From NCBI RefSeq assembly GCF_034377285.1, contig NZ_CP139715.1, positions 62,001 through 126,000 on the forward strand: 64,000 bases of DNA, given 5' to 3'. The first letter of the stretch is position 1. Every line of letters starts with the position of its first letter. Positions 1-64,000 of this stretch are shown here, piece by piece. Under the pieces are notes generated by a model. That model saw only the letters and a program-made list of their open reading frames with translations. It did no database searches and was not told where the DNA came from. Made by a program: the position numbers and the translations under genes. The stretch comes from Thalassobaculum sp. OXR-137 (GTDB lineage: Bacteria > Pseudomonadota > Alphaproteobacteria > Thalassobaculales > Thalassobaculaceae).

Positions 1-744
1 CGACCGAACCAGGCGCACCGCCTCGTCCGAGACCGTCTCGGGGTCGAAGGCGATCCGGAGATTGGGCAGGGCGAACCGCTCGGCGGAGCTTTTCAGCCAG
101 ATATCGTCCAGCGGACGGAGCACGATCAGCACCGGTCGCGGGTGCGGCTCCATCTGCGCCGGGGACGGCCGTTCCGGGGTGATGGCGGCAACCCCCGCGA
201 CGGACACGCCCATCTCGGTCAGCACCAGACAGGGAAGCCCTTCGGGATTGTCCATCGGCGACGCCCTGGACCGGGCGATCACATAGCCCAGGTCCCGCAC
301 CACCCGGTCCACCGCCTCGGCGTCGAAGGCGGGGCGGGTCGGATGGTTCCAGAAGAACACCACATCGTCGTTCTCATCGATGACGATGGAGCCGGTCACC
401 CCGAAGGTGTCGGCCAGGTAGCTGCCCAGATCGTTCTCCGCCCACCGCCTGTCCAGGTCGACCAGCACGTTCTCGATGGTGACATCCCAATAGGCGTAAT
501 CCTTGGCGAGAAGTCCCAGATCGCCGGTCACGTCCTCGATCGCCGTCTGGGCGAGACGCCCCGAGGACCGCGCCGCCGTCCGGTCGATCTCCACCACCGC
601 CAGCCACAGCGCCCCGCCGGCGAGCGCCACGGCGAACAGAACCAGGGCGGCGACGGGCAGATAGAGCTGCCAGGCGGATACGCCACCACGCTGTCCCGGA
701 ACCGCCTGGTCCGCGTATTTGCCTGTCACCGTTGGCTCTTCCAT
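1..744 (-). CDS. CHASE4-domain membrane sensor, N-terminal part (truncated by window edge)
   Basis: The frame stays open from an ATG at 744 to the window edge (248 codons), so only the N-terminus is visible. A hydrophobic segment at about residues 24-45 is followed by an extracytoplasmic region with the motif DYAYWDVT and then residues reading GVTGSIVIDENDDVVF. This matches the CHASE4 periplasmic sensory family, which sits in front of GGDEF/EAL or histidine kinase modules. The output domain is outside the window, so the signalling class cannot be named. A GCGAGG stretch directly before the ATG is a possible ribosome site. The next gene upstream is on the same strand, about 180 bases away. Confidence 0.72.
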   Translation of the reverse strand, partial: MEEPTVTGKYADQAVPGQRGGVSAWQLYLPVAALVLFAVALAGGALWLAVVEIDRTAARSSGRLAQTAIEDVTGDLGLLAKDYAYWDVTIENVLVDLDRRWAENDLGSYLADTFGVTGSIVIDENDDVVFFWNHPTRPAFDAEAVDRVVRDLGYVIARSRASPMDNPEGLPCLVLTEMGVSVAGVAAITPERPSPAQMEPHPRPVLIVLRPLDDIWLKSSAERFALPNLRIAFDPETVSDEAVRLVRS

Positions 745-926
745 CCTCGCCCCACGGCTCGACGCTACCATCGCGATGAGAGCCGGCAAAGGGTCGCGAC
801 GTTTGTGAGTTTCCCCACATCCTTGGCGCATGAGTCGTTTTCGGGCAGCCGCAAGTCCTTCTTGCGGCATGGATCCGGACGGGATGCGGAGCGCCCGCCC
901 CCGCCACCCCGGTCGGCCGATCAGCC

Positions 927-2024
927 TCAGGAAAGCTTATGCTCGCTCAGGAAGTCCGTTTTAAATGAGAGCCCGTGCCCGGGCCGTTCCGGCGGGGTAT
1001 AGACACCCCGGTCCGGCAGGATCGGCTCGACCCAGGCGTCCTCCATCCAATCGACGTATTCGATCCAGTGCGGATTCGGAATCGCCGCCATCAGGTGGAC
1101 CATCAGTTCCGGGAACAGATGCGGCGCGATCCGCATGCCTGAGGTCTGGGCCATCGCCGCGATCCGCCGCAGCTCGGTGAAACCGCCGCGCATCACGTCG
1201 GGCTGCAGGATCGGGATTTTGGGATGGGCGAAGAACGGCCGCAGGTCGTAGCGGGTGAAGTGGGTCTCCCCGCCGACCACGCGCAGGTCCAGCGCGTCGG
1301 CGATACGGAAATAGCCGGCGGTGTCCTCGCAATCCACCGGCTCCTCCAGCCAGTAGACGCCATGGTCCTGGAACCGCCTGCCGACGGCGATCGCCTGGTC
1401 GGCGGTCCAGCCCATGTTCACGTCGATGCAGATCTCCACCCCTTCGCCCAGTGCAGTCCGCATGGCGGCCACATGGGCGACGTCGGTGCGGTCGTCATAG
1501 AGATGGCCGGCCTGCATCTTGATCGCCTTGAAGCCGCGGCCGACATAGCGCTTCGCCTTGTCGACCATGCCGTCGCCGCCGAGCCCGCGCCAGCAGCCGC
1601 TGCCATAGGCCTCCAGCCGCTTGGCCGACCCGCCCCACAGCCGGAACATCGGCAGGCCGGCCAGCTTCGCCGTGGCGTCCCACAGGGCGATATCCAGGGC
1701 CGACTGCGCCATGACCGTGATGCCCATGCGGCCGATCCAGTAGTTGGACCGCCACAGCTCCTCCCACAGGGTCTCGACCTCGGTGACGTCACGGCCGAGG
1801 GCATGCGGTTTGACCAGTTCCTCGATGCAGGTGGCGATGGTCTCCAGCCCGCCATTGAGGATCTGCAGGTAGCCCATGCCGACCACCCCGCCCGCGGTCT
1901 CCACTTCCACGACGATCAGCTCGCGCAGCCTGTCGTAGCTCGGCGACCAGCGCGGCGGGTCGATCCACGGCGCGCGCAGCTTATGCACCCGGATATCGGC
2001 GATCCGGCGATTCTTGGCGGACAT
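927..2024 (-). CDS. enolase-superfamily (mandelate racemase/muconate lactonizing) enzyme
   Basis: The 365-residue protein has the two-domain enolase-superfamily layout: an N-terminal capping domain and a beta/alpha barrel. Metal ligands are visible in CIDVNMGW (Asp), WLEEPV (Glu) and VGGETHF (Glu). A late His in IAPHLFPE and an Asp in LQPDVMRGG would form the catalytic His-Asp dyad. The second-strand motif reads AIKMQAG, so the usual KxK of mandelate racemase is KxQ here. Such enzymes abstract the proton alpha to a carboxylate, typically as sugar-acid dehydratases or epimerases. The substrate cannot be read from sequence. It is divergent from an acyl-CoA synthetase gene across a 155-base gap. 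Confidence 0.85.
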   Translation of the reverse strand: MSAKNRRIADIRVHKLRAPWIDPPRWSPSYDRLRELIVVEVETAGGVVGMGYLQILNGGLETIATCIEELVKPHALGRDVTEVETLWEELWRSNYWIGRMGITVMAQSALDIALWDATAKLAGLPMFRLWGGSAKRLEAYGSGCWRGLGGDGMVDKAKRYVGRGFKAIKMQAGHLYDDRTDVAHVAAMRTALGEGVEICIDVNMGWTADQAIAVGRRFQDHGVYWLEEPVDCEDTAGYFRIADALDLRVVGGETHFTRYDLRPFFAHPKIPILQPDVMRGGFTELRRIAAMAQTSGMRIAPHLFPELMVHLMAAIPNPHWIEYVDWMEDAWVEPILPDRGVYTPPERPGHGLSFKTDFLSEHKLS

Positions 2025-2179
2025 TGTCCGTCCTCCCCTGTTGGCGTTGTTTTGCCGTCAGGATAGGCGGGCCGACGGACGGGCTCTACCCCCGCTCGTA
2101 GCACGCTGGTACCGTCGCCCAGCGACCCGCGGCCAACGCGGGCGGCAAGCCAGAGACAGGACATCGAGGAGGAAGAGGG

Positions 2180-3712
2180 ATGAACCAGGCAACCGTGCTG
2201 GCCCAGGTGGCGCGGAGCTTCGCCGGCCGTCCGGCCCTGTCATTGGGCACCGAGACGCTGTGCGAATATGCGGGCTTCGCCGATCGGGTGGCGCGCCGGG
2301 CGGGCGGGCTGCGCGCGCTCGGGCTGCAGGACGGCGACCGGGTGGCTCTGGTCATGAAGAACAGCCCGGAATGCTGGGAATCCCTCTACGCGATCTGGCA
2401 TGCCGGGCTGGCGGCGGTGCCGGTCAACGCCAAGCTGCACCCCAAGGAACACGCCTTCATCCTGGAGAATTCCGGCAGCCGCGCCTGTCTCGCCACGCCG
2501 GAGCTGGCGGCAGACCTCGCCGGCATCCGCGGCGAGACGCCGGCGCTGGAGCACCTGATCTCCACCGACAGCACAGACTACGCGTCGCTGGGCGCCGGCA
2601 GGCCGGCAGCACTCGCCGACACCAAGCCGACCGACCTCGCCTGGCTGTTCTACACCTCCGGCACCACCGGCCGGCCCAAGGGCGCGATGCTGACCCACCG
2701 CAATCTGATGTCGGCGGTGATGAACTACTACGGCGATGTGGACACCATCCTGCCGACCGACAGCATCATCCACTCCGCCCCGATGAGCCACGGCTCCGGT
2801 CTCTACGGCCTGCCGCACGTGGCCCACGGCGCCAATACGGTGGTGCCGAAATCCGGCGGCTTCGACGTGGCCGAGACCCTGGCGCTGATCGAGCGCTGGC
2901 CCGGCGTCTCCTTCTTCTTCGCGCCGACCATGGTCACGCGGCTGATCAACACGCCGAACATCGAGCAGGCCGACCTGTCGAACCTGAAGACCATCATCTA
3001 TGGCGGCGCGCCGATGTATCTGGAGGACGTGAAGCGGGCGCTCTCCCTGCTTGGCCCGAAGCTGGTGCAGATCTACGGCCAGGGCGAGGCGCCGATGACC
3101 ATCACCGGCCTGCCCAAGCACATCTTCACCGACACCGGCCACCCGCGCTACGAGGCCCGGATCGGCTCCACCGGCTTCCCGCGTACCGACGTGGAGGTCC
3201 GCGTGGTCAACGAGGACGGCAAGGACGTGCCGGTCGGCGAACCGGGCGAGGTGATCTGCCGCGGCGACGTGGTCATGGTCGGGTACTGGAACAATCCCGA
3301 GGCCACCGCGTCGTCCCTGCGCGACGGCTGGCTGTGGACCGGCGATGTCGGCAGCTTCGACGAGGAGGGTTTCCTGACCCTGAAGGACCGGTCCAAGGAC
3401 GTGATCATCTCGGGTGGCACCAACATCTACCCGCGCGAGGTGGAAGAGGTGCTGCTGCGCCATCCGGCCGTGCTGGAATGCGCGGTGATCGGCCGCCAGC
3501 ATCCGGACTGGGGCGAGGAGGTCGTCGCCTTCGTGCGCCCGCATCCGGGCCAGACCGTCACCCCGACCGAGCTGGATGCGCTCTGCCTCGACAACATCGC
3601 CCGGTTCAAGCGACCGAAGGACTATCTGCTGGTGGACGACCTGCCGAAAAACAACTACGGCAAAATCCTGAAAACCGAACTCCGCAAACTGGCCGCACCC
3701 GCGGCCGACTAA
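2180..3712 (+). CDS. acyl-CoA synthetase (AMP-dependent ligase, ANL superfamily)
   Basis: The 510-residue protein carries the full ANL signature set. The phosphate-binding loop is YTSGTTGRPKGAML (about residue 157 on), the A5-type motif is YGQGEAPMT, the A7/A8 hinge is WTGDVGSFDEEGF then DRSKDVIISGG, and the C-terminal catalytic Lys lies in NNYGKILKTEL. It activates a carboxylic acid through an acyl-adenylate and transfers it to CoA. Chain-length or aromatic preference is not readable. A GAGGAGGAAGAGGG stretch before the ATG gives a strong ribosome site. The next gene starts 17 bases after the stop, so they are probably co-transcribed. Confidence 0.92.
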   Translation: MNQATVLAQVARSFAGRPALSLGTETLCEYAGFADRVARRAGGLRALGLQDGDRVALVMKNSPECWESLYAIWHAGLAAVPVNAKLHPKEHAFILENSGSRACLATPELAADLAGIRGETPALEHLISTDSTDYASLGAGRPAALADTKPTDLAWLFYTSGTTGRPKGAMLTHRNLMSAVMNYYGDVDTILPTDSIIHSAPMSHGSGLYGLPHVAHGANTVVPKSGGFDVAETLALIERWPGVSFFFAPTMVTRLINTPNIEQADLSNLKTIIYGGAPMYLEDVKRALSLLGPKLVQIYGQGEAPMTITGLPKHIFTDTGHPRYEARIGSTGFPRTDVEVRVVNEDGKDVPVGEPGEVICRGDVVMVGYWNNPEATASSLRDGWLWTGDVGSFDEEGFLTLKDRSKDVIISGGTNIYPREVEEVLLRHPAVLECAVIGRQHPDWGEEVVAFVRPHPGQTVTPTELDALCLDNIARFKRPKDYLLVDDLPKNNYGKILKTELRKLAAPAAD

Positions 3713-3728
3713 CCGAACGGATCCCTGC

Positions 3729-4604
3729 ATGGACAATACGCCCTGGGGCTGCGACAGCGATTACGGCGTGCTGCGCGACGTGGCCCTTCGCTCGCCCGAG
3801 CATTTCGGCTGGTTCGGCGCCAATGCCGTCGCCAAGGAGACCCTGCGCAAGGGCATCACCTTCGACGCCAAGCTCGCCACCGACCAGCACGCCGCCTTCG
3901 TCGCCGCGTTCGAGGATGCCGGCGTGCGCGTGCACATGGTCGAGCCGGATCCGGCCCTGCGCTATCACGTCTATACCCGCGACCCGGCGATCATGACCCC
4001 CTGGGGCATCCTGATCGGCCAGATGCAGCGCGAGCAGCGCCGCGGCGAGGTCGCGCCGACCGTGCGCTTCCACCAGAACACCGGCATTCCGATCTGGAAC
4101 TGGGTCACCGCCGGAGCGCTGGAGGGCGGCGACGTCCACCTGCTGCGCCCGGGTGTGGCCGCCATCGGCATGTCCGGCAACCGCACCACCAAGGAAGGGG
4201 CGGAGCAGGCCAAGGCCTGGTTCGAGGCCGAAGGCTGGGAGTGCCGGATCATCCCGATCGCCGAGCATTTCCTGCACCTGGACCTGCTCATTTCCATGGT
4301 GAACGAGTCCCTGGCGCTGGTCTGCACCGACGTGGTCGAGCCGGAAATCGTCAACTGGCTGGCCGAGCTCGGGATCAAGGCCGTTCCGACGACTTATGCC
4401 GACGCCATGCGGCTGGCCGGCAACTGCCTGTCGCTCGGCAACGACCGGGTGATCTCCTCGGCGGAAGCCGAAACGGCCAACGCACAATTGCGCAGCCTCG
4501 GCATCAAAGTATACGATCCGGCGCTAACGATGTTCACGCTCGCCGGTGGCGGACCCAGGTGTCTGTCCCAGCCGCTCAGGAGAGAGCCCGTCAAGGCGGG
4601 CTGA
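3729..4604 (+). CDS. amidinotransferase-fold hydrolase (dimethylargininase / arginine deiminase-like)
   Basis: This 291-residue protein belongs to the guanidine-modifying superfamily. Visible active-site elements are TRDPAIM (Asp near the substrate guanidine), EGGDVHLL (Glu/Asp), HLDLLISMV (catalytic His) and the C-terminal nucleophile in GGGPRCLSQPL. These residues support hydrolysis or transfer on a guanidino compound such as arginine or methylated arginine. Exact substrate is uncertain, since dimethylargininases, deiminases and amidinotransferases share the layout. It directly follows the acyl-CoA synthetase and is probably in its transcript. Confidence 0.82.
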   Translation: MDNTPWGCDSDYGVLRDVALRSPEHFGWFGANAVAKETLRKGITFDAKLATDQHAAFVAAFEDAGVRVHMVEPDPALRYHVYTRDPAIMTPWGILIGQMQREQRRGEVAPTVRFHQNTGIPIWNWVTAGALEGGDVHLLRPGVAAIGMSGNRTTKEGAEQAKAWFEAEGWECRIIPIAEHFLHLDLLISMVNESLALVCTDVVEPEIVNWLAELGIKAVPTTYADAMRLAGNCLSLGNDRVISSAEAETANAQLRSLGIKVYDPALTMFTLAGGGPRCLSQPLRREPVKAG

Positions 4605-4712
4605 CCCGCATCATATCGCCGTCCCGCCGCGCATCCGCCCGGCGGGATCGGGCTCGGGGGAACCCGCCCGGACCGGCACAGACCAGGCATTGGACAGGAC
4701 CGTCACCCGGCG

Positions 4713-5756
4713 ATGGTATCTAAGAACCGCAGGATCGATCGTGCCGCTTTCACCGACTTGGTGGAGAAGCACGAACGCTATCTCCAGAACCCCAAGACGG
4801 GCGACCGCATCAACCTGCTCGACGCGACCCTGACCGGCGTTCAGGCGACCGACCTGGACCTCCACAATTCCGCCTTCCCCGGCGGGATCTTCATCAACTG
4901 CTCGTTCTGGCGGGTGAATTTCCAGGAGTCCAATTTCGAGCTCTGCGACATGAGCGTGTGCACCTTCGAGGGTTCCAACATGCGCAACGCCGACCTGCGC
5001 GGCGTGCGGATGAAGGGCTCCAACATGAAGAAGGTCGATCTCAGCGGCGCCGATCTCGGCCCGGCGACCTCGGTCATGCCGGGCGGTGCCGACGTCTCCG
5101 ACCTGAGCGATGTGGACCTGGAGCGCGCGGAACTCCGCAAGACGGTGCTCGCCGGCGCCAACATGCGCCGGGCCAACCTGTTCGAATGCAACCTGGAAGG
5201 TGCGGTTCTCAAGGACGCCGCCCTGGAGGACGCCAACCTCTCCGGCGCCAACCTGAACGGTGCCGATCTGAGAGGCGCCAAGCTGAAAGGCGCGCATCTG
5301 CGCAACACCAAGCTGGCCGGCGCCAATCTGGACGGCGCCGATCTGGAAGGGGCGAAGGGCTTCTTCGGTCAGTCGGAACTCGACGAGGCCACCCAGCGCA
5401 AGCTCGCAGCCCATATCGAATGGGTGATGAGCGAAGGCAAGGAGGGGGCCCGCGCGATCCTCAAGGGCGCCAAGTTCGTCAAGAAGAACCTGGCCTATAT
5501 CGAGCTGACCTGCGCCGACCTGTCGGGCGCCGACCTGCGCCACTGCAACCTGACCGGCGCCTACCTCGCCGGGGCCGATCTGCACGGCGCCGACCTGACC
5601 GGCGCGACCATGACCGAAGCCGATCTGCGCGGCGCCGACCTGACCGGCGCGGTGCTGGAGGGCGTGGATCTCAGCGACGCCCAGACCAAAGAACTGGTCG
5701 TGCGCTCGCGCAACGGCACCACCAAGCTGAAGACCCGGATCGACGTCTATCCCTGA
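4713..5756 (+). CDS. pentapeptide-repeat protein
   Basis: The 347-residue protein consists mostly of A(D/N)LxG pentapeptide repeats, which fold into a right-handed four-sided beta helix. There are two repeat blocks, at about residues 45-218 and 265-335. A less repetitive insert of about 45 residues separates them. No signal peptide or membrane segment is present, so it is probably cytosolic. Pentapeptide proteins range from gyrase-protecting proteins to scaffolds; nothing here identifies a partner. Its end nearly touches the convergent DNA ligase gene (6-base gap), leaving no room for a separate terminator. Confidence 0.88.
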   Translation: MVSKNRRIDRAAFTDLVEKHERYLQNPKTGDRINLLDATLTGVQATDLDLHNSAFPGGIFINCSFWRVNFQESNFELCDMSVCTFEGSNMRNADLRGVRMKGSNMKKVDLSGADLGPATSVMPGGADVSDLSDVDLERAELRKTVLAGANMRRANLFECNLEGAVLKDAALEDANLSGANLNGADLRGAKLKGAHLRNTKLAGANLDGADLEGAKGFFGQSELDEATQRKLAAHIEWVMSEGKEGARAILKGAKFVKKNLAYIELTCADLSGADLRHCNLTGAYLAGADLHGADLTGATMTEADLRGADLTGAVLEGVDLSDAQTKELVVRSRNGTTKLKTRIDVYP

Positions 5757-5762
5757 GCGGGG

Positions 5763-7346
5763 CTACTCGATCATCCGTTCCAGCGTGTCCAGCCGGTCCG
5801 CCTCGGCGGCCGGCTTGTCCCAGCGGATGCGCGAGATCCGGGGGAAGCGCATGGCGACGCCGGATTTGTGCCGGGCCGAGCGGTGGACGCTGTCGAACGC
5901 CACTTCCAGCACCAGCCCGTGGGTCACCTCGCGCACCGGGCCGAAGCGTTTGACCGTGTGGCCGCGCACCCATTTGTCGAGCTGCTTTAGCTCCTCGTCG
6001 GTGAAGCCGAAATAGGCCTTGCCCACCGGCACCAGCTCGCCCGCCCCGCTGTCCGGTGCGTCCCGCCAGGCGCCGAAGGTGTAGTCGGAGTAGTAGGACG
6101 AGCGCTTGCCGTGGCCGCGCTGGGCGTACATCAACACCGCGTCGACGGTCAGCGGCCCGCGCTTCCACTTGTACCAGAGGCCCTTGGGCCGCCCGGCGAC
6201 ATAGGGAGCGTCGCCGCGCTTCAACATCAGCCCTTCGGTGGCGGTACCCCGGGCGCTGACCCGCTTCTCCTCCAGATCCTCCAGCCCGGTGAAGGCGACC
6301 AGGTCGGACACGTCCATGCGCTGCGGCGCCTCGCGGGCGAAGAACGCCTCCAGCCGCTGCCGCCGGTCATCGAAGGGCAGCGCGCGAAGATCCTCGTCGC
6401 CGTCGAACAGGATATCGTAGAGCCGCACGAAGGCCGGATACTTCTTCAGCATCGGCGCGGTGACCGTCTTGCGGTTCAGGCGCTGCTGCAGCTCGTTGAA
6501 CGGCCGCACCTCGCCGCCGGACACCACCAGAAGCTCGCCATCCACCACGCCCTGGAAGGTCACGTGATCCAGGATGTCGGGAAAGGTCGCGCCAATATCG
6601 TCGCCGGTGCGCGAGTACAGCCGCACCTCCCCGCCCCGCGCCGCGATCTGCACCCGGATGCCGTCCCATTTCCACTCCGCCCGGAACGCCGACAGGTCCA
6701 GCCCCTCTGCGTCGTCCTCCTCCAGGGGATGGGCCAGCATCGGCGGGCGGAAGATCGGCCGGTCCTCCAGATCGGGACGGGCGGCGCGGCCGTCGAGCCA
6801 GGCGAACAGCTCCTCGTAGGGGGGCTCCAGCCCGTGCCACAGCTCCTCGATCTCCGCCGGATCGACGCCGCCGTATTCCGCCACCGCCACCTTGGCCAGC
6901 CGGGCCGACACGCCGACCCGCAACCCGCCGGTGATCAGCTTCAGCAGCGCCCAGCGGCCGGTCGCGTCCAGCGGGTCGAGCCATTCCTCCACCACGTCCG
7001 CCGCCTCGGCCCGCTTGGTGGCGTGCAGCCGTTCCACCACCTCGGTCAGCGCCGGCCAGTCCCGGTTGGTGGGGCGCTGCGGCCAGATCAGCGCCGTCGT
7101 TTCCGCCAGGTCGCCGACATAGTCGTAGGACCATTCGAACAGCACCGGATCGACCCGCCGCATGGCCAGTTCACGCACCGCGCCCGCCTTCACCCCTTTG
7201 AAGCCGAGCCCGCCGGTCAGCGCCGCCAGCGCCCAGCCCCGGTCCGGGTCGGGTGCGGCCCGGAAATACGCCACCAGCAGCGCCAGCTTGGCATTGCGCG
7301 ACGGGGTATAGATCAGCCGGTCGAGAAGTTCGGCGAAGGGTTTCAT
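5763..7346 (-). CDS. ATP-dependent DNA ligase (bacterial ligase-exonuclease cluster type)
   Basis: I place the start at the ATG at 7346, giving 527 residues; the open frame runs further upstream but overlaps the exonuclease gene. The nucleotidyltransferase motif EWKWDG (residues 224-229) holds the adenylated Lys. An N-terminal DNA-binding domain (about 1-200) precedes it, and an OB-fold region follows with the later motifs VDGELLV, EGLMLKRG and WYKWKR. The start codon overlaps the stop of the exonuclease gene as ATGA, showing translational coupling. This pairing matches the ligase-associated cluster known from many proteobacteria, which often also carries a DEXH helicase and a phosphoesterase. 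Neither is adjacent here. Confidence 0.92.
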   Translation of the reverse strand: MKPFAELLDRLIYTPSRNAKLALLVAYFRAAPDPDRGWALAALTGGLGFKGVKAGAVRELAMRRVDPVLFEWSYDYVGDLAETTALIWPQRPTNRDWPALTEVVERLHATKRAEAADVVEEWLDPLDATGRWALLKLITGGLRVGVSARLAKVAVAEYGGVDPAEIEELWHGLEPPYEELFAWLDGRAARPDLEDRPIFRPPMLAHPLEEDDAEGLDLSAFRAEWKWDGIRVQIAARGGEVRLYSRTGDDIGATFPDILDHVTFQGVVDGELLVVSGGEVRPFNELQQRLNRKTVTAPMLKKYPAFVRLYDILFDGDEDLRALPFDDRRQRLEAFFAREAPQRMDVSDLVAFTGLEDLEEKRVSARGTATEGLMLKRGDAPYVAGRPKGLWYKWKRGPLTVDAVLMYAQRGHGKRSSYYSDYTFGAWRDAPDSGAGELVPVGKAYFGFTDEELKQLDKWVRGHTVKRFGPVREVTHGLVLEVAFDSVHRSARHKSGVAMRFPRISRIRWDKPAAEADRLDTLERMIE

Positions 7347-8380
7347 TGCCCCTCCTCCTCGTAGCCGACCAGGGCCAGGGCGCGCGCCTTGTACCCGCGC
7401 GCCGAGGCGGCGTGCATCAGCGCCTCCTCGCGGCCATGGGTGATCCAGATCTCCGGCGCGCCGACATCGTCGAAGGTTTCCAGCAGCTCGTCCCAGTCCG
7501 CATGGTCGGAGATGATCAGCGGCAGCTCCACGCCGCGTTGCCGGGCGCGCTGGCGCACCCGCATCCAACCCGAGGCCATGCAGACGACCGGGTCCGGCAG
7601 CCGGCGTCCCCAGCGGTCGGCGATGGCCGAGGGCGGGGCGAGTACGATCTCGCCCTTGAACTCGTCGCGCGCCACGCCCTTCTGCCCGGCCGTCGCCGGG
7701 CGCAGTTCGCCCAGGTCGATGCCGTGATCGCGGTACAGGTCGCAGAGATTTTGCAGCGCGCCGTGGATATAGATCGGCCGCTCCCACCCGGCCTGGCGCA
7801 GCAGCGCGATCATCCGCTGCGCCTTGCCCAGCGCGTAGGCGCCGATGACGTGGCAGCGCTCCGGGAACAGGGCGACGCTGTCCAGCAGCTTGGCGATCTC
7901 CTCGCGGTCGTCGGGATGGCGGAACACCGGCAGGCCGAAGGTCGCTTCGGTCACGAACACGTCGCAGGGGACCGGCTCGAAGGGCGCGCAGGTCGGGTCG
8001 GAGCGCCGCTTGTAGTCGCCGGAGACGACAATCCTGGCACCCCTGTATTCCAGGCAGGCCTGGGCGCTGCCGAGGACATGGCCGGCCGGATGCAGGCTGA
8101 CGGTGACCTCGCCGATCGTCAGGGCCTCGCCGTAGCGTAGGGCCTGTCGGTCCTGCTCCGGTTCGGCCCCATAGCGGGCGGTCATGATCGCCAGGGTTTC
8201 CGGCGTCGCGGCGACGGCCCCGTGACCGGCCCGGGCATGGTCGGAATGGCCGTGGGTGATCACCGCGCGGTCGACCGGGCGCACCGGATCCACATAAAAG
8301 CCGCCCGGCACGCAGTACATGCCTTGGGGGCGGATCTCGATCCAGGTCTGGGGATGGGGGGCGGAGATGCTGGCGGCCAT
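7343..8380 (-). CDS. ligase-associated DNA exonuclease (metallo-beta-lactamase/beta-CASP fold)
   Basis: The 345-residue protein has the metal-binding motif THGHSDHA (about residues 43-50). Further ligands typical of metallo-beta-lactamase nucleases are HPAGHVLGS and SGDYKRRSD, and a late ISDHADWDEL motif also fits. It lacks a signal peptide and is expected to act on DNA ends. Its stop overlaps the ligase start by four bases, so the two proteins are made together, probably as a small repair unit handling DNA ends. The substrate is inferred from the family. Confidence 0.9.
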   Translation of the reverse strand: MAASISAPHPQTWIEIRPQGMYCVPGGFYVDPVRPVDRAVITHGHSDHARAGHGAVAATPETLAIMTARYGAEPEQDRQALRYGEALTIGEVTVSLHPAGHVLGSAQACLEYRGARIVVSGDYKRRSDPTCAPFEPVPCDVFVTEATFGLPVFRHPDDREEIAKLLDSVALFPERCHVIGAYALGKAQRMIALLRQAGWERPIYIHGALQNLCDLYRDHGIDLGELRPATAGQKGVARDEFKGEIVLAPPSAIADRWGRRLPDPVVCMASGWMRVRQRARQRGVELPLIISDHADWDELLETFDDVGAPEIWITHGREEALMHAASARGYKARALALVGYEEEGQ

Positions 8381-8461
8381 AGGCCAGAGGTTAGGCCGTC
8401 CCCGGCGCCGGTCAACGGCGGCCGTTCACCGCAGCCGCGTCACTGTCACATGGCGCGAGAG

Positions 8462-8491
8462 CCGGCGGCCCATGAGGTCACGGGCCGCCGG
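8462..8491 (-). terminator. terminator-like hairpin after the chemoreceptor gene
   Basis: A perfect 10-bp inverted repeat (CCGGCGGCCC / GGGCCGCCGG) encloses a 10-base loop. It lies 22 bases after the stop of the chemoreceptor gene as read on the minus strand. There is no clear T-run, so it may be a weak or Rho-assisted terminator. Confidence 0.5.
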
Positions 8492-8512
8492 TCGGTCGTT
8501 TACGGAGCGCGG

Positions 8513-10234
8513 TCAGGCCGCCCGGACGCGGTTGACGAACTCGACCACCTGGGTGGTGAGCTGGTCCGCCTGGGACGACAGCTCACCGGCCGCCTCCAGC
8601 ACCTCGCCGGCGCTGGAGCCGACCAGGCCCGACGCCTCGGTCACGTTGTTGATCGACCGCGACACGGCCTGGGTGCCGTCTGCCGCCTCCTGGGTGCTGC
8701 GACCGATTTCCGAGGCGGCGGCATTCTGCTCCTCGATGGCCGAGGCGACGGAGGACGATATCTCGCGGATCTTCTCGATCCGGATGTTGATGTCGTTGAT
8801 CGCCGACACCGCACTGCCGGTCTGATCCTGCACGTCCCGGATCTGGGCGGCGATCTCGTCGGTCGCCTTGGCCGTCTGGGTCGCCAGGCTCTTCACCTCA
8901 GACGCCACCACCGCAAAGCCCTTGCCGGCATCGCCGGCGCGGGCCGCCTCGATCGTCGCGTTCAACGCCAGCAGGTTGGTCTGCTCGGCGATGCTGGTGA
9001 TCAGGTTCACCACCTCGCCGATCGCCTCGACCTTGGACGCCAGTCCCTTGATCTCGCGGTCGCTCACCTCGGCCGCGCCGACCGCCTGTTCGGCCGCTTC
9101 GGTCTGGTAGCTCATCTGCTGGCTGATCTCGGTGATGGAGCTGCGCAGCTCCTCGGCCGCGGCGGCGACAGTCTGAACGTTCGAGGAGGCCTGTTCGGCA
9201 GTGTTCACCACCATGGCCGCCTCGGAGATCGCCTGCTGGCTCGACGCGGTCATCGACTCGGCGGTCCCACGCATGGCGACGGCCTTCGCGTTCACCGCCC
9301 GCACGAGCTCGCCGACCCCGGCCTCGAAATCGTCGACCACCCGACGCATGGTCTGACGCTTCTCCTCCTCGGCCCCCTGCTCGTTTTCGGCCTCGCGGGC
9401 CTCCAGCTCGATTTTCTGCTTGGCGTTGACCCGGAAGACTTCCACGGCCGCCGCCATCTCGCCGATCTCGTCGCCACGGGCACGATAGGGCACCTCGAAG
9501 TCGACCTCGTTCGAGGCCAGCCGGCGCATCACCGCCGACAGGGCCGGGATCGGCCGCAGCATCATCCGGAACACCACGAGGGCCAGGATCACGCCGATCA
9601 CGGTGGCCACCGCCATGGCGATGCCGAGGGACCAGGTGATGCTGTAGAGCACCGCCTCGATCCGTTCCTTCTGCACACCGGCATAGAGGATGCCGATGAT
9701 GTCGCCGCCGGAGGACAGGATCGGCTGATAGACGGTGTAGTACGGCACGCCGAGAATGACCGCCTGGCCGAGGAACGTCTTGCCCCCGGTCACCACCGGA
9801 TACACCGCCCCGTTCTGGCCGAGCGGCGTGCCCACCGCGCGATTGCCGTCCGGCTTGATGATGTTGGTTGTCTTGCGCCAGAAATCCTTGGTTTCCGGAT
9901 CCCAGGCGAAGACGGTCGCCGTCTCTCCCGTCATCTGGCCGATCCGGTCGATGAGGTCATGGCTGTCGAACTGGGGCAGCGCCGGAATGACGATTTTCTT
10001 GACCGTTCCCGACGGGTCGATGGTCACCTGAACTTCGGGATACCGGGCGGCCAGTTCCATCGCCGCGATCCGAAGGCTGGCATTCTGTCGGTTGATCGCT
10101 TCCTTGCTGATCGACCCGTCGACGGCGCTGATCGCTGCGAAGGACAACGCAAGCGCCAGCAGCACCAGCAGCCCGGCCGTCACCAGACAAGCCTTTGTTG
10201 TCAATCGCATCCCGCCGATGAGATTAAAGCTCAT
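8513..10234 (-). CDS. methyl-accepting chemotaxis protein (Cache-type sensor)
   Basis: The start is set at the ATG at 10234, where GGAG sits six bases upstream; an ATG at 10246 is the alternative. The 573-residue protein has a TM helix near the N-terminus and a periplasmic Cache-like domain of about 150 residues containing [16 protein letters not shown] second TM segment, HAMP region and long signalling coiled coil follow. The hairpin tip reads [15 protein letters not shown] and then [11 protein letters not shown], the invariant CheA/CheW contact region. There is no CheR/CheB tethering pentapeptide at the C-terminus. No other chemotaxis gene lies nearby, so it is an orphan receptor feeding a pathway encoded elsewhere. 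Its ligand is unknown; single Cache domains of this type often bind small organic acids. Confidence 0.93.
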
Positions 10235-10508
10235 GAAACACTCCATCGTCGCTCTTTTGGCGACTACTAGTGTTTCCCAGTTAAAACTTGCTTAATTACC
10301 TTTTACGAAAAATACCCACTGTAAAAGTATGCATAATTTGTATGGCGTGTTTTTTAATATTTGAGGCACACGATTAAGATGTAGCCGTGCCCCCAGCTCG
10401 GCAGGCCGAACCGGTCCCGCCATCGGACACCTGTTCCGGGTCATGGACAGTCGTTGCCACCAGGGCCGGCACGCCCACCTCACGGCGAGCCGACGGTCCC
10501 ACCGGCGA

Positions 10509-11303
10509 TCAGGTGAAGTGTACGCGGGCTTCCCCAAGATGTTCGAAGCGGATCAGCACTTCGGCCGGCTCGGAGAAATGGACGGTCTTCACCACGCTGC
10601 CGAGCATCACGAACTCCCCGGCTTTCAGCGGCCGGCCGAGGGCGATCCGATGGTTGGCAAGCCAGGCGAGCGCGTTCAGCGGATGGCCGAGGATGTCGCG
10701 CCCGCGGCCGGAGCCGGCACGGATCTTGTTGACGAACATCTCCCCCTCGATTCCATCCAGATCGAGGTTCCGCCAGGTCTCCAGCGCCGGGCCGATCACC
10801 ACGCCGGCATTGAAGAAATCGTCGGCGATCAGCACCGGCGCCGAGAAGGACGGGAAGTTGCTGTAGCGGTCGTCGACGATCTCGATGCCGGGCATCAGCG
10901 CCGCCACCGCATGACCGACGCTGTCGCGGTCGTAGGGCATGCCGGTATCGGGAAGATCGGCGCCGAGCCGGGCGGCGATCTCGCATTCGACGCCGACCCG
11001 GTGGAATTTGGACAACGGCAACGTCGCCATGTGCTCGTACACGGTCGAGGCGAAGACCTCGCCGGCGCAAGGATGGTCGATCTTCAGATAGGCCTGCATG
11101 ACCGACGTGGTGCAGCCGATCTTATGGCCGGTGCGCGGGCCGAAGCCCGCCTTCTCCAGCCGGTCATGGACCAGGGCCTGGACGGCATAGCCTTCCTCGA
11201 CGTCATCCGGCTCGAGCTCGGCCGGCGGCAGCGGCGTGGCCGCTCCGCCGGTGCGGGCCCTGACCAGATGGTCGGCGAGGTCGGCCTGCCGGTCCGGGCT
11301 CAT
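10509..11303 (-). CDS. 2-keto-4-pentenoate hydratase / fumarylacetoacetate hydrolase-family enzyme
   Basis: Starting at the ATG at 11303, the protein has 264 residues and resembles MhpD/HpcG-type hydratases. Visible motifs include GHKIGCTT, VECEIAARLGAD (acidic metal ligands) and IEIVDDRYSNF. The family adds water to 2-hydroxy-dienoates or cleaves related C-C bonds with Mg2+. The start overlaps the stop of the upstream carbamoylase-like gene (ATGA), indicating coupling. Together they suggest catabolism of an N-substituted or ring-cleavage compound, but the substrate is not identifiable. Longer frames that extend upstream only shadow the neighbour. Confidence 0.85.
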   Translation of the reverse strand: MSPDRQADLADHLVRARTGGAATPLPPAELEPDDVEEGYAVQALVHDRLEKAGFGPRTGHKIGCTTSVMQAYLKIDHPCAGEVFASTVYEHMATLPLSKFHRVGVECEIAARLGADLPDTGMPYDRDSVGHAVAALMPGIEIVDDRYSNFPSFSAPVLIADDFFNAGVVIGPALETWRNLDLDGIEGEMFVNKIRAGSGRGRDILGHPLNALAWLANHRIALGRPLKAGEFVMLGSVVKTVHFSEPAEVLIRFEHLGEARVHFT

Positions 11304-12535
11304 GCGTTGCGCCGCTCCTGGAGGATGCTGGAGGCCGCGTCGGCCAGGACCTGGCAGCCGATGGCGATGTCGCCCCGGTCGGTATCCTCGGCGAAGTCGT
11401 GGCTGATGCCGCCGATCGACGGGACGAATAGCATGGCGCAGGGCAGCTTGGCGGTGATCACCATCGGGTCGTGGCCGGCGGCGGACGGCATGGACTGCCA
11501 CTTGCCCGGCACGGTCGCCTCGGCGGCGGCGGCGATGTGCTTCTGGAAGCCCTCGTCCATGTAGGACGGGCGCACCGGCTGACGCGAGCGGGTGTATTCC
11601 ACCGTCGCCTTGCCCTTGCTGTTGATGTCGTCGGCGATCCCGGCGGCGATCTCCTCGAACCTGTCGAGGATGCTCTCGTCCTGGTCGCGGAACTGCAGGT
11701 CCAGCTCGGCATAGCCCGGCACGATGGAGGCGGCCCCCGGCTGCACCACCGCGCGGCCCATGGTCCAGACCGTGCGTTCGCCGGCGACCGACGGGAACTC
11801 CTGGTTCACCCGGTAAGCCAGTTCGTAGAGCGCGGTGGCGGCATCCTTGCGCCGGGCCATGGTGGTGGTGCCGGCGTGGTTCTGCTCGCCGTGGAACTTG
11901 AAGCGCATGGCGCGGATGCCGACGATGGCGGTGACCACACCCACATGCTGCTCGGCCTGCTCCAGATACGCGCCCTGCTCGATATGCGCCTCCAGATAGC
12001 CGAGGTACCGGTTCTCCTCCATGGTCAGCCGAGGCACGTCGGTCAGGCCGGCGGCGGCGATGGCGTCGGTCAGCGTGGTGCCGTCGCGGCCGGTCGCGGC
12101 CTTCTCCGCTTCGGGATCCAGCACGCCGCACCAGGACCGGCTGCCCAGGCAACCCAGGAACGAGCCCTCCTCGTCCTGCCACGACACCACGTCGACGGCG
12201 AGATTGGCGGTTTCCGGATCCTCGGCGAGCGCCCGGGCGATCTCCAGGCCGTAGACCACCCCCAGCGCACCGTCGAGCCAGCCGCCGCGCGGCTGGGTGT
12301 CGGAATGGCTGCCGATCAGCAGGGCCGGGCCGGGCTTGGAGGAGCGGCCGAGCACGTTGCCGACGCCGTCGATCGTGGTCTCCAGGCCGGCTTCCTCGAA
12401 GCGCTTCTTCAGCCAGCGCCGGGCCTCCATGTCCTTCTCGCTGAGCGCGGTACGGATCACGCCCGTCTCTACACCGCCGATCGTGCGCAGGTGGTCCAGG
12501 TCGGCGAGCAGGCGCTCGGCATTGATCTTCGGCAT
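11300..12535 (-). CDS. Zn-dependent amidase of the hydantoinase/carbamoylase family (M20 fold)
   Basis: The 411-residue protein shows the M20-type dimetal site. GSHSDTQPRGG holds the first His and Asp, WLDGALGV the bridging Asp, and DEEGSFLGCLGS the Glu pair; a late HAGTTTM His and the motif GGISHDFAEDTD follow. This set matches N-carbamoyl-L-amino acid amidohydrolases, allantoate amidohydrolases and beta-ureidopropionases, which release CO2 and ammonia from ureido compounds. Which of these it uses is not readable. It is translationally coupled to the hydratase-family gene downstream. Confidence 0.88.
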   Translation of the reverse strand: MPKINAERLLADLDHLRTIGGVETGVIRTALSEKDMEARRWLKKRFEEAGLETTIDGVGNVLGRSSKPGPALLIGSHSDTQPRGGWLDGALGVVYGLEIARALAEDPETANLAVDVVSWQDEEGSFLGCLGSRSWCGVLDPEAEKAATGRDGTTLTDAIAAAGLTDVPRLTMEENRYLGYLEAHIEQGAYLEQAEQHVGVVTAIVGIRAMRFKFHGEQNHAGTTTMARRKDAATALYELAYRVNQEFPSVAGERTVWTMGRAVVQPGAASIVPGYAELDLQFRDQDESILDRFEEIAAGIADDINSKGKATVEYTRSRQPVRPSYMDEGFQKHIAAAAEATVPGKWQSMPSAAGHDPMVITAKLPCAMLFVPSIGGISHDFAEDTDRGDIAIGCQVLADAASSILQERRNA

Positions 12536-12636
12536 GGGGCTCCTCCAGGTGGGTAAAGCCCAGCCTAACGCGTCCCCGCCGCGGGCGTCACGCCCGGGAA
12601 TGCGGGGTGACGGTGCGGCTATTTTTCTCTCCTCCC

Positions 12637-12660
12637 ATTCCCCGGTCTTGTGCCGGGAGG
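12637..12660. repeat. half-copy of the intergenic inverted-repeat family
   Basis: The stretch CCCCGGTCTTGTGCCGGG matches one arm of the repeat family found at 14006, 19912 and 27019. I see no convincing second arm, so this is either a degenerate copy or chance. It lies in the leader of the MFS gene. Confidence 0.35.
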
Positions 12661-12679
12661 GGTTGGAGAAAGGGAACGA

Positions 12680-13963
12680 ATGAACACCCCCTTGGAAGCA
12701 GCACCGCCCGTGCTACGCTTGCCTCCCGCCAAGCGAACCCCGTCCAAAGCCGTGTCCCTCGCCGAACGCCTCACCGGGCTCAGTGCCCGCGACAACACCC
12801 CGATTGCCATCGTCGGCCTCGGCCATGGGGCGACGCACTGGGTGGCCGCGACCTTCTACCTGCTGCTGCCCAACCTCTCGACCGCGCTGGGCCTCGACTA
12901 CGCCGCCACCGGGCTGCTGGTCTCGGTGCTGCATGTCAGCGCGTTCGTGGCCAATTTCGGCTCCGGCCCGCTGACCGACATGACCGGACGGCGGGTGGCG
13001 CTGCAGGTCGCCTCGCTGCTGATGGGGGCCGCGGCCCTGGCCCTGCTCGGCTTTGCCGGCGGGCTGCTGGCGGTGGCGGCCCTGGTCGCGGTGATCGGCG
13101 CGTCGAACAATCTCTGGCATCCGCCGGCGATCAGCTACCTCTCCGCCCGGTTCCCCGCACAGCGCGGCTGGGCGCTGTCGGTCCATGCGCTCGGCGCCGG
13201 GCTGGGAGACGCCATCGCACCGCTTGCCGCCGGCGCGATGCTGGCCGCCATGGCCTGGGAGGGGGTGGCGCTGTATTCCTGCCTGCCGGTCCTGGCGGTG
13301 GCGGCCCTGCTGGCGATGTTCCTCGGCCGCGCGCCCGCCGCCAGCCATGGCGAGGCCGGCAAGGGCGTGGATTTCGGCCAGTACCTCGCCGGCATCGCGG
13401 CGGTGGTGAAGGACCGGGCGGTGCTCGGCCTGTGCCTGATGTCGGCCTTCCGGGCGATGACCCAGAACGGGCTGCTGGTCTTCCTGCCGCTCTATCTCGC
13501 CCACGAGATGGAAGTGTCTCCGCTGATGATGGGCGTGGCGCTGGCGGCGCTGCAGGTCGGCGGGCTGATCGCCACGCCGATCGCAGGCCGGCTGTCGGAC
13601 CGGGTGGGACGGCGCCAGGTGGTGCTGGCCGGGCTCGGCGTGTCGACCCTGGCCATCGCGGCGCTGACCCTGCTGGGCAACGAGATCTCGTTCATTGCCG
13701 GGGTGTCGGTGCTGGGCTTCGCGCTCTACGCGATCCGGCCGGTGGTGCATTCCTGGATGATGGACCTGACGCCGTCCCATCTGGGCGGCTCGGCCACGAG
13801 CCTGATGTTCGGGGCGCAGACCGGCCTGTCGATCCTGGCGCCGGTGATCGGCGGGATCGTCGCCGATGCCTATGGGCTGGTGGTGACGTTCTACGTGCTG
13901 GCGGCGAGCATGCTGGTGACCAACCTGATCGCCTGGAGCCTGCCCAACGCGAAGCGGGCGTAG
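12680..13963 (+). CDS. major facilitator superfamily transporter
   Basis: I choose the ATG at 12680 (427 residues), preceded by GGAGAAAGGGA. A soluble N-terminus of about 40 residues leads into twelve hydrophobic segments. The loop between TM2 and TM3 reads GPLTDMTGRRVAL, and the equivalent loop in the second half reads GRLSDRVGRRQVV, the classic MFS G-x-x-x-D-R-x-G-R-R pattern. It is an inner-membrane secondary carrier. The substrate is unknown. It is divergent from the carbamoylase/hydratase operon, so it may import that pathway's substrate, but this is only inferred from position. Confidence 0.88.
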   Translation: MNTPLEAAPPVLRLPPAKRTPSKAVSLAERLTGLSARDNTPIAIVGLGHGATHWVAATFYLLLPNLSTALGLDYAATGLLVSVLHVSAFVANFGSGPLTDMTGRRVALQVASLLMGAAALALLGFAGGLLAVAALVAVIGASNNLWHPPAISYLSARFPAQRGWALSVHALGAGLGDAIAPLAAGAMLAAMAWEGVALYSCLPVLAVAALLAMFLGRAPAASHGEAGKGVDFGQYLAGIAAVVKDRAVLGLCLMSAFRAMTQNGLLVFLPLYLAHEMEVSPLMMGVALAALQVGGLIATPIAGRLSDRVGRRQVVLAGLGVSTLAIAALTLLGNEISFIAGVSVLGFALYAIRPVVHSWMMDLTPSHLGGSATSLMFGAQTGLSILAPVIGGIVADAYGLVVTFYVLAASMLVTNLIAWSLPNAKRA

Positions 13964-14005
13964 CGCACCCAATCCACCATTCCCACTCCCCGAACCCACC
14001 ACAGT

Positions 14006-14105
14006 CACTCCCCGGATTTATTCCGGGGCAATCCGCCACACCGCTGCCAAGGTGGACGGGGTCGCACCACGCCGACGCGCTGCCCCGGCACAAGGCCGGG
14101 GAGTG
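14006..14105. repeat. intergenic inverted-repeat element, copy 1
   Basis: Two arms of about 25 bases bound a 100-base unit. The left arm is a small palindrome around CCCCGGATTTATTCCGGGG and the right arm one around CCCCGGCACAAGGCCGGGG. Each arm can form its own hairpin, and the arms pair with each other. It lies between two converging genes (MFS transporter and enoyl-CoA hydratase), where it could act as a bidirectional terminator. Related copies sit at 19912-20023 and 27019-27127. Confidence 0.75.
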
Positions 14106-14139
14106 TTTTGATAGGTGGGGGCCGTGTTCTAGAGCAAAT

Positions 14140-14937
14140 CTAAGCCGCATCCCCCGGATACCAGCTCGGCGGGCGCTTCTCGAGGAAGCTGGCCAGCCCC
14201 TCCTTCGCCTCGTCGCTCTGGCGCTTCAGGGCATGCTCCTCCACCAGCGCGGTGAAGTGCTCGCCCGACAGGTCCAGCCCCGCCTCCACCAGCGCCCGGT
14301 GCTTGGTCTGGGCCAGCGCCTCCGGTGCCGCCATCAGCAGGTTGTCGATCACCGGGGCCACCGCCTCGTCCAGCCCGCCCTCGGGGCAGACCTGGTGCAC
14401 CAGGCCCATCTCCTTGGCGGCCTGGGCGCCGAAGCGCTCGCAGGTCAGCGCGTAGCGCCGAACGTTGCGCACGCCCATGGCCGCGTTCAGATGCGGCACG
14501 ATGATCCCGGCCATCACGCCCCAGCGCGCCTCGGTGATGGCGAAGATCGCGTCCTCGCTGGCGATCACGATATCGGCCGCCGCCGCGATCCCCGTGCCGC
14601 CGCCGAAGCAGCCGCCATGGATCAGGGCGATGGTCGGTTTCGGGAACGCGGTCAGCCCCTGGATCGCGCTGGCGGTGCGGCGCGAGACCTCGATGTTCTC
14701 CAGCGGGCTGAGCTGCCCCATCTCCTTCAGCCAGGAGAGATCGGCGCCGGCCTGGAAATGCTTGCCGTTGCCGCGGATCACCACGACCCGCACCGCCGGA
14801 TCGGCCGCCAGGCTTTCCACGCCGGCGATCAGCGCGTCGATGACCGCGCTGTTATAGGCGTTGTTCCGCTCCGGCCGGTTCAGGGTGACGGTCGCCACCC
14901 CCCGTTTGTCGACGGAACAGAGAACCACGTCAGTCAT
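14140..14937 (-). CDS. enoyl-CoA hydratase/isomerase family protein
   Basis: The ATG at 14937 gives a 265-residue crotonase-fold protein. Its oxyanion-hole segments are GNGKHFQAGADLSWL and HGGCFGGGTGIAAA. The latter region is followed by ITEARWGVMAGII, where a Glu aligns with the catalytic acid of hydratases. The reaction is probably hydration or isomerisation of an enoyl-CoA, and isohexenylglutaconyl- or methylglutaconyl-CoA hydratase types are possible. The start lies two bases after the stop of the upstream esterase gene, so they form an operon. Confidence 0.88.
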   Translation of the reverse strand: MTDVVLCSVDKRGVATVTLNRPERNNAYNSAVIDALIAGVESLAADPAVRVVVIRGNGKHFQAGADLSWLKEMGQLSPLENIEVSRRTASAIQGLTAFPKPTIALIHGGCFGGGTGIAAAADIVIASEDAIFAITEARWGVMAGIIVPHLNAAMGVRNVRRYALTCERFGAQAAKEMGLVHQVCPEGGLDEAVAPVIDNLLMAAPEALAQTKHRALVEAGLDLSGEHFTALVEEHALKRQSDEAKEGLASFLEKRPPSWYPGDAA

Positions 14938-14939
14938 CG

Positions 14940-15908
14940 TCACATTCCTCCCAGGGCGCCGGCCAGTTGCTTGCCCAGCCCGCCAATCAGTTGTCGTGCC
15001 TTGCCGACCATCCGGATCTGCGTCATGCAGCCGTGGATTATGCCGGCATGCTCGGTGTGGTGGACCTCCACCCCCGCGTCCTTGAGCTTCTCGTAGAACC
15101 GGCGGGTGTCGTCGCGCAGCACGTCGACCCCGGCGGAATGCAGGAAGCAGGGCGGAAAGCCGGTCACGTCCGCCTTCATCGGCACCGCGCGCGGATCGTC
15201 GTAATCCGCCGGGCCGTTCAGGTAATGACCGAAATAGTTCTTCATGTCGGCGCTGCTCAGGAACCAGTTGCCGCCGCCGAAGATCCGGTAGCTGTCGGTC
15301 TCGAAATCGTCGCCGAACACGCCGTAGATCAGGCCGAGCGCCTTGACCGGCGAGGTGCCGCGCTGGCGCAGGGCGACCTCGGCCCCGGCCGCCAGATTGC
15401 CGCCGGCGCTGTCGCCGGACAGGGCGATGCGCGTCGGATCGACCGACCAGTCCGCACCCGAGCGGGTAATGAAATCCACCACCGCCACGGTCTCCTCGAC
15501 CGCCGCCGGGAACTTGTTCTCCGGCGCCAGGCTGTAGTCGACGGCGGCGACGACGCAGCCGGATTCCAGTGCCAGCAGATGCATGCCCGCCGCATGGGTC
15601 TCCAGCGAACCGACGACCCAGCCGCCGCCATGCAGGTAGACGATGACCGGCAGGTTCTCGTTCTCGCTCGGATAGAGCAGACGGACCGGGATGTCGCCGG
15701 TCGGGCCGGGCACGGTGGTGTCGACGATCTTCGCCACCTCCGGGCGGACCTCGTTCCACCATTTGCGGTCCAGCTCCGAGCGCTCCCGGGCCTGCACCGG
15801 CGTGAGCTTGGAGCGGTCGGTCGCCAGCCCGTATTCGACGACGATCTCCTGGGCGCGGGCGATTGCCCGCTTCATGTCCGGATCGACCCAGATCTGGTCT
15901 TCGGCCAA
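14940..15908 (-). CDS. alpha/beta hydrolase, hormone-sensitive-lipase (GDSAG) family esterase
   Basis: The 322-residue protein has the oxyanion motif YLHGGGWVVG and the nucleophile elbow ALSGDSAGGNL, which define the bacterial hormone-sensitive-lipase family. The remaining triad members are a late Asp (AGVDVLRDD) and His (IIHGCM). No signal peptide is visible, so it is an intracellular carboxylesterase for short acyl esters. It is directly upstream of the enoyl-CoA hydratase gene with a 2-base gap, and 50 bases downstream of the phosphonate monoester hydrolase-like gene on the same strand. Confidence 0.9.
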   Translation of the reverse strand: MAEDQIWVDPDMKRAIARAQEIVVEYGLATDRSKLTPVQARERSELDRKWWNEVRPEVAKIVDTTVPGPTGDIPVRLLYPSENENLPVIVYLHGGGWVVGSLETHAAGMHLLALESGCVVAAVDYSLAPENKFPAAVEETVAVVDFITRSGADWSVDPTRIALSGDSAGGNLAAGAEVALRQRGTSPVKALGLIYGVFGDDFETDSYRIFGGGNWFLSSADMKNYFGHYLNGPADYDDPRAVPMKADVTGFPPCFLHSAGVDVLRDDTRRFYEKLKDAGVEVHHTEHAGIIHGCMTQIRMVGKARQLIGGLGKQLAGALGGM

Positions 15909-15958
15909 GTCTGCCTCCTGTCAGTCTCGATGTACCCCTACCCCCGGCAGGGGGCGGC

Positions 15959-17524
15959 TTACCACTGCCCCCGGTCGGGGGAGCGGTGCAGCGGTCCGCC
16001 GGGGGCGGTCAGGTCCCAGCCGGTCAGGGTGCGGTCCTGATGGACCGCCCGCCAGGACAGCATACGCTCGGCATACATCGCCCGGATATCCCGATAGTCC
16101 CCGTCGTCGGCCCGATTGTCGAGTTCGTGCGGGTCGCGTCCGAGATCGAAGAGCAGCGGCGGCAGGCCGGAGAAGTGGACGTATTTGTAGCGGTCGTCGC
16201 GGATCGTGGTGAGCTGGCAGGAATCCAGCGGCAGGGCCAGCGCCCGTTCCGCCTCGCCGCTGGCGGTCTCGCGGAAATCGAACTCCCAATGGGCGGCGTT
16301 GCGCCAGGTGTCGGGCATCTCTCCGTGCAGGAAGGGCAGCAGGGAGCGGCCGTTCATCGCCGGCGGCCGGGCCACGCCGATGGCCTGCAGGATGGTCGGC
16401 GCCACGTCCACCGCCTCGGTGATGACGTCCACACGGCCGAAGACCGGCGAGCCGGCCGGCTTGACGATCAGCGGGATGCGGTAGGCGCCGTCGAACCAGC
16501 CGAGCTTGCCGAACAGGCGATGGTCGCCCAGCAGCTCGCCATGGTCGCTGGTGACGACGATCAGCGTGTCGTCATAGGCGCGGCTCTCCTTCAGGAAGGC
16601 CATCAGCCGGCCGACCTGGGCGTCGACCTCGGCGATCATGCCGTAATACACCGCCCGGATGGCGCGCACCGCGTCGTCGTCCAGGTCGGCGACCAGGCCC
16701 GGCGCCTCGTAGACGAAGCTGGAAAGGGCGGTACGCTCCAGGGCGTAGCGCAGATAGGGATGCATCGCCGCCTGATCCGCCCGGCTCGGCGCGCGCACCG
16801 GCAGGGAAACGTCGGCGGGCGACACCATCGTGTTGTAGGGGGCCGGCACCACGAAGGGCGGGTGCGGGCGCAGGTGGCTGACATGCAGGAACCAGGGATC
16901 GGCCCCGCTTTCCGAACCGCCGTTCCGCTCGCGCAGATGCTCGATCACCCGGCCGGTGAGGAAGGCGGTCTCAGTCTCGTCGGCGCCGAAGGCCGGCGGC
17001 TCCGCATGGGCGCCGGCGGGGGGCAGGTCGCCGCCATTGGGCCGCCAGATCCGGGAGAGCTCATCGCCGAGGTCGATGCCCCGCGCCGCCAGCCACTGCC
17101 GCCAGAGCGCCCCATCCTCGCCCAGCGGCGTGTGCACGGCGAAGTCGGGGGCGAAGCCCTCGTATGTGCGCATGCGCGGGCTGGTCGGCGAGATCGTGCG
17201 GGGATCGGCGGTCTGATCGGTGTAGCCGAACAGCACCGGGTCGTAGCCGACCTTGCGCGCTTCTGTGGCGACCGTTGGATGGCGGCGGTCGAGTGGGGTG
17301 CCGTTGCGCAGCACCCGGTGGTTCATCTGGTACAGGCCCGTCAGCAGCGAGGCCCGTCCGGGCGAGCACGGGGCGCACTGGGCCCAGTGATCGGTGAACA
17401 GCACCCCGTCGCCGGCCAGCGCGTCCAGATGCGGCGTGCGGACATTGGGATGGCCGAGCGCGGAGAGGCAGTCGCCCCTGAACTGGTCCAGCGTGATCAG
17501 CAGAACGTTGGGGCGGAGGCTCAT
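15959..17524 (-). CDS. phosphonate monoester hydrolase/sulfatase-family enzyme (formylglycine type)
   Basis: Starting at the ATG at 17524 (521 residues), the N-terminus reads NVLLITLDQFRGD and supplies metal ligands. The modified-Cys motif is CSPGRASLLTG at residue 53. It fits C-x-P-x-R, where an anaerobic or FGE-type enzyme converts Cys to formylglycine. The run GLYQMNHRVLRNGTPLD, then YDPVLFGYTDQTADPRT, closely resembles rhizobial phosphonate monoester hydrolases rather than ordinary arylsulfatases. A later TSDHGELLGDH motif completes the metal site. No signal peptide is seen, suggesting a cytosolic enzyme hydrolysing phosphonate, phosphate or sulfate esters. An FGE gene is not in this window. 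Confidence 0.85.
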   Translation of the reverse strand: MSLRPNVLLITLDQFRGDCLSALGHPNVRTPHLDALAGDGVLFTDHWAQCAPCSPGRASLLTGLYQMNHRVLRNGTPLDRRHPTVATEARKVGYDPVLFGYTDQTADPRTISPTSPRMRTYEGFAPDFAVHTPLGEDGALWRQWLAARGIDLGDELSRIWRPNGGDLPPAGAHAEPPAFGADETETAFLTGRVIEHLRERNGGSESGADPWFLHVSHLRPHPPFVVPAPYNTMVSPADVSLPVRAPSRADQAAMHPYLRYALERTALSSFVYEAPGLVADLDDDAVRAIRAVYYGMIAEVDAQVGRLMAFLKESRAYDDTLIVVTSDHGELLGDHRLFGKLGWFDGAYRIPLIVKPAGSPVFGRVDVITEAVDVAPTILQAIGVARPPAMNGRSLLPFLHGEMPDTWRNAAHWEFDFRETASGEAERALALPLDSCQLTTIRDDRYKYVHFSGLPPLLFDLGRDPHELDNRADDGDYRDIRAMYAERMLSWRAVHQDRTLTGWDLTAPGGPLHRSPDRGQW

Positions 17525-17639
17525 CGACCGGGCCGGATGTGGGAGACGGGGCGGAACCATGACGGTCGGCGGGCGCGCGCGCAACCGGGGCCGCGGGCCG
17601 TCGCGGAAATGTCATGGAGCAGGCACTGTTGCTCATGAC

Positions 17640-17753
17640 CGTCTTCCCGGCCTTGCTCCGGGATCCAGAGCGCCATGCGATGGAGCGCAGGGCCCTTTCC
17701 GGCAGCGCTCCGGCAAGCGGATGGCTGGATCCCGGCGCAAGGCCGGGAAGACG
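17640..17753. repeat. intergenic inverted-repeat element with 29-bp arms (second subtype)
   Basis: The left arm (17640-17668) and right arm (17725-17753) are reverse complements at 28 of 29 positions. They start with CGTCTTCCCGGCCTTG and its complement. The 56-base centre has further short palindromes. The size and CCCGGCCTTG core resemble the other copies, but the sequence is a distinct subtype. It lies in the divergent gap between the phosphonate hydrolase-like and DUF2817 genes. Confidence 0.8.
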
Positions 17754-17827
17754 TAAAGCGAGGAGGTTGGTCCCTCCTCGCACGCGCAGGATTGCCGACG
17801 CTCCGCCACGGTGCTAACCGCTTGCGC

Positions 17828-18934
17828 ATGGATCTGCTCACCTCCGTCGCCGGCAGCTTCGCCGAGACCTACGGCGAGGCCCGCGAGAAGTTTCTCGCCG
17901 CCCTGGCCGCCACCGGGACCGCGCCCCGCGTCTACGCCAACCCGAACACGGGTCCGACCGGCGAGGATCTCGCCTGCGAGACCGCCTGGATCGGCCCCGA
18001 AGACGCCAGGAAGGTCTTCGTCGTGATCAGCGCCACCCACGGGGTGGAGGGATTCTGCGGCAGCGGCATCCAGGTCGACTGGCTGAAGGACGACGGCCCC
18101 GCCCGGCTGCCGGAGAACACCGCCGTCCTGCTGGTGCACGCGCTGAACTGCCACGGCTTCGCCTGGTGGCGCCGGGTGACCGAGGAAGGCTGCGACCTCA
18201 ACCGGAACTTCATCGACTTCGGCAAGCAGATCCCGGCCAATCCGGGCCATGACGAGTTGGTCGATGCCTTCGTGCCGGACTCCCTCGACACCGCGACCCT
18301 CGCCGCCGGCGAGGCGCGGATCGCCGCCTGGCGCAAGGAGCACGGCGAACTCGCCTTCCAGTCGGCCCGCAAGGCCGGCCAGTACAAACATGCCCATTCG
18401 GTCTTCTTCGGCGGTTTCGAGGAGACCTGGTCGCGCCGGACCCTGGCGCAGATCTTCAAGGACTATCGCCTGGGCGACCGGGCGGTCGTCAGCGTCGTCG
18501 ACGTGCATACCGGCCTCGGCCCGCACGGCTATGGCGAGCCGATCTGCGGCCACAAGCGCGGCACCGTCGGGCTGGAGCGGGTCCTGTCCATGTACGGCGA
18601 TTCCACCGGCCTGCCGGCGGAGGGCCAGTCCTTCTCGATCCCCCTGCACGGGACCCAACGCGAGTTCTGGGCCCCGCGGCTGGGCGACCGCTACACCTAT
18701 GTCGCCCTGGAATTCGGCACCTACAACACCGAGCGCGGCCGCAAGGCCCTGCGCGCCGACCACTGGCTGCACAACCAGGGCGCGGTCGACTGGAACGACC
18801 CGAAGACCCGCGAGATCAAGATGGAGATCCGCACCCAGTACTATCCGGCGACGGATGCCTGGAAGGAGATGGTGCTGTGGCGCGGCCGGCAGGTTCTGCG
18901 CCAGACCCTGGACGGGCTGGCTCGGTTCTCCTGA
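17828..18934 (+). CDS. DUF2817 protein, M14-like metallopeptidase fold
   Basis: The ATG at 17828 gives 368 residues. I prefer it because upstream extensions of the frame run through the inverted-repeat element. Zinc-carboxypeptidase-like residues are visible: SATHGVEGF (His and Glu), EGCDLNRNFIDF (Asn-Arg substrate binding) and VVDVHTGLG (third His). A later VALEFGTYN could supply the catalytic Glu. The family is related to M14 carboxypeptidases and aspartoacylases, but its substrate is not established. No signal peptide is seen. The N-formylglutamate amidohydrolase gene follows 99 bases downstream on the same strand. Confidence 0.83.
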   Translation: MDLLTSVAGSFAETYGEAREKFLAALAATGTAPRVYANPNTGPTGEDLACETAWIGPEDARKVFVVISATHGVEGFCGSGIQVDWLKDDGPARLPENTAVLLVHALNCHGFAWWRRVTEEGCDLNRNFIDFGKQIPANPGHDELVDAFVPDSLDTATLAAGEARIAAWRKEHGELAFQSARKAGQYKHAHSVFFGGFEETWSRRTLAQIFKDYRLGDRAVVSVVDVHTGLGPHGYGEPICGHKRGTVGLERVLSMYGDSTGLPAEGQSFSIPLHGTQREFWAPRLGDRYTYVALEFGTYNTERGRKALRADHWLHNQGAVDWNDPKTREIKMEIRTQYYPATDAWKEMVLWRGRQVLRQTLDGLARFS

Positions 18935-19033
18935 CACGAAATGGGCGAGGACAAGACCGCCGTCCGGGTTGTCTGCGATCCGGACGGCGGGCTACAAACG
19001 GCGGGTCCCTGACAGGCTAGGCGGAGAGCGGCG

Positions 19034-19888
19034 ATGGCGGACAGTGAAATCCCGGGCGTTGTCCGGCGTACCGACCCGGTCGGCGAGCCGGCCCCTCTGG
19101 TCTTCGACAGCCCCCATACCGGGCTGCTGTTTCCCGACGATTTCAAGCCGACCATCCCGATGGACACCTGCGAGCGGGTCGCCGACTGGTTCGTGGAGGA
19201 GCTGTTCGGCGCCTGCACGAAGCATGGGGCGATCCTCGTCGAGGCCCTGTTCCGCCGCGCCTATATCGACCCGAACCGGGACACCGCCGATCTCGACCTC
19301 TCCATGGTGGAAGGCGACTGGCCGGATCGGGTGGACGTGACCGAGAAGACCAGGCGCGGCGCCTCGCTGATCTGGAAGGTGATCGACGGCGAGACCGCGA
19401 TCTATGGCGGCAAGCTGCCGGCCTCGCTGGTGCGCACCCGGATCGACACCTACTGGCGGCCCTACCACGCCGCGCTGGAGCAGGCGCTGGACGAGACCTA
19501 CGGCCGGTTCGGCCGGGTCTACCATGTGGACTGCCACTCCATGCCGGAATGGGGCGACGCGCGTTGGGGCGACGAGGGCCAGCGCCGGGCCGACTTCATC
19601 GTCGGCACCCGCGACGGCACCACCGCCGGTGCGGCCTTCACCGAGCTGGTGGTCGAGAGCTTGCGGTCGTCCGGCTATTCGGTCGGGGTGAACGACAAGT
19701 TCAAGGGCGTGGAACTGATCCAACGCTATTCCGACCCGTCCAAGGGCCGGGAGTCGCTGCAGATCGAGGTCAACCGCGGCATCTACATGGACGAGGCCGC
19801 CATCACCCGCAACGAGCGCTTCGCCGGCACCAAGGCGGCGATCACCCGCATGATCGAGGAACTGGAAGCCTTCGCCCGCAAGGGGTGA
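19034..19888 (+). CDS. N-formylglutamate amidohydrolase family protein
   Basis: The 284-residue protein contains FDSPHTGLLFPDDF near the start, AYIDPNRDTADLDLSM in the middle, and YHVDCHSMP, all conserved in the HutG-type N-formylglutamate deformylase family. The family hydrolyses N-formyl-L-glutamate to glutamate and formate in histidine breakdown. Members outside hut operons can act on other N-acyl amino acids. No hut genes are adjacent, so the substrate is uncertain. Confidence 0.87.
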   Translation: MADSEIPGVVRRTDPVGEPAPLVFDSPHTGLLFPDDFKPTIPMDTCERVADWFVEELFGACTKHGAILVEALFRRAYIDPNRDTADLDLSMVEGDWPDRVDVTEKTRRGASLIWKVIDGETAIYGGKLPASLVRTRIDTYWRPYHAALEQALDETYGRFGRVYHVDCHSMPEWGDARWGDEGQRRADFIVGTRDGTTAGAAFTELVVESLRSSGYSVGVNDKFKGVELIQRYSDPSKGRESLQIEVNRGIYMDEAAITRNERFAGTKAAITRMIEELEAFARKG

Positions 19889-19911
19889 GGCCGCTCCTCC
19901 TCCCCAATGAT

Positions 19912-20023
19912 CACTCCCCGGCCTTGTGCCGGGGCAATCCCGTCAGGTCGCTTCGCCGTGGGAGGTCCTTTTCAGGCGCCCCGTCACGCCGAACCGATGG
20001 CCCCGGCACATGGCCGGGGAGTG
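19912..20023. repeat. intergenic inverted-repeat element, copy 2
   Basis: A 112-base unit whose left arm contains CTCCCCGGCCTTGTGCCGGG and whose right arm is its near-perfect complement ending GGCCGGGGAGTG. It lies between the converging N-formylglutamate amidohydrolase and SnoaL-like genes, as copy 1 lies between two other converging genes. Confidence 0.8.
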
Positions 20024-20070
20024 TTGAGGGAAGGTGGGGATAGTTTGGAAAAACAGGAAGCGGCGACAGG

Positions 20071-20418
20071 TTAACCCTCCGGCGTCCCCTGGTGGAACAG
20101 CAGGCACCAGCCAATCCTACCCAGGCGCCAGAGCGAACTTCGGCGCGTCCCCGTTTCGACAATCCGGTAGGTCAGCAGCACAACGCCCGGCCCCACCTCA
20201 AGCAGCACGACGTCGGTCACCGTGCGAGGCCCGTCGAAACCTGGGGCCGCGGACAACGCCACGAGAACCTCCGCACGATCCCATAGGCGGCCCGACTGAC
20301 CGATCTCGGTGAAGTCCGGATCCAGCAGCGCGTCCACAGCCGCCCGATCGCGCCGGATGGCGGGATCGAGCAGCCGTCTCTCCAGACCCAGAATTTCCCC
20401 GCTCAGGCCGTCGCTCAA
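20071..20418 (-). CDS. SnoaL-like / DUF4440 small protein (NTF2 fold)
   Basis: The start is inferred to be a TTG at 20418 that overlaps the stop of the upstream oxidoreductase as TTGA, giving 115 residues. The N-terminus EILGLERRLLDPAIRRD, then LLDPDFTEIGQSG, is typical of the DUF4440 branch of NTF2-like proteins. These range from small enzymes to ligand-binding or dimerisation modules. It is the last gene of a three-gene coupled operon with the D-amino acid dehydrogenase-like and 3-hydroxyacyl-CoA dehydrogenase-like genes. A longer open frame upstream lies inside the oxidoreductase gene and is not favoured. Confidence 0.78.
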   Translation of the reverse strand: MSDGLSGEILGLERRLLDPAIRRDRAAVDALLDPDFTEIGQSGRLWDRAEVLVALSAAPGFDGPRTVTDVVLLEVGPGVVLLTYRIVETGTRRSSLWRLGRIGWCLLFHQGTPEG

Positions 20419-21698
20419 AACCGCTCGATCCGATACGGCGCCATGTCGATGCCGGGATCGCGGCCGGCGATCTGGTCGGCGATCAGCTCGCCCGTGCGCG
20501 CCGCCAGGGTCAGACCGATATGGCTGTGGCCGAAGCCGTAATACACGTTGGCCTGGTCCGGCGAGCGGCCGATCACCGGCACGCTGTCCGGGGTCGAGGG
20601 GCGGAAGCCGAGCCACTCCCGCGTCACCTCGTATTTCAGCCCCGGCAGCGCCTCCTCGGCATAGGGCAGCATGCGGTAGACCCGGCGGAAGTCCGGCGGC
20701 GCGTCCACCCCGGCGAACTCGGCTCCCGTGGTCAGCCGCAGCCCGTCCTGCATCGGCGCGAGCACGAAGCCGTAATCGCCGATCACCGTGGGACGGCGCA
20801 GCTCCGGGCCCTCGGTGACGTTCAGGTTCAGGTGATAGCCGCGCTCGGTGTCCAGCGGCACCTTGCGCCCGAGCATGGCGCAGAGCTCGTGGCTGCGCGC
20901 CCCGGCGGCGATCACCACCGCGTCGCAGGGATACATCGCCCGGTCGGTGACCACCTTCTCCACCCCGCCCGGCCCGGTCTCGAAGCGGCGCACCTTCTCC
21001 GACACCCAGGTCCCGCCGAGCTCCCTGAACTTGGCGAAATAGGCTTCGGTCAGCTTGATCGACTGGCTGACGAAGGCGTTTTCCGGCTGGTTGTAGCCAT
21101 GGGTGAACTTGCGGTTCAGGCCCGGCTCGAGCTGGCGGATATCGTCGCTGGTCAACTCGTCGAACTTCACCCCGCGCCGGAGCATGGTCTCGCGCTCGTC
21201 CTTGGTGCGATCGTAGCTCTGCTGGCTGGAATAGACCTTCATCCAGCCGACCGGCCGCACGATGTCATGGGCGCCGGACAGCGCGATCAGCTTCTTGTGG
21301 GCGACGAGCCCGTCCTTGGAGATCGCCCGCAGGGAATGGGAGATCTCCTCCACCCGCTTCGGCGTGCTGGCGGCCAGGAACTGCATCAGCCAGGGCAGCA
21401 TCTTCGGCAGGTAGGACGGCCGGATGTTGAGCGGCGAGGCCGGGTTCAGCAGCATCTTCGGCACCTGCTTCCAGTTGCCGGGGCTGCCCGTGGGATAGAC
21501 GCTGCCGATGGCGATGGAGCCGGCATTGCCGAAGGAGGTGCCGGTCCCCGGCGCGGCCGGGTCGACCAGCGTCACCGAATGGCCCTCGCGCTGGAGGATC
21601 AGCCCGGTGGACACGCCGACGATGCCGGCGCCGACGACGATGATGCGTTTGGGCGACGCGGACTTGGAGGGGGTCTGGGCGGAAGCAGGCGTGGTCAC
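20415..21698 (-). CDS. FAD-dependent D-amino acid dehydrogenase-like oxidoreductase (DadA family)
   Basis: A GTG at 21698 overlaps the upstream stop as GTGA and gives 427 residues. The dinucleotide-binding motif RIIVVGAGIVGVSTGLIL begins at about residue 18. A DadA-type C-terminus follows, with GFRPSTPDSVPVIGRSP and YGFGHSHIGLTLAA. The family oxidatively deaminates D-amino acids and passes electrons to the membrane chain. Sarcosine or hydroxyproline epimer oxidases are alternatives. The N-terminal 17 residues are Ser/Thr/Pro/Ala-rich and may be dispensable. Confidence 0.88.
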   Translation of the reverse strand: MTTPASAQTPSKSASPKRIIVVGAGIVGVSTGLILQREGHSVTLVDPAAPGTGTSFGNAGSIAIGSVYPTGSPGNWKQVPKMLLNPASPLNIRPSYLPKMLPWLMQFLAASTPKRVEEISHSLRAISKDGLVAHKKLIALSGAHDIVRPVGWMKVYSSQQSYDRTKDERETMLRRGVKFDELTSDDIRQLEPGLNRKFTHGYNQPENAFVSQSIKLTEAYFAKFRELGGTWVSEKVRRFETGPGGVEKVVTDRAMYPCDAVVIAAGARSHELCAMLGRKVPLDTERGYHLNLNVTEGPELRRPTVIGDYGFVLAPMQDGLRLTTGAEFAGVDAPPDFRRVYRMLPYAEEALPGLKYEVTREWLGFRPSTPDSVPVIGRSPDQANVYYGFGHSHIGLTLAARTGELIADQIAGRDPGIDMAPYRIERF

Positions 21699-22645
21699 GC
21701 GGCGGTCTCCTTCAACATCTTCAGCAGCGCGATCAGCCGTTCGTCGCGCTGCGCCTCCAGGTCGTCGATCGTGCGGTCGCCCATCTCGTGCTTGATGCCC
21801 TCGATGAGCTTGGTCTTCAGCTCGGGCGTCAGGGTGGGCGTCTTCTGCATGTCCTTCCACCAGCCCTCGATGGGCGGGCCGAACTGCTCCAGCATGGCCG
21901 CGTAGCCGCCCTTGCCGCCGGTCAGGTTGAAGACCATGTGCGGGCCCATCAGGGCGAGGCGCAGGCCGGGGCCCTGGGCGATGGCGGCGTTGACGTCCTC
22001 GACGCTGGCGAGCCCGTCGGCGACGGCGTTCACCGCCTCGCGCCACAGGGCCGCCTGGAGGCGGTTGGCCAGATGGCCGGGCACTTCCTTGTTCACGTAG
22101 ATCGCGTGCTTGCCGATATGGCCGTAGAAGCCGTGCGCCCATTCCGCCGCCGCCCGGTCGGTCGCCTTGCCGAGCACGACTTCCACCAGCGGGATCAGGT
22201 GCGGCGGGTTGAACGGGTGGCCGACCACGAGCCGTTCGGCGAACCCGATGCCGTGCTGAAGATCGGAGAGAATGAGGCCCGACGTCGAGGTTGCCACCAC
22301 CGTCTGGGCCGGCACCGCATTGTCGATGCGGCGATAGAGGTCGAGCTTTATGGGGGCACGTTCCGGCGCGTTCTCCTGCACGAAATCGGCGTCGGAAACC
22401 GCCGTCGCCGGATCGTCGACCATGGTCAGCGTGCCTTCCGGATCGACCGCCGTGCCGATGGCCTTGAGCTGCGGGCGGGCGTTGTCGACGAAGGCCTGCA
22501 GCCGGTCCTTCCAGCCGTCCGCCGGGTCCCATGCGGTCACGTCGTAGCCGCGCGCCAGGAAGTAGGCCGTCCAGCTCGCGCCGATGGTTCCGGTCCCGAG
22601 GACGGCAATCCGCCTGACCTCCTCGAACGGCTTATATGCGGCCAT
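21695..22645 (-). CDS. 3-hydroxyacyl-CoA dehydrogenase-family protein (carnitine dehydrogenase-like)
   Basis: The ATG at 22645 gives 316 residues. The NAD-binding motif is RIAVLGTGTIGASWTAYFLA. The catalytic region reads GLILSDLQHGI, then VVGHPFNPPHLIPLVEVV, with the catalytic His in GHPFNPP. EVPGHLANRLQAALWREA marks the C-terminal helical dimerisation domain. This set fits 3-hydroxybutyryl-CoA dehydrogenase relatives, including L-carnitine dehydrogenase and L-gulonate dehydrogenase. With a D-amino acid dehydrogenase downstream, a hydroxy- or amino-acid substrate is likely. It is the first gene of the coupled operon. Confidence 0.88.
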   Translation of the reverse strand: MAAYKPFEEVRRIAVLGTGTIGASWTAYFLARGYDVTAWDPADGWKDRLQAFVDNARPQLKAIGTAVDPEGTLTMVDDPATAVSDADFVQENAPERAPIKLDLYRRIDNAVPAQTVVATSTSGLILSDLQHGIGFAERLVVGHPFNPPHLIPLVEVVLGKATDRAAAEWAHGFYGHIGKHAIYVNKEVPGHLANRLQAALWREAVNAVADGLASVEDVNAAIAQGPGLRLALMGPHMVFNLTGGKGGYAAMLEQFGPPIEGWWKDMQKTPTLTPELKTKLIEGIKHEMGDRTIDDLEAQRDERLIALLKMLKETAA

Positions 22646-22762
22646 CGTTGCTCTCCCCCGGTTTTCTTGGCTCAATGCCGGCACCGAACCGCGGACAACA
22701 GACCTGGACGATATCGGCTTTGCGCCAATATCAGCACCGGCACACGGCAAAGGGAATGGGCG

Positions 22763-23212
22763 ATGAACCGGAGGAAGATATTGACGCTGGCGGGAGCCGG
22801 ATTGCTGGCCCTGACGGCCGGACCGGCCGAGGCCGCACCGCTCGACAAGTACCGCTGGAAGCGCCGCCTGCTGCTGGTCTTCGCGCCGGTGAAGCCGCAT
22901 CCCAATCTGGTGGTCCAGCGCCAGCGGCTGAAGGAGGCCGCGGACGGGCTGAAGGAGCGGGAGGTCACCGTCATCGAGGTGGTTCAGGACTCGGTCTTCG
23001 TCGACGGCAAGCTCGCGATCGAGCTGAACGCCAAGAACCTTCGCAAACAGTTCGACACCACGATTGTCGAGTTCAACGTGGTGCTGATCGGCAAGGACGG
23101 CGCGGAGAAGCTGCGCCGGGACGAGGCGGTGCAGGTCAGCGACCTGTTCAAGACGATCGATTCCATGCCGATGCGCCAGCAGGAGATGCGCCAGCGCGGC
23201 CAGAAGACCTGA
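22763..23212 (+). CDS. exported DUF4174-like protein
   Basis: The ATG at 22763 gives 149 residues with a signal peptide: MNRRKILTLAGAGLLALTAG, then a likely cleavage site after AEA at about residue 24. The Arg-Arg pair leaves a Tat route possible, but Sec is equally plausible. The mature part begins with a strand RRLLLVFAP and later has TTIVEFNVVLIGKDGAEKLR and an ending with IDSMPMRQQEM. These features match the DUF4174 family, periplasmic proteins with a thioredoxin-like outline but no redox Cys here. Function is unknown. It is divergent from the dehydrogenase operon and converges with the next gene across 6 bases. Confidence 0.8.
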   Translation: MNRRKILTLAGAGLLALTAGPAEAAPLDKYRWKRRLLLVFAPVKPHPNLVVQRQRLKEAADGLKEREVTVIEVVQDSVFVDGKLAIELNAKNLRKQFDTTIVEFNVVLIGKDGAEKLRRDEAVQVSDLFKTIDSMPMRQQEMRQRGQKT

Positions 23213-23218
23213 CGCGGT

Positions 23219-24103
23219 TCAGGTCCGCCGGAACGGCTGGGCGAGCTGGCCGAGGAAGCCGGCCGGCATCGGCCCGTCGATCCCGATATCCGCCGGCGGT
23301 CGGCGCTCGGGCCGCAGATAGGTGCCGAACAGCAGGTCGAACAGCATCAGGTTCTCGCCGTAATTGCTGTTCCCCTCGCGCGGGTCGCGGCTGTGATGCC
23401 AGCGGTGCAGGCGTGGCGTGTTGAACACGTAGTCCAGCCACCCGGTGCGCATGTCGACGTTGCAGTGGGTGAGGATGCCGATGAAGGCGGTCACCGCCCC
23501 GGTCCAGATGACCACGTCGCCCGGCGCCCCCGCCAGGACCAGCAGGACCTGGCCGAAGACGAGGCTGACCACCGTGTCGACCAGATGGAAGCGGCCGGTA
23601 TTGAAGAACCAGAGCCGCTCGACCGAATGGTGCACCGCGTGGAAGCGCCACAGGAACGGCCATTCGTGCGATAGCCGGTGCGGCCAATACAGACCGAACT
23701 CGACGACGACGAGGCCGACGACCACCTGGACCGCCATCGGCCAGGCCCGCGGCCACCAGGCGCCGCCATCGGCGGCGATCAGGTCGGCGGCGCCGATCAC
23801 GGCGGTCATCAGCACAACCACCTGCACGAAGCCTTTGGTCAACACCGTATGCAGCAGGTCCGGCAGAAGCTGATCGTCCATCTCCAGCCAGCGCCGCTCA
23901 TAGGGCAGCAGCCGCTCCAACCCCGCCAGAACCGCCGCCAGGGCCAGATAGGTGACGTTGAACGCCAGGGCAGGCGTGCCGGCGGACAGGCCGATCCCGA
24001 CCGGGACAAGACAGAGGGCGAACAGTCCCGGCCACAGCAGGACCCGGGAGGCTCCAAGCACGACATTCATCAAGACCGGCCTCGCCAATCTGACCGAACA
24101 CAT
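23219..24103 (-). CDS. sterol desaturase / fatty-acid hydroxylase family membrane protein
   Basis: The 294-residue protein has four or more hydrophobic segments and the diiron histidine cluster of the family: HRLSHE (HxxxH), HAVHHS (HxxHH) and LHRWHHS (HxxHH). It is an inner-membrane oxygenase acting on a lipid; sterol, carotenoid and fatty-acid substrates all occur in the family. The first ATG is used; a second at residue 12 is possible. The gap after it toward the next operon is AT-richer than its surroundings and carries promoter-like signals. Confidence 0.88.
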   Translation of the reverse strand: MCSVRLARPVLMNVVLGASRVLLWPGLFALCLVPVGIGLSAGTPALAFNVTYLALAAVLAGLERLLPYERRWLEMDDQLLPDLLHTVLTKGFVQVVVLMTAVIGAADLIAADGGAWWPRAWPMAVQVVVGLVVVEFGLYWPHRLSHEWPFLWRFHAVHHSVERLWFFNTGRFHLVDTVVSLVFGQVLLVLAGAPGDVVIWTGAVTAFIGILTHCNVDMRTGWLDYVFNTPRLHRWHHSRDPREGNSNYGENLMLFDLLFGTYLRPERRPPADIGIDGPMPAGFLGQLAQPFRRT

Positions 24104-24182
24104 CGCCGCATTTTAAGGCCCTCGCGGGAAAACTCAAATATCTCCTATGTATTTCAATGAGTTGCAGTGAATCGGCAACAAA

Positions 24183-24228
24183 GCGCACCGTGTGCGCAAT
24201 TCTTTCTTGAAATGCGCACTTTGTGCGC
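24183..24228 (+). promoter_or_regulatory. two identical operator-like palindromes, GCGCAC-N3-GTGCGC
   Basis: The palindrome GCGCAC-N3-GTGCGC occurs at 24183-24197 and again at 24214-24228. The centres are 31 bases apart, about three turns of DNA. Both lie just ahead of the ATG at 24253, in a locally AT-rich gap. Such pairs usually bind two dimers of one regulator on the same DNA face. The regulator is not identifiable from the site. Confidence 0.75.
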
Positions 24229-24252
24229 TTAAACCGGCGGTTGGAGGATCCG

Positions 24253-24657
24253 ATGACCGCTTGCCCCGCAGACCTGCCCGCATCCCGCCGCCCCCGCCTG
24301 GTCGTGGTGAACCTGGACGCGCCCCGCGCGCTGATGCCGCTGCGCGAACTCGAGCGGCGGCTGACGCAGGTGGAGCGGGAGCTGCGCGGGACCGCCAGCG
24401 ATGCCGGTCTCCGGGCGGCGATTCTGCGCCGCCGTCGCCTCCTCCAGACCATTCTGGGCATCCGGCTCGCCCGGCCTGAAGAGGCGCGCCGCCTGGAACA
24501 GATGCTGCGCTGGCAAATGCCGGGCCGGCAAACAGCGTGCCCTGGCGACGCCGTCCCCGGATCCCCACCTTTGTCGCGGTTGCTGCGGCGGCTGCGGGCG
24601 GGTCTGTCCGTCTTCCGCATGGCGCCAGCCGACATTCACGGAACGGCCGGGATCTGA
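24253..24657 (+). CDS. unknown small protein, first gene of the CHAD-ParA operon
   Basis: The ATG at 24253 is preceded by GGAG at good spacing and gives 134 residues. The protein is Arg-rich, with a central region predicted to be helical, LRELERRLTQVERELRG to RLEQMLRWQM, which could form a short coiled coil. No signal peptide or membrane segment is seen. I recognise no family. Its stop overlaps the start of the CHAD gene (TGATG), so it is translationally coupled to it and probably works with it. Confidence 0.68.
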   Translation: MTACPADLPASRRPRLVVVNLDAPRALMPLRELERRLTQVERELRGTASDAGLRAAILRRRRLLQTILGIRLARPEEARRLEQMLRWQMPGRQTACPGDAVPGSPPLSRLLRRLRAGLSVFRMAPADIHGTAGI

Positions 24658-26252
24658 TGCCACCGCCTGTCCACGCTTATACCGTCCCCAAGGACTGGCC
24701 GGCCGAGGCCTGGAGCGAAACGGTCGACCGGGTTCGCGGGTCGCTCGCCGCCGATCCGCCCGCCACGCGGGTCCTGACAGTCAGTCTACGCGACACCGCC
24801 AACCGCCGGCTGACCCGCCAGGGCTGGCTTCTGACCTGTACCGCCGGCGAGGACGACCGGGAGAGCTGGACGCTCGCCGACCCGGACGGCGGCACGGTGG
24901 CGTCGGACCGCATCGCTCCGCCCAGCCCCAGCTTCGCCGGCGACCTGCCGGACGGCGCACTGCGGAGCGCCCTGGACGATCTGAGCCGGGGCGGTTTCCT
25001 GCACCCGGTGGCTGCGTTCTCGGTGCAGGAGATCACGACCGTCCTGCGCGACGACCAGGGCAAGATCCGCTGCCGCCTCAGGCTCACCCGGGCGGCGGAA
25101 TCGGACCGTGCCGAGGCGGACCTCTGCGTGCTCGCCCTCAAGGGCTACGAGGCCGACGCCCAGCGGGTCGCCGACCATATCGAGCTGGACCTCGGATGGC
25201 AGCCGGCGCCCCGACCGGCCCTGGCCCGCCTGGTCTCTCGAACCGCGCCCGTCCCCGGCCGTCCCGGCGCCGACCTTCGGGCCGACGACCCGGCGGGCCC
25301 GGTGATGCGCGAGATCCTGTCCGCCGAACTCGACGTGCTGGAGGACCGCCTGCCAGGCGTCATCGCCGACCGCCACCCGGATTATCTGCACCAGTTCCGG
25401 GTCGCGGTGCGCCGCACCCGCTCCGCCCTGTCGCAGCTCTCTCATGCCATCGCCCTGGAGGGCCGCGCCGAGGCCGTGGAGGGATTCCGCTGGCTCGGCC
25501 AGGTGACGAGCCCGCAGCGCGATCTGGATGTGCAGCTTCAGGACCTGGCCGACCGCCGGGCCCAGACACCCGGCGACCCGTCGGCGCTGGCGCCGCTGGA
25601 GCGCCATCTGCAGCGGCTCAAGACGGCGTCCCACCGCGATCTCGTCCTCACCCTGTCGGGCGCGCGCTTCCAGACCCTGATCGCGCGGTGGCGCGACAGC
25701 CTGAGCCCGTCCAGCGCCAACTGGACGGCCACGGAGCCCCTGCGCGCGCCCTTCGCCGAGACCGTCTCGGCCCGCGGCGCGACACTGCTGCGCAAGGTCC
25801 TGCGCGACGGAAGGCGGATCGGCCCGGACAGCGAGGCGGAACGGCTGCACGACCTGCGCAAACGCATGAAGAAGCTGCGCTACGTCGCCGAGTTCCTGGC
25901 CGAGGTGCTGCCGCGCGAGAAGACCAAGCCGGCGATCAAGGCGCTGAAGGGACTACAGGAGGTGCTCGGCCGGGTGCAGGACCGCGAGGTGCAGGTCGAG
26001 GCGCTGCACGGCTACGGCCGCGATCTCGCCGGCCGCAAGGGCGTCTCGGCCGAGACGCTGATGGCGATCGGCGCCTGGAGCGAGGAACTCGACCGCGACC
26101 GTCGCGAGGCGCGGGCGGAATTCGCCGACGCGTTCCGGACATTCTCGGCGCCCGACACGCAAGCGCTGTTCGCGACGCTGTTCGACGGTCACACTGGCCC
26201 GGACGCTTTCGGCGGCGGCAAATCCCACAAACGCGCCCGCAAGGAGGGGTGA
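24657..26252 (+). CDS. CHAD-domain protein with degenerate CYTH-like N-terminus
   Basis: The ATG at 24657 overlaps the previous stop and gives 531 residues. The C-terminal part (about 215-515) is a CHAD domain. Its two conserved helices with basic residues read LHQFRVAVRRTRSAL and LHDLRKRMKKLRYV. The N-terminal 200 residues resemble a worn CYTH/triphosphate-tunnel domain (SLRDTANRRLTRQGW) without its full set of catalytic acidic and basic residues. CHAD domains bind polyphosphate and localise to polyphosphate granules in several bacteria. The next gene, a ParA ATPase, overlaps its stop. Confidence 0.88.
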   Translation: MPPPVHAYTVPKDWPAEAWSETVDRVRGSLAADPPATRVLTVSLRDTANRRLTRQGWLLTCTAGEDDRESWTLADPDGGTVASDRIAPPSPSFAGDLPDGALRSALDDLSRGGFLHPVAAFSVQEITTVLRDDQGKIRCRLRLTRAAESDRAEADLCVLALKGYEADAQRVADHIELDLGWQPAPRPALARLVSRTAPVPGRPGADLRADDPAGPVMREILSAELDVLEDRLPGVIADRHPDYLHQFRVAVRRTRSALSQLSHAIALEGRAEAVEGFRWLGQVTSPQRDLDVQLQDLADRRAQTPGDPSALAPLERHLQRLKTASHRDLVLTLSGARFQTLIARWRDSLSPSSANWTATEPLRAPFAETVSARGATLLRKVLRDGRRIGPDSEAERLHDLRKRMKKLRYVAEFLAEVLPREKTKPAIKALKGLQEVLGRVQDREVQVEALHGYGRDLAGRKGVSAETLMAIGAWSEELDRDRREARAEFADAFRTFSAPDTQALFATLFDGHTGPDAFGGGKSHKRARKEG

Positions 26253-26995
26253 TGCGGATCCTGGCGAGCTACAACATCAAGGGCGGCGTGGGAAAGACGG
26301 CGACGGCGGTGAACCTGGCCCATGTGGCGGCCCTGCGCGGCCACCGGGTGCTGGTGATCGACCTCGACCCCCAGGGGGCGGCGAGCTTCTACTTCCGGGT
26401 CAAGACCAAGGTAAAAGGCGGCGGCAAGGGCCTGGTCAGCGGCAAGCGCGACCTGGACGACATGATCAAGGCGACCGACCACGAGAATCTCGATCTGATC
26501 CCGGCCGACTTCCGCTTCCGCAATCTCGACCTGCTGCTGGAGGCGGAGAAGAAGTCGACCCGCCGCCTGCGCAAGCTGCTGAAGCCGCTGGGCGACGACT
26601 ACGACGTGATCGTGCTCGACTGCCCGCCCAGCGTCTCGCTGGTGTCGGAGGCGGTGTTCGAGGCGGCAGACGCGCTGGTCATCCCGCTGATCCCGACCAC
26701 CCTGTCCCTGCGCACCTACGACCAGTTGGAGGCGTTCAAGGACGAGCAGAAGATCAAGGGGCTGAAGCTGCTGCCCTTCTTCTCCATGGTCGACCGCCGC
26801 AAGGCCATGCACCGCGAGATCATCGAGAGCTTCCCCAAGACCCACAAGAACGTGCTGGGGGTGGCCATCCCCTATGCCAGCGCGGTGGAACGCATGGGCG
26901 TGGAACGGGAGCCGCTGACCGCCTTCGCGCCGCGCACAGCGGTCGCCGGCGCCTATCGCGCGCTCTGGGACGCGGTGGACGCGGCGACGGGGTAG
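26252..26995 (+). CDS. ParA-family ATPase
   Basis: The ATG at 26252 overlaps the CHAD stop (TGATG) and gives 247 residues. The deviant Walker A is YNIKGGVGKTATAVNLA, followed by VLVIDLDPQGAAS and the Walker B-type DVIVLDCPPSVSL. Unlike chromosome ParA it has no ParB, parS or HTH neighbour. Coupling to a CHAD protein suggests positioning of a cargo other than DNA. A Lys-rich segment at about residues 50-62 (KTKVKGGGKGLVSGK) is an unusual insert near the nucleotide pocket. Confidence 0.9.
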   Translation: MRILASYNIKGGVGKTATAVNLAHVAALRGHRVLVIDLDPQGAASFYFRVKTKVKGGGKGLVSGKRDLDDMIKATDHENLDLIPADFRFRNLDLLLEAEKKSTRRLRKLLKPLGDDYDVIVLDCPPSVSLVSEAVFEAADALVIPLIPTTLSLRTYDQLEAFKDEQKIKGLKLLPFFSMVDRRKAMHREIIESFPKTHKNVLGVAIPYASAVERMGVEREPLTAFAPRTAVAGAYRALWDAVDAATG

Positions 26996-27018
26996 TAATC
27001 TTTTTTACTGACTCCCGT

Positions 27019-27127
27019 CCCTCCCCGGCCCTGTGCCGGGGCCCACGCCAAGGCTCACCAGGACAAAGACCCGTCTCCCCGAACGGCCGCCCCCCAGCCG
27101 TGGGTCCCGGCACAAGGCCGGGAAGGG
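27019..27127. repeat. intergenic inverted-repeat element, copy 3
   Basis: A 109-base unit whose arms contain CTCCCCGGCCCTGTGCCGGG and TCCCGGCACAAGGCCGGGAA. The arms are near-complements. It lies between the converging ParA and O-antigen ligase-like genes, like copies 1 and 2. Confidence 0.78.
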
Positions 27128-27150
27128 CTGCGGGGAAAGAGGAAGCCCCG

Positions 27151-28359
27151 TTACTCCCCCTCCTTCCGGAGCAGGCCAGCCGCGAAGGCGGCCACGGCGA
27201 TCATCGCCAGATAGGTCGTCTGCCAGATCCCGAAGGAAACCAGCCCCGGCAGGAGCGCCGCCGCCAGCACCGCCGTCGCCCAGGGCCTGACGGCTCTCGG
27301 CAGGCACCCGATCCGCCACGCCACCGCCCCCAGGAAGGCGATCCCCAGCAGCACGCCGACGATCCCGGTCTCGACCCAGAGCTGCAAGCCGGCATTGTGC
27401 GGATGCGGTTCCGGCTTGGTCATGCGGACGGCGCGGGCCAGCCGCTCCGGCGCGATCGGACGGTGATCGAAGGCGTCCAATCCCCAACCGGTCCAGGGCC
27501 GCTCCAGCGCCAGGGCCGCCCCGTGGTCCCAGAGTTCCAGCCGGTGGCGGATCGCCATGTCGGAGATCGCCACGTTCTCGGTCACCACCCAGTCGTACAC
27601 CGAGGCCGCCACCCAGGGCGCGGTCAGCATCTGTACCGCCACCACGACCACCATGGCGATGCGGACCAGCCGCTCGCCCACCGCCGCCGCCGCCAGGGTC
27701 GCCAGCGCCAGCGCGATGCCCAGATGCGCGATCAGGGAAACGCCGAGCATCGACGCCGCGGCCGTGAGCGCCACCACGCCCGCCGCCGGCAGCCGCCTGC
27801 CCTCGCGCCACAGGATGCCGGCGGCGACCATCGCCAGCAGGACCAGGGCGACGATGCCCCGGTTGTAACGCGACAGGGCCACCACCTCGCCGGCATCGCG
27901 GCCGTTCAGCACGCGGTAGATCGGCGCGTCCAGCCCCAGCTCGACGATCGCCACCGCCGCCCCCAGCACGACCCCCGCCACCACGGCCCGGCGCAGCAGC
28001 GTCCGGTCCAACTGCGCGGCCGCGATCATCCCGCCGGCGGCCAGGGGCAGCAGCAGGACCGCAGCCCCGGCCGCCTGCGGCCAGCGCGCGGCGCAGGGCG
28101 GACAGGACGGGGGGATAAGCAGGTCGAGGGCCTGCACCGCCAGCAACCCCGCCACCGGCAGCACCAGGGCCCAGCCCGGCCAGGGCCACCGGCGGCCGGC
28201 CAGAACCAGCGCGCCGAGCAGCACCGCCAGGGCGATGCCGAGCGCGCTCATGCCGTGCTTGGCCAGCAGGCCGACGGTGGGGAACGCCAGCAGGATCGCA
28301 CCGGCGATCCAGGTCGCCGCCCGCCCGTCGGTAACCGCCGTCCCCAGAGATGCCCGCAT
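27151..28359 (-). CDS. O-antigen ligase / Wzy-type polymerase-like membrane protein
   Basis: The 402-residue protein has about eleven hydrophobic segments. It also has the long periplasmic loop typical of the Wzy_C family, with RLELWDHGAALALERPWTGW and then HPHNAGLQLWVETG. The Arg and His in this loop are the residues that ligate or polymerise undecaprenyl-linked glycans in WaaL-type enzymes. No other glycan genes are adjacent, so it is an orphan ligase or polymerase of a surface polysaccharide. It converges with the ParA operon across the repeat element. Confidence 0.85.
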   Translation of the reverse strand: MRASLGTAVTDGRAATWIAGAILLAFPTVGLLAKHGMSALGIALAVLLGALVLAGRRWPWPGWALVLPVAGLLAVQALDLLIPPSCPPCAARWPQAAGAAVLLLPLAAGGMIAAAQLDRTLLRRAVVAGVVLGAAVAIVELGLDAPIYRVLNGRDAGEVVALSRYNRGIVALVLLAMVAAGILWREGRRLPAAGVVALTAAASMLGVSLIAHLGIALALATLAAAAVGERLVRIAMVVVVAVQMLTAPWVAASVYDWVVTENVAISDMAIRHRLELWDHGAALALERPWTGWGLDAFDHRPIAPERLARAVRMTKPEPHPHNAGLQLWVETGIVGVLLGIAFLGAVAWRIGCLPRAVRPWATAVLAAALLPGLVSFGIWQTTYLAMIAVAAFAAGLLRKEGE

Positions 28360-28365
28360 GGCGGT

Positions 28366-29169
28366 TCAGCGCCCCTTGTAGACCGGCTTGCGCTTCTCGT
28401 TGAAGGCGCGCACCCCCTCCAGCCGGTCCTCGGTCGGCACCGTGCGGTTATAGGCCTCGATCTCGAAATCGTAGCCGTTCTTCAGGTCCATCATCTCCGA
28501 AGCGTTGATCGACTTCTTCGCCTGGCGCACGGAGATCGGCGCGTTGGCGGCGATGGCGCGGGCGGTGTCCAGGGCCTCGTCCAGCAGGGTGCCCTCGGCG
28601 CAGATCCGGTTCACCGCGCCCCAGGCCAGCGCGTCCTCGGCCGTGAACGGCCGGCCGGTGAGGATGATCTCCTTGGCCCGGCGCAGGCCGACGGCGCGCG
28701 GCAGGTTCTGGGTGCCGGCGGCTCCGGGGATGATGCCCAGGGTGACCTCGGTCAGGGCGAAACGGGCGGTCGGCGCGGCATAGGCGAAGTCGCAGCCGAG
28801 CATGATCTCCAGCCCGCCGGCGAAGGCCGCCCCGTTGACCGCGGCGACGATCGGCACCGGGCAGTCGAGCTGCGCCTTGACCATCTGCTCGAACAGGGCG
28901 TGCTGGCGGCGCCAGTCGGCGTCCGTCATGCCGTTGCGCTCCTTCAGGTCGCCGCCGGCGCAGAACGCCTTGTCGCCGCGCCCGGTGAGCACGACGCAGC
29001 GCACGTCGCCGGCGTCGCGGTACAGCTCGACCCAGAGGTCGCGCAGGTCGAAGCCCATCTGGGTGTTGAGCGCGTTGCGCACGTCCGGCCGGTCGAGGGT
29101 GACCAGCAGCACGTGCTCGTCGACCCTCTCCAGGGTCAGGGTTTGGGGCGCCAGATCCGCCACACTCAT
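28366..29169 (-). CDS. enoyl-CoA hydratase/isomerase family protein
   Basis: The ATG at 29169 follows CCGGAGGA and gives 267 residues. Crotonase motifs are GRGDKAFCAGGDLKERN and NGAAFAGGLEIML. Both oxyanion loops are present, and the segment ALTEVTLGIIPGAAGTQ supplies a catalytic Glu. It probably hydrates enoyl-CoA intermediates in fatty or branched-chain acid breakdown, and methylglutaconyl-CoA hydratase-like proteins have a similar layout. It is separate from the other hydratase at 14140 and the two are not near-identical. Confidence 0.88.
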   Translation of the reverse strand: MSVADLAPQTLTLERVDEHVLLVTLDRPDVRNALNTQMGFDLRDLWVELYRDAGDVRCVVLTGRGDKAFCAGGDLKERNGMTDADWRRQHALFEQMVKAQLDCPVPIVAAVNGAAFAGGLEIMLGCDFAYAAPTARFALTEVTLGIIPGAAGTQNLPRAVGLRRAKEIILTGRPFTAEDALAWGAVNRICAEGTLLDEALDTARAIAANAPISVRQAKKSINASEMMDLKNGYDFEIEAYNRTVPTEDRLEGVRAFNEKRKPVYKGR

Positions 29170-29399
29170 CGCGCATTCCTCCGGTGTTTGGTTGCGGCTC
29201 CGTCTTAGCACGACGGGCGGCGCCGGCGAGAGGGGCTGGCTGCGGCCCCCGCCCGAGCGACCGCGCGCGAGAAAATAATGCGGGTCCCGTCGGAACCGCG
29301 GTGAAAATACCGTGCCGACGCTCTCGACAAACCGAAATCCACCCGCTATAAGGCCGCCTCTTTCGCGGAACCGCAGCCTTCCCGGCGGCCCGCACGGAT

Positions 29400-29475
<76 letters not shown>

Positions 29476-29598
29476 TCCGATCCAGAAATTCTGACGCATT
29501 TCCGGTTTGCCCGATGAGGGCGAGCCGATCCCGGTTCCGGCCGCACCCGTCCCCGGCTAGTCTGGTCCGATGACGTTTCCGGGTCCCCCTCGCCGCCC

Positions 29599-30600
29599 TT
29601 GCCCGTCCCCCTGCCCCGGCTTCCGGCGGCAGCGCCTGTCCATCGACCGGCCGCGCCCGTGCTGACCGGCTACGGATGGACGGCGACCGCGTCGGCAGGG
29701 CCCTGGGCCGCACCGGTCTGGCTCGAACCGAACGATGGCGACGAGCAGGCCGGGCTGCCCCGCCAACCGGTGTCCCCCGGCGCCCGCCAGCGACGGCTCG
29801 CCCGGACCCATCTCGGCGACCTCGAGGGGCTGCATGCGTTCCTGCTCCGTCTGCGGGAACGGGCGGACGCGGACCTCGCGCCGCGCTATCCCGACTTCGC
29901 CGGGAAGCCGTACCCCCTCGGCCGGTGCCTGGAGATCCGCGATGCCGTCTTCGACGCCCTGGTCCAGCGCATCCAGCGGCCCGACTGCCCGGTCACGCGG
30001 TCCCTGAACGCCTTCGTCGCCGGCGGCGGGTTCGGCGGAAAGATCTGGGGCGTCCTGCGCGAGTCGTATTTTCAGAACGCCATCCAGCTCGGCCCGCTCT
30101 ATGTCGACGTGGCCAACGATACGGTGACGCCCAGCAAGCCCAAGGTGGAGATCCTGCCCCTGGCGGATTCCGGGATGGTCCCGGTCGCCAGTCTGGAGCA
30201 TTTCGCCGGCATCGCCCGGCGCTACTGGCAAGTGGATGTCTATCGGAACACGGTGTTCCCGGCCCTGGCCGGCTATTTTCCGATGATCTGCGTCTCGGCG
30301 CAGGGGGTGGCCTGGATCGAGCCGGGGTCGGGCCAGGTCGCCACCCTGATCCGCCGGCAGCGGATGCTGCCCTCCCTGCGGTTCCTGCATTCTGCCGACC
30401 CGCCGCCGGCCGAGCGGGTCCGGGCCCTGCTGCGGATCAAGGCGGCCAGCACAAACCCGCTGATCGTCGCGGACGGCGATCCCGTGACCCGGGTCGCCGC
30501 CGACCGCGCCGCCCGCCGCTATGCCGATCCGGCCTTCCTCGCCGCCTGCCGGGCCGCCCGGGAGGAGGTCACGCCCGGCGCCGACGATCGCCGCCCCTGA
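29599..30600 (+). CDS. unknown conserved-looking protein
   Basis: The 333-residue protein begins 124 bases after tRNA-Lys. It has a Pro/Ala-rich N-terminus, then a mixed alpha/beta body with AFVAGGGFGGKIWGVLRESY and LGPLYVDVANDTVTPSKPKV. No signal peptide, membrane segment or catalytic signature is obvious. I recognise no family. It is transcribed in the same direction as the homocitrate synthase gene 134 bases downstream, but an operon link is not evident. The start used is the first ATG. Confidence 0.68.
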   Translation: MPVPLPRLPAAAPVHRPAAPVLTGYGWTATASAGPWAAPVWLEPNDGDEQAGLPRQPVSPGARQRRLARTHLGDLEGLHAFLLRLRERADADLAPRYPDFAGKPYPLGRCLEIRDAVFDALVQRIQRPDCPVTRSLNAFVAGGGFGGKIWGVLRESYFQNAIQLGPLYVDVANDTVTPSKPKVEILPLADSGMVPVASLEHFAGIARRYWQVDVYRNTVFPALAGYFPMICVSAQGVAWIEPGSGQVATLIRRQRMLPSLRFLHSADPPPAERVRALLRIKAASTNPLIVADGDPVTRVAADRAARRYADPAFLAACRAAREEVTPGADDRRP

Positions 30601-30733
30601 ACCTCCCGCCCTGAGCCGCCTGCCCTGAGCTGTCCGAAAATCTCGCCCACCGCGCGACGGGAACCGGGGACATCCGGCGTGCGGTCGCGTAGGCTTCCGG
30701 TCCGCTGTCATCACTCGGGCTCCAGAGGGAACC

Positions 30734-31894
30734 GTGGCTCTCCAAGACGTAACGATCATCGACACCACGCTGCGCGAGGGTGAACAATTCGCGCGGGCGG
30801 ACTTCTCCTCCGATGCCAAGCTGGAACTGGCCCATGCGCTGAGCGAGTTCGGGGTGACCTTTCTGGAGGTGACCTCGCCGGCGGCCAGCCCCCGCTCGCG
30901 CCAGGATGCGGCGCGCATCGCCTCGGCCAACCTTCCGGTGACGGTCGCCGCCCATATCCGCTGCCATCGCGACGACGTGGACATCGCCCTGGACAGCGGC
31001 GTCGGCGCCCTCAACATGGTCATGGCGATCTCGCCGATCCTGCGCCGGGCGAGCCACGGCCAGGCGATCCCCGAAGTGGTGCGCACCGCCTCGGAGATCG
31101 GCGAGTACGTGCGCAAGCGCGCGCCGGGCATCACCCTCCGCTTCTCCAGCGAGGACGCCTTCCGCTGCCCGCTGAACGACCTGCTCAACGTCTATCTCCC
31201 GCTGTCGGAGCTGAAGCTGTTCGACAGGCTCGGCATCGCCGACACCACCGGTGCGGCCACGCCCGACCGGGTCTCCGAGGTCGTCGGCCTGGTGGCGCGG
31301 CTCACCGGCACGCCGGTGGAGTTCCACGGCCATAACGACATCGGCTGTGCCATCGCCAACGCCCATGCCGCGGCCGTGGCCGGGGCCCGGTTCATCAACA
31401 CCACGGTGCTGGGCATCGGCGAGCGCAACGGCATCACCTCCCTGGAGGGCCTGATCGCCGTGCTCTACGCCGCCGACCACGACGCCACGCGGTCCTGCTT
31501 CGATCTTCCGGCCCTGCCGGCCCTGTGTCATCGGGTGGCGGCCCTGGCCGGGGTGGACGTGCCGTTCAACGACGTGCTGGTCGGAGAGACCGCGTTCAGC
31601 CACAAGGCCGGCCTGCACACCAAGGCGGTCTACAACGACCCGCGCGCCTACGAGGCGCTCAACCCGGCGGATTTCGGCCTCGACCGACAGATCAGCATCG
31701 GCCACCGGCTGACCGGGTGGAACGCGATCCGCGTGCGGTCCGAGGCACTGGGCTACAGCCTGCCCCTGGCGGTTCTGAAGGCGGTCACCCGGCAGGTGAA
31801 GGAAGCCGGCGACGGCGGCGACCTGTCGATCGAACGGGTCGACGCCCTGATCGCCAGCGCCGCCCGCGAGAGCGGGCTGGCCGCCGGTAACTGA
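30734..31894 (+). CDS. homocitrate synthase-like DRE-TIM metallolyase (Lys20 type)
   Basis: The 386-residue protein begins with the DRE-TIM motif IDTTLREGEQFARADF. The path LEVTSPAASPRSRQD, HIRCHRDDVDIAL and LRFSSEDAFRCPLNDLLN follows homocitrate synthase of the fungal Lys20/Lys21 type more closely than 2-isopropylmalate synthase. The metal-binding HGHNDIGCAIANAHAA and VLGIGERNGITSLEG are also present. It condenses acetyl-CoA with 2-oxoglutarate. No aminoadipate-pathway or nitrogenase genes are adjacent, so the role of homocitrate here is open. The length equals the catalytic plus subdomain part, without the C-terminal leucine regulatory domain. Confidence 0.85.
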   Translation: MALQDVTIIDTTLREGEQFARADFSSDAKLELAHALSEFGVTFLEVTSPAASPRSRQDAARIASANLPVTVAAHIRCHRDDVDIALDSGVGALNMVMAISPILRRASHGQAIPEVVRTASEIGEYVRKRAPGITLRFSSEDAFRCPLNDLLNVYLPLSELKLFDRLGIADTTGAATPDRVSEVVGLVARLTGTPVEFHGHNDIGCAIANAHAAAVAGARFINTTVLGIGERNGITSLEGLIAVLYAADHDATRSCFDLPALPALCHRVAALAGVDVPFNDVLVGETAFSHKAGLHTKAVYNDPRAYEALNPADFGLDRQISIGHRLTGWNAIRVRSEALGYSLPLAVLKAVTRQVKEAGDGGDLSIERVDALIASAARESGLAAGN

Positions 31895-31905
31895 CTGCCG
31901 CGGGG

Positions 31906-34299
31906 TTAGGCCGGCGCGCGTTCCCGCATGACCATGCTGGCGAGGCCGTAGAGCAGCGCCAGCATCGCATAGCCGATCCCCAGTGCCGTGAGGGCGGCCG
32001 GATTGTTCGATGCGGTCACCAGCAGCAGACCCACCAGCGCCGGCCCCGAGATATGGCCGATCCGCTCCAGGATGCGGTAGACCGCGATGGTGCGGTCGCG
32101 GCCGACGGCACCCGCCGCACCGCCGGCGGCGACGCGGGCGATGATCGGCGCCGCGATCAGACCCTGGCCCACGCCGAGCAGCGCCACCGACAGGGCGATG
32201 GCCGCCCCGCTCGCCACCGAGATCGGAATCTCGGCCAATCCGGCCTGCACGTCGGCCACCAGGGCGATCAGCCAGTGCGGCATGGATCCCCCGGCGCCGC
32301 CGGTCACCAGCCCCAGCCCGGCCATGCCGAGGGCCAGGGAGACCATGCCGACCACCAGCGCCCGGTCGGTGGAGCCGAAAAGCTTGACCAGACGCGGGGC
32401 GACGGCGGTGACCAGATAGGTGACGATGGCGAAGACCATCAGGGCCTGGCCGACCTCGTCGTCGCCGTAGCCCGAGCGGTGCAGCACCAGCGGCATGGCG
32501 AAGATCGCCACGCCGGCCAGGGCAAATTTCGACGTCACGCCGATCATGGTCAGCAGCGCGAGGAAATCGGGGAAGACGAGCACCCGCCGGACGTCGCCGA
32601 ACAGGCGGATCGGTTGCGGCTCCTGTTCCTTCACCAGGGAGGGCAGGACACAGCGGATGTAGACCAGCGACACCACGCCCACCACCCCGGCCATGAGCAC
32701 GAAGGTGGAGTCGTTCATGAACACGGCGAGCAGGCCGCCGATCCCGGTCCCGACGATCAGCCCGCCGTTGTAGCCCAGCACCTGCGCGGCGGCGGCGCGG
32801 ACCCGCTCCTGGGACGAGACGATCTCGAAGGCATAGGCCTGCACGGCGACCAGCAGGACGCCCTGGCCGATGCCGCCCAGCGCCCGGCCGACGCAGAGGG
32901 CCCAGAACGAGTCGACGCCTCCGACCACGAACAGCCCGCCGGCGACCGCGGCGGCTCCGATCATGAAAAGGGCACGCAGGTTCATGCGCTCGGTAAGGAT
33001 CGAGGCCGGGATGAGCGCGGCCGTCAGGCCCACGAAGAACAGGCTGAAGGGCAGAGACACCAGGCCTGCGGGCAGCCCCTCGGCGACGACGCGCTCATGG
33101 CTGATCTCGGGCAGCACCGTGAGGGTCAGGGAATCCGCCAGGATGCCGAGGAAATAGGCCGGCTGAAGGATCGCCAGCCCGGCCGTCCCGGCGATCCGCC
33201 GCCGGCTCGCCCCGTAGCCGCCGGCCCGGACCGCCCGGAAGAAGATCGTGGCGAAGAGGACGCAGCCGAAGAACAGGGCGGCGAAGTTCCGCGCACCCGC
33301 GCCGAGCGCCTCGACGATCACGGAGAACGGCAGCTCCGCGGTGAGCACCAGGGTATTGCCAGGATCGATCGGCTGGGAGAACGACACCGTCCCGTCGCCG
33401 GTCGGCGCCCCGACCCGCTTCTGGTCGGTGATGCGGTGCAGCGGGTCGTATTCGGTCAGGGTGATCGCCGCGATCTGCGGGTTGATGCGGCGGTAGTCGG
33501 TCAGCGCCTCGCGGATGCCGGTCAGCGCGTCGATCGGAATCCCGATCTCGGTGACCGCCGTCAGCCGCGCCGCCATCGACCGCGCCAGACCTTCCGCCTG
33601 GCCTTCCACGCCCTTGCGGTAAAGCTCGAACATGACCACGACGAGCACCGCCACCATGATCGCCACCCCGGCGATGAAGCTGGGCCGAAGCCAGCGGCGG
33701 GCGGCTTCGGCGTCCCGGAGCACGACAAGGGTCTGGATCGAGCCGAAGATCAGGAAGAGCAGCCCGGCGGCGATGAAAACCGGCAGGAAGGCGGAGTCGA
33801 CGGTACCCCTGATGGTGGGGCCGTCGACCAGCAGCAGGACATAGCCGACCTCACCGAACTTGTCGGTCACCGGCAATCGCAGCACCGTCGTTTCGTCGTG
33901 TTCGGCGATTTCGGTGTCCGACAGCGCCTCGTCGTGCCGGAACTTGGAAGCGTCGAGCTCGAAGCCCGACGCGCAGGACGACCCGTCCTCGCGGGCCCGC
34001 ACGGCCACGCAGGCGATCGATTTTCCGCCATGGTCGGTCAGCGAGATCGCGTGGATCGCCCCATCGACCCCGCCCAGCTGCTCGGCCCGCCGCTCGAAGC
34101 CGGAGAATTGAGTCAGCGGCAGCCCGCTCTGGGCGAACTGGTTCATCGTGTGCTGCAGCGTGGCGCCGAGCTGGATGACCCGATCGACGCGCATGCCGGT
34201 ATAGACGCGGGTCGCCTCGCCATAGCCGACATAGGCAAACATGAGGAGGCTGAGTCCCATCAGCGCTATGCCGGGGAGGATCGCGGTAAAACGGTTCAT
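31906..34299 (-). CDS. two-loop periplasmic sensor fused to MFS transporter
   Basis: The ATG at 34299 follows GGAG at ideal spacing and gives 797 residues. Residues 6-28 are TM1. A periplasmic loop of about 140 residues (29-167) is followed by TM helices at 168-193 and 205-226. A second periplasmic loop (227-335) has a Cache-like character (AGLARSMAARL, AEIG...). TM at 336-356 leads into a 12-TM MFS carrier from about residue 370 to the end, with the family-like loop ASILTERMNLRALF. Sensory modules of this sort usually control kinases or cyclases, not carriers. It follows a TPR gene and a substrate-binding protein on the same strand, suggesting one transport unit. Confidence 0.82.
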   Translation of the reverse strand: MNRFTAILPGIALMGLSLLMFAYVGYGEATRVYTGMRVDRVIQLGATLQHTMNQFAQSGLPLTQFSGFERRAEQLGGVDGAIHAISLTDHGGKSIACVAVRAREDGSSCASGFELDASKFRHDEALSDTEIAEHDETTVLRLPVTDKFGEVGYVLLLVDGPTIRGTVDSAFLPVFIAAGLLFLIFGSIQTLVVLRDAEAARRWLRPSFIAGVAIMVAVLVVVMFELYRKGVEGQAEGLARSMAARLTAVTEIGIPIDALTGIREALTDYRRINPQIAAITLTEYDPLHRITDQKRVGAPTGDGTVSFSQPIDPGNTLVLTAELPFSVIVEALGAGARNFAALFFGCVLFATIFFRAVRAGGYGASRRRIAGTAGLAILQPAYFLGILADSLTLTVLPEISHERVVAEGLPAGLVSLPFSLFFVGLTAALIPASILTERMNLRALFMIGAAAVAGGLFVVGGVDSFWALCVGRALGGIGQGVLLVAVQAYAFEIVSSQERVRAAAAQVLGYNGGLIVGTGIGGLLAVFMNDSTFVLMAGVVGVVSLVYIRCVLPSLVKEQEPQPIRLFGDVRRVLVFPDFLALLTMIGVTSKFALAGVAIFAMPLVLHRSGYGDDEVGQALMVFAIVTYLVTAVAPRLVKLFGSTDRALVVGMVSLALGMAGLGLVTGGAGGSMPHWLIALVADVQAGLAEIPISVASGAAIALSVALLGVGQGLIAAPIIARVAAGGAAGAVGRDRTIAVYRILERIGHISGPALVGLLLVTASNNPAALTALGIGYAMLALLYGLASMVMRERAPA

Positions 34300-34413
34300 T
34301 CCAGTCTCCGGCCCAGGGCTTCGCCCACGCGATACCCTAAGAGCGCGATCGGTTCGGATCGACTCTATCCGAATCGGAAAATGCACTCTAACCTATTTGA
34401 AACAGACACAATT

Positions 34414-34445
34414 CGCACGATCGAACGTCTCCGTCCGATCGTGCG
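34414..34445 (-). terminator. hairpin between the TPR gene and the sensor-MFS gene
   Basis: A 14-bp inverted repeat (CGCACGATCGAACG and its complement with one mismatch) encloses a 4-base loop. It lies 58-89 bases after the TPR stop and about 115 bases before the sensor-MFS start on the minus strand. It may end or attenuate the upstream transcript; the T-run is poor. Confidence 0.5.
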
Positions 34446-34502
34446 TTGATCCAGGCCATTCCTAAAGCGGACGGCGTCGGGCGGCAAACCGACCTTTTGC
34501 GC

Positions 34503-35666
34503 TCAGCTGCTGCCGGTGGCGGCGGCCGCCGCCGGAGCGGAGGTCGCGGGGGCTGCCGCAGGGGCTGACGCCGTGCCGTCCTTGTCGCTTTCGAAACCCT
34601 CGAGCCCGGGCTCGATCATCCGCTGCACCGCCCGGAGGTCGCGGACGAATTTCGGATTGCGTCCCTCGTCCAGCTCGACCGCGCGCCGCAGAATGTCCGC
34701 CGCCTTGATCTTGTTGCCGTACTTCACGTGATACATGCCGTAGGCATGGACGATACGGGGGAAGTCGGGCGACATCTCGTAGGCTTCATGGAACTTGAGG
34801 CCCGCTTCCTTGATCTTGTTCTGGGCCAGCAGCGAGTTCGCCCACAGGACGATCGCCTCCGGATAGTGCGGATCGATCTCCAGGGTCTTCTTGAAGCGGC
34901 CGATCGCCTCCTCATGCATGCCCATGGATTGCAGCGCCTCGCCCCAGCGCATCATCGGACGCGGGAAGGTCGGCTCCAGCGCCAGCGCCTGCCGGTTCTT
35001 CATGATCGAGCCTTCCAGGTCGCCCTCGAAGAACAGGACATGGGCCCACAGGGCGTACACCCAGGGAAGGTTCTTGCGCGGGGCGTTCACCAGCGCGTGG
35101 TCGATGGCCGACTTGGTCTTCGTGAAGTCGCCGGTCGGGATGTCGTAGCGGAAGTGATAGACGGCGATGAGGTACGGATCGAGTTCGGTCAGAAGCTCGA
35201 TGGCGGCGGCATTGACCAGCCCCTCGACATCGTCCTTGCTGCCGCGCTTCTCGATCACGAAGTGCCAGTACTCTGAGGACTGGCCGCGGATGCGCAGGAC
35301 CAGCTCGTCGGCGTCCTCCACGAACTCGCCGGAGAAGGAATAGGGCAGGAAGCCGAGGGCCACCTGGGTGGCGCGGATCGGCTGAGCCAGGCCGAACCAG
35401 TCGCTCAGCGCTTCCACCGACTTCGCCTGGGCGGTTTCCTCGGCGACATAGGCGCCCCGGTTCGTCCCCGCCTCATCGCTGATCCGCGCAACGCTGTCCG
35501 ACAGCATCGTGGTGGCGACGGCGCCGGAATAGCCGCGATCCTCCATGCTCGGCGGCACCGAGATGTGCTGGATCACGATGGTGTCCGGACTGATGAAATA
35601 CGAAACCGCAAAAAACGCACCGACCGCCAGGGCCGGAATCGTCAGAATATCCAACACCGCGCGCAT
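34503..35666 (-). CDS. membrane-anchored TPR protein
   Basis: The 387-residue protein has one N-terminal TM segment at about residues 7-28. A 150-residue domain with a mixed fold follows. Then come at least four tetratricopeptide repeats (around WVYALWAHVLFFEGDLEGSI, GEALQSMGMHEEAIGRFKKT and AILVLWANSLLAQNKIKEAG), reading as helical pairs with the canonical small residues. The C-terminus is Ala/Pro-rich and probably disordered. It is likely periplasmic or cytosolic-side anchored and serves as a docking platform. It is between the substrate-binding protein and the sensor-MFS gene on the same strand. Confidence 0.83.
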   Translation of the reverse strand: MRAVLDILTIPALAVGAFFAVSYFISPDTIVIQHISVPPSMEDRGYSGAVATTMLSDSVARISDEAGTNRGAYVAEETAQAKSVEALSDWFGLAQPIRATQVALGFLPYSFSGEFVEDADELVLRIRGQSSEYWHFVIEKRGSKDDVEGLVNAAAIELLTELDPYLIAVYHFRYDIPTGDFTKTKSAIDHALVNAPRKNLPWVYALWAHVLFFEGDLEGSIMKNRQALALEPTFPRPMMRWGEALQSMGMHEEAIGRFKKTLEIDPHYPEAIVLWANSLLAQNKIKEAGLKFHEAYEMSPDFPRIVHAYGMYHVKYGNKIKAADILRRAVELDEGRNPKFVRDLRAVQRMIEPGLEGFESDKDGTASAPAAAPATSAPAAAAATGSS

Positions 35667-35794
35667 CCTCCTCGTCGCCCCGGCAGATGCGGTCCGTCTG
35701 GAGTCGCTCTTTTGCCGGATCCTCGCGCGTCCCGCCGTTGCGGCGAAACCCGCCCCCTTTACCCTGGACCGGACGGTCCAGGCGTCTTCTTGCC

Positions 35795-36955
35795 TCAGAA
35801 CACCCGTTGGCCGAAAGCCACCACCTGACGTCCGTCGAGATCGTATACGAAGGTGGCGGATTCCAGGAACGAGAACGGAACCTTCACCCCGATGCGCTCG
35901 GCGACCAGGAAGTTGATCGCCAGATCGGGCGGCGCCACCGTACCGACCGGCAGTTCGCCCGGCTTGGCCGCCCCGGTCACGACGTCGACCGCATAGACCG
36001 CCGCCAGCGTCAGGGCGCTGGTCAGATTCACGCCGATCGACAGCAGCGCCGACTCCTCGCCGGCGCGCACGATGTCGGGCAGCATGGAGACGACCGGCAT
36101 CCGGCCGGCGTGGCGGTTGATCTGGGCGATGCGTTCGTACACCGCGGTCGAGCCGGTGATCAGCAGGATGCTCTTGCTCTGCTCGGGGTCGCGCTGGCGG
36201 ATCAGGTCCAGCGCCGCCGGGAGCGCCGCCTCCAGATCGTCCTCGGCCGAGCCGCGGCCGGTCACCGTCACATCGACGATGGCCAGCCCGAGCTTGTCGG
36301 CGGCGGCCTTCAGCGGATTCACCTGGGTCAGGATCGCGCTGTCGTTGTTCAGCGAATAGATCAGCCCGATGGTGGACAGATCCGGGATCAGGCGGCGCAG
36401 ATAGGCCACCAGCGTCTCGGTCTCCACATTGATCGAGGTATAGGCGATGTTGGTGCCGCTGCCCGCCGGATCGCTTAGATGGCCGGAGGCGATCGGGTCC
36501 TTCGACGCGCTGGTCACGGCCGGGATCGCGTGGCCGCTGTGGTGGGCCCGCAGGAACGAGGTGGCGGAGGATCCCGCCGAAATGATCAGGTCCACCGGCT
36601 GGTCGTAGGACCAGTGCAGTGCCTCCAGCGCCACCGCCTCGTCGTTGTCGTAGTACCAGATGTCGAAGCGGGCCGGCACGCGGCGACGGGCGAAGACCTG
36701 CAGGATCGTGTTGACCGCCAGGGTATAGGCCTCGACCGACCGGCTCGGGATCAGCAGCATCACCCGCTTCGCCTGCTCCGCCCCCTCCAGGGGAACGGCC
36801 ACGTGGCGGGCGGTATCGCCGGCATCGGTATCGACGCTGTACTCGGCCAGGGTCGCCGGGTCGTAGACGACCCAGTCGAGCACGGGACGCTCGGCCGCCG
36901 CCGCCGTCCCGGCAACGATCCCCACAAGCAGTACGATGAAAGCCCGGATAATCAT
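35795..36955 (-). CDS. ABC-type substrate-binding protein (YtrF/ABC_sub_bind type)
   Basis: The 386-residue protein has a signal peptide: hydrophobic core FIVLLVGIVAGTAAA with a predicted cut near AAA-E at residue 21. The mature part has two Rossmann-like lobes with VDLIISAGSSATSFLRAHH, IPAVTSASKDPIASG and STIGLIYSLNNDSAIL, matching the ABC_sub_bind family (TrpX/YtnP-like). These proteins bind small ligands in the periplasm, but its usual ATPase and permease are absent. Its neighbours are a TPR protein and a sensor-MFS fusion, so it may hand its ligand to that system. It starts divergently from the TauD-type gene. Confidence 0.85.
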   Translation of the reverse strand: MIIRAFIVLLVGIVAGTAAAAERPVLDWVVYDPATLAEYSVDTDAGDTARHVAVPLEGAEQAKRVMLLIPSRSVEAYTLAVNTILQVFARRRVPARFDIWYYDNDEAVALEALHWSYDQPVDLIISAGSSATSFLRAHHSGHAIPAVTSASKDPIASGHLSDPAGSGTNIAYTSINVETETLVAYLRRLIPDLSTIGLIYSLNNDSAILTQVNPLKAAADKLGLAIVDVTVTGRGSAEDDLEAALPAALDLIRQRDPEQSKSILLITGSTAVYERIAQINRHAGRMPVVSMLPDIVRAGEESALLSIGVNLTSALTLAAVYAVDVVTGAAKPGELPVGTVAPPDLAINFLVAERIGVKVPFSFLESATFVYDLDGRQVVAFGQRVF

Positions 36956-36986
36956 AAAATGTCTACTATCATCCCGCCCGGGGATT

Positions 36987-37955
36987 TCAAACCGGAACGC
37001 TGCCCTCGACCGTCAGGCGGTGCATGACGCGCGCCTGATCCGGCGGGGTGAACGTGGCGGAGTGGATCGTCGAGGCGTTGTCCCAGGCCACCAGGTCGCC
37101 CTTGCGCCACTTGAACCGCAGGACCTGATCGGGCGTGGTCGCCTCCTCGCAGAGCCGGCGCAGCAGCGGCACCGCCACCGCGTCGTCCATCCCCTCGATA
37201 CCGACCATCATCTCGTCGTTCAGATACAGCGCCTTGCGGCCGGTGACCGGATGCGTCCGGGCGACGGGATGGGCCTGCTCGGGAACCTTGTTGCTCTTCT
37301 GCGCGGTCGGCGACGGTCCGGCGGCGGCCTCCTCCGCCAGACGGATGCGCTTGAGCTCCTCGATCTCCGCCTTCTCCTGCGCGCTCAGTTCGCGGTCTCC
37401 GGAAAAGACGAACTCCTTGCGCTGGTAGCGGTGGATCGCCCGGCGCCCGTCGATCAGCGCCTTGGTCTCCGCGTCGAGCCGGTCGTAGGCGTCGTACATG
37501 TTGGCGAAGAGCGTGTCGCCGCCGCGCGCCGGCACCTCGACCCCGTGCAGCAGGGTGACGCTGCTCGGCTTCTCCACGAAGGTGCTGTCGCTGTGCCAGT
37601 GGGTGCCGGCCCCGTCGCGCCCGATCGGCTTGCCCTCCTTGCGGACATTGGACAGGACGTAGATCTGCGGATGCTCGGGGTGGTTATAGGAGCTGATGAA
37701 GAACGGTTCGATCGGGCCGAAGATCTCGGCGAAACGGATGAAGCCTTCGGGCGAAATGTCCTGCCCGCGGATCGCGATCACCTGATGCCGGAAGAACAGC
37801 TCGCGGACCCGCGCCGCGGCGTCCGGTGCGACATCCTGCGACAGGTCCAGTCCGGTGATCTCCGCGCCGAGGAACGGGGTCAGGGGGACCGCCTCGATCC
37901 CGATTCCGCGTTCTACACCGTCTGCCGCGTCGGCCCGCATCGCTTCTGCCTGCAT
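36987..37955 (-). CDS. TauD/TfdA-type Fe(II)/2-oxoglutarate dioxygenase
   Basis: The 322-residue protein follows the ribosome site GGAGGAACGGGCG and carries the iron triad: HSD in GTHWHSDSTF (His121, Asp123) and a distal His in NASTIHSAT. The 2-oxoglutarate-binding Arg lies in QARVMHRL. The central insert of about 60 charged residues (EEIERLKRIRLAEEAAAG) is longer than in TauD. The family removes sulfite from taurine or side-chains from other substrates by oxidation; the substrate is not readable here. The gene is divergent from the P-loop gene at 38171. Confidence 0.88.
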   Translation of the reverse strand: MQAEAMRADAADGVERGIGIEAVPLTPFLGAEITGLDLSQDVAPDAAARVRELFFRHQVIAIRGQDISPEGFIRFAEIFGPIEPFFISSYNHPEHPQIYVLSNVRKEGKPIGRDGAGTHWHSDSTFVEKPSSVTLLHGVEVPARGGDTLFANMYDAYDRLDAETKALIDGRRAIHRYQRKEFVFSGDRELSAQEKAEIEELKRIRLAEEAAAGPSPTAQKSNKVPEQAHPVARTHPVTGRKALYLNDEMMVGIEGMDDAVAVPLLRRLCEEATTPDQVLRFKWRKGDLVAWDNASTIHSATFTPPDQARVMHRLTVEGSVPV

Positions 37956-38042
37956 CGCCCGTTCCTCCGCCCGATACCCGCCGCGGCCCGCGCGGTCGCG
38001 CGTCCTGCAGCCTCATCGGCGCCATTTGCACCGACCGGCGAA

Positions 38043-38055
38043 CAGTGATTCACTG
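38043..38055. promoter_or_regulatory. palindrome CAGTGA-N-TCACTG in divergent gap
   Basis: A perfect 6+1+6 palindrome lies in the 215-base divergent gap between the dioxygenase and P-loop genes. It could be an operator. No partner copy was seen nearby. Confidence 0.35.
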
Positions 38056-38170
38056 CGCCGGCGTCCGGGCACTGTTCTACCACGAGCCGGGGCGAACGGT
38101 CGCGGGGTGAAGTGCTCGGCGCCTACCGATTTCAGACCGGCCGAAAGGCCTGATCATCTCAGGAGCGATC

Positions 38171-39037
38171 ATGCCGCTGGCAATTTCCACCGATCCGGTC
38201 ATCCAGCTCGGCTCGGACCAGGTCGCCGCCGATTTCGCCCTGGCGCCCGGCGCCGCACCGGCCGGACGGATGGCCCTGGCGACAGCCCGGATGGTGATCT
38301 TCGTCGGCCTGACCGGGTCCGGCAAATCGGCCACCGTGGCCGGCCTCGTCGCCTCCGGCGCGATCCGGGCGGTGCTGCCCGACCGCCGTGCTGTCACCGA
38401 CAGCATCATCCTGCCGGCGATGACCGGCGATCCCAGCCGTCGGGTGACCGATCGGATCGAACGCTTCCGGCTCACCGCCGCGTTCCGCGATGCGCATCCC
38501 GGCGGCATGGGCGACGTGCTGGAACGGCTGACGGTCGATGCGTCCACGGTGGGCGAGCGTCTGGCGGACGGTTGGCTGGTGTTCGACGGCGTGCGCGGGC
38601 CGGCGGAGGCGAAAGCAGCCGCGCGCCTGCCGAACGCCGTCTTCGCCGTGCTGCAGGCGCCGCCGGAGGTGCGGCTTGCCCGGCTCAGCCTGCGCGGCGA
38701 CCCGTTCGACCAGGCCTCCCTGGATGTCGGCGACCTGCCGGAGGATCCCGGCGGCGCGTCGGATTATCTGAAGGTGCTGCGCGATCACGAGGCCGGAAGC
38801 CTGATGGCGGACGGCACCCTGCAGCGGCTGGCCAAGCTCCTGTCGGACGCGCAGGCGGACCTCGCCGCCGTCGCTTCGGCGGCGGCCATCGTGATGGAAG
38901 AATCCAAATACTACGATACGGGAGAGGCGGTCGCGGTGCTGGAGCAATCGGCCCCGGACCGGACCCTCGTCATCGACACGGCACAGCAGCCGGTCGAGAC
39001 CGTCGTATCGGCGATCGCCGCGCGGCTGGCGCGCTGA
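38171..39037 (+). CDS. P-loop NTPase of unknown function
   Basis: The ATG at 38171 follows CAGGAGCG and gives 288 residues. Walker A is FVGLTGSGKSATVAGL at about residues 44-59. A candidate Walker B is GWLVFDGVRG, about 90 residues later. The body is rich in Ala and charged residues, without membrane helices. The arrangement resembles small-molecule kinases and adenylate-kinase-like ATPases, yet no substrate motif is clear. It is alone on its strand, between the dioxygenase gene and the small secreted proteins. Confidence 0.78.
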   Translation: MPLAISTDPVIQLGSDQVAADFALAPGAAPAGRMALATARMVIFVGLTGSGKSATVAGLVASGAIRAVLPDRRAVTDSIILPAMTGDPSRRVTDRIERFRLTAAFRDAHPGGMGDVLERLTVDASTVGERLADGWLVFDGVRGPAEAKAAARLPNAVFAVLQAPPEVRLARLSLRGDPFDQASLDVGDLPEDPGGASDYLKVLRDHEAGSLMADGTLQRLAKLLSDAQADLAAVASAAAIVMEESKYYDTGEAVAVLEQSAPDRTLVIDTAQQPVETVVSAIAARLAR

Positions 39038-39109
39038 GGCGTCCCGCCGACGGACAGCGGATGCGGCCCCGATCCATGCCGGGGCCGCCCATCGCTGACG
39101 ATCAGTCGG

Positions 39110-39484
39110 TCAGTCGGTGTACCAGGCGTCGGCGTACAGGCCACCGGAAACCGCGCCGAGCAGACGCATGCTGCCGCGGAAGAACGCGTAGGTCGGGGTG
39201 TGGAGCAGCGCCATGACATTGCCTTGACCCAGGGCGCCGATGCTGGACCCGGTCAGGGTGCCGTAGACCGGCAGGATCAGGCCGTCGGTCACGATGGTGG
39301 CGACGACCGCGCCGCCGACCACGCCGGCGGTGATGGCGACCGCGCGATAGGCGTCGAAGCTCGAGGCCTGCGCCGCTTCCGGGACGATCGGCTGGAGGCT
39401 CTGGGCCTGGGCGGCCTGCGCCGTAACCAGGGCCAGCCCGAGGACGATCACCAGTCCCTTCGCGAGGTTAAACAGTTTCGTCAT
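39110..39484 (-). CDS. small secreted glycine-rich protein
   Basis: The ATG at 39484 gives 124 residues. The signal peptide ends near AQA-Q (residue 28). It is followed by AITAGVVGGAVVATIV and other Gly-rich hydrophobic stretches with GxxxG-like spacing (TLTGSSIGALG). Such regions commonly form glycine zippers in membranes. It resembles the proteins at 39565 and 46246 in composition and arrangement. Function is unknown. Confidence 0.7.
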   Translation of the reverse strand: MTKLFNLAKGLVIVLGLALVTAQAAQAQSLQPIVPEAAQASSFDAYRAVAITAGVVGGAVVATIVTDGLILPVYGTLTGSSIGALGQGNVMALLHTPTYAFFRGSMRLLGAVSGGLYADAWYTD

Positions 39485-39564
39485 GGCACTTTCTCCCTGT
39501 CGGTCGCTGCTATTCAGTTCACTTTGGCCTGCACGTGAAATCGTCTGACGAGCCGACGCCTGCG

Positions 39565-39978
39565 TCAATCGCCGACCAGATACATCCCCATCAAGGCGCC
39601 GCCCACGGCGGCGGTGGCCGCCGAGATGGTATGAATGGCCAGAGGCCCCGCGACCGGTGCGATGCCCGCCGCCGCCGACCAGGCCCCGCCGAGAAGGTTG
39701 GACGCCTGCAGGCCGATGATCGGCCCCAGGGCCGCACCGCCGGTGGCGACATTGATCAGCAGGACGCCTCCGGCCGCGCCGAGAAGGGCGCCAGACGCGG
39801 TGCTGACCGTCTGCAGGCTGTCGTCGCGGGCATCGCCCAGGGACTCTACGATCGTCGGCGACGTCGTGCCGTCGATGCGAGCCGCCGGCTCGGCCTGCTG
39901 CGCAAACGCCGGGGAGGTCAGCATCCCGACCGCCGCAAGCGCCATAACCATCGTCTTAAGGAAACCCACTCGCACCAT
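39565..39978 (-). CDS. small secreted glycine-rich protein
   Basis: The ATG at 39978 gives 137 residues; a GTG three codons downstream is an alternative start. The signal peptide is VMALAAVGMLTSPAFAQQ. After it come polar residues to about 55 and then a long Gly/Ala-rich hydrophobic region, STASGALLGAAGGVLLIN and GPIIGLQASNLLGGAWSAA. It is the same length as the protein at 46246 and shares its plan: signal peptide, polar mid-section, glycine-rich tail. It is the upstream neighbour of the 39110 gene, 80 bases away. Confidence 0.65.
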   Translation of the reverse strand: MVRVGFLKTMVMALAAVGMLTSPAFAQQAEPAARIDGTTSPTIVESLGDARDDSLQTVSTASGALLGAAGGVLLINVATGGAALGPIIGLQASNLLGGAWSAAAGIAPVAGPLAIHTISAATAAVGGALMGMYLVGD

Positions 39979-40375
39979 ATCCCCCCATGGCAATCCCGTT
40001 GTCCGCCAAGACTTCGGCCGTGTCCGGATACCGGACGACGGCACCGCCTCTACCCCCCGAGTTCCGCCCGCCACGCCGTCGTATCCGAACGCCGACGTTC
40101 GGAGCTGGCCGGAACAAGGCCGCCGTTCCGGATCCTCGTAATCTCCGCCGCGACCGCGACACACCCAAGAGCAAGCAGCATACCCGCGAACGTCGTCGTC
40201 GCCGTCAGCAGAAATACCATTATGGGCCCGCAGGTCTTGAAAACACTCGGTGCGGATCCTACCGTTCACTCGCATTTGAGGCAACCTACGGCGACGATGC
40301 CGCAGTGCGATCGTTGCACAACGCGGGCCCGGTCCTATACCGTCTGCCGGCGGTTGCCCTCGACCGTCACTTCGG
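39979..40375. other. 400-base divergent gap with no gene recognised
   Basis: The region separates the divergent small secreted gene (39978, minus) from the protein at 40376 (plus). Short frames cross it on both strands, but they lack ribosome sites and family resemblance. It probably holds the promoters of both flanking genes. I see no clear hairpin or repeat. Confidence 0.5.
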
Positions 40376-40813
40376 ATGCCTGTCATGGAGCAAAGCGCCG
40401 TCGTCGAGAAGGCCATCGCGCAGTGCTCTGGCCCGTTCAGCACGCTGACCCTGTACGAAACCTATCTGTCGATCGATCGCAGCCAGTTCATCTGCGACGT
40501 GCACGAAGTGGTGTTCCGCTCCCACCCGATCCGCAAGAGCCGGATCGAACTGGCGGAGATCACGGAACTCGGGCTCACCGCCTCGATGATCCTGCCGCCG
40601 CTGTTCGTGCTACGCTTCGCCGGGTGCTCGCAACTGACCGGCTCGATCCTGCACGATGCGATCCTAGGCAACGTCCACATGCTCAGCTTTCTGGACAACC
40701 GCCCCTTCTATGAGCTTTACCGGCAGCTTGAGGGGATGATCCTCGCCCGACGACCGCCGGCCGAAAGAGCCGGCGTCACCGCCGGACGGCCGCCCTTCCG
40801 TTCCTTTCCCTGA
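40376..40813 (+). CDS. unknown small cytosolic protein
   Basis: The frame gives 145 residues from an ATG at 40376; a second ATG at 40385 with GGAT seven bases upstream is equally possible. Visible parts are AIAQCSGPFSTLTLYETYLS and RFAGCSQLTGSILHDAILG, with two Cys spaced far apart. No signal peptide or TM helix. The C-terminal 20 residues are Pro/Arg-rich. I recognise no family. It precedes the periplasmic protein and the ABC-MlaE fusion by 17 bases and is likely in the same transcript. Confidence 0.6.
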   Translation: MPVMEQSAVVEKAIAQCSGPFSTLTLYETYLSIDRSQFICDVHEVVFRSHPIRKSRIELAEITELGLTASMILPPLFVLRFAGCSQLTGSILHDAILGNVHMLSFLDNRPFYELYRQLEGMILARRPPAERAGVTAGRPPFRSFP

Positions 40814-40829
40814 GCAGCGTTCATTTCCC

Positions 40830-41942
40830 ATGTCCCTTAGCCGAGCCGCTGCCTATCTGTTCTCGCTGCTGATCGTGGCCACCTTCGCCATGAGCGGCGT
40901 CTACGCCTTCAACGGGCCGCCCTTCGGCGCCGCCGACAATACCGCGGAGTTCGAACGCCCCGACTGGGCGCGGGAAATCGACAGCCATCTCGGCTTCCCG
41001 GCCTACCGGCTGCGGGACGACGGATCGTCCGTCGCCATCGGCCGGGTCGTCATGCTGAGCCCGGACCGGCTGCGGGTCACGGTCTTCCCCGACATGCAGG
41101 TCGATCCCGTGGGCGACTCCCGCGTGCTGCTCCTGGAGACCAACGCCCGCTCCCTGCTGGCCCTCGTGCCCGACCAGGCCCGCACCCAGATCGCCAAGGA
41201 CATGGAGCAGGTGGCGCGGTCGATGCGCGACCGGTTCGTCTCGATCGTGCAGGACCCGGCATTCGACGAGGCCTATCGGGCGCGGCTTCAGGACATCGTG
41301 GTCGACGCCTACCGGACGATCCGCGCGAACCCGGCGCTGAGCGGCGCGACCGACCGCGCCATCGAGATCTACCGTCGGGAATATGCGCCTGAGCTGAGCA
41401 ACACGCTGCTTCTGGCCGCGATCCCGCGGCTGCGGGCGGCGGCCCTGGAGATGGTGACCCCGTCCTGGCAGGGCATGCTCGACCTGCTGGTGGAGGGCAA
41501 GGTCGACTACTCGCCCCTGGGCGACGCCGCGGCCGACCTGCTGCGCAACGACGCCTTCTTCGATTCCATGGTCATCCACGCCCTCGATCTCGGCCGCGAC
41601 CGCCGGTTCTGGCAGGTCGGGATCCTGCTGGCGAACGCCTATATCGACGCGATCTCCGACGACCCGCGCACCGAAGCGCTCCTGAACGACATTTCGCGCG
41701 ACCCCGCCTTCCACGCGGAGCTGCAGGTGGTGGAGCGCGAAGCGGCGGCCGCCACCACCACGATCTTCTCCAGCGTCGTCGGCCGCGGTCCGCTGATGCA
41801 GCCGGACGCCCTGGCCGTGCGGATCATCCGCTACATCCTGCTGCGCCGCCCCCGGGTGGTCGCCGTCGTGGTGCCCAAGGGAGAGACGCTGCCGTCCGCC
41901 ATCCTGGACCGCTTCACCCCCCTGACGAGAGCCGGATCGTGA
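40830..41942 (+). CDS. membrane-anchored periplasmic protein of the ABC-MlaE-like operon
   Basis: The 370-residue protein has a single N-terminal hydrophobic segment (residues 6-27) that could be an uncleaved anchor or a signal. Next is a short strand-rich part with VAIGRVVMLSPDRLRVTVFP and then PVGDSRVLLLETN. This is reminiscent of, but not convincingly, an MCE/MlaD domain. The remainder is long and helical, RTQIAKDMEQVARSM to SDDPRTEALLNDISRD. Its stop overlaps the ABC fusion start as GTGA, so it is made with it and could be its periplasmic partner. I recognise no family with confidence. Confidence 0.75.
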   Translation: MSLSRAAAYLFSLLIVATFAMSGVYAFNGPPFGAADNTAEFERPDWAREIDSHLGFPAYRLRDDGSSVAIGRVVMLSPDRLRVTVFPDMQVDPVGDSRVLLLETNARSLLALVPDQARTQIAKDMEQVARSMRDRFVSIVQDPAFDEAYRARLQDIVVDAYRTIRANPALSGATDRAIEIYRREYAPELSNTLLLAAIPRLRAAALEMVTPSWQGMLDLLVEGKVDYSPLGDAAADLLRNDAFFDSMVIHALDLGRDRRFWQVGILLANAYIDAISDDPRTEALLNDISRDPAFHAELQVVEREAAAATTTIFSSVVGRGPLMQPDALAVRIIRYILLRRPRVVAVVVPKGETLPSAILDRFTPLTRAGS

Positions 41943-43519
41943 CCGTAGCCTCCACCGCCCATCACGCGCCGATCCTGTCGGTCGCGTCGCTCTCCATCGC
42001 CCAGCCGGCCGGCCGCGTGCTGCTCAGCGACGTGGATCTCACGCTCAATGCCGGGGAGATCGTGCTGTTGGCGGGTCCCAGCGGCACCGGCAAGTCGACC
42101 CTGATCAACATGCTCTCCGGCGCCATCGACCCGCGCGAGGAAGGCTGGCAGGCATCGGGCGAGATCCGCTACGGCAACCAGGTCTACGATCTCGCCAGCG
42201 ACCGGGTGGCGATCGGCGGCGTCGTCTTCCAGAACTTCGCCCTGTTCGACGACCTGTCCGTCGCCGACAACCTGGCGATCGCCCGCGACCACAGCGATGC
42301 CATCAGTCCGACTCTGAGCGCCGCCATCGACCGGCTGATCGAGGATATCGACCGCCGGCAACCGGTGGCCTCGGCCAGCGGCGGCCAGCGCCAGCGCGTG
42401 GCTATCGCCCGAACCCTGCTGGGCAACCACCCGGTGCTGTTCCTGGACGAACCGAACTCCGGGCTCGACGTGTCGTCCTCGCGCCAGCTCGCCGGCATGT
42501 TGCGGGCGCTGGTCGACGAGATCGACATTCCGATCGTCATCATCGCCCACCATTTCCGCCATCTGATCGACGTAGCCGACCGGGCGGTGGTGCTGGATTC
42601 CAACGCCCACGCCCTGGTCGAAGTCGCCGTGGAGACGAACGCCATCGAGGCGGCGCTGACGGCGGTCGAGAACGGCGAGGCGCCGACCGCCCATGCGGTC
42701 CCCGCCCCGCCCGTGGCGACGGACACGCGGGATCTCGCCGAGGGCGGACCGCTGCCGGATGCGACCGCGCGCTGGGAACTGGGCTGGGGGGTGCGCTTCT
42801 TCCTGCGCTACATCTGGGAACTCTGCTTCTCGCCCTCGGCCCTGCTGTTCGTCGGCCTGGGCTGCACCATCGTCGGCTTCGTGACGACCTGGTTCGTCTT
42901 CATGTACCTGCCGTTCCGCGACTATCTGCTGCCGGTGATCCATTCCGACGCCCTGGCCGGCCTCGCGTTCAGCGAGTTGCGGGTGCTGGCGCCGCTGATG
43001 GCGGCGGTGCTGATCAGCGTGCGCAACTCCTCGCTGATCACCGCGAGCATCGGCCACAAGGTCTATTCCGACCAGATCAAGGCGATGCGGAACCTGAACG
43101 TGCCGCACCGGCTTTACATCAACACCATGGTGATGGCGGCCTCGGGCGTGGCGGCGGTCTTCCTGGCGGCGGCGGCGGTCAGCCTGACCGCCTGGGTGGC
43201 GATGATGACCTGGGCCCATATCTTCCCCGACGGCTCCACCTACATGTGGCGCGACCAGTTCCTGCAGCGCCTGTGGCCGCCCGGCGTATCGTTCCTGGTC
43301 GGCTGGGACTGGATCCTCGCCAAGACGGTCCCGTCGATCGTCGGCGCGTCGGCAATCGCGCTGTATTTCGGCTACCGGCCGAAACACGACGTGCTCGACA
43401 TCAACAAGGCCATCGCCCAGTCGCTGATCTGGGGTCTGTCCTTCGTCCTGAGCTGGCAATCGGTTCTCACGCTGATCGAGTTCAAGCAGGTGTCGGCGCG
43501 ACTGGAAGCGACGTTCTGA
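41939..43519 (+). CDS. ABC ATPase fused to MlaE-type lipid permease
   Basis: A GTG at 41939 overlaps the upstream stop and gives 526 residues. Residues 1-240 form an ABC ATPase: Walker A GPSGTGKS (46-53), Q-loop FQN (98-100), signature ASGGQRQR (146-153), Walker B VLFLDE (166-171) and H-loop His204/205. After a 30-residue linker, residues 280-515 form a membrane domain of about five TM helices with the MlaE-like core APLMAAVLISVRNSSLITAS then SDQIKAMRNLNVPHRLYIN. The terminal block AKTVPSIVGASAIALYFGYR also matches MlaE. MlaF and MlaE are normally separate proteins. This fusion suggests an exporter or importer of lipids across the inner membrane; direction and substrate are unknown. Confidence 0.87.
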   Translation: MTVASTAHHAPILSVASLSIAQPAGRVLLSDVDLTLNAGEIVLLAGPSGTGKSTLINMLSGAIDPREEGWQASGEIRYGNQVYDLASDRVAIGGVVFQNFALFDDLSVADNLAIARDHSDAISPTLSAAIDRLIEDIDRRQPVASASGGQRQRVAIARTLLGNHPVLFLDEPNSGLDVSSSRQLAGMLRALVDEIDIPIVIIAHHFRHLIDVADRAVVLDSNAHALVEVAVETNAIEAALTAVENGEAPTAHAVPAPPVATDTRDLAEGGPLPDATARWELGWGVRFFLRYIWELCFSPSALLFVGLGCTIVGFVTTWFVFMYLPFRDYLLPVIHSDALAGLAFSELRVLAPLMAAVLISVRNSSLITASIGHKVYSDQIKAMRNLNVPHRLYINTMVMAASGVAAVFLAAAAVSLTAWVAMMTWAHIFPDGSTYMWRDQFLQRLWPPGVSFLVGWDWILAKTVPSIVGASAIALYFGYRPKHDVLDINKAIAQSLIWGLSFVLSWQSVLTLIEFKQVSARLEATF

Positions 43520-43594
43520 GGGGGCGGGCGGTGCGATGACGAAGCTCCGCTGGATTTTCGCGCCCGCCCGCGCCCTAATGCGCCGTAAAATCGA

Positions 43595-44506
43595 ATGGGA
43601 TCCGGGGTGATGCAGCAGTTCCTCGACTATATCGGCAGCTTTCGCAGCGGCCGGCGCTTCATTGCGCTGGAAGAGGAGCGCGCCCTGCTGAACATGGCCA
43701 CCTCCAATCTCGGCCTGGGGCTCGACGACGCGATGGCGGCACTGCTGATCGGTGCGCGGCAGGCAGGCCTGGTCCTGGAAAGCGAGGTTGCCGAGGAAAC
43801 CGCCGCCTTCCTGGCCGGTCGGATCAAGCAGGCCGGAAAGATCGTCAAGGCGGACTTCCAGGCGGCGACCGATTTCTTCATGGCCCGCGCCGGCAACCTG
43901 ATCACCCCGACCGAGGCGGCCCGTCGGGTGCGCCAGCTCGTCAACCGGTCCGGCTGGACCCCGGCGCGCGCCGGCTGGATCTGGCCCGACACCTCCTGGT
44001 TCGACCGCATTCCCGATCCGACGCCGAGCACCCGCGCGCTGGTTCCGCCGATGCCGGTCCCGATGGCGACCGGCGGGTCCAACGGCCAGCAGGAGGCTGG
44101 CGGCGGCAACGCCGGCGACGTCCTGCGAGACTGGGCCGCAGCGCTGCAGTCGCGCAACGTGGACCGGATCATCGCCCTCTACACCGCCGACGCCCTGCTG
44201 CTGGCGACGGCAGAGGATCAGCCCCTGATCGGACCGCCGCAGATCCGCACCTATTTCAACCGTCTGACGTCCTACGAGGGGCTGAGCGTCCGGTTTCAGC
44301 AGGAACTCCAGCGCCTGTCCTCGGACCGGGCGACGCTGGTCAGCGGGCTGTACACCTTCACCTGGCTGGATCCGCAGACCGGCAGTCCCGTGGTCACGCC
44401 GGCGCGCTACAGCTTCGCGGTGCGCGCCGTCTCCGGGCCCGGCCGGATCGCCATGCACCATTCCTCGCGCGTCCCCGGCAACTACCCGGGCGCTGCGGCG
44501 ATCTAG
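43595..44506 (+). CDS. two-domain protein: undescribed 120-residue domain plus SnoaL/NTF2-like domain
   Basis: The protein has 303 residues from the first ATG; an ATG at 43610 overlaps the stop of a 24-codon frame (43536-43610) and could be the true start. Residues 22-140 read FIALEEERALL... to WFDRIP and match the 46851 protein almost block by block. Residues 174-295 resemble a DUF4440/SnoaL-like or CaMKII-association fold, with VLRDWAAALQSRNVDRIIAL then LIGPPQIRTYF. The linker is Pro/Gly-rich. No TM segment. It lies 75 bases after the ABC-MlaE fusion and is probably part of its transcript. Confidence 0.8.
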   Translation: MGSGVMQQFLDYIGSFRSGRRFIALEEERALLNMATSNLGLGLDDAMAALLIGARQAGLVLESEVAEETAAFLAGRIKQAGKIVKADFQAATDFFMARAGNLITPTEAARRVRQLVNRSGWTPARAGWIWPDTSWFDRIPDPTPSTRALVPPMPVPMATGGSNGQQEAGGGNAGDVLRDWAAALQSRNVDRIIALYTADALLLATAEDQPLIGPPQIRTYFNRLTSYEGLSVRFQQELQRLSSDRATLVSGLYTFTWLDPQTGSPVVTPARYSFAVRAVSGPGRIAMHHSSRVPGNYPGAAAI

Positions 44507-44535
44507 AACATAGGTCAGAGGGCAGAGGCGGTCGC

Positions 44536-44553
44536 GGGCCGGAGGACCGGCCC
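44536..44553. terminator. short hairpin between converging genes
   Basis: GGGCCGG and CCGGCCC pair across a four-base loop in the 58-base gap between the converging genes at 44506 and 44565. It could serve both transcripts. It lacks a T-run. Confidence 0.45.
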
Positions 44554-44564
44554 TACAAGACCGG

Positions 44565-44990
44565 TCAGGTCTGGCGGCCTTCCTCGACGATCTTCACGCC
44601 GCCGATCCGCGAATGGATATGGGCGTAGCAGAGCCCGGCACCCATGATCAGCACGACCGTGGCCTGCATGGCGTTGATCAGGTCGGTCCGGCTGTCGATC
44701 GTCACCCAATCCTTGTCGATGGCGAACCAGGCGCCGGCGGACATGGCGATCGAGACCAGCAGCAGGCCTGTCCGCTGCAGGGCGACCGCGCCGGTCTCGG
44801 TGATGTTGTAATAGGCGAAGCCCAGCACGCCGAAACAGGCGACCTTCAGGATGACGTCCTGATCCGGGTAGTCGACCACCCAGTGGTAATAGGAATAGCC
44901 GCTGGTGTTGTAGGTCGCGAACACGATGAAGGCCGGATAGAGCAGCCGAGCCAGGATGCCGCCGGGGCCGAGAATGAAGTGTCCGTCCAT
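44565..44990 (-). CDS. small four-helix membrane protein (DUF6524-like)
   Basis: The 141-residue protein has four hydrophobic segments, including LLYPAFIVFATYNTSGYSYY, VLGFAYYNITETGAVAL and NAMQATVVLIMGAGLCYAHI. The Tyr-rich first loop and the length resemble the DUF6524 family of uncharacterised proteobacterial membrane proteins; I assign this cautiously. It converges with the shared-domain protein gene and has no close partner on its strand. Function is unknown. Confidence 0.72.
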   Translation of the reverse strand: MDGHFILGPGGILARLLYPAFIVFATYNTSGYSYYHWVVDYPDQDVILKVACFGVLGFAYYNITETGAVALQRTGLLLVSIAMSAGAWFAIDKDWVTIDSRTDLINAMQATVVLIMGAGLCYAHIHSRIGGVKIVEEGRQT

Positions 44991-45088
44991 GCCATCCGTC
45001 CGCCGCGTTTCGTTCCGTCGCCGGGCCTTCGAGCCGATCCGTCATCCTACGAACGCGCGGGGCATCAGGCAAGCGGGCAGGCGTCGCC

Positions 45089-46090
45089 TCAACAGGCGGG
45101 AGCGACCGTGACTTCCCGGCAGAACGCTGCGTCCATCCGAGCCTGCGCTTCGGCGATGGTCCGGTCGCGCTGCTCGGCGATGACCCGGCGCAGCTCGGCC
45201 TCGAAGACCGGCCGGTTCATGGCGCTGTCGGCCCAATTGATCAGGTAGTCGGTCCCCCAGAGGCCGGCGGCGATCGCGCCGGAGACGAGCGACACCCCGA
45301 CCAAGCCCCCCGTGTCCACCGCCGACATGAGCGCCGCGCCGCCGGCCATGGGGACGACGACCGGGACGATCACCAGACGCGTGGCGGCGCTCAGCAGGCG
45401 GATCGAGAGCGGCCGCACGGCCCGGCCCAGCACCAGGTCTGCCTGGGCCGGATCGACCGTCCCGTCGTGCAGCACGGCCTGCGGTCCCCGCGTCAGCCGG
45501 TCCGGCGCCCCCGGATACCAGTCGACCAGCAGCGGCCGGGCATAGGCGGCGGGAGCGCCCCGGGCCGCCCGGTCGGCTGCCAGGGAGCGGTCGAGCCGGG
45601 CGAGCTGGTCGACGGCGTCCTGCCAGGCCTCGAAAAGCTCATGCTCGGTCGTCTCGGGCTTGATCACTTGTTCTTCGAAGGCGGCGCCGACATAGGCCTC
45701 CAGATCGCGGACGATCTCGCCGCTGTCGATCGCCTCGCCGCGCCAGAGCTGGCCGCCGACGCTCTGCGCGCCGACCCCGGCCAGCCGCGCGCTCACCGAG
45801 AGGCTCGACAGCCAGCCGTACACCCACTCGCTGTATTCCGGCACCCGATCGGCGACCTCGTCGTAGGGCCGGCTCAGCCGCGCCTCCACCAGAGCCCCGG
45901 CCGCGCGGCGCAGGATCAGGGCGTCATCCCTGACCCAGGCCTCGGCCCGCTTTGCGGAAACATCGAGGATTTGGGCGGCTTGTGTCCTAGTTTGCTGCGC
46001 ATTTCCCGGCGCAGCCCCTGCAGTCAGCGCAATACACAGGACTGCGCCCCACACTTTATGCATTAGTAGGCTGGCGAAAATGCGATACAT
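45089..46090 (-). CDS. exported protein with C-terminal membrane-like segments
   Basis: I place the start at the ATG at 46090 (333 residues); an ATG at 46063 and a TTG at 46099 are alternatives. A signal peptide is visible, with VWGAVLCIALTAGAAP then GNAQ-Q. The mid-part is helical and charged. At about residues 230-290 there are two Gly-rich hydrophobic stretches, TRLVIVPVVVPMAGGAALMS and VGVSLVSGAIAAGLWGTDYL. Both could be membrane hairpins like those in the small glycine-rich proteins. Cys residues near the C-terminus (FCREVTVAPAC) are 10 positions apart and could form a disulfide. No family recognised. Confidence 0.72.
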   Translation of the reverse strand: MYRIFASLLMHKVWGAVLCIALTAGAAPGNAQQTRTQAAQILDVSAKRAEAWVRDDALILRRAAGALVEARLSRPYDEVADRVPEYSEWVYGWLSSLSVSARLAGVGAQSVGGQLWRGEAIDSGEIVRDLEAYVGAAFEEQVIKPETTEHELFEAWQDAVDQLARLDRSLAADRAARGAPAAYARPLLVDWYPGAPDRLTRGPQAVLHDGTVDPAQADLVLGRAVRPLSIRLLSAATRLVIVPVVVPMAGGAALMSAVDTGGLVGVSLVSGAIAAGLWGTDYLINWADSAMNRPVFEAELRRVIAEQRDRTIAEAQARMDAAFCREVTVAPAC

Positions 46091-46245
46091 AAGACCCAAT
46101 CTGACGACCCTCTTCCTGGTGTGCTGCGACGAGAAATCAAAGGTCTGTGGCCATAAACGGGATGACGGTGGAGCAGCCTTCGGTCATTATGTGTGCTGAT
46201 ACGCACGACGTCACGTATCGACGAAAAAGAACGGGAGTACTAGGC

Positions 46246-46659
46246 ATGAAAGCGTTCGCTTTCTTACTGATTTCAGCCGGAGTCCTGATTGGCTCGATGT
46301 CCGTGGCGTCGGCTCAACAGGTGACGACTGCGCCCTCGACCGAAGCGGTCGGCGGTTCCGTCCTGACGCCGGAGCAGATCGAGAACCTCAACGCCATGGT
46401 CGACCGCATGCAGTCCAGCATGAACGACATGGTTGAAGCGGCCCGGGAAACGGCGCTTCAGATCGGGCAGGGTTCCAAGACCGTGGTTCTGACCACCAAC
46501 GACCTCGCGGCCATTGCGATCGGCTCGGTCGGCGCGGCGCTGTTGGTGGACATGCTGGGCGGTGGCGGCATGGCGACCCTGGCGGGTGCCGTGGCCGGCG
46601 GCGTCGGCGCCCACTGGCTGATGACCCGCGACGGTCCGCTGTTCGAGAGCCCGCTGTAA
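46246..46659 (+). CDS. small secreted glycine-rich protein
   Basis: The ATG at 46246 is preceded by GGGAG and gives 137 residues, the same as the 39565 protein. The signal peptide is MKAFAFLLISAGVLIG then a cut near ASA-Q. A helical segment (LTPEQIENLNAMVDRMQSSM) leads to a Gly-rich hydrophobic tail, LAAIAIGSVGAALLVDMLGG and TLAGAVAGGVGAHWLM, with several G-x3-G spacings. It is divergent from the exported protein gene at 46090. Confidence 0.72.
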   Translation: MKAFAFLLISAGVLIGSMSVASAQQVTTAPSTEAVGGSVLTPEQIENLNAMVDRMQSSMNDMVEAARETALQIGQGSKTVVLTTNDLAAIAIGSVGAALLVDMLGGGGMATLAGAVAGGVGAHWLMTRDGPLFESPL

Positions 46660-46676
46660 GGCCCATCTGCCCCCGG

Positions 46677-46704
46677 GCGTCCGGCAGGTCAGCCTCCCGG
46701 ACGC
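46677..46704 (+). terminator. hairpin after the small secreted gene
   Basis: GCGTCCGG and CCGGACGC form an 8-bp stem with a 12-base loop, 18 bases after the stop of the 46246 gene. A T-run is absent. Confidence 0.45.
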
Positions 46705-46751
46705 ATCGGACCGAGCGGTTACAGGCGTTTCCCTAGGCGGGGCCTTCCGGT

Positions 46752-46792
46752 TCGTCGGCGGCGGAATCGTATTCCGATTGCACCGCCGACGA
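46752..46792. promoter_or_regulatory. 41-base nested palindrome before the Mic60-like operon
   Basis: TCGTCGGCGG (46752-46761) pairs with CCGCCGACGA (46783-46792), and an inner pair CGGAAT / ATTCCG is nested between. It lies 59 bases before the ATG of the shared-domain gene at 46851. It could end the previous transcript or act as an operator or leader structure. Confidence 0.5.
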
Positions 46793-46850
46793 TTAGCGTT
46801 GATAAAATGCGCCGGATTTCAAGGAATTGCAGAGTAGGCAGCGTAAGTCG

Positions 46851-47297
46851 ATGGTGTCAGATCCAGAGTCACGGCGGCGGTTTGCCGACATGGTCCGCAT
46901 CGAGGGGATGAACGGCGGTTTCATCCGGGCGGAAGACGAGCGTCGCTTGCTGCAGGACGGCATGACGCGGTTCAACCTCTCCCTCGACGAGGCCAACGGC
47001 GCCATGCTGGCGACCGTCAACGACCAGAAACTGGTGCTGCAGCGGGTGGCCGACGAAGGCACCCGTGAGTTTCTCAACGTCCAGGCCAGCCGGAACCGGC
47101 AGCGCAAGCTGTCCCGGAAAGACTTTAAACAGGCGGTCGAGATGTATCGGGCCAAGGCCCGGCAGCGGGTCTCCGAGGAAGAGGCCAAGCGACGCGTGAA
47201 GTGTCTGATGCTGGAGGAGGGGATCACCGCCAAGCGGGACGGATGGATCATCCGCACGCGGCGCTGGTTCAATTCGATACCGGAGCAGATTGCGTAG
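46851..47297 (+). CDS. stand-alone copy of the undescribed 120-residue domain
   Basis: The ATG at 46851 gives 148 residues; an in-frame TTG at 46827 is less likely. Residues 24-143 (FIRAEDERRLLQDGM to WFNSIP) match residues 22-140 of the protein at 43595, with shared blocks E-[DE]-E-R-x-L-L, L-x-L-D-[DE]-A and a terminal W-F-x-x-I-P. It is highly charged, mostly helical and without TM segments, and may be a cytosolic adaptor. The Mic60-like gene follows 41 bases downstream on the same strand. Confidence 0.8.
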   Translation: MVSDPESRRRFADMVRIEGMNGGFIRAEDERRLLQDGMTRFNLSLDEANGAMLATVNDQKLVLQRVADEGTREFLNVQASRNRQRKLSRKDFKQAVEMYRAKARQRVSEEEAKRRVKCLMLEEGITAKRDGWIIRTRRWFNSIPEQIA

Positions 47298-47338
47298 GCA
47301 CGAGGGACCAGAACGGCCCGAAACCCGAGGATACTAGA

Positions 47339-48841
47339 ATGGCGAACCGACCACGGCTGCCCAACGTGGATCCAGAAGATCTCGCAAAGCTCGCGAGCCA
47401 GTATCCGGGCAGCCGGACGGCCGACGGATCGGGGGCGAGCGACAAGCCGTCCTCCGCCACCGCCGCGTCGTCTTCCGCCACCAAGGACGCGTCCGGTCCG
47501 GCCCTTTCCGCGTCCTCCTCCGCCCGGACGGGGACCGCGTCGACCAGCGCGCCGGCAGGCTCCGGGTCGGGCAAGCCTGCCAAGCCCGCCAAGAAGGGCG
47601 GAAGCTGGTCCGCGGCCTTCCTGACATTCGTGTTCGCGCTGATCGCCGTGGCGGCCGCCATCGCCGCCATCGGGGCGCCGAGCTATCGCGGCGAAATCCA
47701 TGCGCTGCTGACCAAATACGGCAAGCCGCATCTCAACGACGACGCCATCGACATCCTGTCCGGCTACGACACGCAGCGCCTGGAGGTGACCTATGAAGGT
47801 CTCGATCAGCGCATCGAGGCGCTGAATCAGGCGCTCGCGCGGGTCGCCGCCGCCCAGGGCGTGTCCGGCGACGACGTGCGGGCGTTGCTGCTGCGCGACG
47901 AGTTGTCGGAGAAGCTCGACGGTCTGGTCACCCGGGTCGACGCCATCGCCCAGACGAACGACAGCCAGGCCGAGCGCCTCGCCGCTCTCGACACCGACAT
48001 GACCGCGGTGACCGATACCCTGCGCGGAGAGCTTCGCGCGTCCGCCGACGAGATCCGCGGCGCCATCGCCGCGGTGCAGGAGTCGGTCGATGCCACCCGC
48101 ACCGACCTCGGCGCTCTGGCCGACCGGCAGACGACCGCCGAAGGACGCTCGGAAGAGCTGGCCGCCGCGACCGTCGAGTTGGACGGCCGCCTGGAGACGC
48201 TCAACGGTCGTCTCGGTTCCCTGATCACCGACTTCAAAAGCCTGCTCGACCTGAACGACCAGCTCGCCCAGACCGTGGCGACCTTCAAGCAGGAGAACAT
48301 GCCGGTCCTCGCCGTGATCCAACTCCGCGACGCGGTGATGCGGTCCGAGCCCTACCTGCCGGAACTGGCCTTTGCCAAGCGGGTGCTGAACGGCGCTCCG
48401 GGGATCCAGCCGGCCCTGGAGAAGCTGACCCGTCAGGCGCAGAACGGAATCGAGTCGATCCCCGATCTCCGCCGCGACCTGCGGCTGATCGTCAACAACC
48501 TGGGGATGTTCGTCTCCAAGCCGAATTCCTGGCCCGATCGGGTCGGCACCTGGTTCAACATGCTGGTCGGCACCACCACCGTGCCGGAAGCGCGCCAAGG
48601 CGGCGGTCTGGTGGCGACGCTCGCCACCATGGACGAAGCCCTGGATCGCGACGATCTGGAGCTGGTCATCCGCGAAGGTGCGGGCCTCCAGTCGGAGATC
48701 CGGTCGACGGCCCTGGCCGACTGGCTGAGCGCCGTGGTCGAAAGGGTCGAGGCGACCGACGCGGTCCGTCAGCTCGAGACCATCGTCTACGACCGGTCGA
48801 TGGTGAAGCAGGCCAGCCAGGGGGCGAGCAAGGTCCAGTAG
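47339..48841 (+). CDS. Mic60/mitofilin-like membrane protein A
   Basis: The ATG at 47339 follows GAGG and gives 500 residues. A Ser/Ala/Thr/Pro-rich cytosolic tail (1-88) precedes one TM helix at 91-113. A long helical coiled-coil region follows to about 305, and then a C-terminal domain with AVIQLRDAVMRSEPYLPELA and ALDRDDLELVIREGAG. This layout and the LRDA...PY..EL pattern match the COG4223/Mic60 group of alphaproteobacteria, homologues of the mitochondrial crista-junction protein. Mic60 in this class usually sits beside heme-synthesis genes. This is not that context, so it is probably an extra paralogue. Confidence 0.8.
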   Translation: MANRPRLPNVDPEDLAKLASQYPGSRTADGSGASDKPSSATAASSSATKDASGPALSASSSARTGTASTSAPAGSGSGKPAKPAKKGGSWSAAFLTFVFALIAVAAAIAAIGAPSYRGEIHALLTKYGKPHLNDDAIDILSGYDTQRLEVTYEGLDQRIEALNQALARVAAAQGVSGDDVRALLLRDELSEKLDGLVTRVDAIAQTNDSQAERLAALDTDMTAVTDTLRGELRASADEIRGAIAAVQESVDATRTDLGALADRQTTAEGRSEELAAATVELDGRLETLNGRLGSLITDFKSLLDLNDQLAQTVATFKQENMPVLAVIQLRDAVMRSEPYLPELAFAKRVLNGAPGIQPALEKLTRQAQNGIESIPDLRRDLRLIVNNLGMFVSKPNSWPDRVGTWFNMLVGTTTVPEARQGGGLVATLATMDEALDRDDLELVIREGAGLQSEIRSTALADWLSAVVERVEATDAVRQLETIVYDRSMVKQASQGASKVQ

Positions 48842-48860
48842 GGCCGGCGTCGATCCTCCG

Positions 48861-49475
48861 GTGGAACCAGCAGAACTTTTCTCGATCCTCGGCGCCCGGC
48901 TCGTCGGAGGCATCGTGCTGGTCGTCCTGCCGCTGCTCGGCTATGTCGTGGCGAACCTGATCTGGCACGTCCAGCCGCTGGTGTTCTTCCATCGCATCCC
49001 GCTGCTGTCGAAACTGGCCATGATCACCGGCCTGCTGCTCGGGATCGGCGTCATCGCCGCCAGCCCGCACCGTCCCTCCTTCGACATCAATGCGATCGTC
49101 GCCAGCGGCGGGGCGTGGGACGTGACGTGGCGCCAGTTCCTCACCGACATCGCCGATCCCGGCCTGTACGGGTACGAGGCCCTGTGGCGCATGTTGAGCG
49201 TCCGGGACCTGTCGGGTCTGTGGATGCTCTACGGCATTGCGGTGAGTGGTGCGCTGATCGCCAGCGCGATCGCCACGCTCGTCGTCCTGCGCGGCGAAGA
49301 GTTCCTGATCGGCGTCTTCGCGATGACCTATGAAGTTCTCGTGATGCAGGCCCTGGCCATATACGTGATCACGCTCCTCGCCTATACGCTGTGCACCTTC
49401 AACTTCTGGACCGCCCTGATCGCCCTGATCGTCCTGCAATATTACAGATATGTGAGACATCCGGCGGGGCACTAG
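48861..49475 (+). CDS. polytopic membrane protein of unknown function
   Basis: A GTG at 48861, 19 bases after the Mic60-like stop, gives 204 residues. There are about five hydrophobic segments, for example GGIVLVVLPLLGYVVANLIW, LSKLAMITGLLLGIGVIAAS and VLVMQALAIYVITLLAYTLC. The loops are short and the first is cytosolic or periplasmic depending on charge. I recognise no family. Its position between two Mic60-like genes suggests a common membrane complex. Confidence 0.7.
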   Translation: MEPAELFSILGARLVGGIVLVVLPLLGYVVANLIWHVQPLVFFHRIPLLSKLAMITGLLLGIGVIAASPHRPSFDINAIVASGGAWDVTWRQFLTDIADPGLYGYEALWRMLSVRDLSGLWMLYGIAVSGALIASAIATLVVLRGEEFLIGVFAMTYEVLVMQALAIYVITLLAYTLCTFNFWTALIALIVLQYYRYVRHPAGH

Positions 49476-49580
49476 TACTGGCCGACTTTCCGCGTCGGAA
49501 AGCAGGAGCGGCCGATACATTTCAAATCCCCTGTAGTATAGTTTGGGGAAAGTAAGGCTCACCTAAAAGGGGTAAAGGCT

Positions 49581-50786
49581 GTGACGGACGAGGATACCGG
49601 CAAAACTGCCAAAACGACGAAGCGCAAAACCGCGTCGACAGGGACCCGGGCGCCCTCGAAGCCGCGCAGCAAGACAGCCGCTTCTACGCCGGCCGCCACG
49701 ACGGCGGGCGCGAAGGCAGCCGCTGCGCCCGCTCCGTCGGTCTCCGACAAGCCGACGCCGGAGCCGGTTGCGGCGACCAGCCCCAACCCGTCGGCAACAA
49801 CGGTGACGGAAACCACCGCGGCGACCGCCGCCCCGACCTCCCCCGCCCCGGCTTCCCCCACCCCGGCCGCCGCAGCCTCGTCCGGTTCCGGATCGGGCAG
49901 CGCGAGCACGGGTGGCTCCGGGTCGGGCGGTTCCGGGTCGGGCGGCTCGGGATCGGGCGGCGGCTACACCCGTATCCCGGCACCGCAGCCGAGCGCGTCC
50001 AGCGGCTCCGGTCTGGTCAGCCTGCCGATCATTCTCAGCATCGCCGCCATCGTCATCGCCATCCTGATCCCCGTCCTCAAGGATCGCGCCGGCGGGCCGA
50101 CGGTGAAGGTGGCAGACGTCGACGCCCTGAAGGTCCAGCAGACCGAGCTGCTGACCGCCGTCGCCAATCTGCAGTCCAGCATCGAAGCGCTCGGGGTCGA
50201 GCAGGACACCATGCGCGCCTCCATCGAGGCGGTTAAGGTGCCGTCGATCATGATCGCCGCCACCGACCTGGAGGAGACGATCAAGGCCGGCGACCCGTTC
50301 GAGGAGGATCTGGCGCTGTTCCGCGCGATCGTCGGCGAGAACGAGACGGTCGCCTCCGTCTATGCGCTCGAGCCGCTGGCTGCCGACGGCGTGCCGACGA
50401 AGCGCGAGCTGCAGGCCGGGTTCGGCGACGTGTCCCACGCCATCGTGGCCGCCTATCAGACCGTCGATTCCGAAGGCGATCTCGCCAAGCGGGTGTCGGA
50501 GACCATGGCCAACCTGACCGCGGCCACCACGCGTCTGCGCTGGCGCCTGGACGGTACGACCACGCCGGAAGGCACCGATCCGCTGGCGATCATGGCCCGG
50601 GCGGAGAAGGCGGCCGAGGACGCCGACTTCAACGCGGTGATTTTGGAGCTGGAAGCCCTGCCGGACAACCTGAAGGCGATGACCACCGACTGGGTCATGC
50701 AGGTCGAGGCCCAGCAGAAGGCTCAGACCGCGATCGAGGATCTTGAGCTGTTCATGATCGAAACGGTGGCCCGCACCCGGAAATAA
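49581..50786 (+). CDS. Mic60/mitofilin-like membrane protein B
   Basis: A GTG at 49581 follows AAAAGGGGTAAAGG and gives 401 residues. A long disordered N-tail of Lys/Thr/Pro/Ser and Gly-Ser runs (1-145) precedes one TM helix at 146-166. After a short coil (180-215), the C-terminal part shows AATDLEETIKAGDPFEEDLA and EPLAADGVPTKRELQAGFGD. The spacing and residues (L..AI..G.PF..EL and L..A..G.P....L) match the mitofilin signature of COG4223 proteins. It is shorter than protein A but has the same plan, so the two are probably paralogues. Confidence 0.8.
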   Translation: MTDEDTGKTAKTTKRKTASTGTRAPSKPRSKTAASTPAATTAGAKAAAAPAPSVSDKPTPEPVAATSPNPSATTVTETTAATAAPTSPAPASPTPAAAASSGSGSGSASTGGSGSGGSGSGGSGSGGGYTRIPAPQPSASSGSGLVSLPIILSIAAIVIAILIPVLKDRAGGPTVKVADVDALKVQQTELLTAVANLQSSIEALGVEQDTMRASIEAVKVPSIMIAATDLEETIKAGDPFEEDLALFRAIVGENETVASVYALEPLAADGVPTKRELQAGFGDVSHAIVAAYQTVDSEGDLAKRVSETMANLTAATTRLRWRLDGTTTPEGTDPLAIMARAEKAAEDADFNAVILELEALPDNLKAMTTDWVMQVEAQQKAQTAIEDLELFMIETVARTRK

Positions 50787-50854
50787 TCCGGGAGGAAATA
50801 AGCCGGGCGCCGCCCGGAAACAGATGAGGGGATCGGCGATGCCGGTCCCCTTCT

Positions 50855-51505
50855 CTATTCAGCGAACAGGACGGGTTCGATCTCGCGGGCGAGATTGCGG
50901 ATCTCCAGGGTCGCCCGGTTCTTCGGCGCCAGGCTCAGGGGCGAGGCGCCGTGATAGGACGCCTCCTGGAAGATCACCCGGTCGCCGATCCGCGACTTCA
51001 GCGGATTGAGACCGAGCTGCTCCAGATTGCGCTCGGTGTGGCGCACCACGGTCGTCATCTTCTTCACCCGGTTCAGGACCGAATGGAACGGGATCTCGCG
51101 CCGGGTCAGCTTGCTGGCGCTGCTGATGACCTGCTTCATCTTCGCCGCCTCGAACAGGCTGGCCTCGTCGGGCATCACCGGGATCAGGACCATGTCGGCC
51201 ACGCCGACCGCATAGACCATCGCCTGGTTGCCGAAGCCGGCAGTGTCGACCACGACCACGTCGGCCTCCTCGCCCAGGGCGTAGACCGACTCGATGATCT
51301 CGTGCTCGTTGGCGTTGGCCGAGACCGAGATGCCCTTGAACCCGGACTCGCTCTTGCGGGCCCATCGGGCCATGGCCTCGTTCGGGTCGGTGTCGAGAAT
51401 CGCGACAGCCTTGCCCTGGTCCCGCCAGTAGGAGGCAAGTGCTGCGCTGATGGTCGTCTTACCGGTTCCACCCTTGCTGGTGGCGATAACGAGAATACTG
51501 GCCAT
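50855..51505 (-). CDS. MinD/ParA-type ATPase
   Basis: The start is placed at the ATG at 51505 (216 residues); the upstream ATG adds four residues. The deviant Walker A is IATSKGGTGKTTISAALAS. LDTDPNEAMARWARKS follows, and the second switch reads VVVVDTAGFGNQAMVYAVG. It lacks an obvious membrane-targeting amphipathic tail, and its C-terminus is ordinary. ParA-type ATPases position cargo on the nucleoid; those beside envelope operons can position protein complexes. It converges with the Mic60-like gene B and is divergent from the exported protein at 51633. Confidence 0.9.
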   Translation of the reverse strand: MASILVIATSKGGTGKTTISAALASYWRDQGKAVAILDTDPNEAMARWARKSESGFKGISVSANANEHEIIESVYALGEEADVVVVDTAGFGNQAMVYAVGVADMVLIPVMPDEASLFEAAKMKQVISSASKLTRREIPFHSVLNRVKKMTTVVRHTERNLEQLGLNPLKSRIGDRVIFQEASYHGASPLSLAPKNRATLEIRNLAREIEPVLFAE

Positions 51506-51632
51506 GGCGGACAACATCTTGTGCAGTGATCGGGCAATGATGACCTACCGCCCTCACAAGCGATACCATGATGTTGCCGACCGACCGGTTTTCCGCTTTA
51601 GTTTGAAAAATTTCTGATTGGGCGGATCGCGA

Positions 51633-52226
51633 ATGGACCACTTCCCTGCCTCTTCCAGCCGCAGAATTCTGCGGAGCGGTGCGTCGGTCGTGATCCTCGC
51701 GGCGGCGCTCGCCATCGTTCAACCGTCCGTGGCGCGCGCAGGCGTGGTCGGCAGCGCGCTGGAGACGATGGCAGGCTGGGTTTCGGGAATCGAGTCGGCC
51801 ATCGCCACCTGGTTCGACAGCACGATCGGACGGATCGAGCTGCCGGATCGCGGCAAGAGCGCCGCGCGCACCGTCGCGGAGATGGCCTTCGACAATCCGG
51901 CGGGCCTCGCCGCCGTCGCCGAGCGGGCCGGCTTCCGGCTGACGTCGATCAGCTTCACCGAGGACGGCAAGCAGGTCGACGGGATTTCATTCGCCTACGA
52001 ACGGGCGATCGAGAAGGATGAGCGGCTGGCCCTCTGGCGCGACGTGCTGGAAGTGGAGGCGACCCCCTTCCGTCCGGAAATGGAGCTGGTGCGGCTGCTG
52101 CTCAACGCGTCCGACATGCAGGACAACCGGCCGCCGGCGGGCATGACCATGACCGGTGTGACGATCACGATCGACAGGGATGCGCTCGAGGCGTCCTGGA
52201 CCTTCGTCCCGAACCCCGCCGGCTAA
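51633..52226 (+). CDS. exported protein of unknown function
   Basis: The ATG at 51633 gives 197 residues. A signal peptide is clear: basic RRILRSG, hydrophobic ASVVILAAALAIVQPSV, and a likely cut at ARA-G. The mature part is alpha/beta with a helix AGLAAVAERAGFRL and the paired strands SISFTEDGKQVDGISFAYER. I recognise no family. It converges with the DUF4239 gene across a 9-base gap. Confidence 0.75.
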   Translation: MDHFPASSSRRILRSGASVVILAAALAIVQPSVARAGVVGSALETMAGWVSGIESAIATWFDSTIGRIELPDRGKSAARTVAEMAFDNPAGLAAVAERAGFRLTSISFTEDGKQVDGISFAYERAIEKDERLALWRDVLEVEATPFRPEMELVRLLLNASDMQDNRPPAGMTMTGVTITIDRDALEASWTFVPNPAG

Positions 52227-52235
52227 TCCTGCCCG

Positions 52236-53027
52236 TCAGCGTATGACGTTCAGGAAGGCCGTCGGGCTGATCGACGCCTCGCCGATGAACGGATAACTGA
52301 GCTGCAGCACCATCAGCAGGTGCAGCATCAGGAAGGACGTGAGCAGCGCCGACATCACGGTCTGCGAGACCACGTTCACCGTACCGAAGAACCACGGGAA
52401 GATGATCGCCATCAGCGTGCCGCTGATGAGCACGGCCCAGACCAGCGCGATCAGGGACCGCGACACCGTCGTGAGCCGCAGCGACCTGTACTCATTGATC
52501 TGGTTCACCCACTCGACCGTGTTCTGCTGCAGCGACTTCTGGGCTTCTGTGACCGGTTCGACCCGCATGAACACGGTGTTCATGTCGGCCAATCGGGAGG
52601 AAACGTCCGGATCGGCGATGCCGTAGCTCATCACCCGCCATTCCTTCTCGACCACCGCGCGCGCGTATTCCTGCACGGCCCGGCGCATCGCCGCGCGGTC
52701 CACCTCCTGCCCCGGCTGGTCGTAGGTATCGGCAGCCCAGGACAGGGACGACAGGGTCGCCGCTTCCCGCTGGGCGTTGGTCTGGGCCGTGGTGAAATGG
52801 TCGAAGGCCCCGATCATCGCCAGGCCCAGGGTGACCGCATAAACCTCGCCCAGGAAGCCGAACTTGGCCCCGCCGACGGAGTTGTTCGGCTCCAGCTCGA
52901 ACGGCGTGAACACGGAGTTCACCAGCCAGGATCCGATGATCGACAGCAGGATGCCCAACGCGATCATGAAGGGCACCGACGTGCTCAACGGAATGGCGGC
53001 CAGTTGAAGACCGAGATCGTATGTCAT
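52236..53027 (-). CDS. DUF4239/bestrophin-like membrane protein
   Basis: The 263-residue protein has two N-terminal TM segments (around FMIALGILLSIIGSWLVN and GFLGEVYAVTLGLAMIGAF). A cytosolic helical stretch follows with EAATLSSLSWAADTY, and two C-terminal TM segments complete the pattern. This four-TM layout with a central conserved AQ..A..E..AL/TL motif matches the DUF4239 family, which is distantly related to bestrophin channels. Function is unknown. A hairpin precedes the start. Confidence 0.83.
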   Translation of the reverse strand: MTYDLGLQLAAIPLSTSVPFMIALGILLSIIGSWLVNSVFTPFELEPNNSVGGAKFGFLGEVYAVTLGLAMIGAFDHFTTAQTNAQREAATLSSLSWAADTYDQPGQEVDRAAMRRAVQEYARAVVEKEWRVMSYGIADPDVSSRLADMNTVFMRVEPVTEAQKSLQQNTVEWVNQINEYRSLRLTTVSRSLIALVWAVLISGTLMAIIFPWFFGTVNVVSQTVMSALLTSFLMLHLLMVLQLSYPFIGEASISPTAFLNVIR

Positions 53028-53046
53028 CGCCGCCGCCTCCCAGGAA

Positions 53047-53074
53047 CATGATCGGTTCGGCTCGAACGATCATG
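53047..53074 (-). promoter_or_regulatory. long hairpin/operator just before the DUF4239 start
   Basis: CATGATCG and CGATCATG are the outer arms; GTTCG and CGAAC pair inside. In total there are 12 paired bases with one bulged G around a three-base loop. It begins 20 bases before the ATG at 53027, so it would overlap the leader and could be an operator or RNA structure. Confidence 0.5.
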
Positions 53075-53306
53075 CCCCATGCCATTCAACACCGGTCGGC
53101 ATCGCGCCGCCCGCCCGGTGACCCTCCCCCGGATCTCAGCCCGCGGTCAATGGCGCTCGCCGTTGATCCGCCCTTGCCGTCCCCGGTCCTGATCCCGAGG
53201 ACTGCATTTACCCCATCCGGCCGTTCCCCGTCGACTGTGACGACAATCGCTGCGGGCGCGACATAGCTGCCTGGACAGTTGGATCGACCGGGCGGAGGGA
53301 GTAGCC

Positions 53307-54488
53307 TTGCCGCATCAACACAACACGATTGAGGCCCGCCAAGCCATGCCGGCGCACCCGCGATTGAGCGCGAACATGTTCGACGCCTGTCTGCGGGCGG
53401 TGGAACGCAGCCTCGTCCACCCGCTGGCGGGACCGGTCGCCATAAGCAACGCCATCGCCTGCCTGTCGCGGTTCGCGGACGACCACCGCCGCGCCATGGC
53501 CGAGGGCGGCGAGCTCCGACGCGCGGCCCAGCAGGGGGCGGTCCGCCTGCAGCGGCAGATCACCGGAACGGCGCTCCCGGCCCTCGCCAAGCTTTTCGAG
53601 GACACCGAAAGCTCCCCGTCCCTGACCGCGGCCGGTCCCGACGGGAGCGAGCCTGTCTCCGCCGTCGAAGCGGCGACCCTGCTCGCGGCGATCGCGTCCT
53701 GGCAGCACGCCAGCGGCAGCGGGACCGAGGCCGGCGCACTGGCCGCCCGGGTGGGCGCGGCGCTGGCACAGCAGGCGAAACGCCGCGTCGATCGGTTCAA
53801 GGCCCAGCAGTCGCCGGAGGACGCCCCGGACTATCGGGCCGTCGCGGCCGATCTCGCCTTCCTGGACGAGACGATCCGTGTCGCCCGTCATCTCAACCGG
53901 CCGCAGTCCGCCGCAGAGATCGGGCGGCTGCGCGACCATTACGGCCGCGTCGCGCTGATCTCGGCGCTGGCCGTGATCCAGCGCGGCACCGATAACGCCG
54001 ACATGTTCGTGCATTTCGACATCGCCGCCATGCTGGTCTCCGTGGAGCACGTGGTGGTCGTCATTTCGCGCACGCTCGACGCCGTCGAGGAGGAACGGGC
54101 CCACGCCCACCCGCACGTGGAGACGGTCAGTGAACCCGTCGTGCGCGATTTCGCGTCTGGATTGATGCGGCTGGCGCCGAACTATGTGAGAATGCTGAAG
54201 AATACGGTTTCCGGCGTCGGCAAGGCAGTCCCGGAGTTCGGGTTCTCCGTGTTACGGGTCCTGCTCCAGATCACCCGGCTGATCCGGATTCTTCACTACC
54301 ATCTTCACGATGGCCGTCTGGCGGACGCGGCGAACAAGATCGCCGCCGATGTCGCAGAACTGCGAGGGAAACTCTTGATCACAGCCAGCGACGACCCGGA
54401 CTTGGCCGCGCGCATCATCTCCGCCCTGGAAGCCCTGTCGGCGGACCCGATACCCGGTGCAGCCGACGGACGCGACGCGGCCGGATGA
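53307..54488 (+). CDS. unknown helical protein beside an RsbW/STAS pair
   Basis: A TTG at 53307 is preceded by GGCGGAGGGAG at good spacing, making it the best start (393 residues). An ATG at 53346 is the alternative. The protein is almost entirely helical, with charged helices such as NMFDACLRAVERSLVHPLAG and LARRVGAALAQQ. A His-rich patch HAHPHVE lies near residue 275. No TM or signal peptide. I recognise no family. A 36-codon frame (54485-54595) overlaps its stop as ATGA and leads to the RsbW-like gene, so the three genes are probably one transcript. Confidence 0.72.
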   Translation: MPHQHNTIEARQAMPAHPRLSANMFDACLRAVERSLVHPLAGPVAISNAIACLSRFADDHRRAMAEGGELRRAAQQGAVRLQRQITGTALPALAKLFEDTESSPSLTAAGPDGSEPVSAVEAATLLAAIASWQHASGSGTEAGALAARVGAALAQQAKRRVDRFKAQQSPEDAPDYRAVAADLAFLDETIRVARHLNRPQSAAEIGRLRDHYGRVALISALAVIQRGTDNADMFVHFDIAAMLVSVEHVVVVISRTLDAVEEERAHAHPHVETVSEPVVRDFASGLMRLAPNYVRMLKNTVSGVGKAVPEFGFSVLRVLLQITRLIRILHYHLHDGRLADAANKIAADVAELRGKLLITASDDPDLAARIISALEALSADPIPGAADGRDAAG

Positions 54489-54598
54489 GGCTCCCCATGC
54501 GCAGTCTGCCGCCCCGTTCCGGCGAGGGCCGCTCGGCCTCCGCGGTGCCCCCCGACGCCGCCGGACCGACCGCGGTGCCGGCCCTGGAGCTCTGAGCG

Positions 54599-55054
54599 AT
54601 GGCGGACACCGGCGTGCCGACCAAACCCACCCTGCGGATCATCGCCGCCAACCGGAGCGAGGAGCTCGATCGGATCGCCGGCGAGCTCGGCCGGTTCGCC
54701 GAGGAGAACGACCTGCCCATGCGCAGCGCCATGCACCTCGACATGTCGGTTGAGGAGATCGTCTCCAACGTTATCAAATACGGCTTCGATGCCGGCGACA
54801 TCCGCGACGATGCGGTGTCCATCGACCTGACGCTGGAGGACGACCGGCTGGCCATCCGCATCGCCGATAGCGGTCGCCCCTTCGATCCGCTGGCCGATGC
54901 GCCGCTCCCGGATATCGACGCCAGCGTGGAGGACCGGCCGATCGGCGGTCTCGGCGTCCACATCGTGAAGACGGTGATGGCCGAGGTACGCTATACCCGC
55001 GCCGGCGACCGCAACATTCTCGACATGATCCTGGCGATCGCCGCGCCGGCGTGA
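54599..55054 (+). CDS. RsbW-like anti-sigma factor kinase (HATPase fold)
   Basis: The 151-residue protein has the GHKL/HATPase motifs in compact form: N-box MSVEEIVSNVIKYGF, G1 IADSGRPFDP and G2 IGGLGVHIVK. This matches the RsbW/SpoIIAB kinases that bind and inhibit a sigma factor or another regulator and phosphorylate their STAS antagonist. The downstream STAS gene overlaps the stop. No sigma factor or PP2C phosphatase lies nearby. Confidence 0.87.
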   Translation: MADTGVPTKPTLRIIAANRSEELDRIAGELGRFAEENDLPMRSAMHLDMSVEEIVSNVIKYGFDAGDIRDDAVSIDLTLEDDRLAIRIADSGRPFDPLADAPLPDIDASVEDRPIGGLGVHIVKTVMAEVRYTRAGDRNILDMILAIAAPA

Positions 55055-55428
55055 CAGACACGACCCTGAAGACCGACCTGGAAGGACCCGGAACTATGCA
55101 GATCGATACCGCGACCCATGGCGACGTGCTGGAAGTCGCCCCCAAGGGACGGCTGGACAGCAACACGGCCCCGGTGCTGGAAAAGACCCTGCTGGAGCTG
55201 ATCGGCAGCGGACAGCCGAAGATCACCGTCGATTTCGGCGGGATAGACTATGTGTCGAGCGCCGGGCTGCGGGTTCTGCTGGTGGCCGCAAAGCGGACCG
55301 CGGCGACCAAGGGACAGTTCTCCATCCATTCCATGTCGCCGGAGATCCGCGAGGTCTTCGAGATCAGCGGGTTCCTGACGATCCTGAAGGTCTATCCGGA
55401 TCTCAACGCGGTACTCGCCGCCGGCTGA
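55051..55428 (+). CDS. STAS-domain anti-sigma factor antagonist (RsbV-like)
   Basis: A GTG at 55051 overlaps the kinase stop (GTGA), giving 125 residues; an ATG at 55096 would give 110 and starts closer to the domain. The STAS core has VLEVAPKGRLDSNTAPVLEK and GGIDYVSSAGLRVLLVAAKR. The DYVSSAG motif holds the Ser phosphorylated by the partner kinase. Unphosphorylated, such proteins sequester the kinase and release its target. It nearly touches the convergent rodA gene (8-base gap). Confidence 0.88.
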   Translation: MTDTTLKTDLEGPGTMQIDTATHGDVLEVAPKGRLDSNTAPVLEKTLLELIGSGQPKITVDFGGIDYVSSAGLRVLLVAAKRTAATKGQFSIHSMSPEIREVFEISGFLTILKVYPDLNAVLAAG

Positions 55429-55436
55429 GCGCCGCC

Positions 55437-56594
55437 TCAGTCCTCTTCCACGCCGGCGCGGGCGATCCGTACGTCGCGGTGGACCGAGACGCCGAGCAGC
55501 AGACCCAGGCCGATCATCATCGTCAGCATCGCCGTGCCGCCGTAGCTGATCATCGGCAGCGGCACGCCGACCACGGGGATCAGCCCCATCACCATGGCGA
55601 CGTTGATGAACAGGTACAGGAACAGCGTCGTGGTGACCCCCAGCGCCACCAGTCGGCCGAACTGGCTGCGCGAGCGGATCGCGATGGCGAAGCCGTAGGC
55701 CAGCACCAGGACGTAGAGCCCGATCAGGCAGGACGCGCCGATCATGCCGAACTCTTCCGCCAGCATGGTGAAGATGAAGTCGGTCTGCTTCTCCGGCAGG
55801 AAGTTCAGATGGCTCTGGCTGCCCTTCAGGAAGCCCTTGCCGAAGATCCCGCCCGAGCCGAGCGCGATCTTCGACTGCAGGATGTGATAGCCGGAGCCGA
55901 GCGGATCGCTTTCCGGGTTGAGGAAGGTCAGGATCCGCTTCTGCTGGTACTCGCGCAGGAACTGCCAGACGATCGGCACCGCGGCGACCCCGGCGGCGAT
56001 CAGCGCCAGGAACTTCCAGATCCGCACGCCGGCCAGGAAGAAGATCGCCCCGGCCCCGGCGATCATCATCAGCGCCGTGCCCAGATCGGGCTGCTTCAGG
56101 ACCAGCATCGCCGGCAGGCCGACCATGAGCAGCGGAATGATGAGGTTCAGCGGATTGCCGACCTCCTCGTAGGTCAGGCCGTTGAAGTACCGGGCGAGAG
56201 CCAGCACCAGACAGATCTTCATGACCTCGGACGGCTGGAGCTGGAACAGGCCGAGGTCGATCCAGCGTTGGGCGCCCATGCCGATCTCGCCCATGATCTC
56301 CACGGCGACGAGAAGCAGCAGCGCGACCATGTAGCCGAGATAGGCGGTGCGCATCCAGAACCGGATATCGACCAGAGCGATGGCCAGCATGATCCCCAGA
56401 CCGATGCTGAAGCGCAGGACGTGGCGGTACGCCCAGGGCGACCAGGATCCGTTCGCCGCGGAATACAGCATCAGGCAGCCGACGCCGGCGATGGTGACCA
56501 CCAGCAGAACCAGGAGCCAGTTGATCGCCACCAGCTTCTGACCGATGGTCAACTCGGGTGGATTCAGGCCGTCGGAACGGAAAGAGATCGCCAT
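55437..56594 (-). CDS. rodA: rod-shape peptidoglycan glycosyltransferase RodA (SEDS)
   Basis: The ATG at 56594 overlaps the mrdA stop (TGATG); a GTG one codon earlier is an alternative. The protein has about ten TM helices with SEDS motifs: LQPSEVMKICLVLALARYFN, VLKQPDLGTALMM (catalytic Asp region) and the C-terminal MGLIPVVGVPLPMISYGGTA. It polymerises lipid II glycans in the elongation complex, together with the PBP2 encoded upstream. It is the last gene of the rod operon. Confidence 0.96.
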   Translation of the reverse strand: MAISFRSDGLNPPELTIGQKLVAINWLLVLLVVTIAGVGCLMLYSAANGSWSPWAYRHVLRFSIGLGIMLAIALVDIRFWMRTAYLGYMVALLLLVAVEIMGEIGMGAQRWIDLGLFQLQPSEVMKICLVLALARYFNGLTYEEVGNPLNLIIPLLMVGLPAMLVLKQPDLGTALMMIAGAGAIFFLAGVRIWKFLALIAAGVAAVPIVWQFLREYQQKRILTFLNPESDPLGSGYHILQSKIALGSGGIFGKGFLKGSQSHLNFLPEKQTDFIFTMLAEEFGMIGASCLIGLYVLVLAYGFAIAIRSRSQFGRLVALGVTTTLFLYLFINVAMVMGLIPVVGVPLPMISYGGTAMLTMMIGLGLLLGVSVHRDVRIARAGVEED

Positions 56595-58600
56595 CACCCG
56601 TCCCGCCGAGCCGGTTCGTCGTCGTCCTTGCTGTCGGACGCGGTCGGCCCCGGAGGGGCAGGCGGATCGATCCGCAGCGCTTCGCGCAGCACGTCGGCCC
56701 CGATCGGTGCGGCCATCGACGACCCGCCGCCGCCATGCTCGACCACCACCGCCACGGCGTAACGCGGCGCCTCGACCGGACCGAACCCGACGAAGAGCGC
56801 GTGATCGCGGTAGCGCCAGGGTTTCTCGTCCTTGTAGGCGCCCGACGCCCGGTCGGCCATGGTGATGCGCCGGACCTGGGCCGTGCCGGTCTTGCCCGCC
56901 AGTTTGATGTCGTCCTTGTCGCCCTGGATCTTGCGCGCCGTGCCGCGCGGACCGTTGACCACTTCCGACATCGCCGCCCGGACGGCATCCAGATGCCGGC
57001 TGTCGACGGCCATGTCCTCGGCCGGCGGCAGGGGGCCGTCGGGAATCTCAAGATGGGGCACCACCGCCTTGCCGCCATTGACGAGGCGCGCCGTCATCAA
57101 GGCGAGTTGCAGCGGCGTGGTGAGGTTGAACCCCTGCCCGATCGCCGCCACCAGCGTCTCGCCCATCTGCCAGGGCACGCCGGTGGTCGCCAGCTTCCAC
57201 TCGCGGGTCGGGACCAGTCCGCGCCGCTCGCCCGGAATATCGACCCCGGTCACGTCGCCGAGGCCGAAGCGCTTGGCGATGGCCGCGATCCGGTCGATCC
57301 CGATGCGCTTGGCGAGCTCGTAGTAGTAGACGTCGCAGCTCTGGGCGATCGACTGCTTCATGTCGACCCAGCCGTGGCCGTAGCGCGACCAGCAGTGGAA
57401 CCGGGTATCGCCGAGTTCCAGGTGGCCCGGACAGAAGAACTTGGTGTCGGGCCCCGCCAACCCGGATTCCAGCGCCGCCAGCATCACCAGCATCTTGAAG
57501 GTGGAGCCCGGCGGATACTGGCCGGCCACCGCCTTGTTGTTCAGGGGGCCGCGCGGATTGGTCAGAAGCTCTTCCCAGTCCTTCGCGGACAGGCCGCGGT
57601 TGAACGGGTTCGGATCGTAGCCGGGGGCCGAGGCCAGCGCCCGCAATTCGCCGGTATGGACGTCCATGACCACGACGGACCCGCTCTCAGCCTCGATCAC
57701 CTTGCCCTTCTCGTTGATCAGGACGGTCTGCCGGTCGGCATATAGGTCCCTCAGGGCCGGTTCCGCCTCCGCCAGAGCGAGCTGCGCCCGCGGATCCTCG
57801 GTCGGCAACCGTTCGGCATTGCCCCGCGCCAGCCGCTCGGTGGCGAAGCGCTGCAGGTTGATGTCCAGCGCGAGCTTGACGTCGCGCCCCGGCTCCCCGT
57901 CCTCGCCCGGCAGCTTGCGGATGATCCGGCCCAGGGCGTTGACCTCGACCTGGCGGCGGCCGGCGGTGCCGCGCATGCTCAGGTCGTGCAGCTTCTCGAT
58001 GCCGCTCTTGCCGATGCGGAAGTCCGGCAGCTCCAGCACCGGGTCGCCGGTCAGCTCGCTCTCCGACACGGCCGCCACATAGCCGGTGATGTGGACCGCC
58101 GTGTCGGCGAAGGGATAGCGGCGGGACCGGCCGACCTCGATGCGGATGCCGGGCAGGTACGGCGCGTTGACCGCCACCCGGGCGATCTCCTCGCGGGTCA
58201 GGTTCTCCACCACGGTGACCGGAACGAAGGCGCGCTTGCGCTTCACATCCTTCAGCACCCGGCGGACGTCCCAGTCCGGCACCTCGATGATCGAGCGCAG
58301 GGCCGACAGGGTGGCGGCCACGTCGTCGGTCTGCTCGCGAACGATTTCGACGCGGAAATTGTCCTGGTTGTCGGCCAGCGCCACGCCGTTGCGGTCGAGG
58401 ATCCGGCCGCGGATCGGCGGCAGGAGTTCCAGGTTGAACTGGTTGCCGCGCGACAGCAGCTCGTAGCGGTCGGCCTCGACCACCTGCAGATAATACAGCC
58501 GAGCGCCCAGCGCGCCGATCAGGCCGAGCTTGGCTCCGGCCAGCACCAGCGCTCGCCGGGTGAAGACCTTTTGGACGTCCTGTTCGCTTGCCTTCAGCAT
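56594..58600 (-). CDS. mrdA: penicillin-binding protein 2 (peptidoglycan transpeptidase)
   Basis: The 668-residue protein has one N-terminal TM helix (about 17-40) followed by a dimerisation/pedestal region with RGRILDRNGVALADN. The transpeptidase core has the active-site SxxK in QYPPGSTFKM, SQSCD (SxN variant) and AGKTGTAQ (KTG). It cross-links peptidoglycan during lateral growth with RodA. The Asp-rich C-terminus SDSKDDDEPARRDG is charged and likely unstructured. Gene spacing of 7 bases to mreD shows one operon. Confidence 0.97.
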   Translation of the reverse strand: MLKASEQDVQKVFTRRALVLAGAKLGLIGALGARLYYLQVVEADRYELLSRGNQFNLELLPPIRGRILDRNGVALADNQDNFRVEIVREQTDDVAATLSALRSIIEVPDWDVRRVLKDVKRKRAFVPVTVVENLTREEIARVAVNAPYLPGIRIEVGRSRRYPFADTAVHITGYVAAVSESELTGDPVLELPDFRIGKSGIEKLHDLSMRGTAGRRQVEVNALGRIIRKLPGEDGEPGRDVKLALDINLQRFATERLARGNAERLPTEDPRAQLALAEAEPALRDLYADRQTVLINEKGKVIEAESGSVVVMDVHTGELRALASAPGYDPNPFNRGLSAKDWEELLTNPRGPLNNKAVAGQYPPGSTFKMLVMLAALESGLAGPDTKFFCPGHLELGDTRFHCWSRYGHGWVDMKQSIAQSCDVYYYELAKRIGIDRIAAIAKRFGLGDVTGVDIPGERRGLVPTREWKLATTGVPWQMGETLVAAIGQGFNLTTPLQLALMTARLVNGGKAVVPHLEIPDGPLPPAEDMAVDSRHLDAVRAAMSEVVNGPRGTARKIQGDKDDIKLAGKTGTAQVRRITMADRASGAYKDEKPWRYRDHALFVGFGPVEAPRYAVAVVVEHGGGGSSMAAPIGADVLREALRIDPPAPPGPTASDSKDDDEPARRDG

Positions 58601-58606
58601 GGACGC

Positions 58607-59119
58607 CTACCGGACCACGTAGCGGTGGAGACGGACGAAGAGCCAGGCCACGACCGGGAAGCCGAGCACGGTGACCAGATACTGGAACATCGCCGGCTCG
58701 GGACCGATCAGCCGGAACTGCAGCACCGACATCATGAGCCAGGCGAGGATCGAGACCGGAAGCTGGATGACCATGAACCCGACCCAGGTCAGCAGGAAGG
58801 GCTTGGTGATCAGCGCCCGGCGCTGGGACAGGGCCAGGGCGTGCAGCAGCAGCAGGCTGACCGCGGTCAGGCCCAGCGGGGTGCCGGTCAGGATGTCCTG
58901 CAGCACGCCGATCAGGAACAGGGCGGAGGCCGGCTGAAGGTCCGGCCGGAAGACCGCCCAGTAGAAGGTCGCCATCGCCGTGTAGCCCGGGACCACCGTC
59001 GCATAGCCGGGAATCCCGATGGTCACCACCGACAGCACCGCCAGCATCGCGGTGAGTACCATCGGCGTCGACTGTCGGATCCAGGTATCGAGGCGTTGGG
59101 CCGCGGAGGGACGCATCAC
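58607..59119 (-). CDS. mreD: rod shape-determining protein MreD
   Basis: The 170-residue protein has five hydrophobic segments, as expected of MreD, an inner-membrane scaffold that stabilises the MreC complex. Its start overlaps the mreC stop as ATGA. Its position between mreC and mrdA and its length support the call; the sequence itself is poorly conserved. Confidence 0.9.
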   Translation of the reverse strand: MMRPSAAQRLDTWIRQSTPMVLTAMLAVLSVVTIGIPGYATVVPGYTAMATFYWAVFRPDLQPASALFLIGVLQDILTGTPLGLTAVSLLLLHALALSQRRALITKPFLLTWVGFMVIQLPVSILAWLMMSVLQFRLIGPEPAMFQYLVTVLGFPVVAWLFVRLHRYVVR

Positions 59120-60036
59120 TGCTTTGCCCCGCCGGAGCGGGAGGCCGGCTCCGGCCCCATGACCGAGAAGGGCGGCAGATGGGCGCTTTCCGGCTGCACG
59201 ACTCCATCGGAGCCGGTCTTCAGGATGCGCACGTATTCCAGCCGTTCCCAGTCGACGAAGGGCGTGACCCGGATCGAACCGTCGGTGATCGTGGTCACCA
59301 TGCCGACCGCGAGACCTGGAGGGAAGACGCCGCCGTGACCGGACGTCACGATCCGGTCGCCGGGCACCACCTGGGCGTTCTGCGGCAGATAGACGATCCG
59401 GGGCGACCGGGTGTTGTCGCCGGCCACCACGCCCGGGTCGCGGGTGCGCTCGATCACGATGGGGATCTGCGAGTTCAGGTCGGTGATCAGCAGGACGCGG
59501 CTGTAGGCCTCGCCCACCTCGACCACGCCGCCGACCAGCCCCTCGCCGCTGACCGCCGCGTTGCCCAGGGCGATGCCGTTCTTCTGTCCTGCCGTGATCA
59601 TCACACTGCGCACGAAGGCGCCGCCGCCATCGGCGATCACCCGGGCGCTGACGAAGTCGACGTCCTTGGGCGGCACGAAGTTGGTCAGCGCCCGCAGCGC
59701 GCGGTTCTCGGCCTCCAGGCGCCGGGCGACGTGCTGCCAGCGGTCGAGACGGTCGTTCTCCACGGACAGCCGGGCGTTCTCGGCGCGCAGATACCGCAGG
59801 TCACGGACATTGTTCATCAGGTCGGTAAGCGCCTCGGCCGGCTGGGACGCCACCTCGATGACCGGCGCCAGCGCGTCGAGCACGACGACCCGCGCCCGTT
59901 CCACCAGCAGGACGTCGGCCTTGCCCAGGAGCATGAGCCCGAAGGCGGCGGCGATCAGCGTGGCGAAGGCGAACCGGCTCCACAGTGAGCGCACGGGTTG
60001 TGCCACGCTGCTGAACGATCCGGGTCGCTTCGCCAT
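59116..60036 (-). CDS. mreC: rod shape-determining protein MreC
   Basis: The 306-residue protein has a short cytosolic N-terminus, one TM helix (FATLIAAAFGLMLLG), a coiled coil (RAENARLSVENDRLDRWQHV) and the beta-barrel MreC domain with GNAAVSGEGLVGGVVEVG and GDRIVTSGHGGVFPPGLAVG. It links MreB filaments with the periplasmic cell-wall synthases. The disordered C-terminus (ESAHLPPFSVMGPEPASRSG) is an ordinary variation. Confidence 0.95.
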   Translation of the reverse strand: MAKRPGSFSSVAQPVRSLWSRFAFATLIAAAFGLMLLGKADVLLVERARVVVLDALAPVIEVASQPAEALTDLMNNVRDLRYLRAENARLSVENDRLDRWQHVARRLEAENRALRALTNFVPPKDVDFVSARVIADGGGAFVRSVMITAGQKNGIALGNAAVSGEGLVGGVVEVGEAYSRVLLITDLNSQIPIVIERTRDPGVVAGDNTRSPRIVYLPQNAQVVPGDRIVTSGHGGVFPPGLAVGMVTTITDGSIRVTPFVDWERLEYVRILKTGSDGVVQPESAHLPPFSVMGPEPASRSGGAKQ

Positions 60037-60088
60037 GGTGAACGGTCACCTCAAGGGTAGACAGATATCTCGAACGCGCGAGCCGATG

Positions 60089-61450
<1,362 letters not shown>

Positions 61451-61482
61451 ACGGGCGGGTCAGCACCGGCCGACCCGCCCGT
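61451..61482 (-). terminator. intrinsic terminator-like hairpin after ilvC
   Basis: ACGGGCGGGTC (61451-61461) pairs perfectly with GACCCGCCCGT (61472-61482), an 11-bp stem. It lies 22 bases after the ilvC stop. The trailing T-run is short. Confidence 0.7.
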
Positions 61483-61503
61483 CCGCTCAACGAATAAGCT
61501 CGA

Positions 61504-63211
<1,708 letters not shown>

Positions 63212-63297
63212 GTCGGGTCTCCGAAAGACGGGCGGGGGCTCGGGGGTTCATGCCGGAGCCGGCGCCCGGAAGGGAATGGCAGGGACGGCAGGCAGGG

Positions 63298-63323
63298 CGG
63301 CCGCCGGGAAGCCCCGGCGGCCG
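63298..63323 (-). terminator. hairpin between ilvB and ilvH
   Basis: CGGCCGCCGGG and CCCGGCGGCCG form an 11-bp stem with a four-base loop (AAGC), 7 bases after the ilvB stop on the minus strand. It may partly end transcription or protect the upstream transcript end. It lacks a T-run. Confidence 0.5.
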
Positions 63324-63330
63324 CGCGCCG

Positions 63331-64000
63331 TCATACGAGGGCCATGCCCTTGTCGGTCACGGTCTGCTGCTCCTGATCGCTCGGGCTGAGGATCATCTCG
63401 TTATGCGCCCGGCCCGACGGAATCATCGGGAAGCAGTTCTCATCCTTGGTCACGCACACATCGACCAGAACAGGGTGCGGCGCGGCGATCATCTCGTCGA
63501 TGACGTCGTCGAGCTGGCTCGCCTCGGTCGCCCGCAGGCCGACGCCGCCGAACGCCTCCGCCAGCTTGACGAAGTCCGGCAGGGCCTCGGAATAGCTCTC
63601 CGAGTAGCGCTTGCCGTGGATCAGCTCCTGCCACTGGCGGACCATGCCCATCCACTGGTTATTGATGATGAACGCCTTCACCGGCAGGTTGTACTGCCGC
63701 ATCGTCGACAGCTCCTGCATGTTCATCAGGAAGCTCGCCTCGCCGGAGATGTCGATGACGAGCGAGTCCGGATGGGCGATCTGCACGCCCATCGCCGCCG
63801 GGAAGCCGTAGCCCATGGTGCCGAGCCCGCCCGAGGTCATCCAGCGGTTCGGCTCGTCGAAGCCGAAATACTGGGCGGCCCACATCTGGTGCTGGCCGAC
63901 CTCGGTGGTGATGTAGCAGTCCATGCCGCGGGTCTTCTCGAACAGCCGCTGGATCGCCTGCTGCGGCTTGATCTCCTTGGTGCCCTGCGTGAAGGCGAGG
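63331..64000 (-). CDS. ilvB: acetolactate synthase large subunit, C-terminal part (truncated by window edge)
   Basis: The frame stays open to the window edge, so the N-terminal two thirds are missing. The visible part includes TSGGLGTMGYGFPAAMGVQI and the thiamine-diphosphate/Mg motif ISGEASFLMNMQEL followed by the NN pair in IINNQWMGMVRQWQE. It decarboxylates pyruvate and condenses it to acetolactate or acetohydroxybutyrate. The GEA form of the metal motif is common in alphaproteobacteria. ilvH and ilvC follow on the same strand. Confidence 0.95.
   Translation of the reverse strand, partial: LAFTQGTKEIKPQQAIQRLFEKTRGMDCYITTEVGQHQMWAAQYFGFDEPNRWMTSGGLGTMGYGFPAAMGVQIAHPDSLVIDISGEASFLMNMQELSTMRQYNLPVKAFIINNQWMGMVRQWQELIHGKRYSESYSEALPDFVKLAEAFGGVGLRATEASQLDDVIDEMIAAPHPVLVDVCVTKDENCFPMIPSGRAHNEMILSPSDQEQQTVTDKGMALV

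Follow-up and report, generated by a model that had tools for sequence, protein, structure and literature searches.

Does a run of envelope genes in Thalassobaculum sp. OXR-137 encode a single machine, and what would such a machine do? The question is raised by a 64,000-nucleotide stretch of contig NZ_CP139715.1 (positions 62,001 to 126,000; hereafter, the window), which carries a gene for an ABC ATPase joined to an MlaE-type permease and, nearby, two genes for relatives of Mic60, the shaper of mitochondrial membranes. The locus was borne out as real. It forms a cluster of 16 genes, g2–g17, extending from 39110 to 53027 of the window (Table 1).

Table 1. Genes of the cluster and one outlying TPR gene, with positions in the window.
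Feature	Position	Strand	Basis or remark
TPR protein, 387 aa	34503..35666	-	outside the interval of the initial annotation; Pfam TPR
g2, glycine-rich secreted small protein	39110..39484	-	in 7/9 order carriers
g3, glycine-rich secreted small protein, g10 relative	39568..39978	-	hhalign to g10
g4, 145 aa, without named family	40376..40813	+	HMM matches in other loci
g5, permease partner, membrane-anchored, predicted periplasmic	40830..41942	+	without named family
g6, ABC ATPase and MlaE-type permease in one chain	41939..43519	+	Pfam, motifs
g7, shared domain and SnoaL-like domain	43595..44506	+	Pfam, hhalign to g11
g8, DUF6524 membrane protein	44565..44990	-	PF20134, 113 bits
g9, 336 aa, membrane or secreted, without named family	45089..46099	-	recurs in other loci
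g10, glycine-rich secreted small protein	46246..46659	+	hhalign to g3
g11, shared all-helical domain alone	46827..47297	+	hhalign to g7, AlphaFold2
g12, Mic60-like protein A	47339..48841	+	hhalign to ordinary Mic60
g13, polytopic membrane protein, without named family	48861..49475	+	hydrophobic stretches
g14, Mic60-like protein B	49581..50786	+	hhalign; Pfam Mitofilin below cut-off
g15, ParA/MinD-type ATPase	50855..51517	-	Pfam CbiA/AAA_31
g16, secreted, without named family	51633..52226	+	7/9 order carriers
g17, DUF4239/Bestrophin-like membrane protein	52236..53027	-	PF14023, 155.7 bits

Components of the locus

The g6 protein (526 aa) matches the Pfam models ABC_tran (93.2 bits) and MlaE (PF02405; 51.4 bits, cut-off 22.5). 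Its ATPase half contains, on reading of the sequence, the motifs GPSGTGKST, SGGQ, and LFLDEP, and it is 31–32% identical to the ATPases encoded beside the genome's two ordinary MlaE genes. The permease half aligns by hhalign with MlaE over the segment carrying the EQxDA motif; the hhalign probability of g6 against ordinary MlaE is 54% (E = 1.3e-4), obtained with just two ordinary MlaE sequences, trimmed. The reading frames of g5 and g6 overlap by 4 bases. The initial annotation, made from the sequence alone, had described a one-chain ABC/MlaE permease with a coupled periplasmic protein, and the matches to both halves together with this overlap bear it out.

The g5 protein, whose family alignment comprises 22 sequences, has a single predicted N-terminal membrane helix. 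Its AlphaFold2 model (pLDDT 81.6) consists of a helix at residues 3–28, a beta region at 38–103, and mostly helices thereafter. Neither a sequence search of the PDB nor a fold search with the model gave a confident match. The idea that g5 is a sequence-recognisable MCE protein was rejected, as hhalign to MCE gave 0.1%, and a Foldseek match to a chain of MlaFEDB (rank 18, E = 0.42, probability 0.09) was put down to chance. In all multi-gene versions of the system in which the upstream flank is covered, g5 adjoins the permease on that side; in G461 and G314, the contig ends before the g5 position.

By sequence, g12 and g14 are divergent Mic60 relatives with a predicted mitofilin-like C-terminus. 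Against the ordinary Mic60 of the window's taxonomic order, hhalign gives 99.5% (E = 4.5e-22) for g12 and 99.1% for g14, and g13, which lies between them, has about five hydrophobic stretches, in agreement with the earlier description of two Mic60-like proteins flanking a polytopic one. The Pfam scan gave no Mitofilin match for g12 and 24.9 bits for g14, below the cut-off of 27.4; g14 orthologues in four genomes (G029, G014, G030, and G025) exceed that cut-off, as does one of the three Mic60-like proteins of G429, a marine MAG (31.1 bits). Hydrophobic stretches are found at residues 93–111 of g12 and 145–163 of g14, and matches of g12 to Pfam and NCBIfam coiled-coil models suggest a coiled coil. 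The genome also encodes an ordinary Mic60 (G000:C1:1192829). Recent duplication of ordinary Mic60 as the source of g12 and g14 is rejected because the two form separate branches in the Mic60 tree, in which deep placements are unsure and branches long.

The domain shared by g7 and g11, noticed initially, is real (hhalign 99.8%, E = 5e-30) and has no Pfam match covering it at E 0.1. The g11 AlphaFold2 model is all-helical (pLDDT 87.7), and neither a sequence search of the PDB nor a fold search with the model gave a confident match. Pfam likewise recovers the MinD/ParA ATPase and the DUF4239 membrane protein of the initial annotation (g15 and g17; the current Pfam name of PF14023 is Bestrophin-like). 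The annotated trio of similar glycine-rich secreted proteins holds in part: hhalign relates g3 to g10 (90%, E = 1.6e-6), whereas for g2 it gives no clear similarity with either of them (18% and 20%). Glycine-zipper-like motifs were seen in all three, and these small proteins may resemble Mic10. The NCBIfam scan of the cluster proteins gave nothing beyond ABC and coiled-coil models, and a promoter and terminator scan of the locus gave nothing informative. Genes g4, g8 (DUF6524), g9, and g16 were absent from the initial list.

Recurrence of the gene set

Permease, g5, and g13 occur in the same 9 of the 36 genomes of the window's order (Fisher p = 1e-8, without correction for relatedness), and the gene order is kept across five genera, down to about 30% identity. 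All nine carriers have g12 in the covered region, and eight have g14; in G010, whose contig stops short of g14, a different contig carries a weak Mitofilin match. Genes g2 and g3 are adjacent in the same seven carriers and were not found in G009 and G010.

In Azospirillum, Skermanella, G429, G461, and G071, the set is found in reshuffled form. The initial annotation had named independent occurrence of the genes, or a permease never near Mic60-like genes, as grounds against a joint role; it was not refuted, as a Mic60-like gene directly follows the permease in 12 of the 15 Azospirillum loci that extend past the permease. In 8 of 15 Azospirillum loci, g13 adjoins g11. The shortest Azospirillum version has g5, permease, Mic60-like gene, and MlaA gene in a row (L068, L075, and L188). 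Permease carriers make up 17 of the 82 Azospirillaceae genomes.

Across 385 genomes of the class, the permease (7 strong matches) and the shared domain (9, counting the window's own genome) coincide in 6, and after removal of the window's genus, 5 permease carriers and 7 shared-domain carriers coincide in 4. The two tallies, which agree, were treated as covering the same 385 genomes, and of the 12 class matches to the permease profile, 5 with E-values of 2e-7 to 8e-6 were excluded as likely ordinary MlaE. An earlier single-sequence search for the permease had found it in 5 of 289 class genomes, one of them (G090) very weakly. In 72,556 plasmid records searched by tblastn, the sole permease match and the sole g11 match are separated by about 3.6 kb on a single Azospirillum plasmid.

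Several of the less familiar families recur as well. With HMMs built from the order only, g4 matches L065 (2e-18), L071 (9e-12), and Skermanella (4e-14), and g9 matches Skermanella (1e-7), where g17 also recurs. Models widened with distant members in later scans, which inflates the E-values for those members, add G216 (2e-28) and G461 (4e-27) for g4, G216 and G461 for g9, and G461 and G102 for g17. The presence table lists the DUF6524 gene in 25 of its 37 rows, and g16 has a weak match in G314 (8e-4). A g15 relative, 44.6% identical, adjoins the permease in G314, and in G429 and G461, a member of its family is found close to permease and Mic60-like genes. Members of the TPR family are again found next to the system in Azospirillum and Skermanella; the order-only HMM matches L074 (7e-66), L183 (6e-64), L190 (6e-53), and L081 and L189 (1e-34).

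The Mic60 module of G216 comes with no permease match, a model match there that was first taken as the permease being read as an unrelated ABC-F protein, and Roseospira and Rhodospira L076 have the permease on its own. The parts are therefore not obligate partners. The cross-genome comparison nevertheless supports the earlier claim that the genes work together, with a coupling that is less than absolute.

MlaA, MCE, and MlaC genes

The known role of MlaA is to extract lipid from the outer membrane. An MlaA gene is linked to the permease in 11 of the 17 Azospirillaceae loci and in G429 and G461, that is, in three families (f52, Azospirillaceae; f57, G461; f135, G429); five Azospirillaceae loci have no linked MlaA within the flanks covered, and L069, which ends just after the permease, is not scorable. 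At least two MlaA genes are present in 14 of the 16 Azospirillum permease carriers versus none of the 29 non-carriers. In the MlaA tree, 13 linked proteins split from 26 unlinked ones (support 100/99), the latter being drawn from top-scoring matches, with lower-scoring copies absent. The covered flanks of the nine carriers in the window's order contain no MlaA (the contigs of G009 and G010 are short), and the sole MlaA of the window's genome lies 2 Mb from the locus. Because MlaA is linked in three families, the lipid-movement part of the role suggested at the outset is strengthened, transport itself being a step that we infer.

All nine order carriers keep at least one MlaA and two MCE genes; the system is therefore additional. 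The two MCE genes of the window's genome lie elsewhere, away from the locus. When the window and the related loci scanned were searched with a profile of 12 MCE (MlaD) proteins from the order, no match was obtained at E 1e-3, a search that a very divergent MCE protein in a distant locus could escape. MlaC (PF05494) gave no match at E 0.1 among 20 window proteins, which covered 15 of the 16 cluster genes (all except g3), and the MlaB-type STAS domain gave none among the cluster proteins scanned.

A putative lipid bridge and its alternatives

The gene set, which joins a lipid pump, Mic60 relatives, and, in several lineages, MlaA, suggests a new form of lipid bridge. We propose, with a probability of about 0.6, that the locus encodes an Mla-like transporter of phospholipid between the membranes, in which Mic60-type tethers and g5 would replace MlaD and MlaC; function and direction are those we infer. 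The locus would be one envelope-spanning machine that works like Mla but is built differently. The g6 protein would dimerise and, powered by ATP, move phospholipid into the inner membrane or remove it from there, and g5, on the periplasmic side of g6, would occupy the position that MlaD has in Mla. The Mic60-like proteins would span the periplasm and hold the inner membrane near MlaA or another outer-membrane partner, thus replacing the MlaC shuttle. The g13 and g8 proteins and the glycine-rich small proteins may be membrane parts of the contact site, and the ParA-type ATPase, g7, and g11 may position or regulate the machine from the cytoplasm. In Thalassobaculum, the unlinked MlaA may serve both this system and ordinary Mla, or another outer-membrane partner may be used. 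More tentatively, and at somewhat less than even odds, the system may be an MCE-free lipid ABC transporter that operates where Mic60 builds contact sites, has a dedicated MlaA in the outer membrane, and is placed by the ParA-type ATPase.

As in Mla (MlaFEDB, MlaC, and MlaA), an MlaE-type permease is combined with an ABC ATPase, a membrane-anchored, predicted periplasmic partner (g5) is encoded directly upstream, and many Azospirillum loci, as well as those of Skermanella, G429, and G461, carry a linked gene for the lipoprotein MlaA. Unlike in Mla, a single chain holds both ATPase and permease, the loci yielded no MCE protein, the scanned cluster proteins match neither MlaC nor STAS, and there are additional components, namely Mic60-family proteins, ParA, and several unnamed families. 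As in alphaproteobacterial Mic60/MICOS, g12 and g14 have a predicted inner-membrane helix and a mitofilin-like C-terminus, but they represent two branches tied to a transporter, beside the ordinary Mic60 of the same genome. The trans-envelope MlaEFD of Veillonella parvula, in the available text of its description (PMC10665443), shares with the present proposal the idea of a bridge across both membranes that needs no soluble MlaC; there, the long MCE protein MlaD forms the bridge, whereas here no MCE protein was found and the candidates are of the Mic60 type. Mpc of Brucella abortus (PMC12436622), also an Mla variant from an alphaproteobacterium, is believed to link the two membranes, but it contains an MCE protein, and the available text mentions no Mic60-like protein.

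The available text on MlaEFD describes the MCE protein as an ancestral core part of MlaE-type lipid transporters (PMC10665443), a picture to which an MlaE-type permease that often has MlaA and no detectable MCE would be an exception. Alphaproteobacterial Mic60-family proteins would gain a concrete genetic partner, several unnamed families would be brought into one testable system, and the four-gene Azospirillum version is short enough for deletion testing. If the more tentative reading is right, an MCE-free machine at Mic60 sites would be a bacterial counterpart of the mitochondrial link between MICOS and lipid traffic, suggesting that the coupling of contact and transfer is older than mitochondria or arose independently in their bacterial relatives.

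ABC proteins shaped like g6 might not transport at all; FtsEX, for example, is a mechanical switch for cell-wall enzymes. It is conceivable, though unlikely, that the locus encodes a membrane-shaping or positioning machine in which the fused ABC-permease is an FtsEX-like switch, its ATP cycles moving the Mic60-like tethers via g5. The linkage of MlaA in three families and the score of the permease half, above the Pfam MlaE cut-off, argue against such a switch, whereas the ParA-type ATPase suggests positioning and the permease-less Mic60 module of G216 is consistent with it. Of the numerous models that match the ATPase half, one is FtsE, at 100.5 bits, far under the FtsE cut-off of 264.85. Mic60 proteins bend membranes and, according to the available text of one report, matter for intracytoplasmic membranes in alphaproteobacteria (PMC12136173), which also fits a shaping role.

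Less probable still is the export or import of a special lipid or hydrophobic compound, such as a hopanoid or an aromatic bound by the SnoaL-like domain of g7, instead of bulk phospholipid. The g7 match to SnoaL_2 (E = 1.2e-5; 26.2 bits, just under the Pfam cut-off of 27), the patchy spread through the order and the Azospirillaceae, and the additional nature of the system would suit a special cargo. However, the gene set that recurs between families includes no biosynthetic gene family, and Rhodospira MAG L064 is the only carrier outside the window's order in which the SnoaL part was seen, the other versions carrying a short protein with the shared domain alone. A chance neighbourhood of unrelated envelope genes, together by descent only, is very improbable and was rejected: all carriers seen are alphaproteobacteria, with few searches beyond the class, and plain statistics ignore shared ancestry, but several families retain the gene content in a rearranged order, and only 8 of the 36 other window genes, the TPR gene among them, had any match in 32 distant loci.

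A weak C19orf12-like match (19.4 bits against a cut-off of 30) for a small protein encoded in G461 was set aside.

Gene content and conservation in the order

The window forms bases 62001-126000 of a 5.46 Mb host contig, and its closest named relatives, judged by the permease, are Thalassobaculum species. ORF lists, codon use, Pfam and cross-genome comparison place 16 genes, g2 to g17, in the locus. The initial annotation's description of the locus is borne out by ORFs, Pfam and comparison in nearly all points. It had also held the small glycine-rich secreted proteins g2, g3 and g10 to be alike; g3 and g10 are indeed related, and g2 has no clear relationship to g3 or g10. We regard the locus genes as one conserved set, with a probability of about 0.93.

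Positions and assignments of features in the window and, where a locus (L) of a relative is named, in that locus
Feature	Position	Strand	Assignment
TPR gene	34503-35666		TPR protein
Locus, g2 to g17	39110-53027		
g6			one-chain ABC ATPase/MlaE-type permease
g7			SnoaL-like domain
g8			DUF6524
g12, g14			Mic60-like proteins
g15			ParA-type ATPase
g17			DUF4239/Bestrophin-like protein
Remaining genes of g2-g17			no convincing family match
Regulator-like pair	54599-55428		HATPase_c_2 protein, then STAS protein
Rod-shape row	55437-61180	minus	RodA/FtsW-type protein, PBP2-type transpeptidase, MreD, MreC, MreB
L189 (Skermanella)	9274-10353		PBP_like_2 (phosphate-binding type)
L222 (G461)	3377-4513		PBP_like_2 (phosphate-binding type)
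L206 (G429)	16192-17829		Na/Pi cotransporter

The permease, its upstream partner g5 and the polytopic protein g13 were each searched separately in 36 genomes of the window's order, all of one family. The three are present in the identical nine genomes. In the remaining 27, which include several incomplete assemblies, none of the three was matched at E 1e-5. Restricted to genomes with a completeness of 90% or more, the count is 8 carriers of 20. Across regions from the nine carriers, gene order is conserved over five genera, to about 30% protein identity, and six of the nine hold g2-g16 on a single contig. In G009 and G010 contig ends interrupt the cluster, and neither genome yielded g2 or g3. 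In G014 the set is split over two contigs at the g7/g8 boundary, the break lying away from contig ends, and G029 has an insertion of about 5.4 kb at the same boundary. It follows from these two cases that g2-g7 and g8-g17 may be two sub-modules. In the MAG G030 (L049), the permease, g13 and ParA genes are each split over two frames, either by assembly error or by decay.

Versions in more distant genomes

A permease-profile scan of named genomes gave 25 loci, which fall in Thalassobaculum, Azospirillum, Roseospira, Rhodospira, Skermanella and unnamed MAGs. HMMs built from the window's order alone were run on these and on further Azospirillaceae regions, and gene presence was tabulated over 37 rows. 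Fifteen Azospirillum loci extend past the permease. Eight carry g11, g13, two DUF6524 genes, g5, the permease and a Mic60-like gene consecutively; four (L068, L070, L075, L188) have only g5, the permease and the Mic60-like gene, with MlaA; two (L185, L186) have g5 and the permease alone; and L187 is arranged differently. The gene order of Skermanella is very unlike that of the window, and its content includes MlaA, two DUF6524 genes, g4, g13, a Mic60-like gene, the TPR protein, the domain shared by g7 and g11, DUF4239, g9, g5 and the permease. The marine MAG G429 (contig of L071) has a cluster of about 18.5 kb, with other genes interspersed, containing three Mic60-like genes, the shared domain, MlaA, two DUF6524 genes, g13, ParA, g4, g5 and the permease. 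In G461, one short contig bears MlaA, g4, ParA, a Mic60-like gene and the permease, and a second bears DUF6524, a Mic60-like gene, g9, g13, DUF4239 and g11. Azospirillum cavernae has a second locus (L202, G086:C1) with MlaA, two DUF6524 genes, the TPR protein, g13 and g11; since it lies on a contig other than the permease's, the set can be divided between two places. Proteins of phosphate-binding type adjoin the system in Skermanella and G461, and a Na/Pi cotransporter lies near it in G429.

Thirty-six further genes of the window served as a control against 32 distant loci; eight, the TPR gene among them, had any match. The corresponding counts for the permease and g11 are circular, as these two were used to pick the loci; those for DUF6524 (16/32) and g5 (9/32, by plain tblastn) are not. 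Among 385 genomes of the class, nine have the shared domain, seven have a strong permease match (five weaker matches were left out as probable ordinary MlaE) and six have both (Fisher p 1.3e-10, ancestry ignored). With the window's genus removed, four genomes have both (p 2e-7, ancestry again ignored). Against full coupling stand G102, G216 and G307, which carry the shared domain but gave no strong match to the permease; G314, which has part of a permease at the end of a contig and no shared domain; and four solitary Roseospira/Rhodospira permeases that adjoin LysR genes. These solitary fused permeases (L076, L078, L079, L080) have no g5 match; the LysR neighbor was recognized by Pfam for L079 and L080 and by sequence likeness for L076 and L078. 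One Rhodospira MAG contains both the solitary and the multi-gene form.

The MlaA link

On the Azospirillum plasmid pAB510b, a gene annotated as MlaA, in agreement with Pfam, directly follows the Mic60-like gene. Of the 17 permease loci from Azospirillaceae, 11 have a linked MlaA; the 17 include L069, whose contig stops too early to judge. Nine of the linked genes are close behind the Mic60-like gene (L068, L070, L073, L075, L077, L082, L083, L184, L188); in L187 the distance to the permease is about 4 kb, and in Skermanella about 14 kb. The flanks covered in L072, L074, L183, L185 and L186 have no MlaA. With G429 and G461, system-linked MlaA occurs in three families (f52, f57, f135). Of the 16 Azospirillum genomes with the permease, 14 have at least two MlaA genes; each of the 29 without it has exactly one. 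In an unrooted MlaA tree with several long branches, a 100/99 branch separates all 13 linked proteins from a chosen sample of 26 unlinked ones; the 13 include one truncated by a contig end and one from a second locus of A. cavernae, where it neighbors g11 and not the permease. The nine carriers in the window's order have no MlaA in the covered cluster flanks; MlaA is single-copy in seven, with three copies in G009 and two in G030.

Mic60-like proteins, g5 and a predicted role

An ordinary Mic60 is encoded elsewhere in the same genome, and profile comparison ties both g12 and g14 to the ordinary Mic60 family, the C-terminal part included. In a tree of C-terminal regions, a branch (81/83) sets 19 ordinary Mic60s apart, and g12 (99/98) and g14 (100/99) form two separate families. 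These separate branches disfavor recent duplication of the ordinary Mic60; g12 and g14 look like old specialized relatives.

AlphaFold2 predicts that g5 (pLDDT 81.6) consists of a membrane helix, then a small beta region, then a long stretch of helices, and that g11 (pLDDT 87.7) is compact and helical; neither has a confident PDB match. In its place and outline (anchor, beta part, helices) g5 resembles MlaD, but it has no detectable MCE domain; we infer that it may be an MlaD replacement. Of the described variants covered here, the two nearest (PMC10665443, PMC12436622) each contain an MCE protein.

We suggest that the locus products would form a phospholipid transporter of Mla-like type that works at a contact site of Mic60 type. 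Movement of lipid between membranes by these products is predicted with moderate confidence. According to PMC12136173, Mic60 has a role in alphaproteobacterial inner membranes. A full-text search, with most subscription papers outside its coverage, found no paper on Mic60 together with MlaA in alphaproteobacteria, on DUF6524, on the evolution of MlaE/MlaA/MCE gene clusters in alphaproteobacteria, or tying alphaproteobacterial Mic60 to BamA and the outer membrane. Mitofilin together with Azospirillum brought up one paper, on EVE and DCD domains, and a fused or single-chain MlaE brought up five entries, one of them the Brucella paper (PMC12436622).

A few kb from the locus is a row of consecutive rod-shape genes, and the regulator-like pair resembles an anti-sigma factor and its antagonist.
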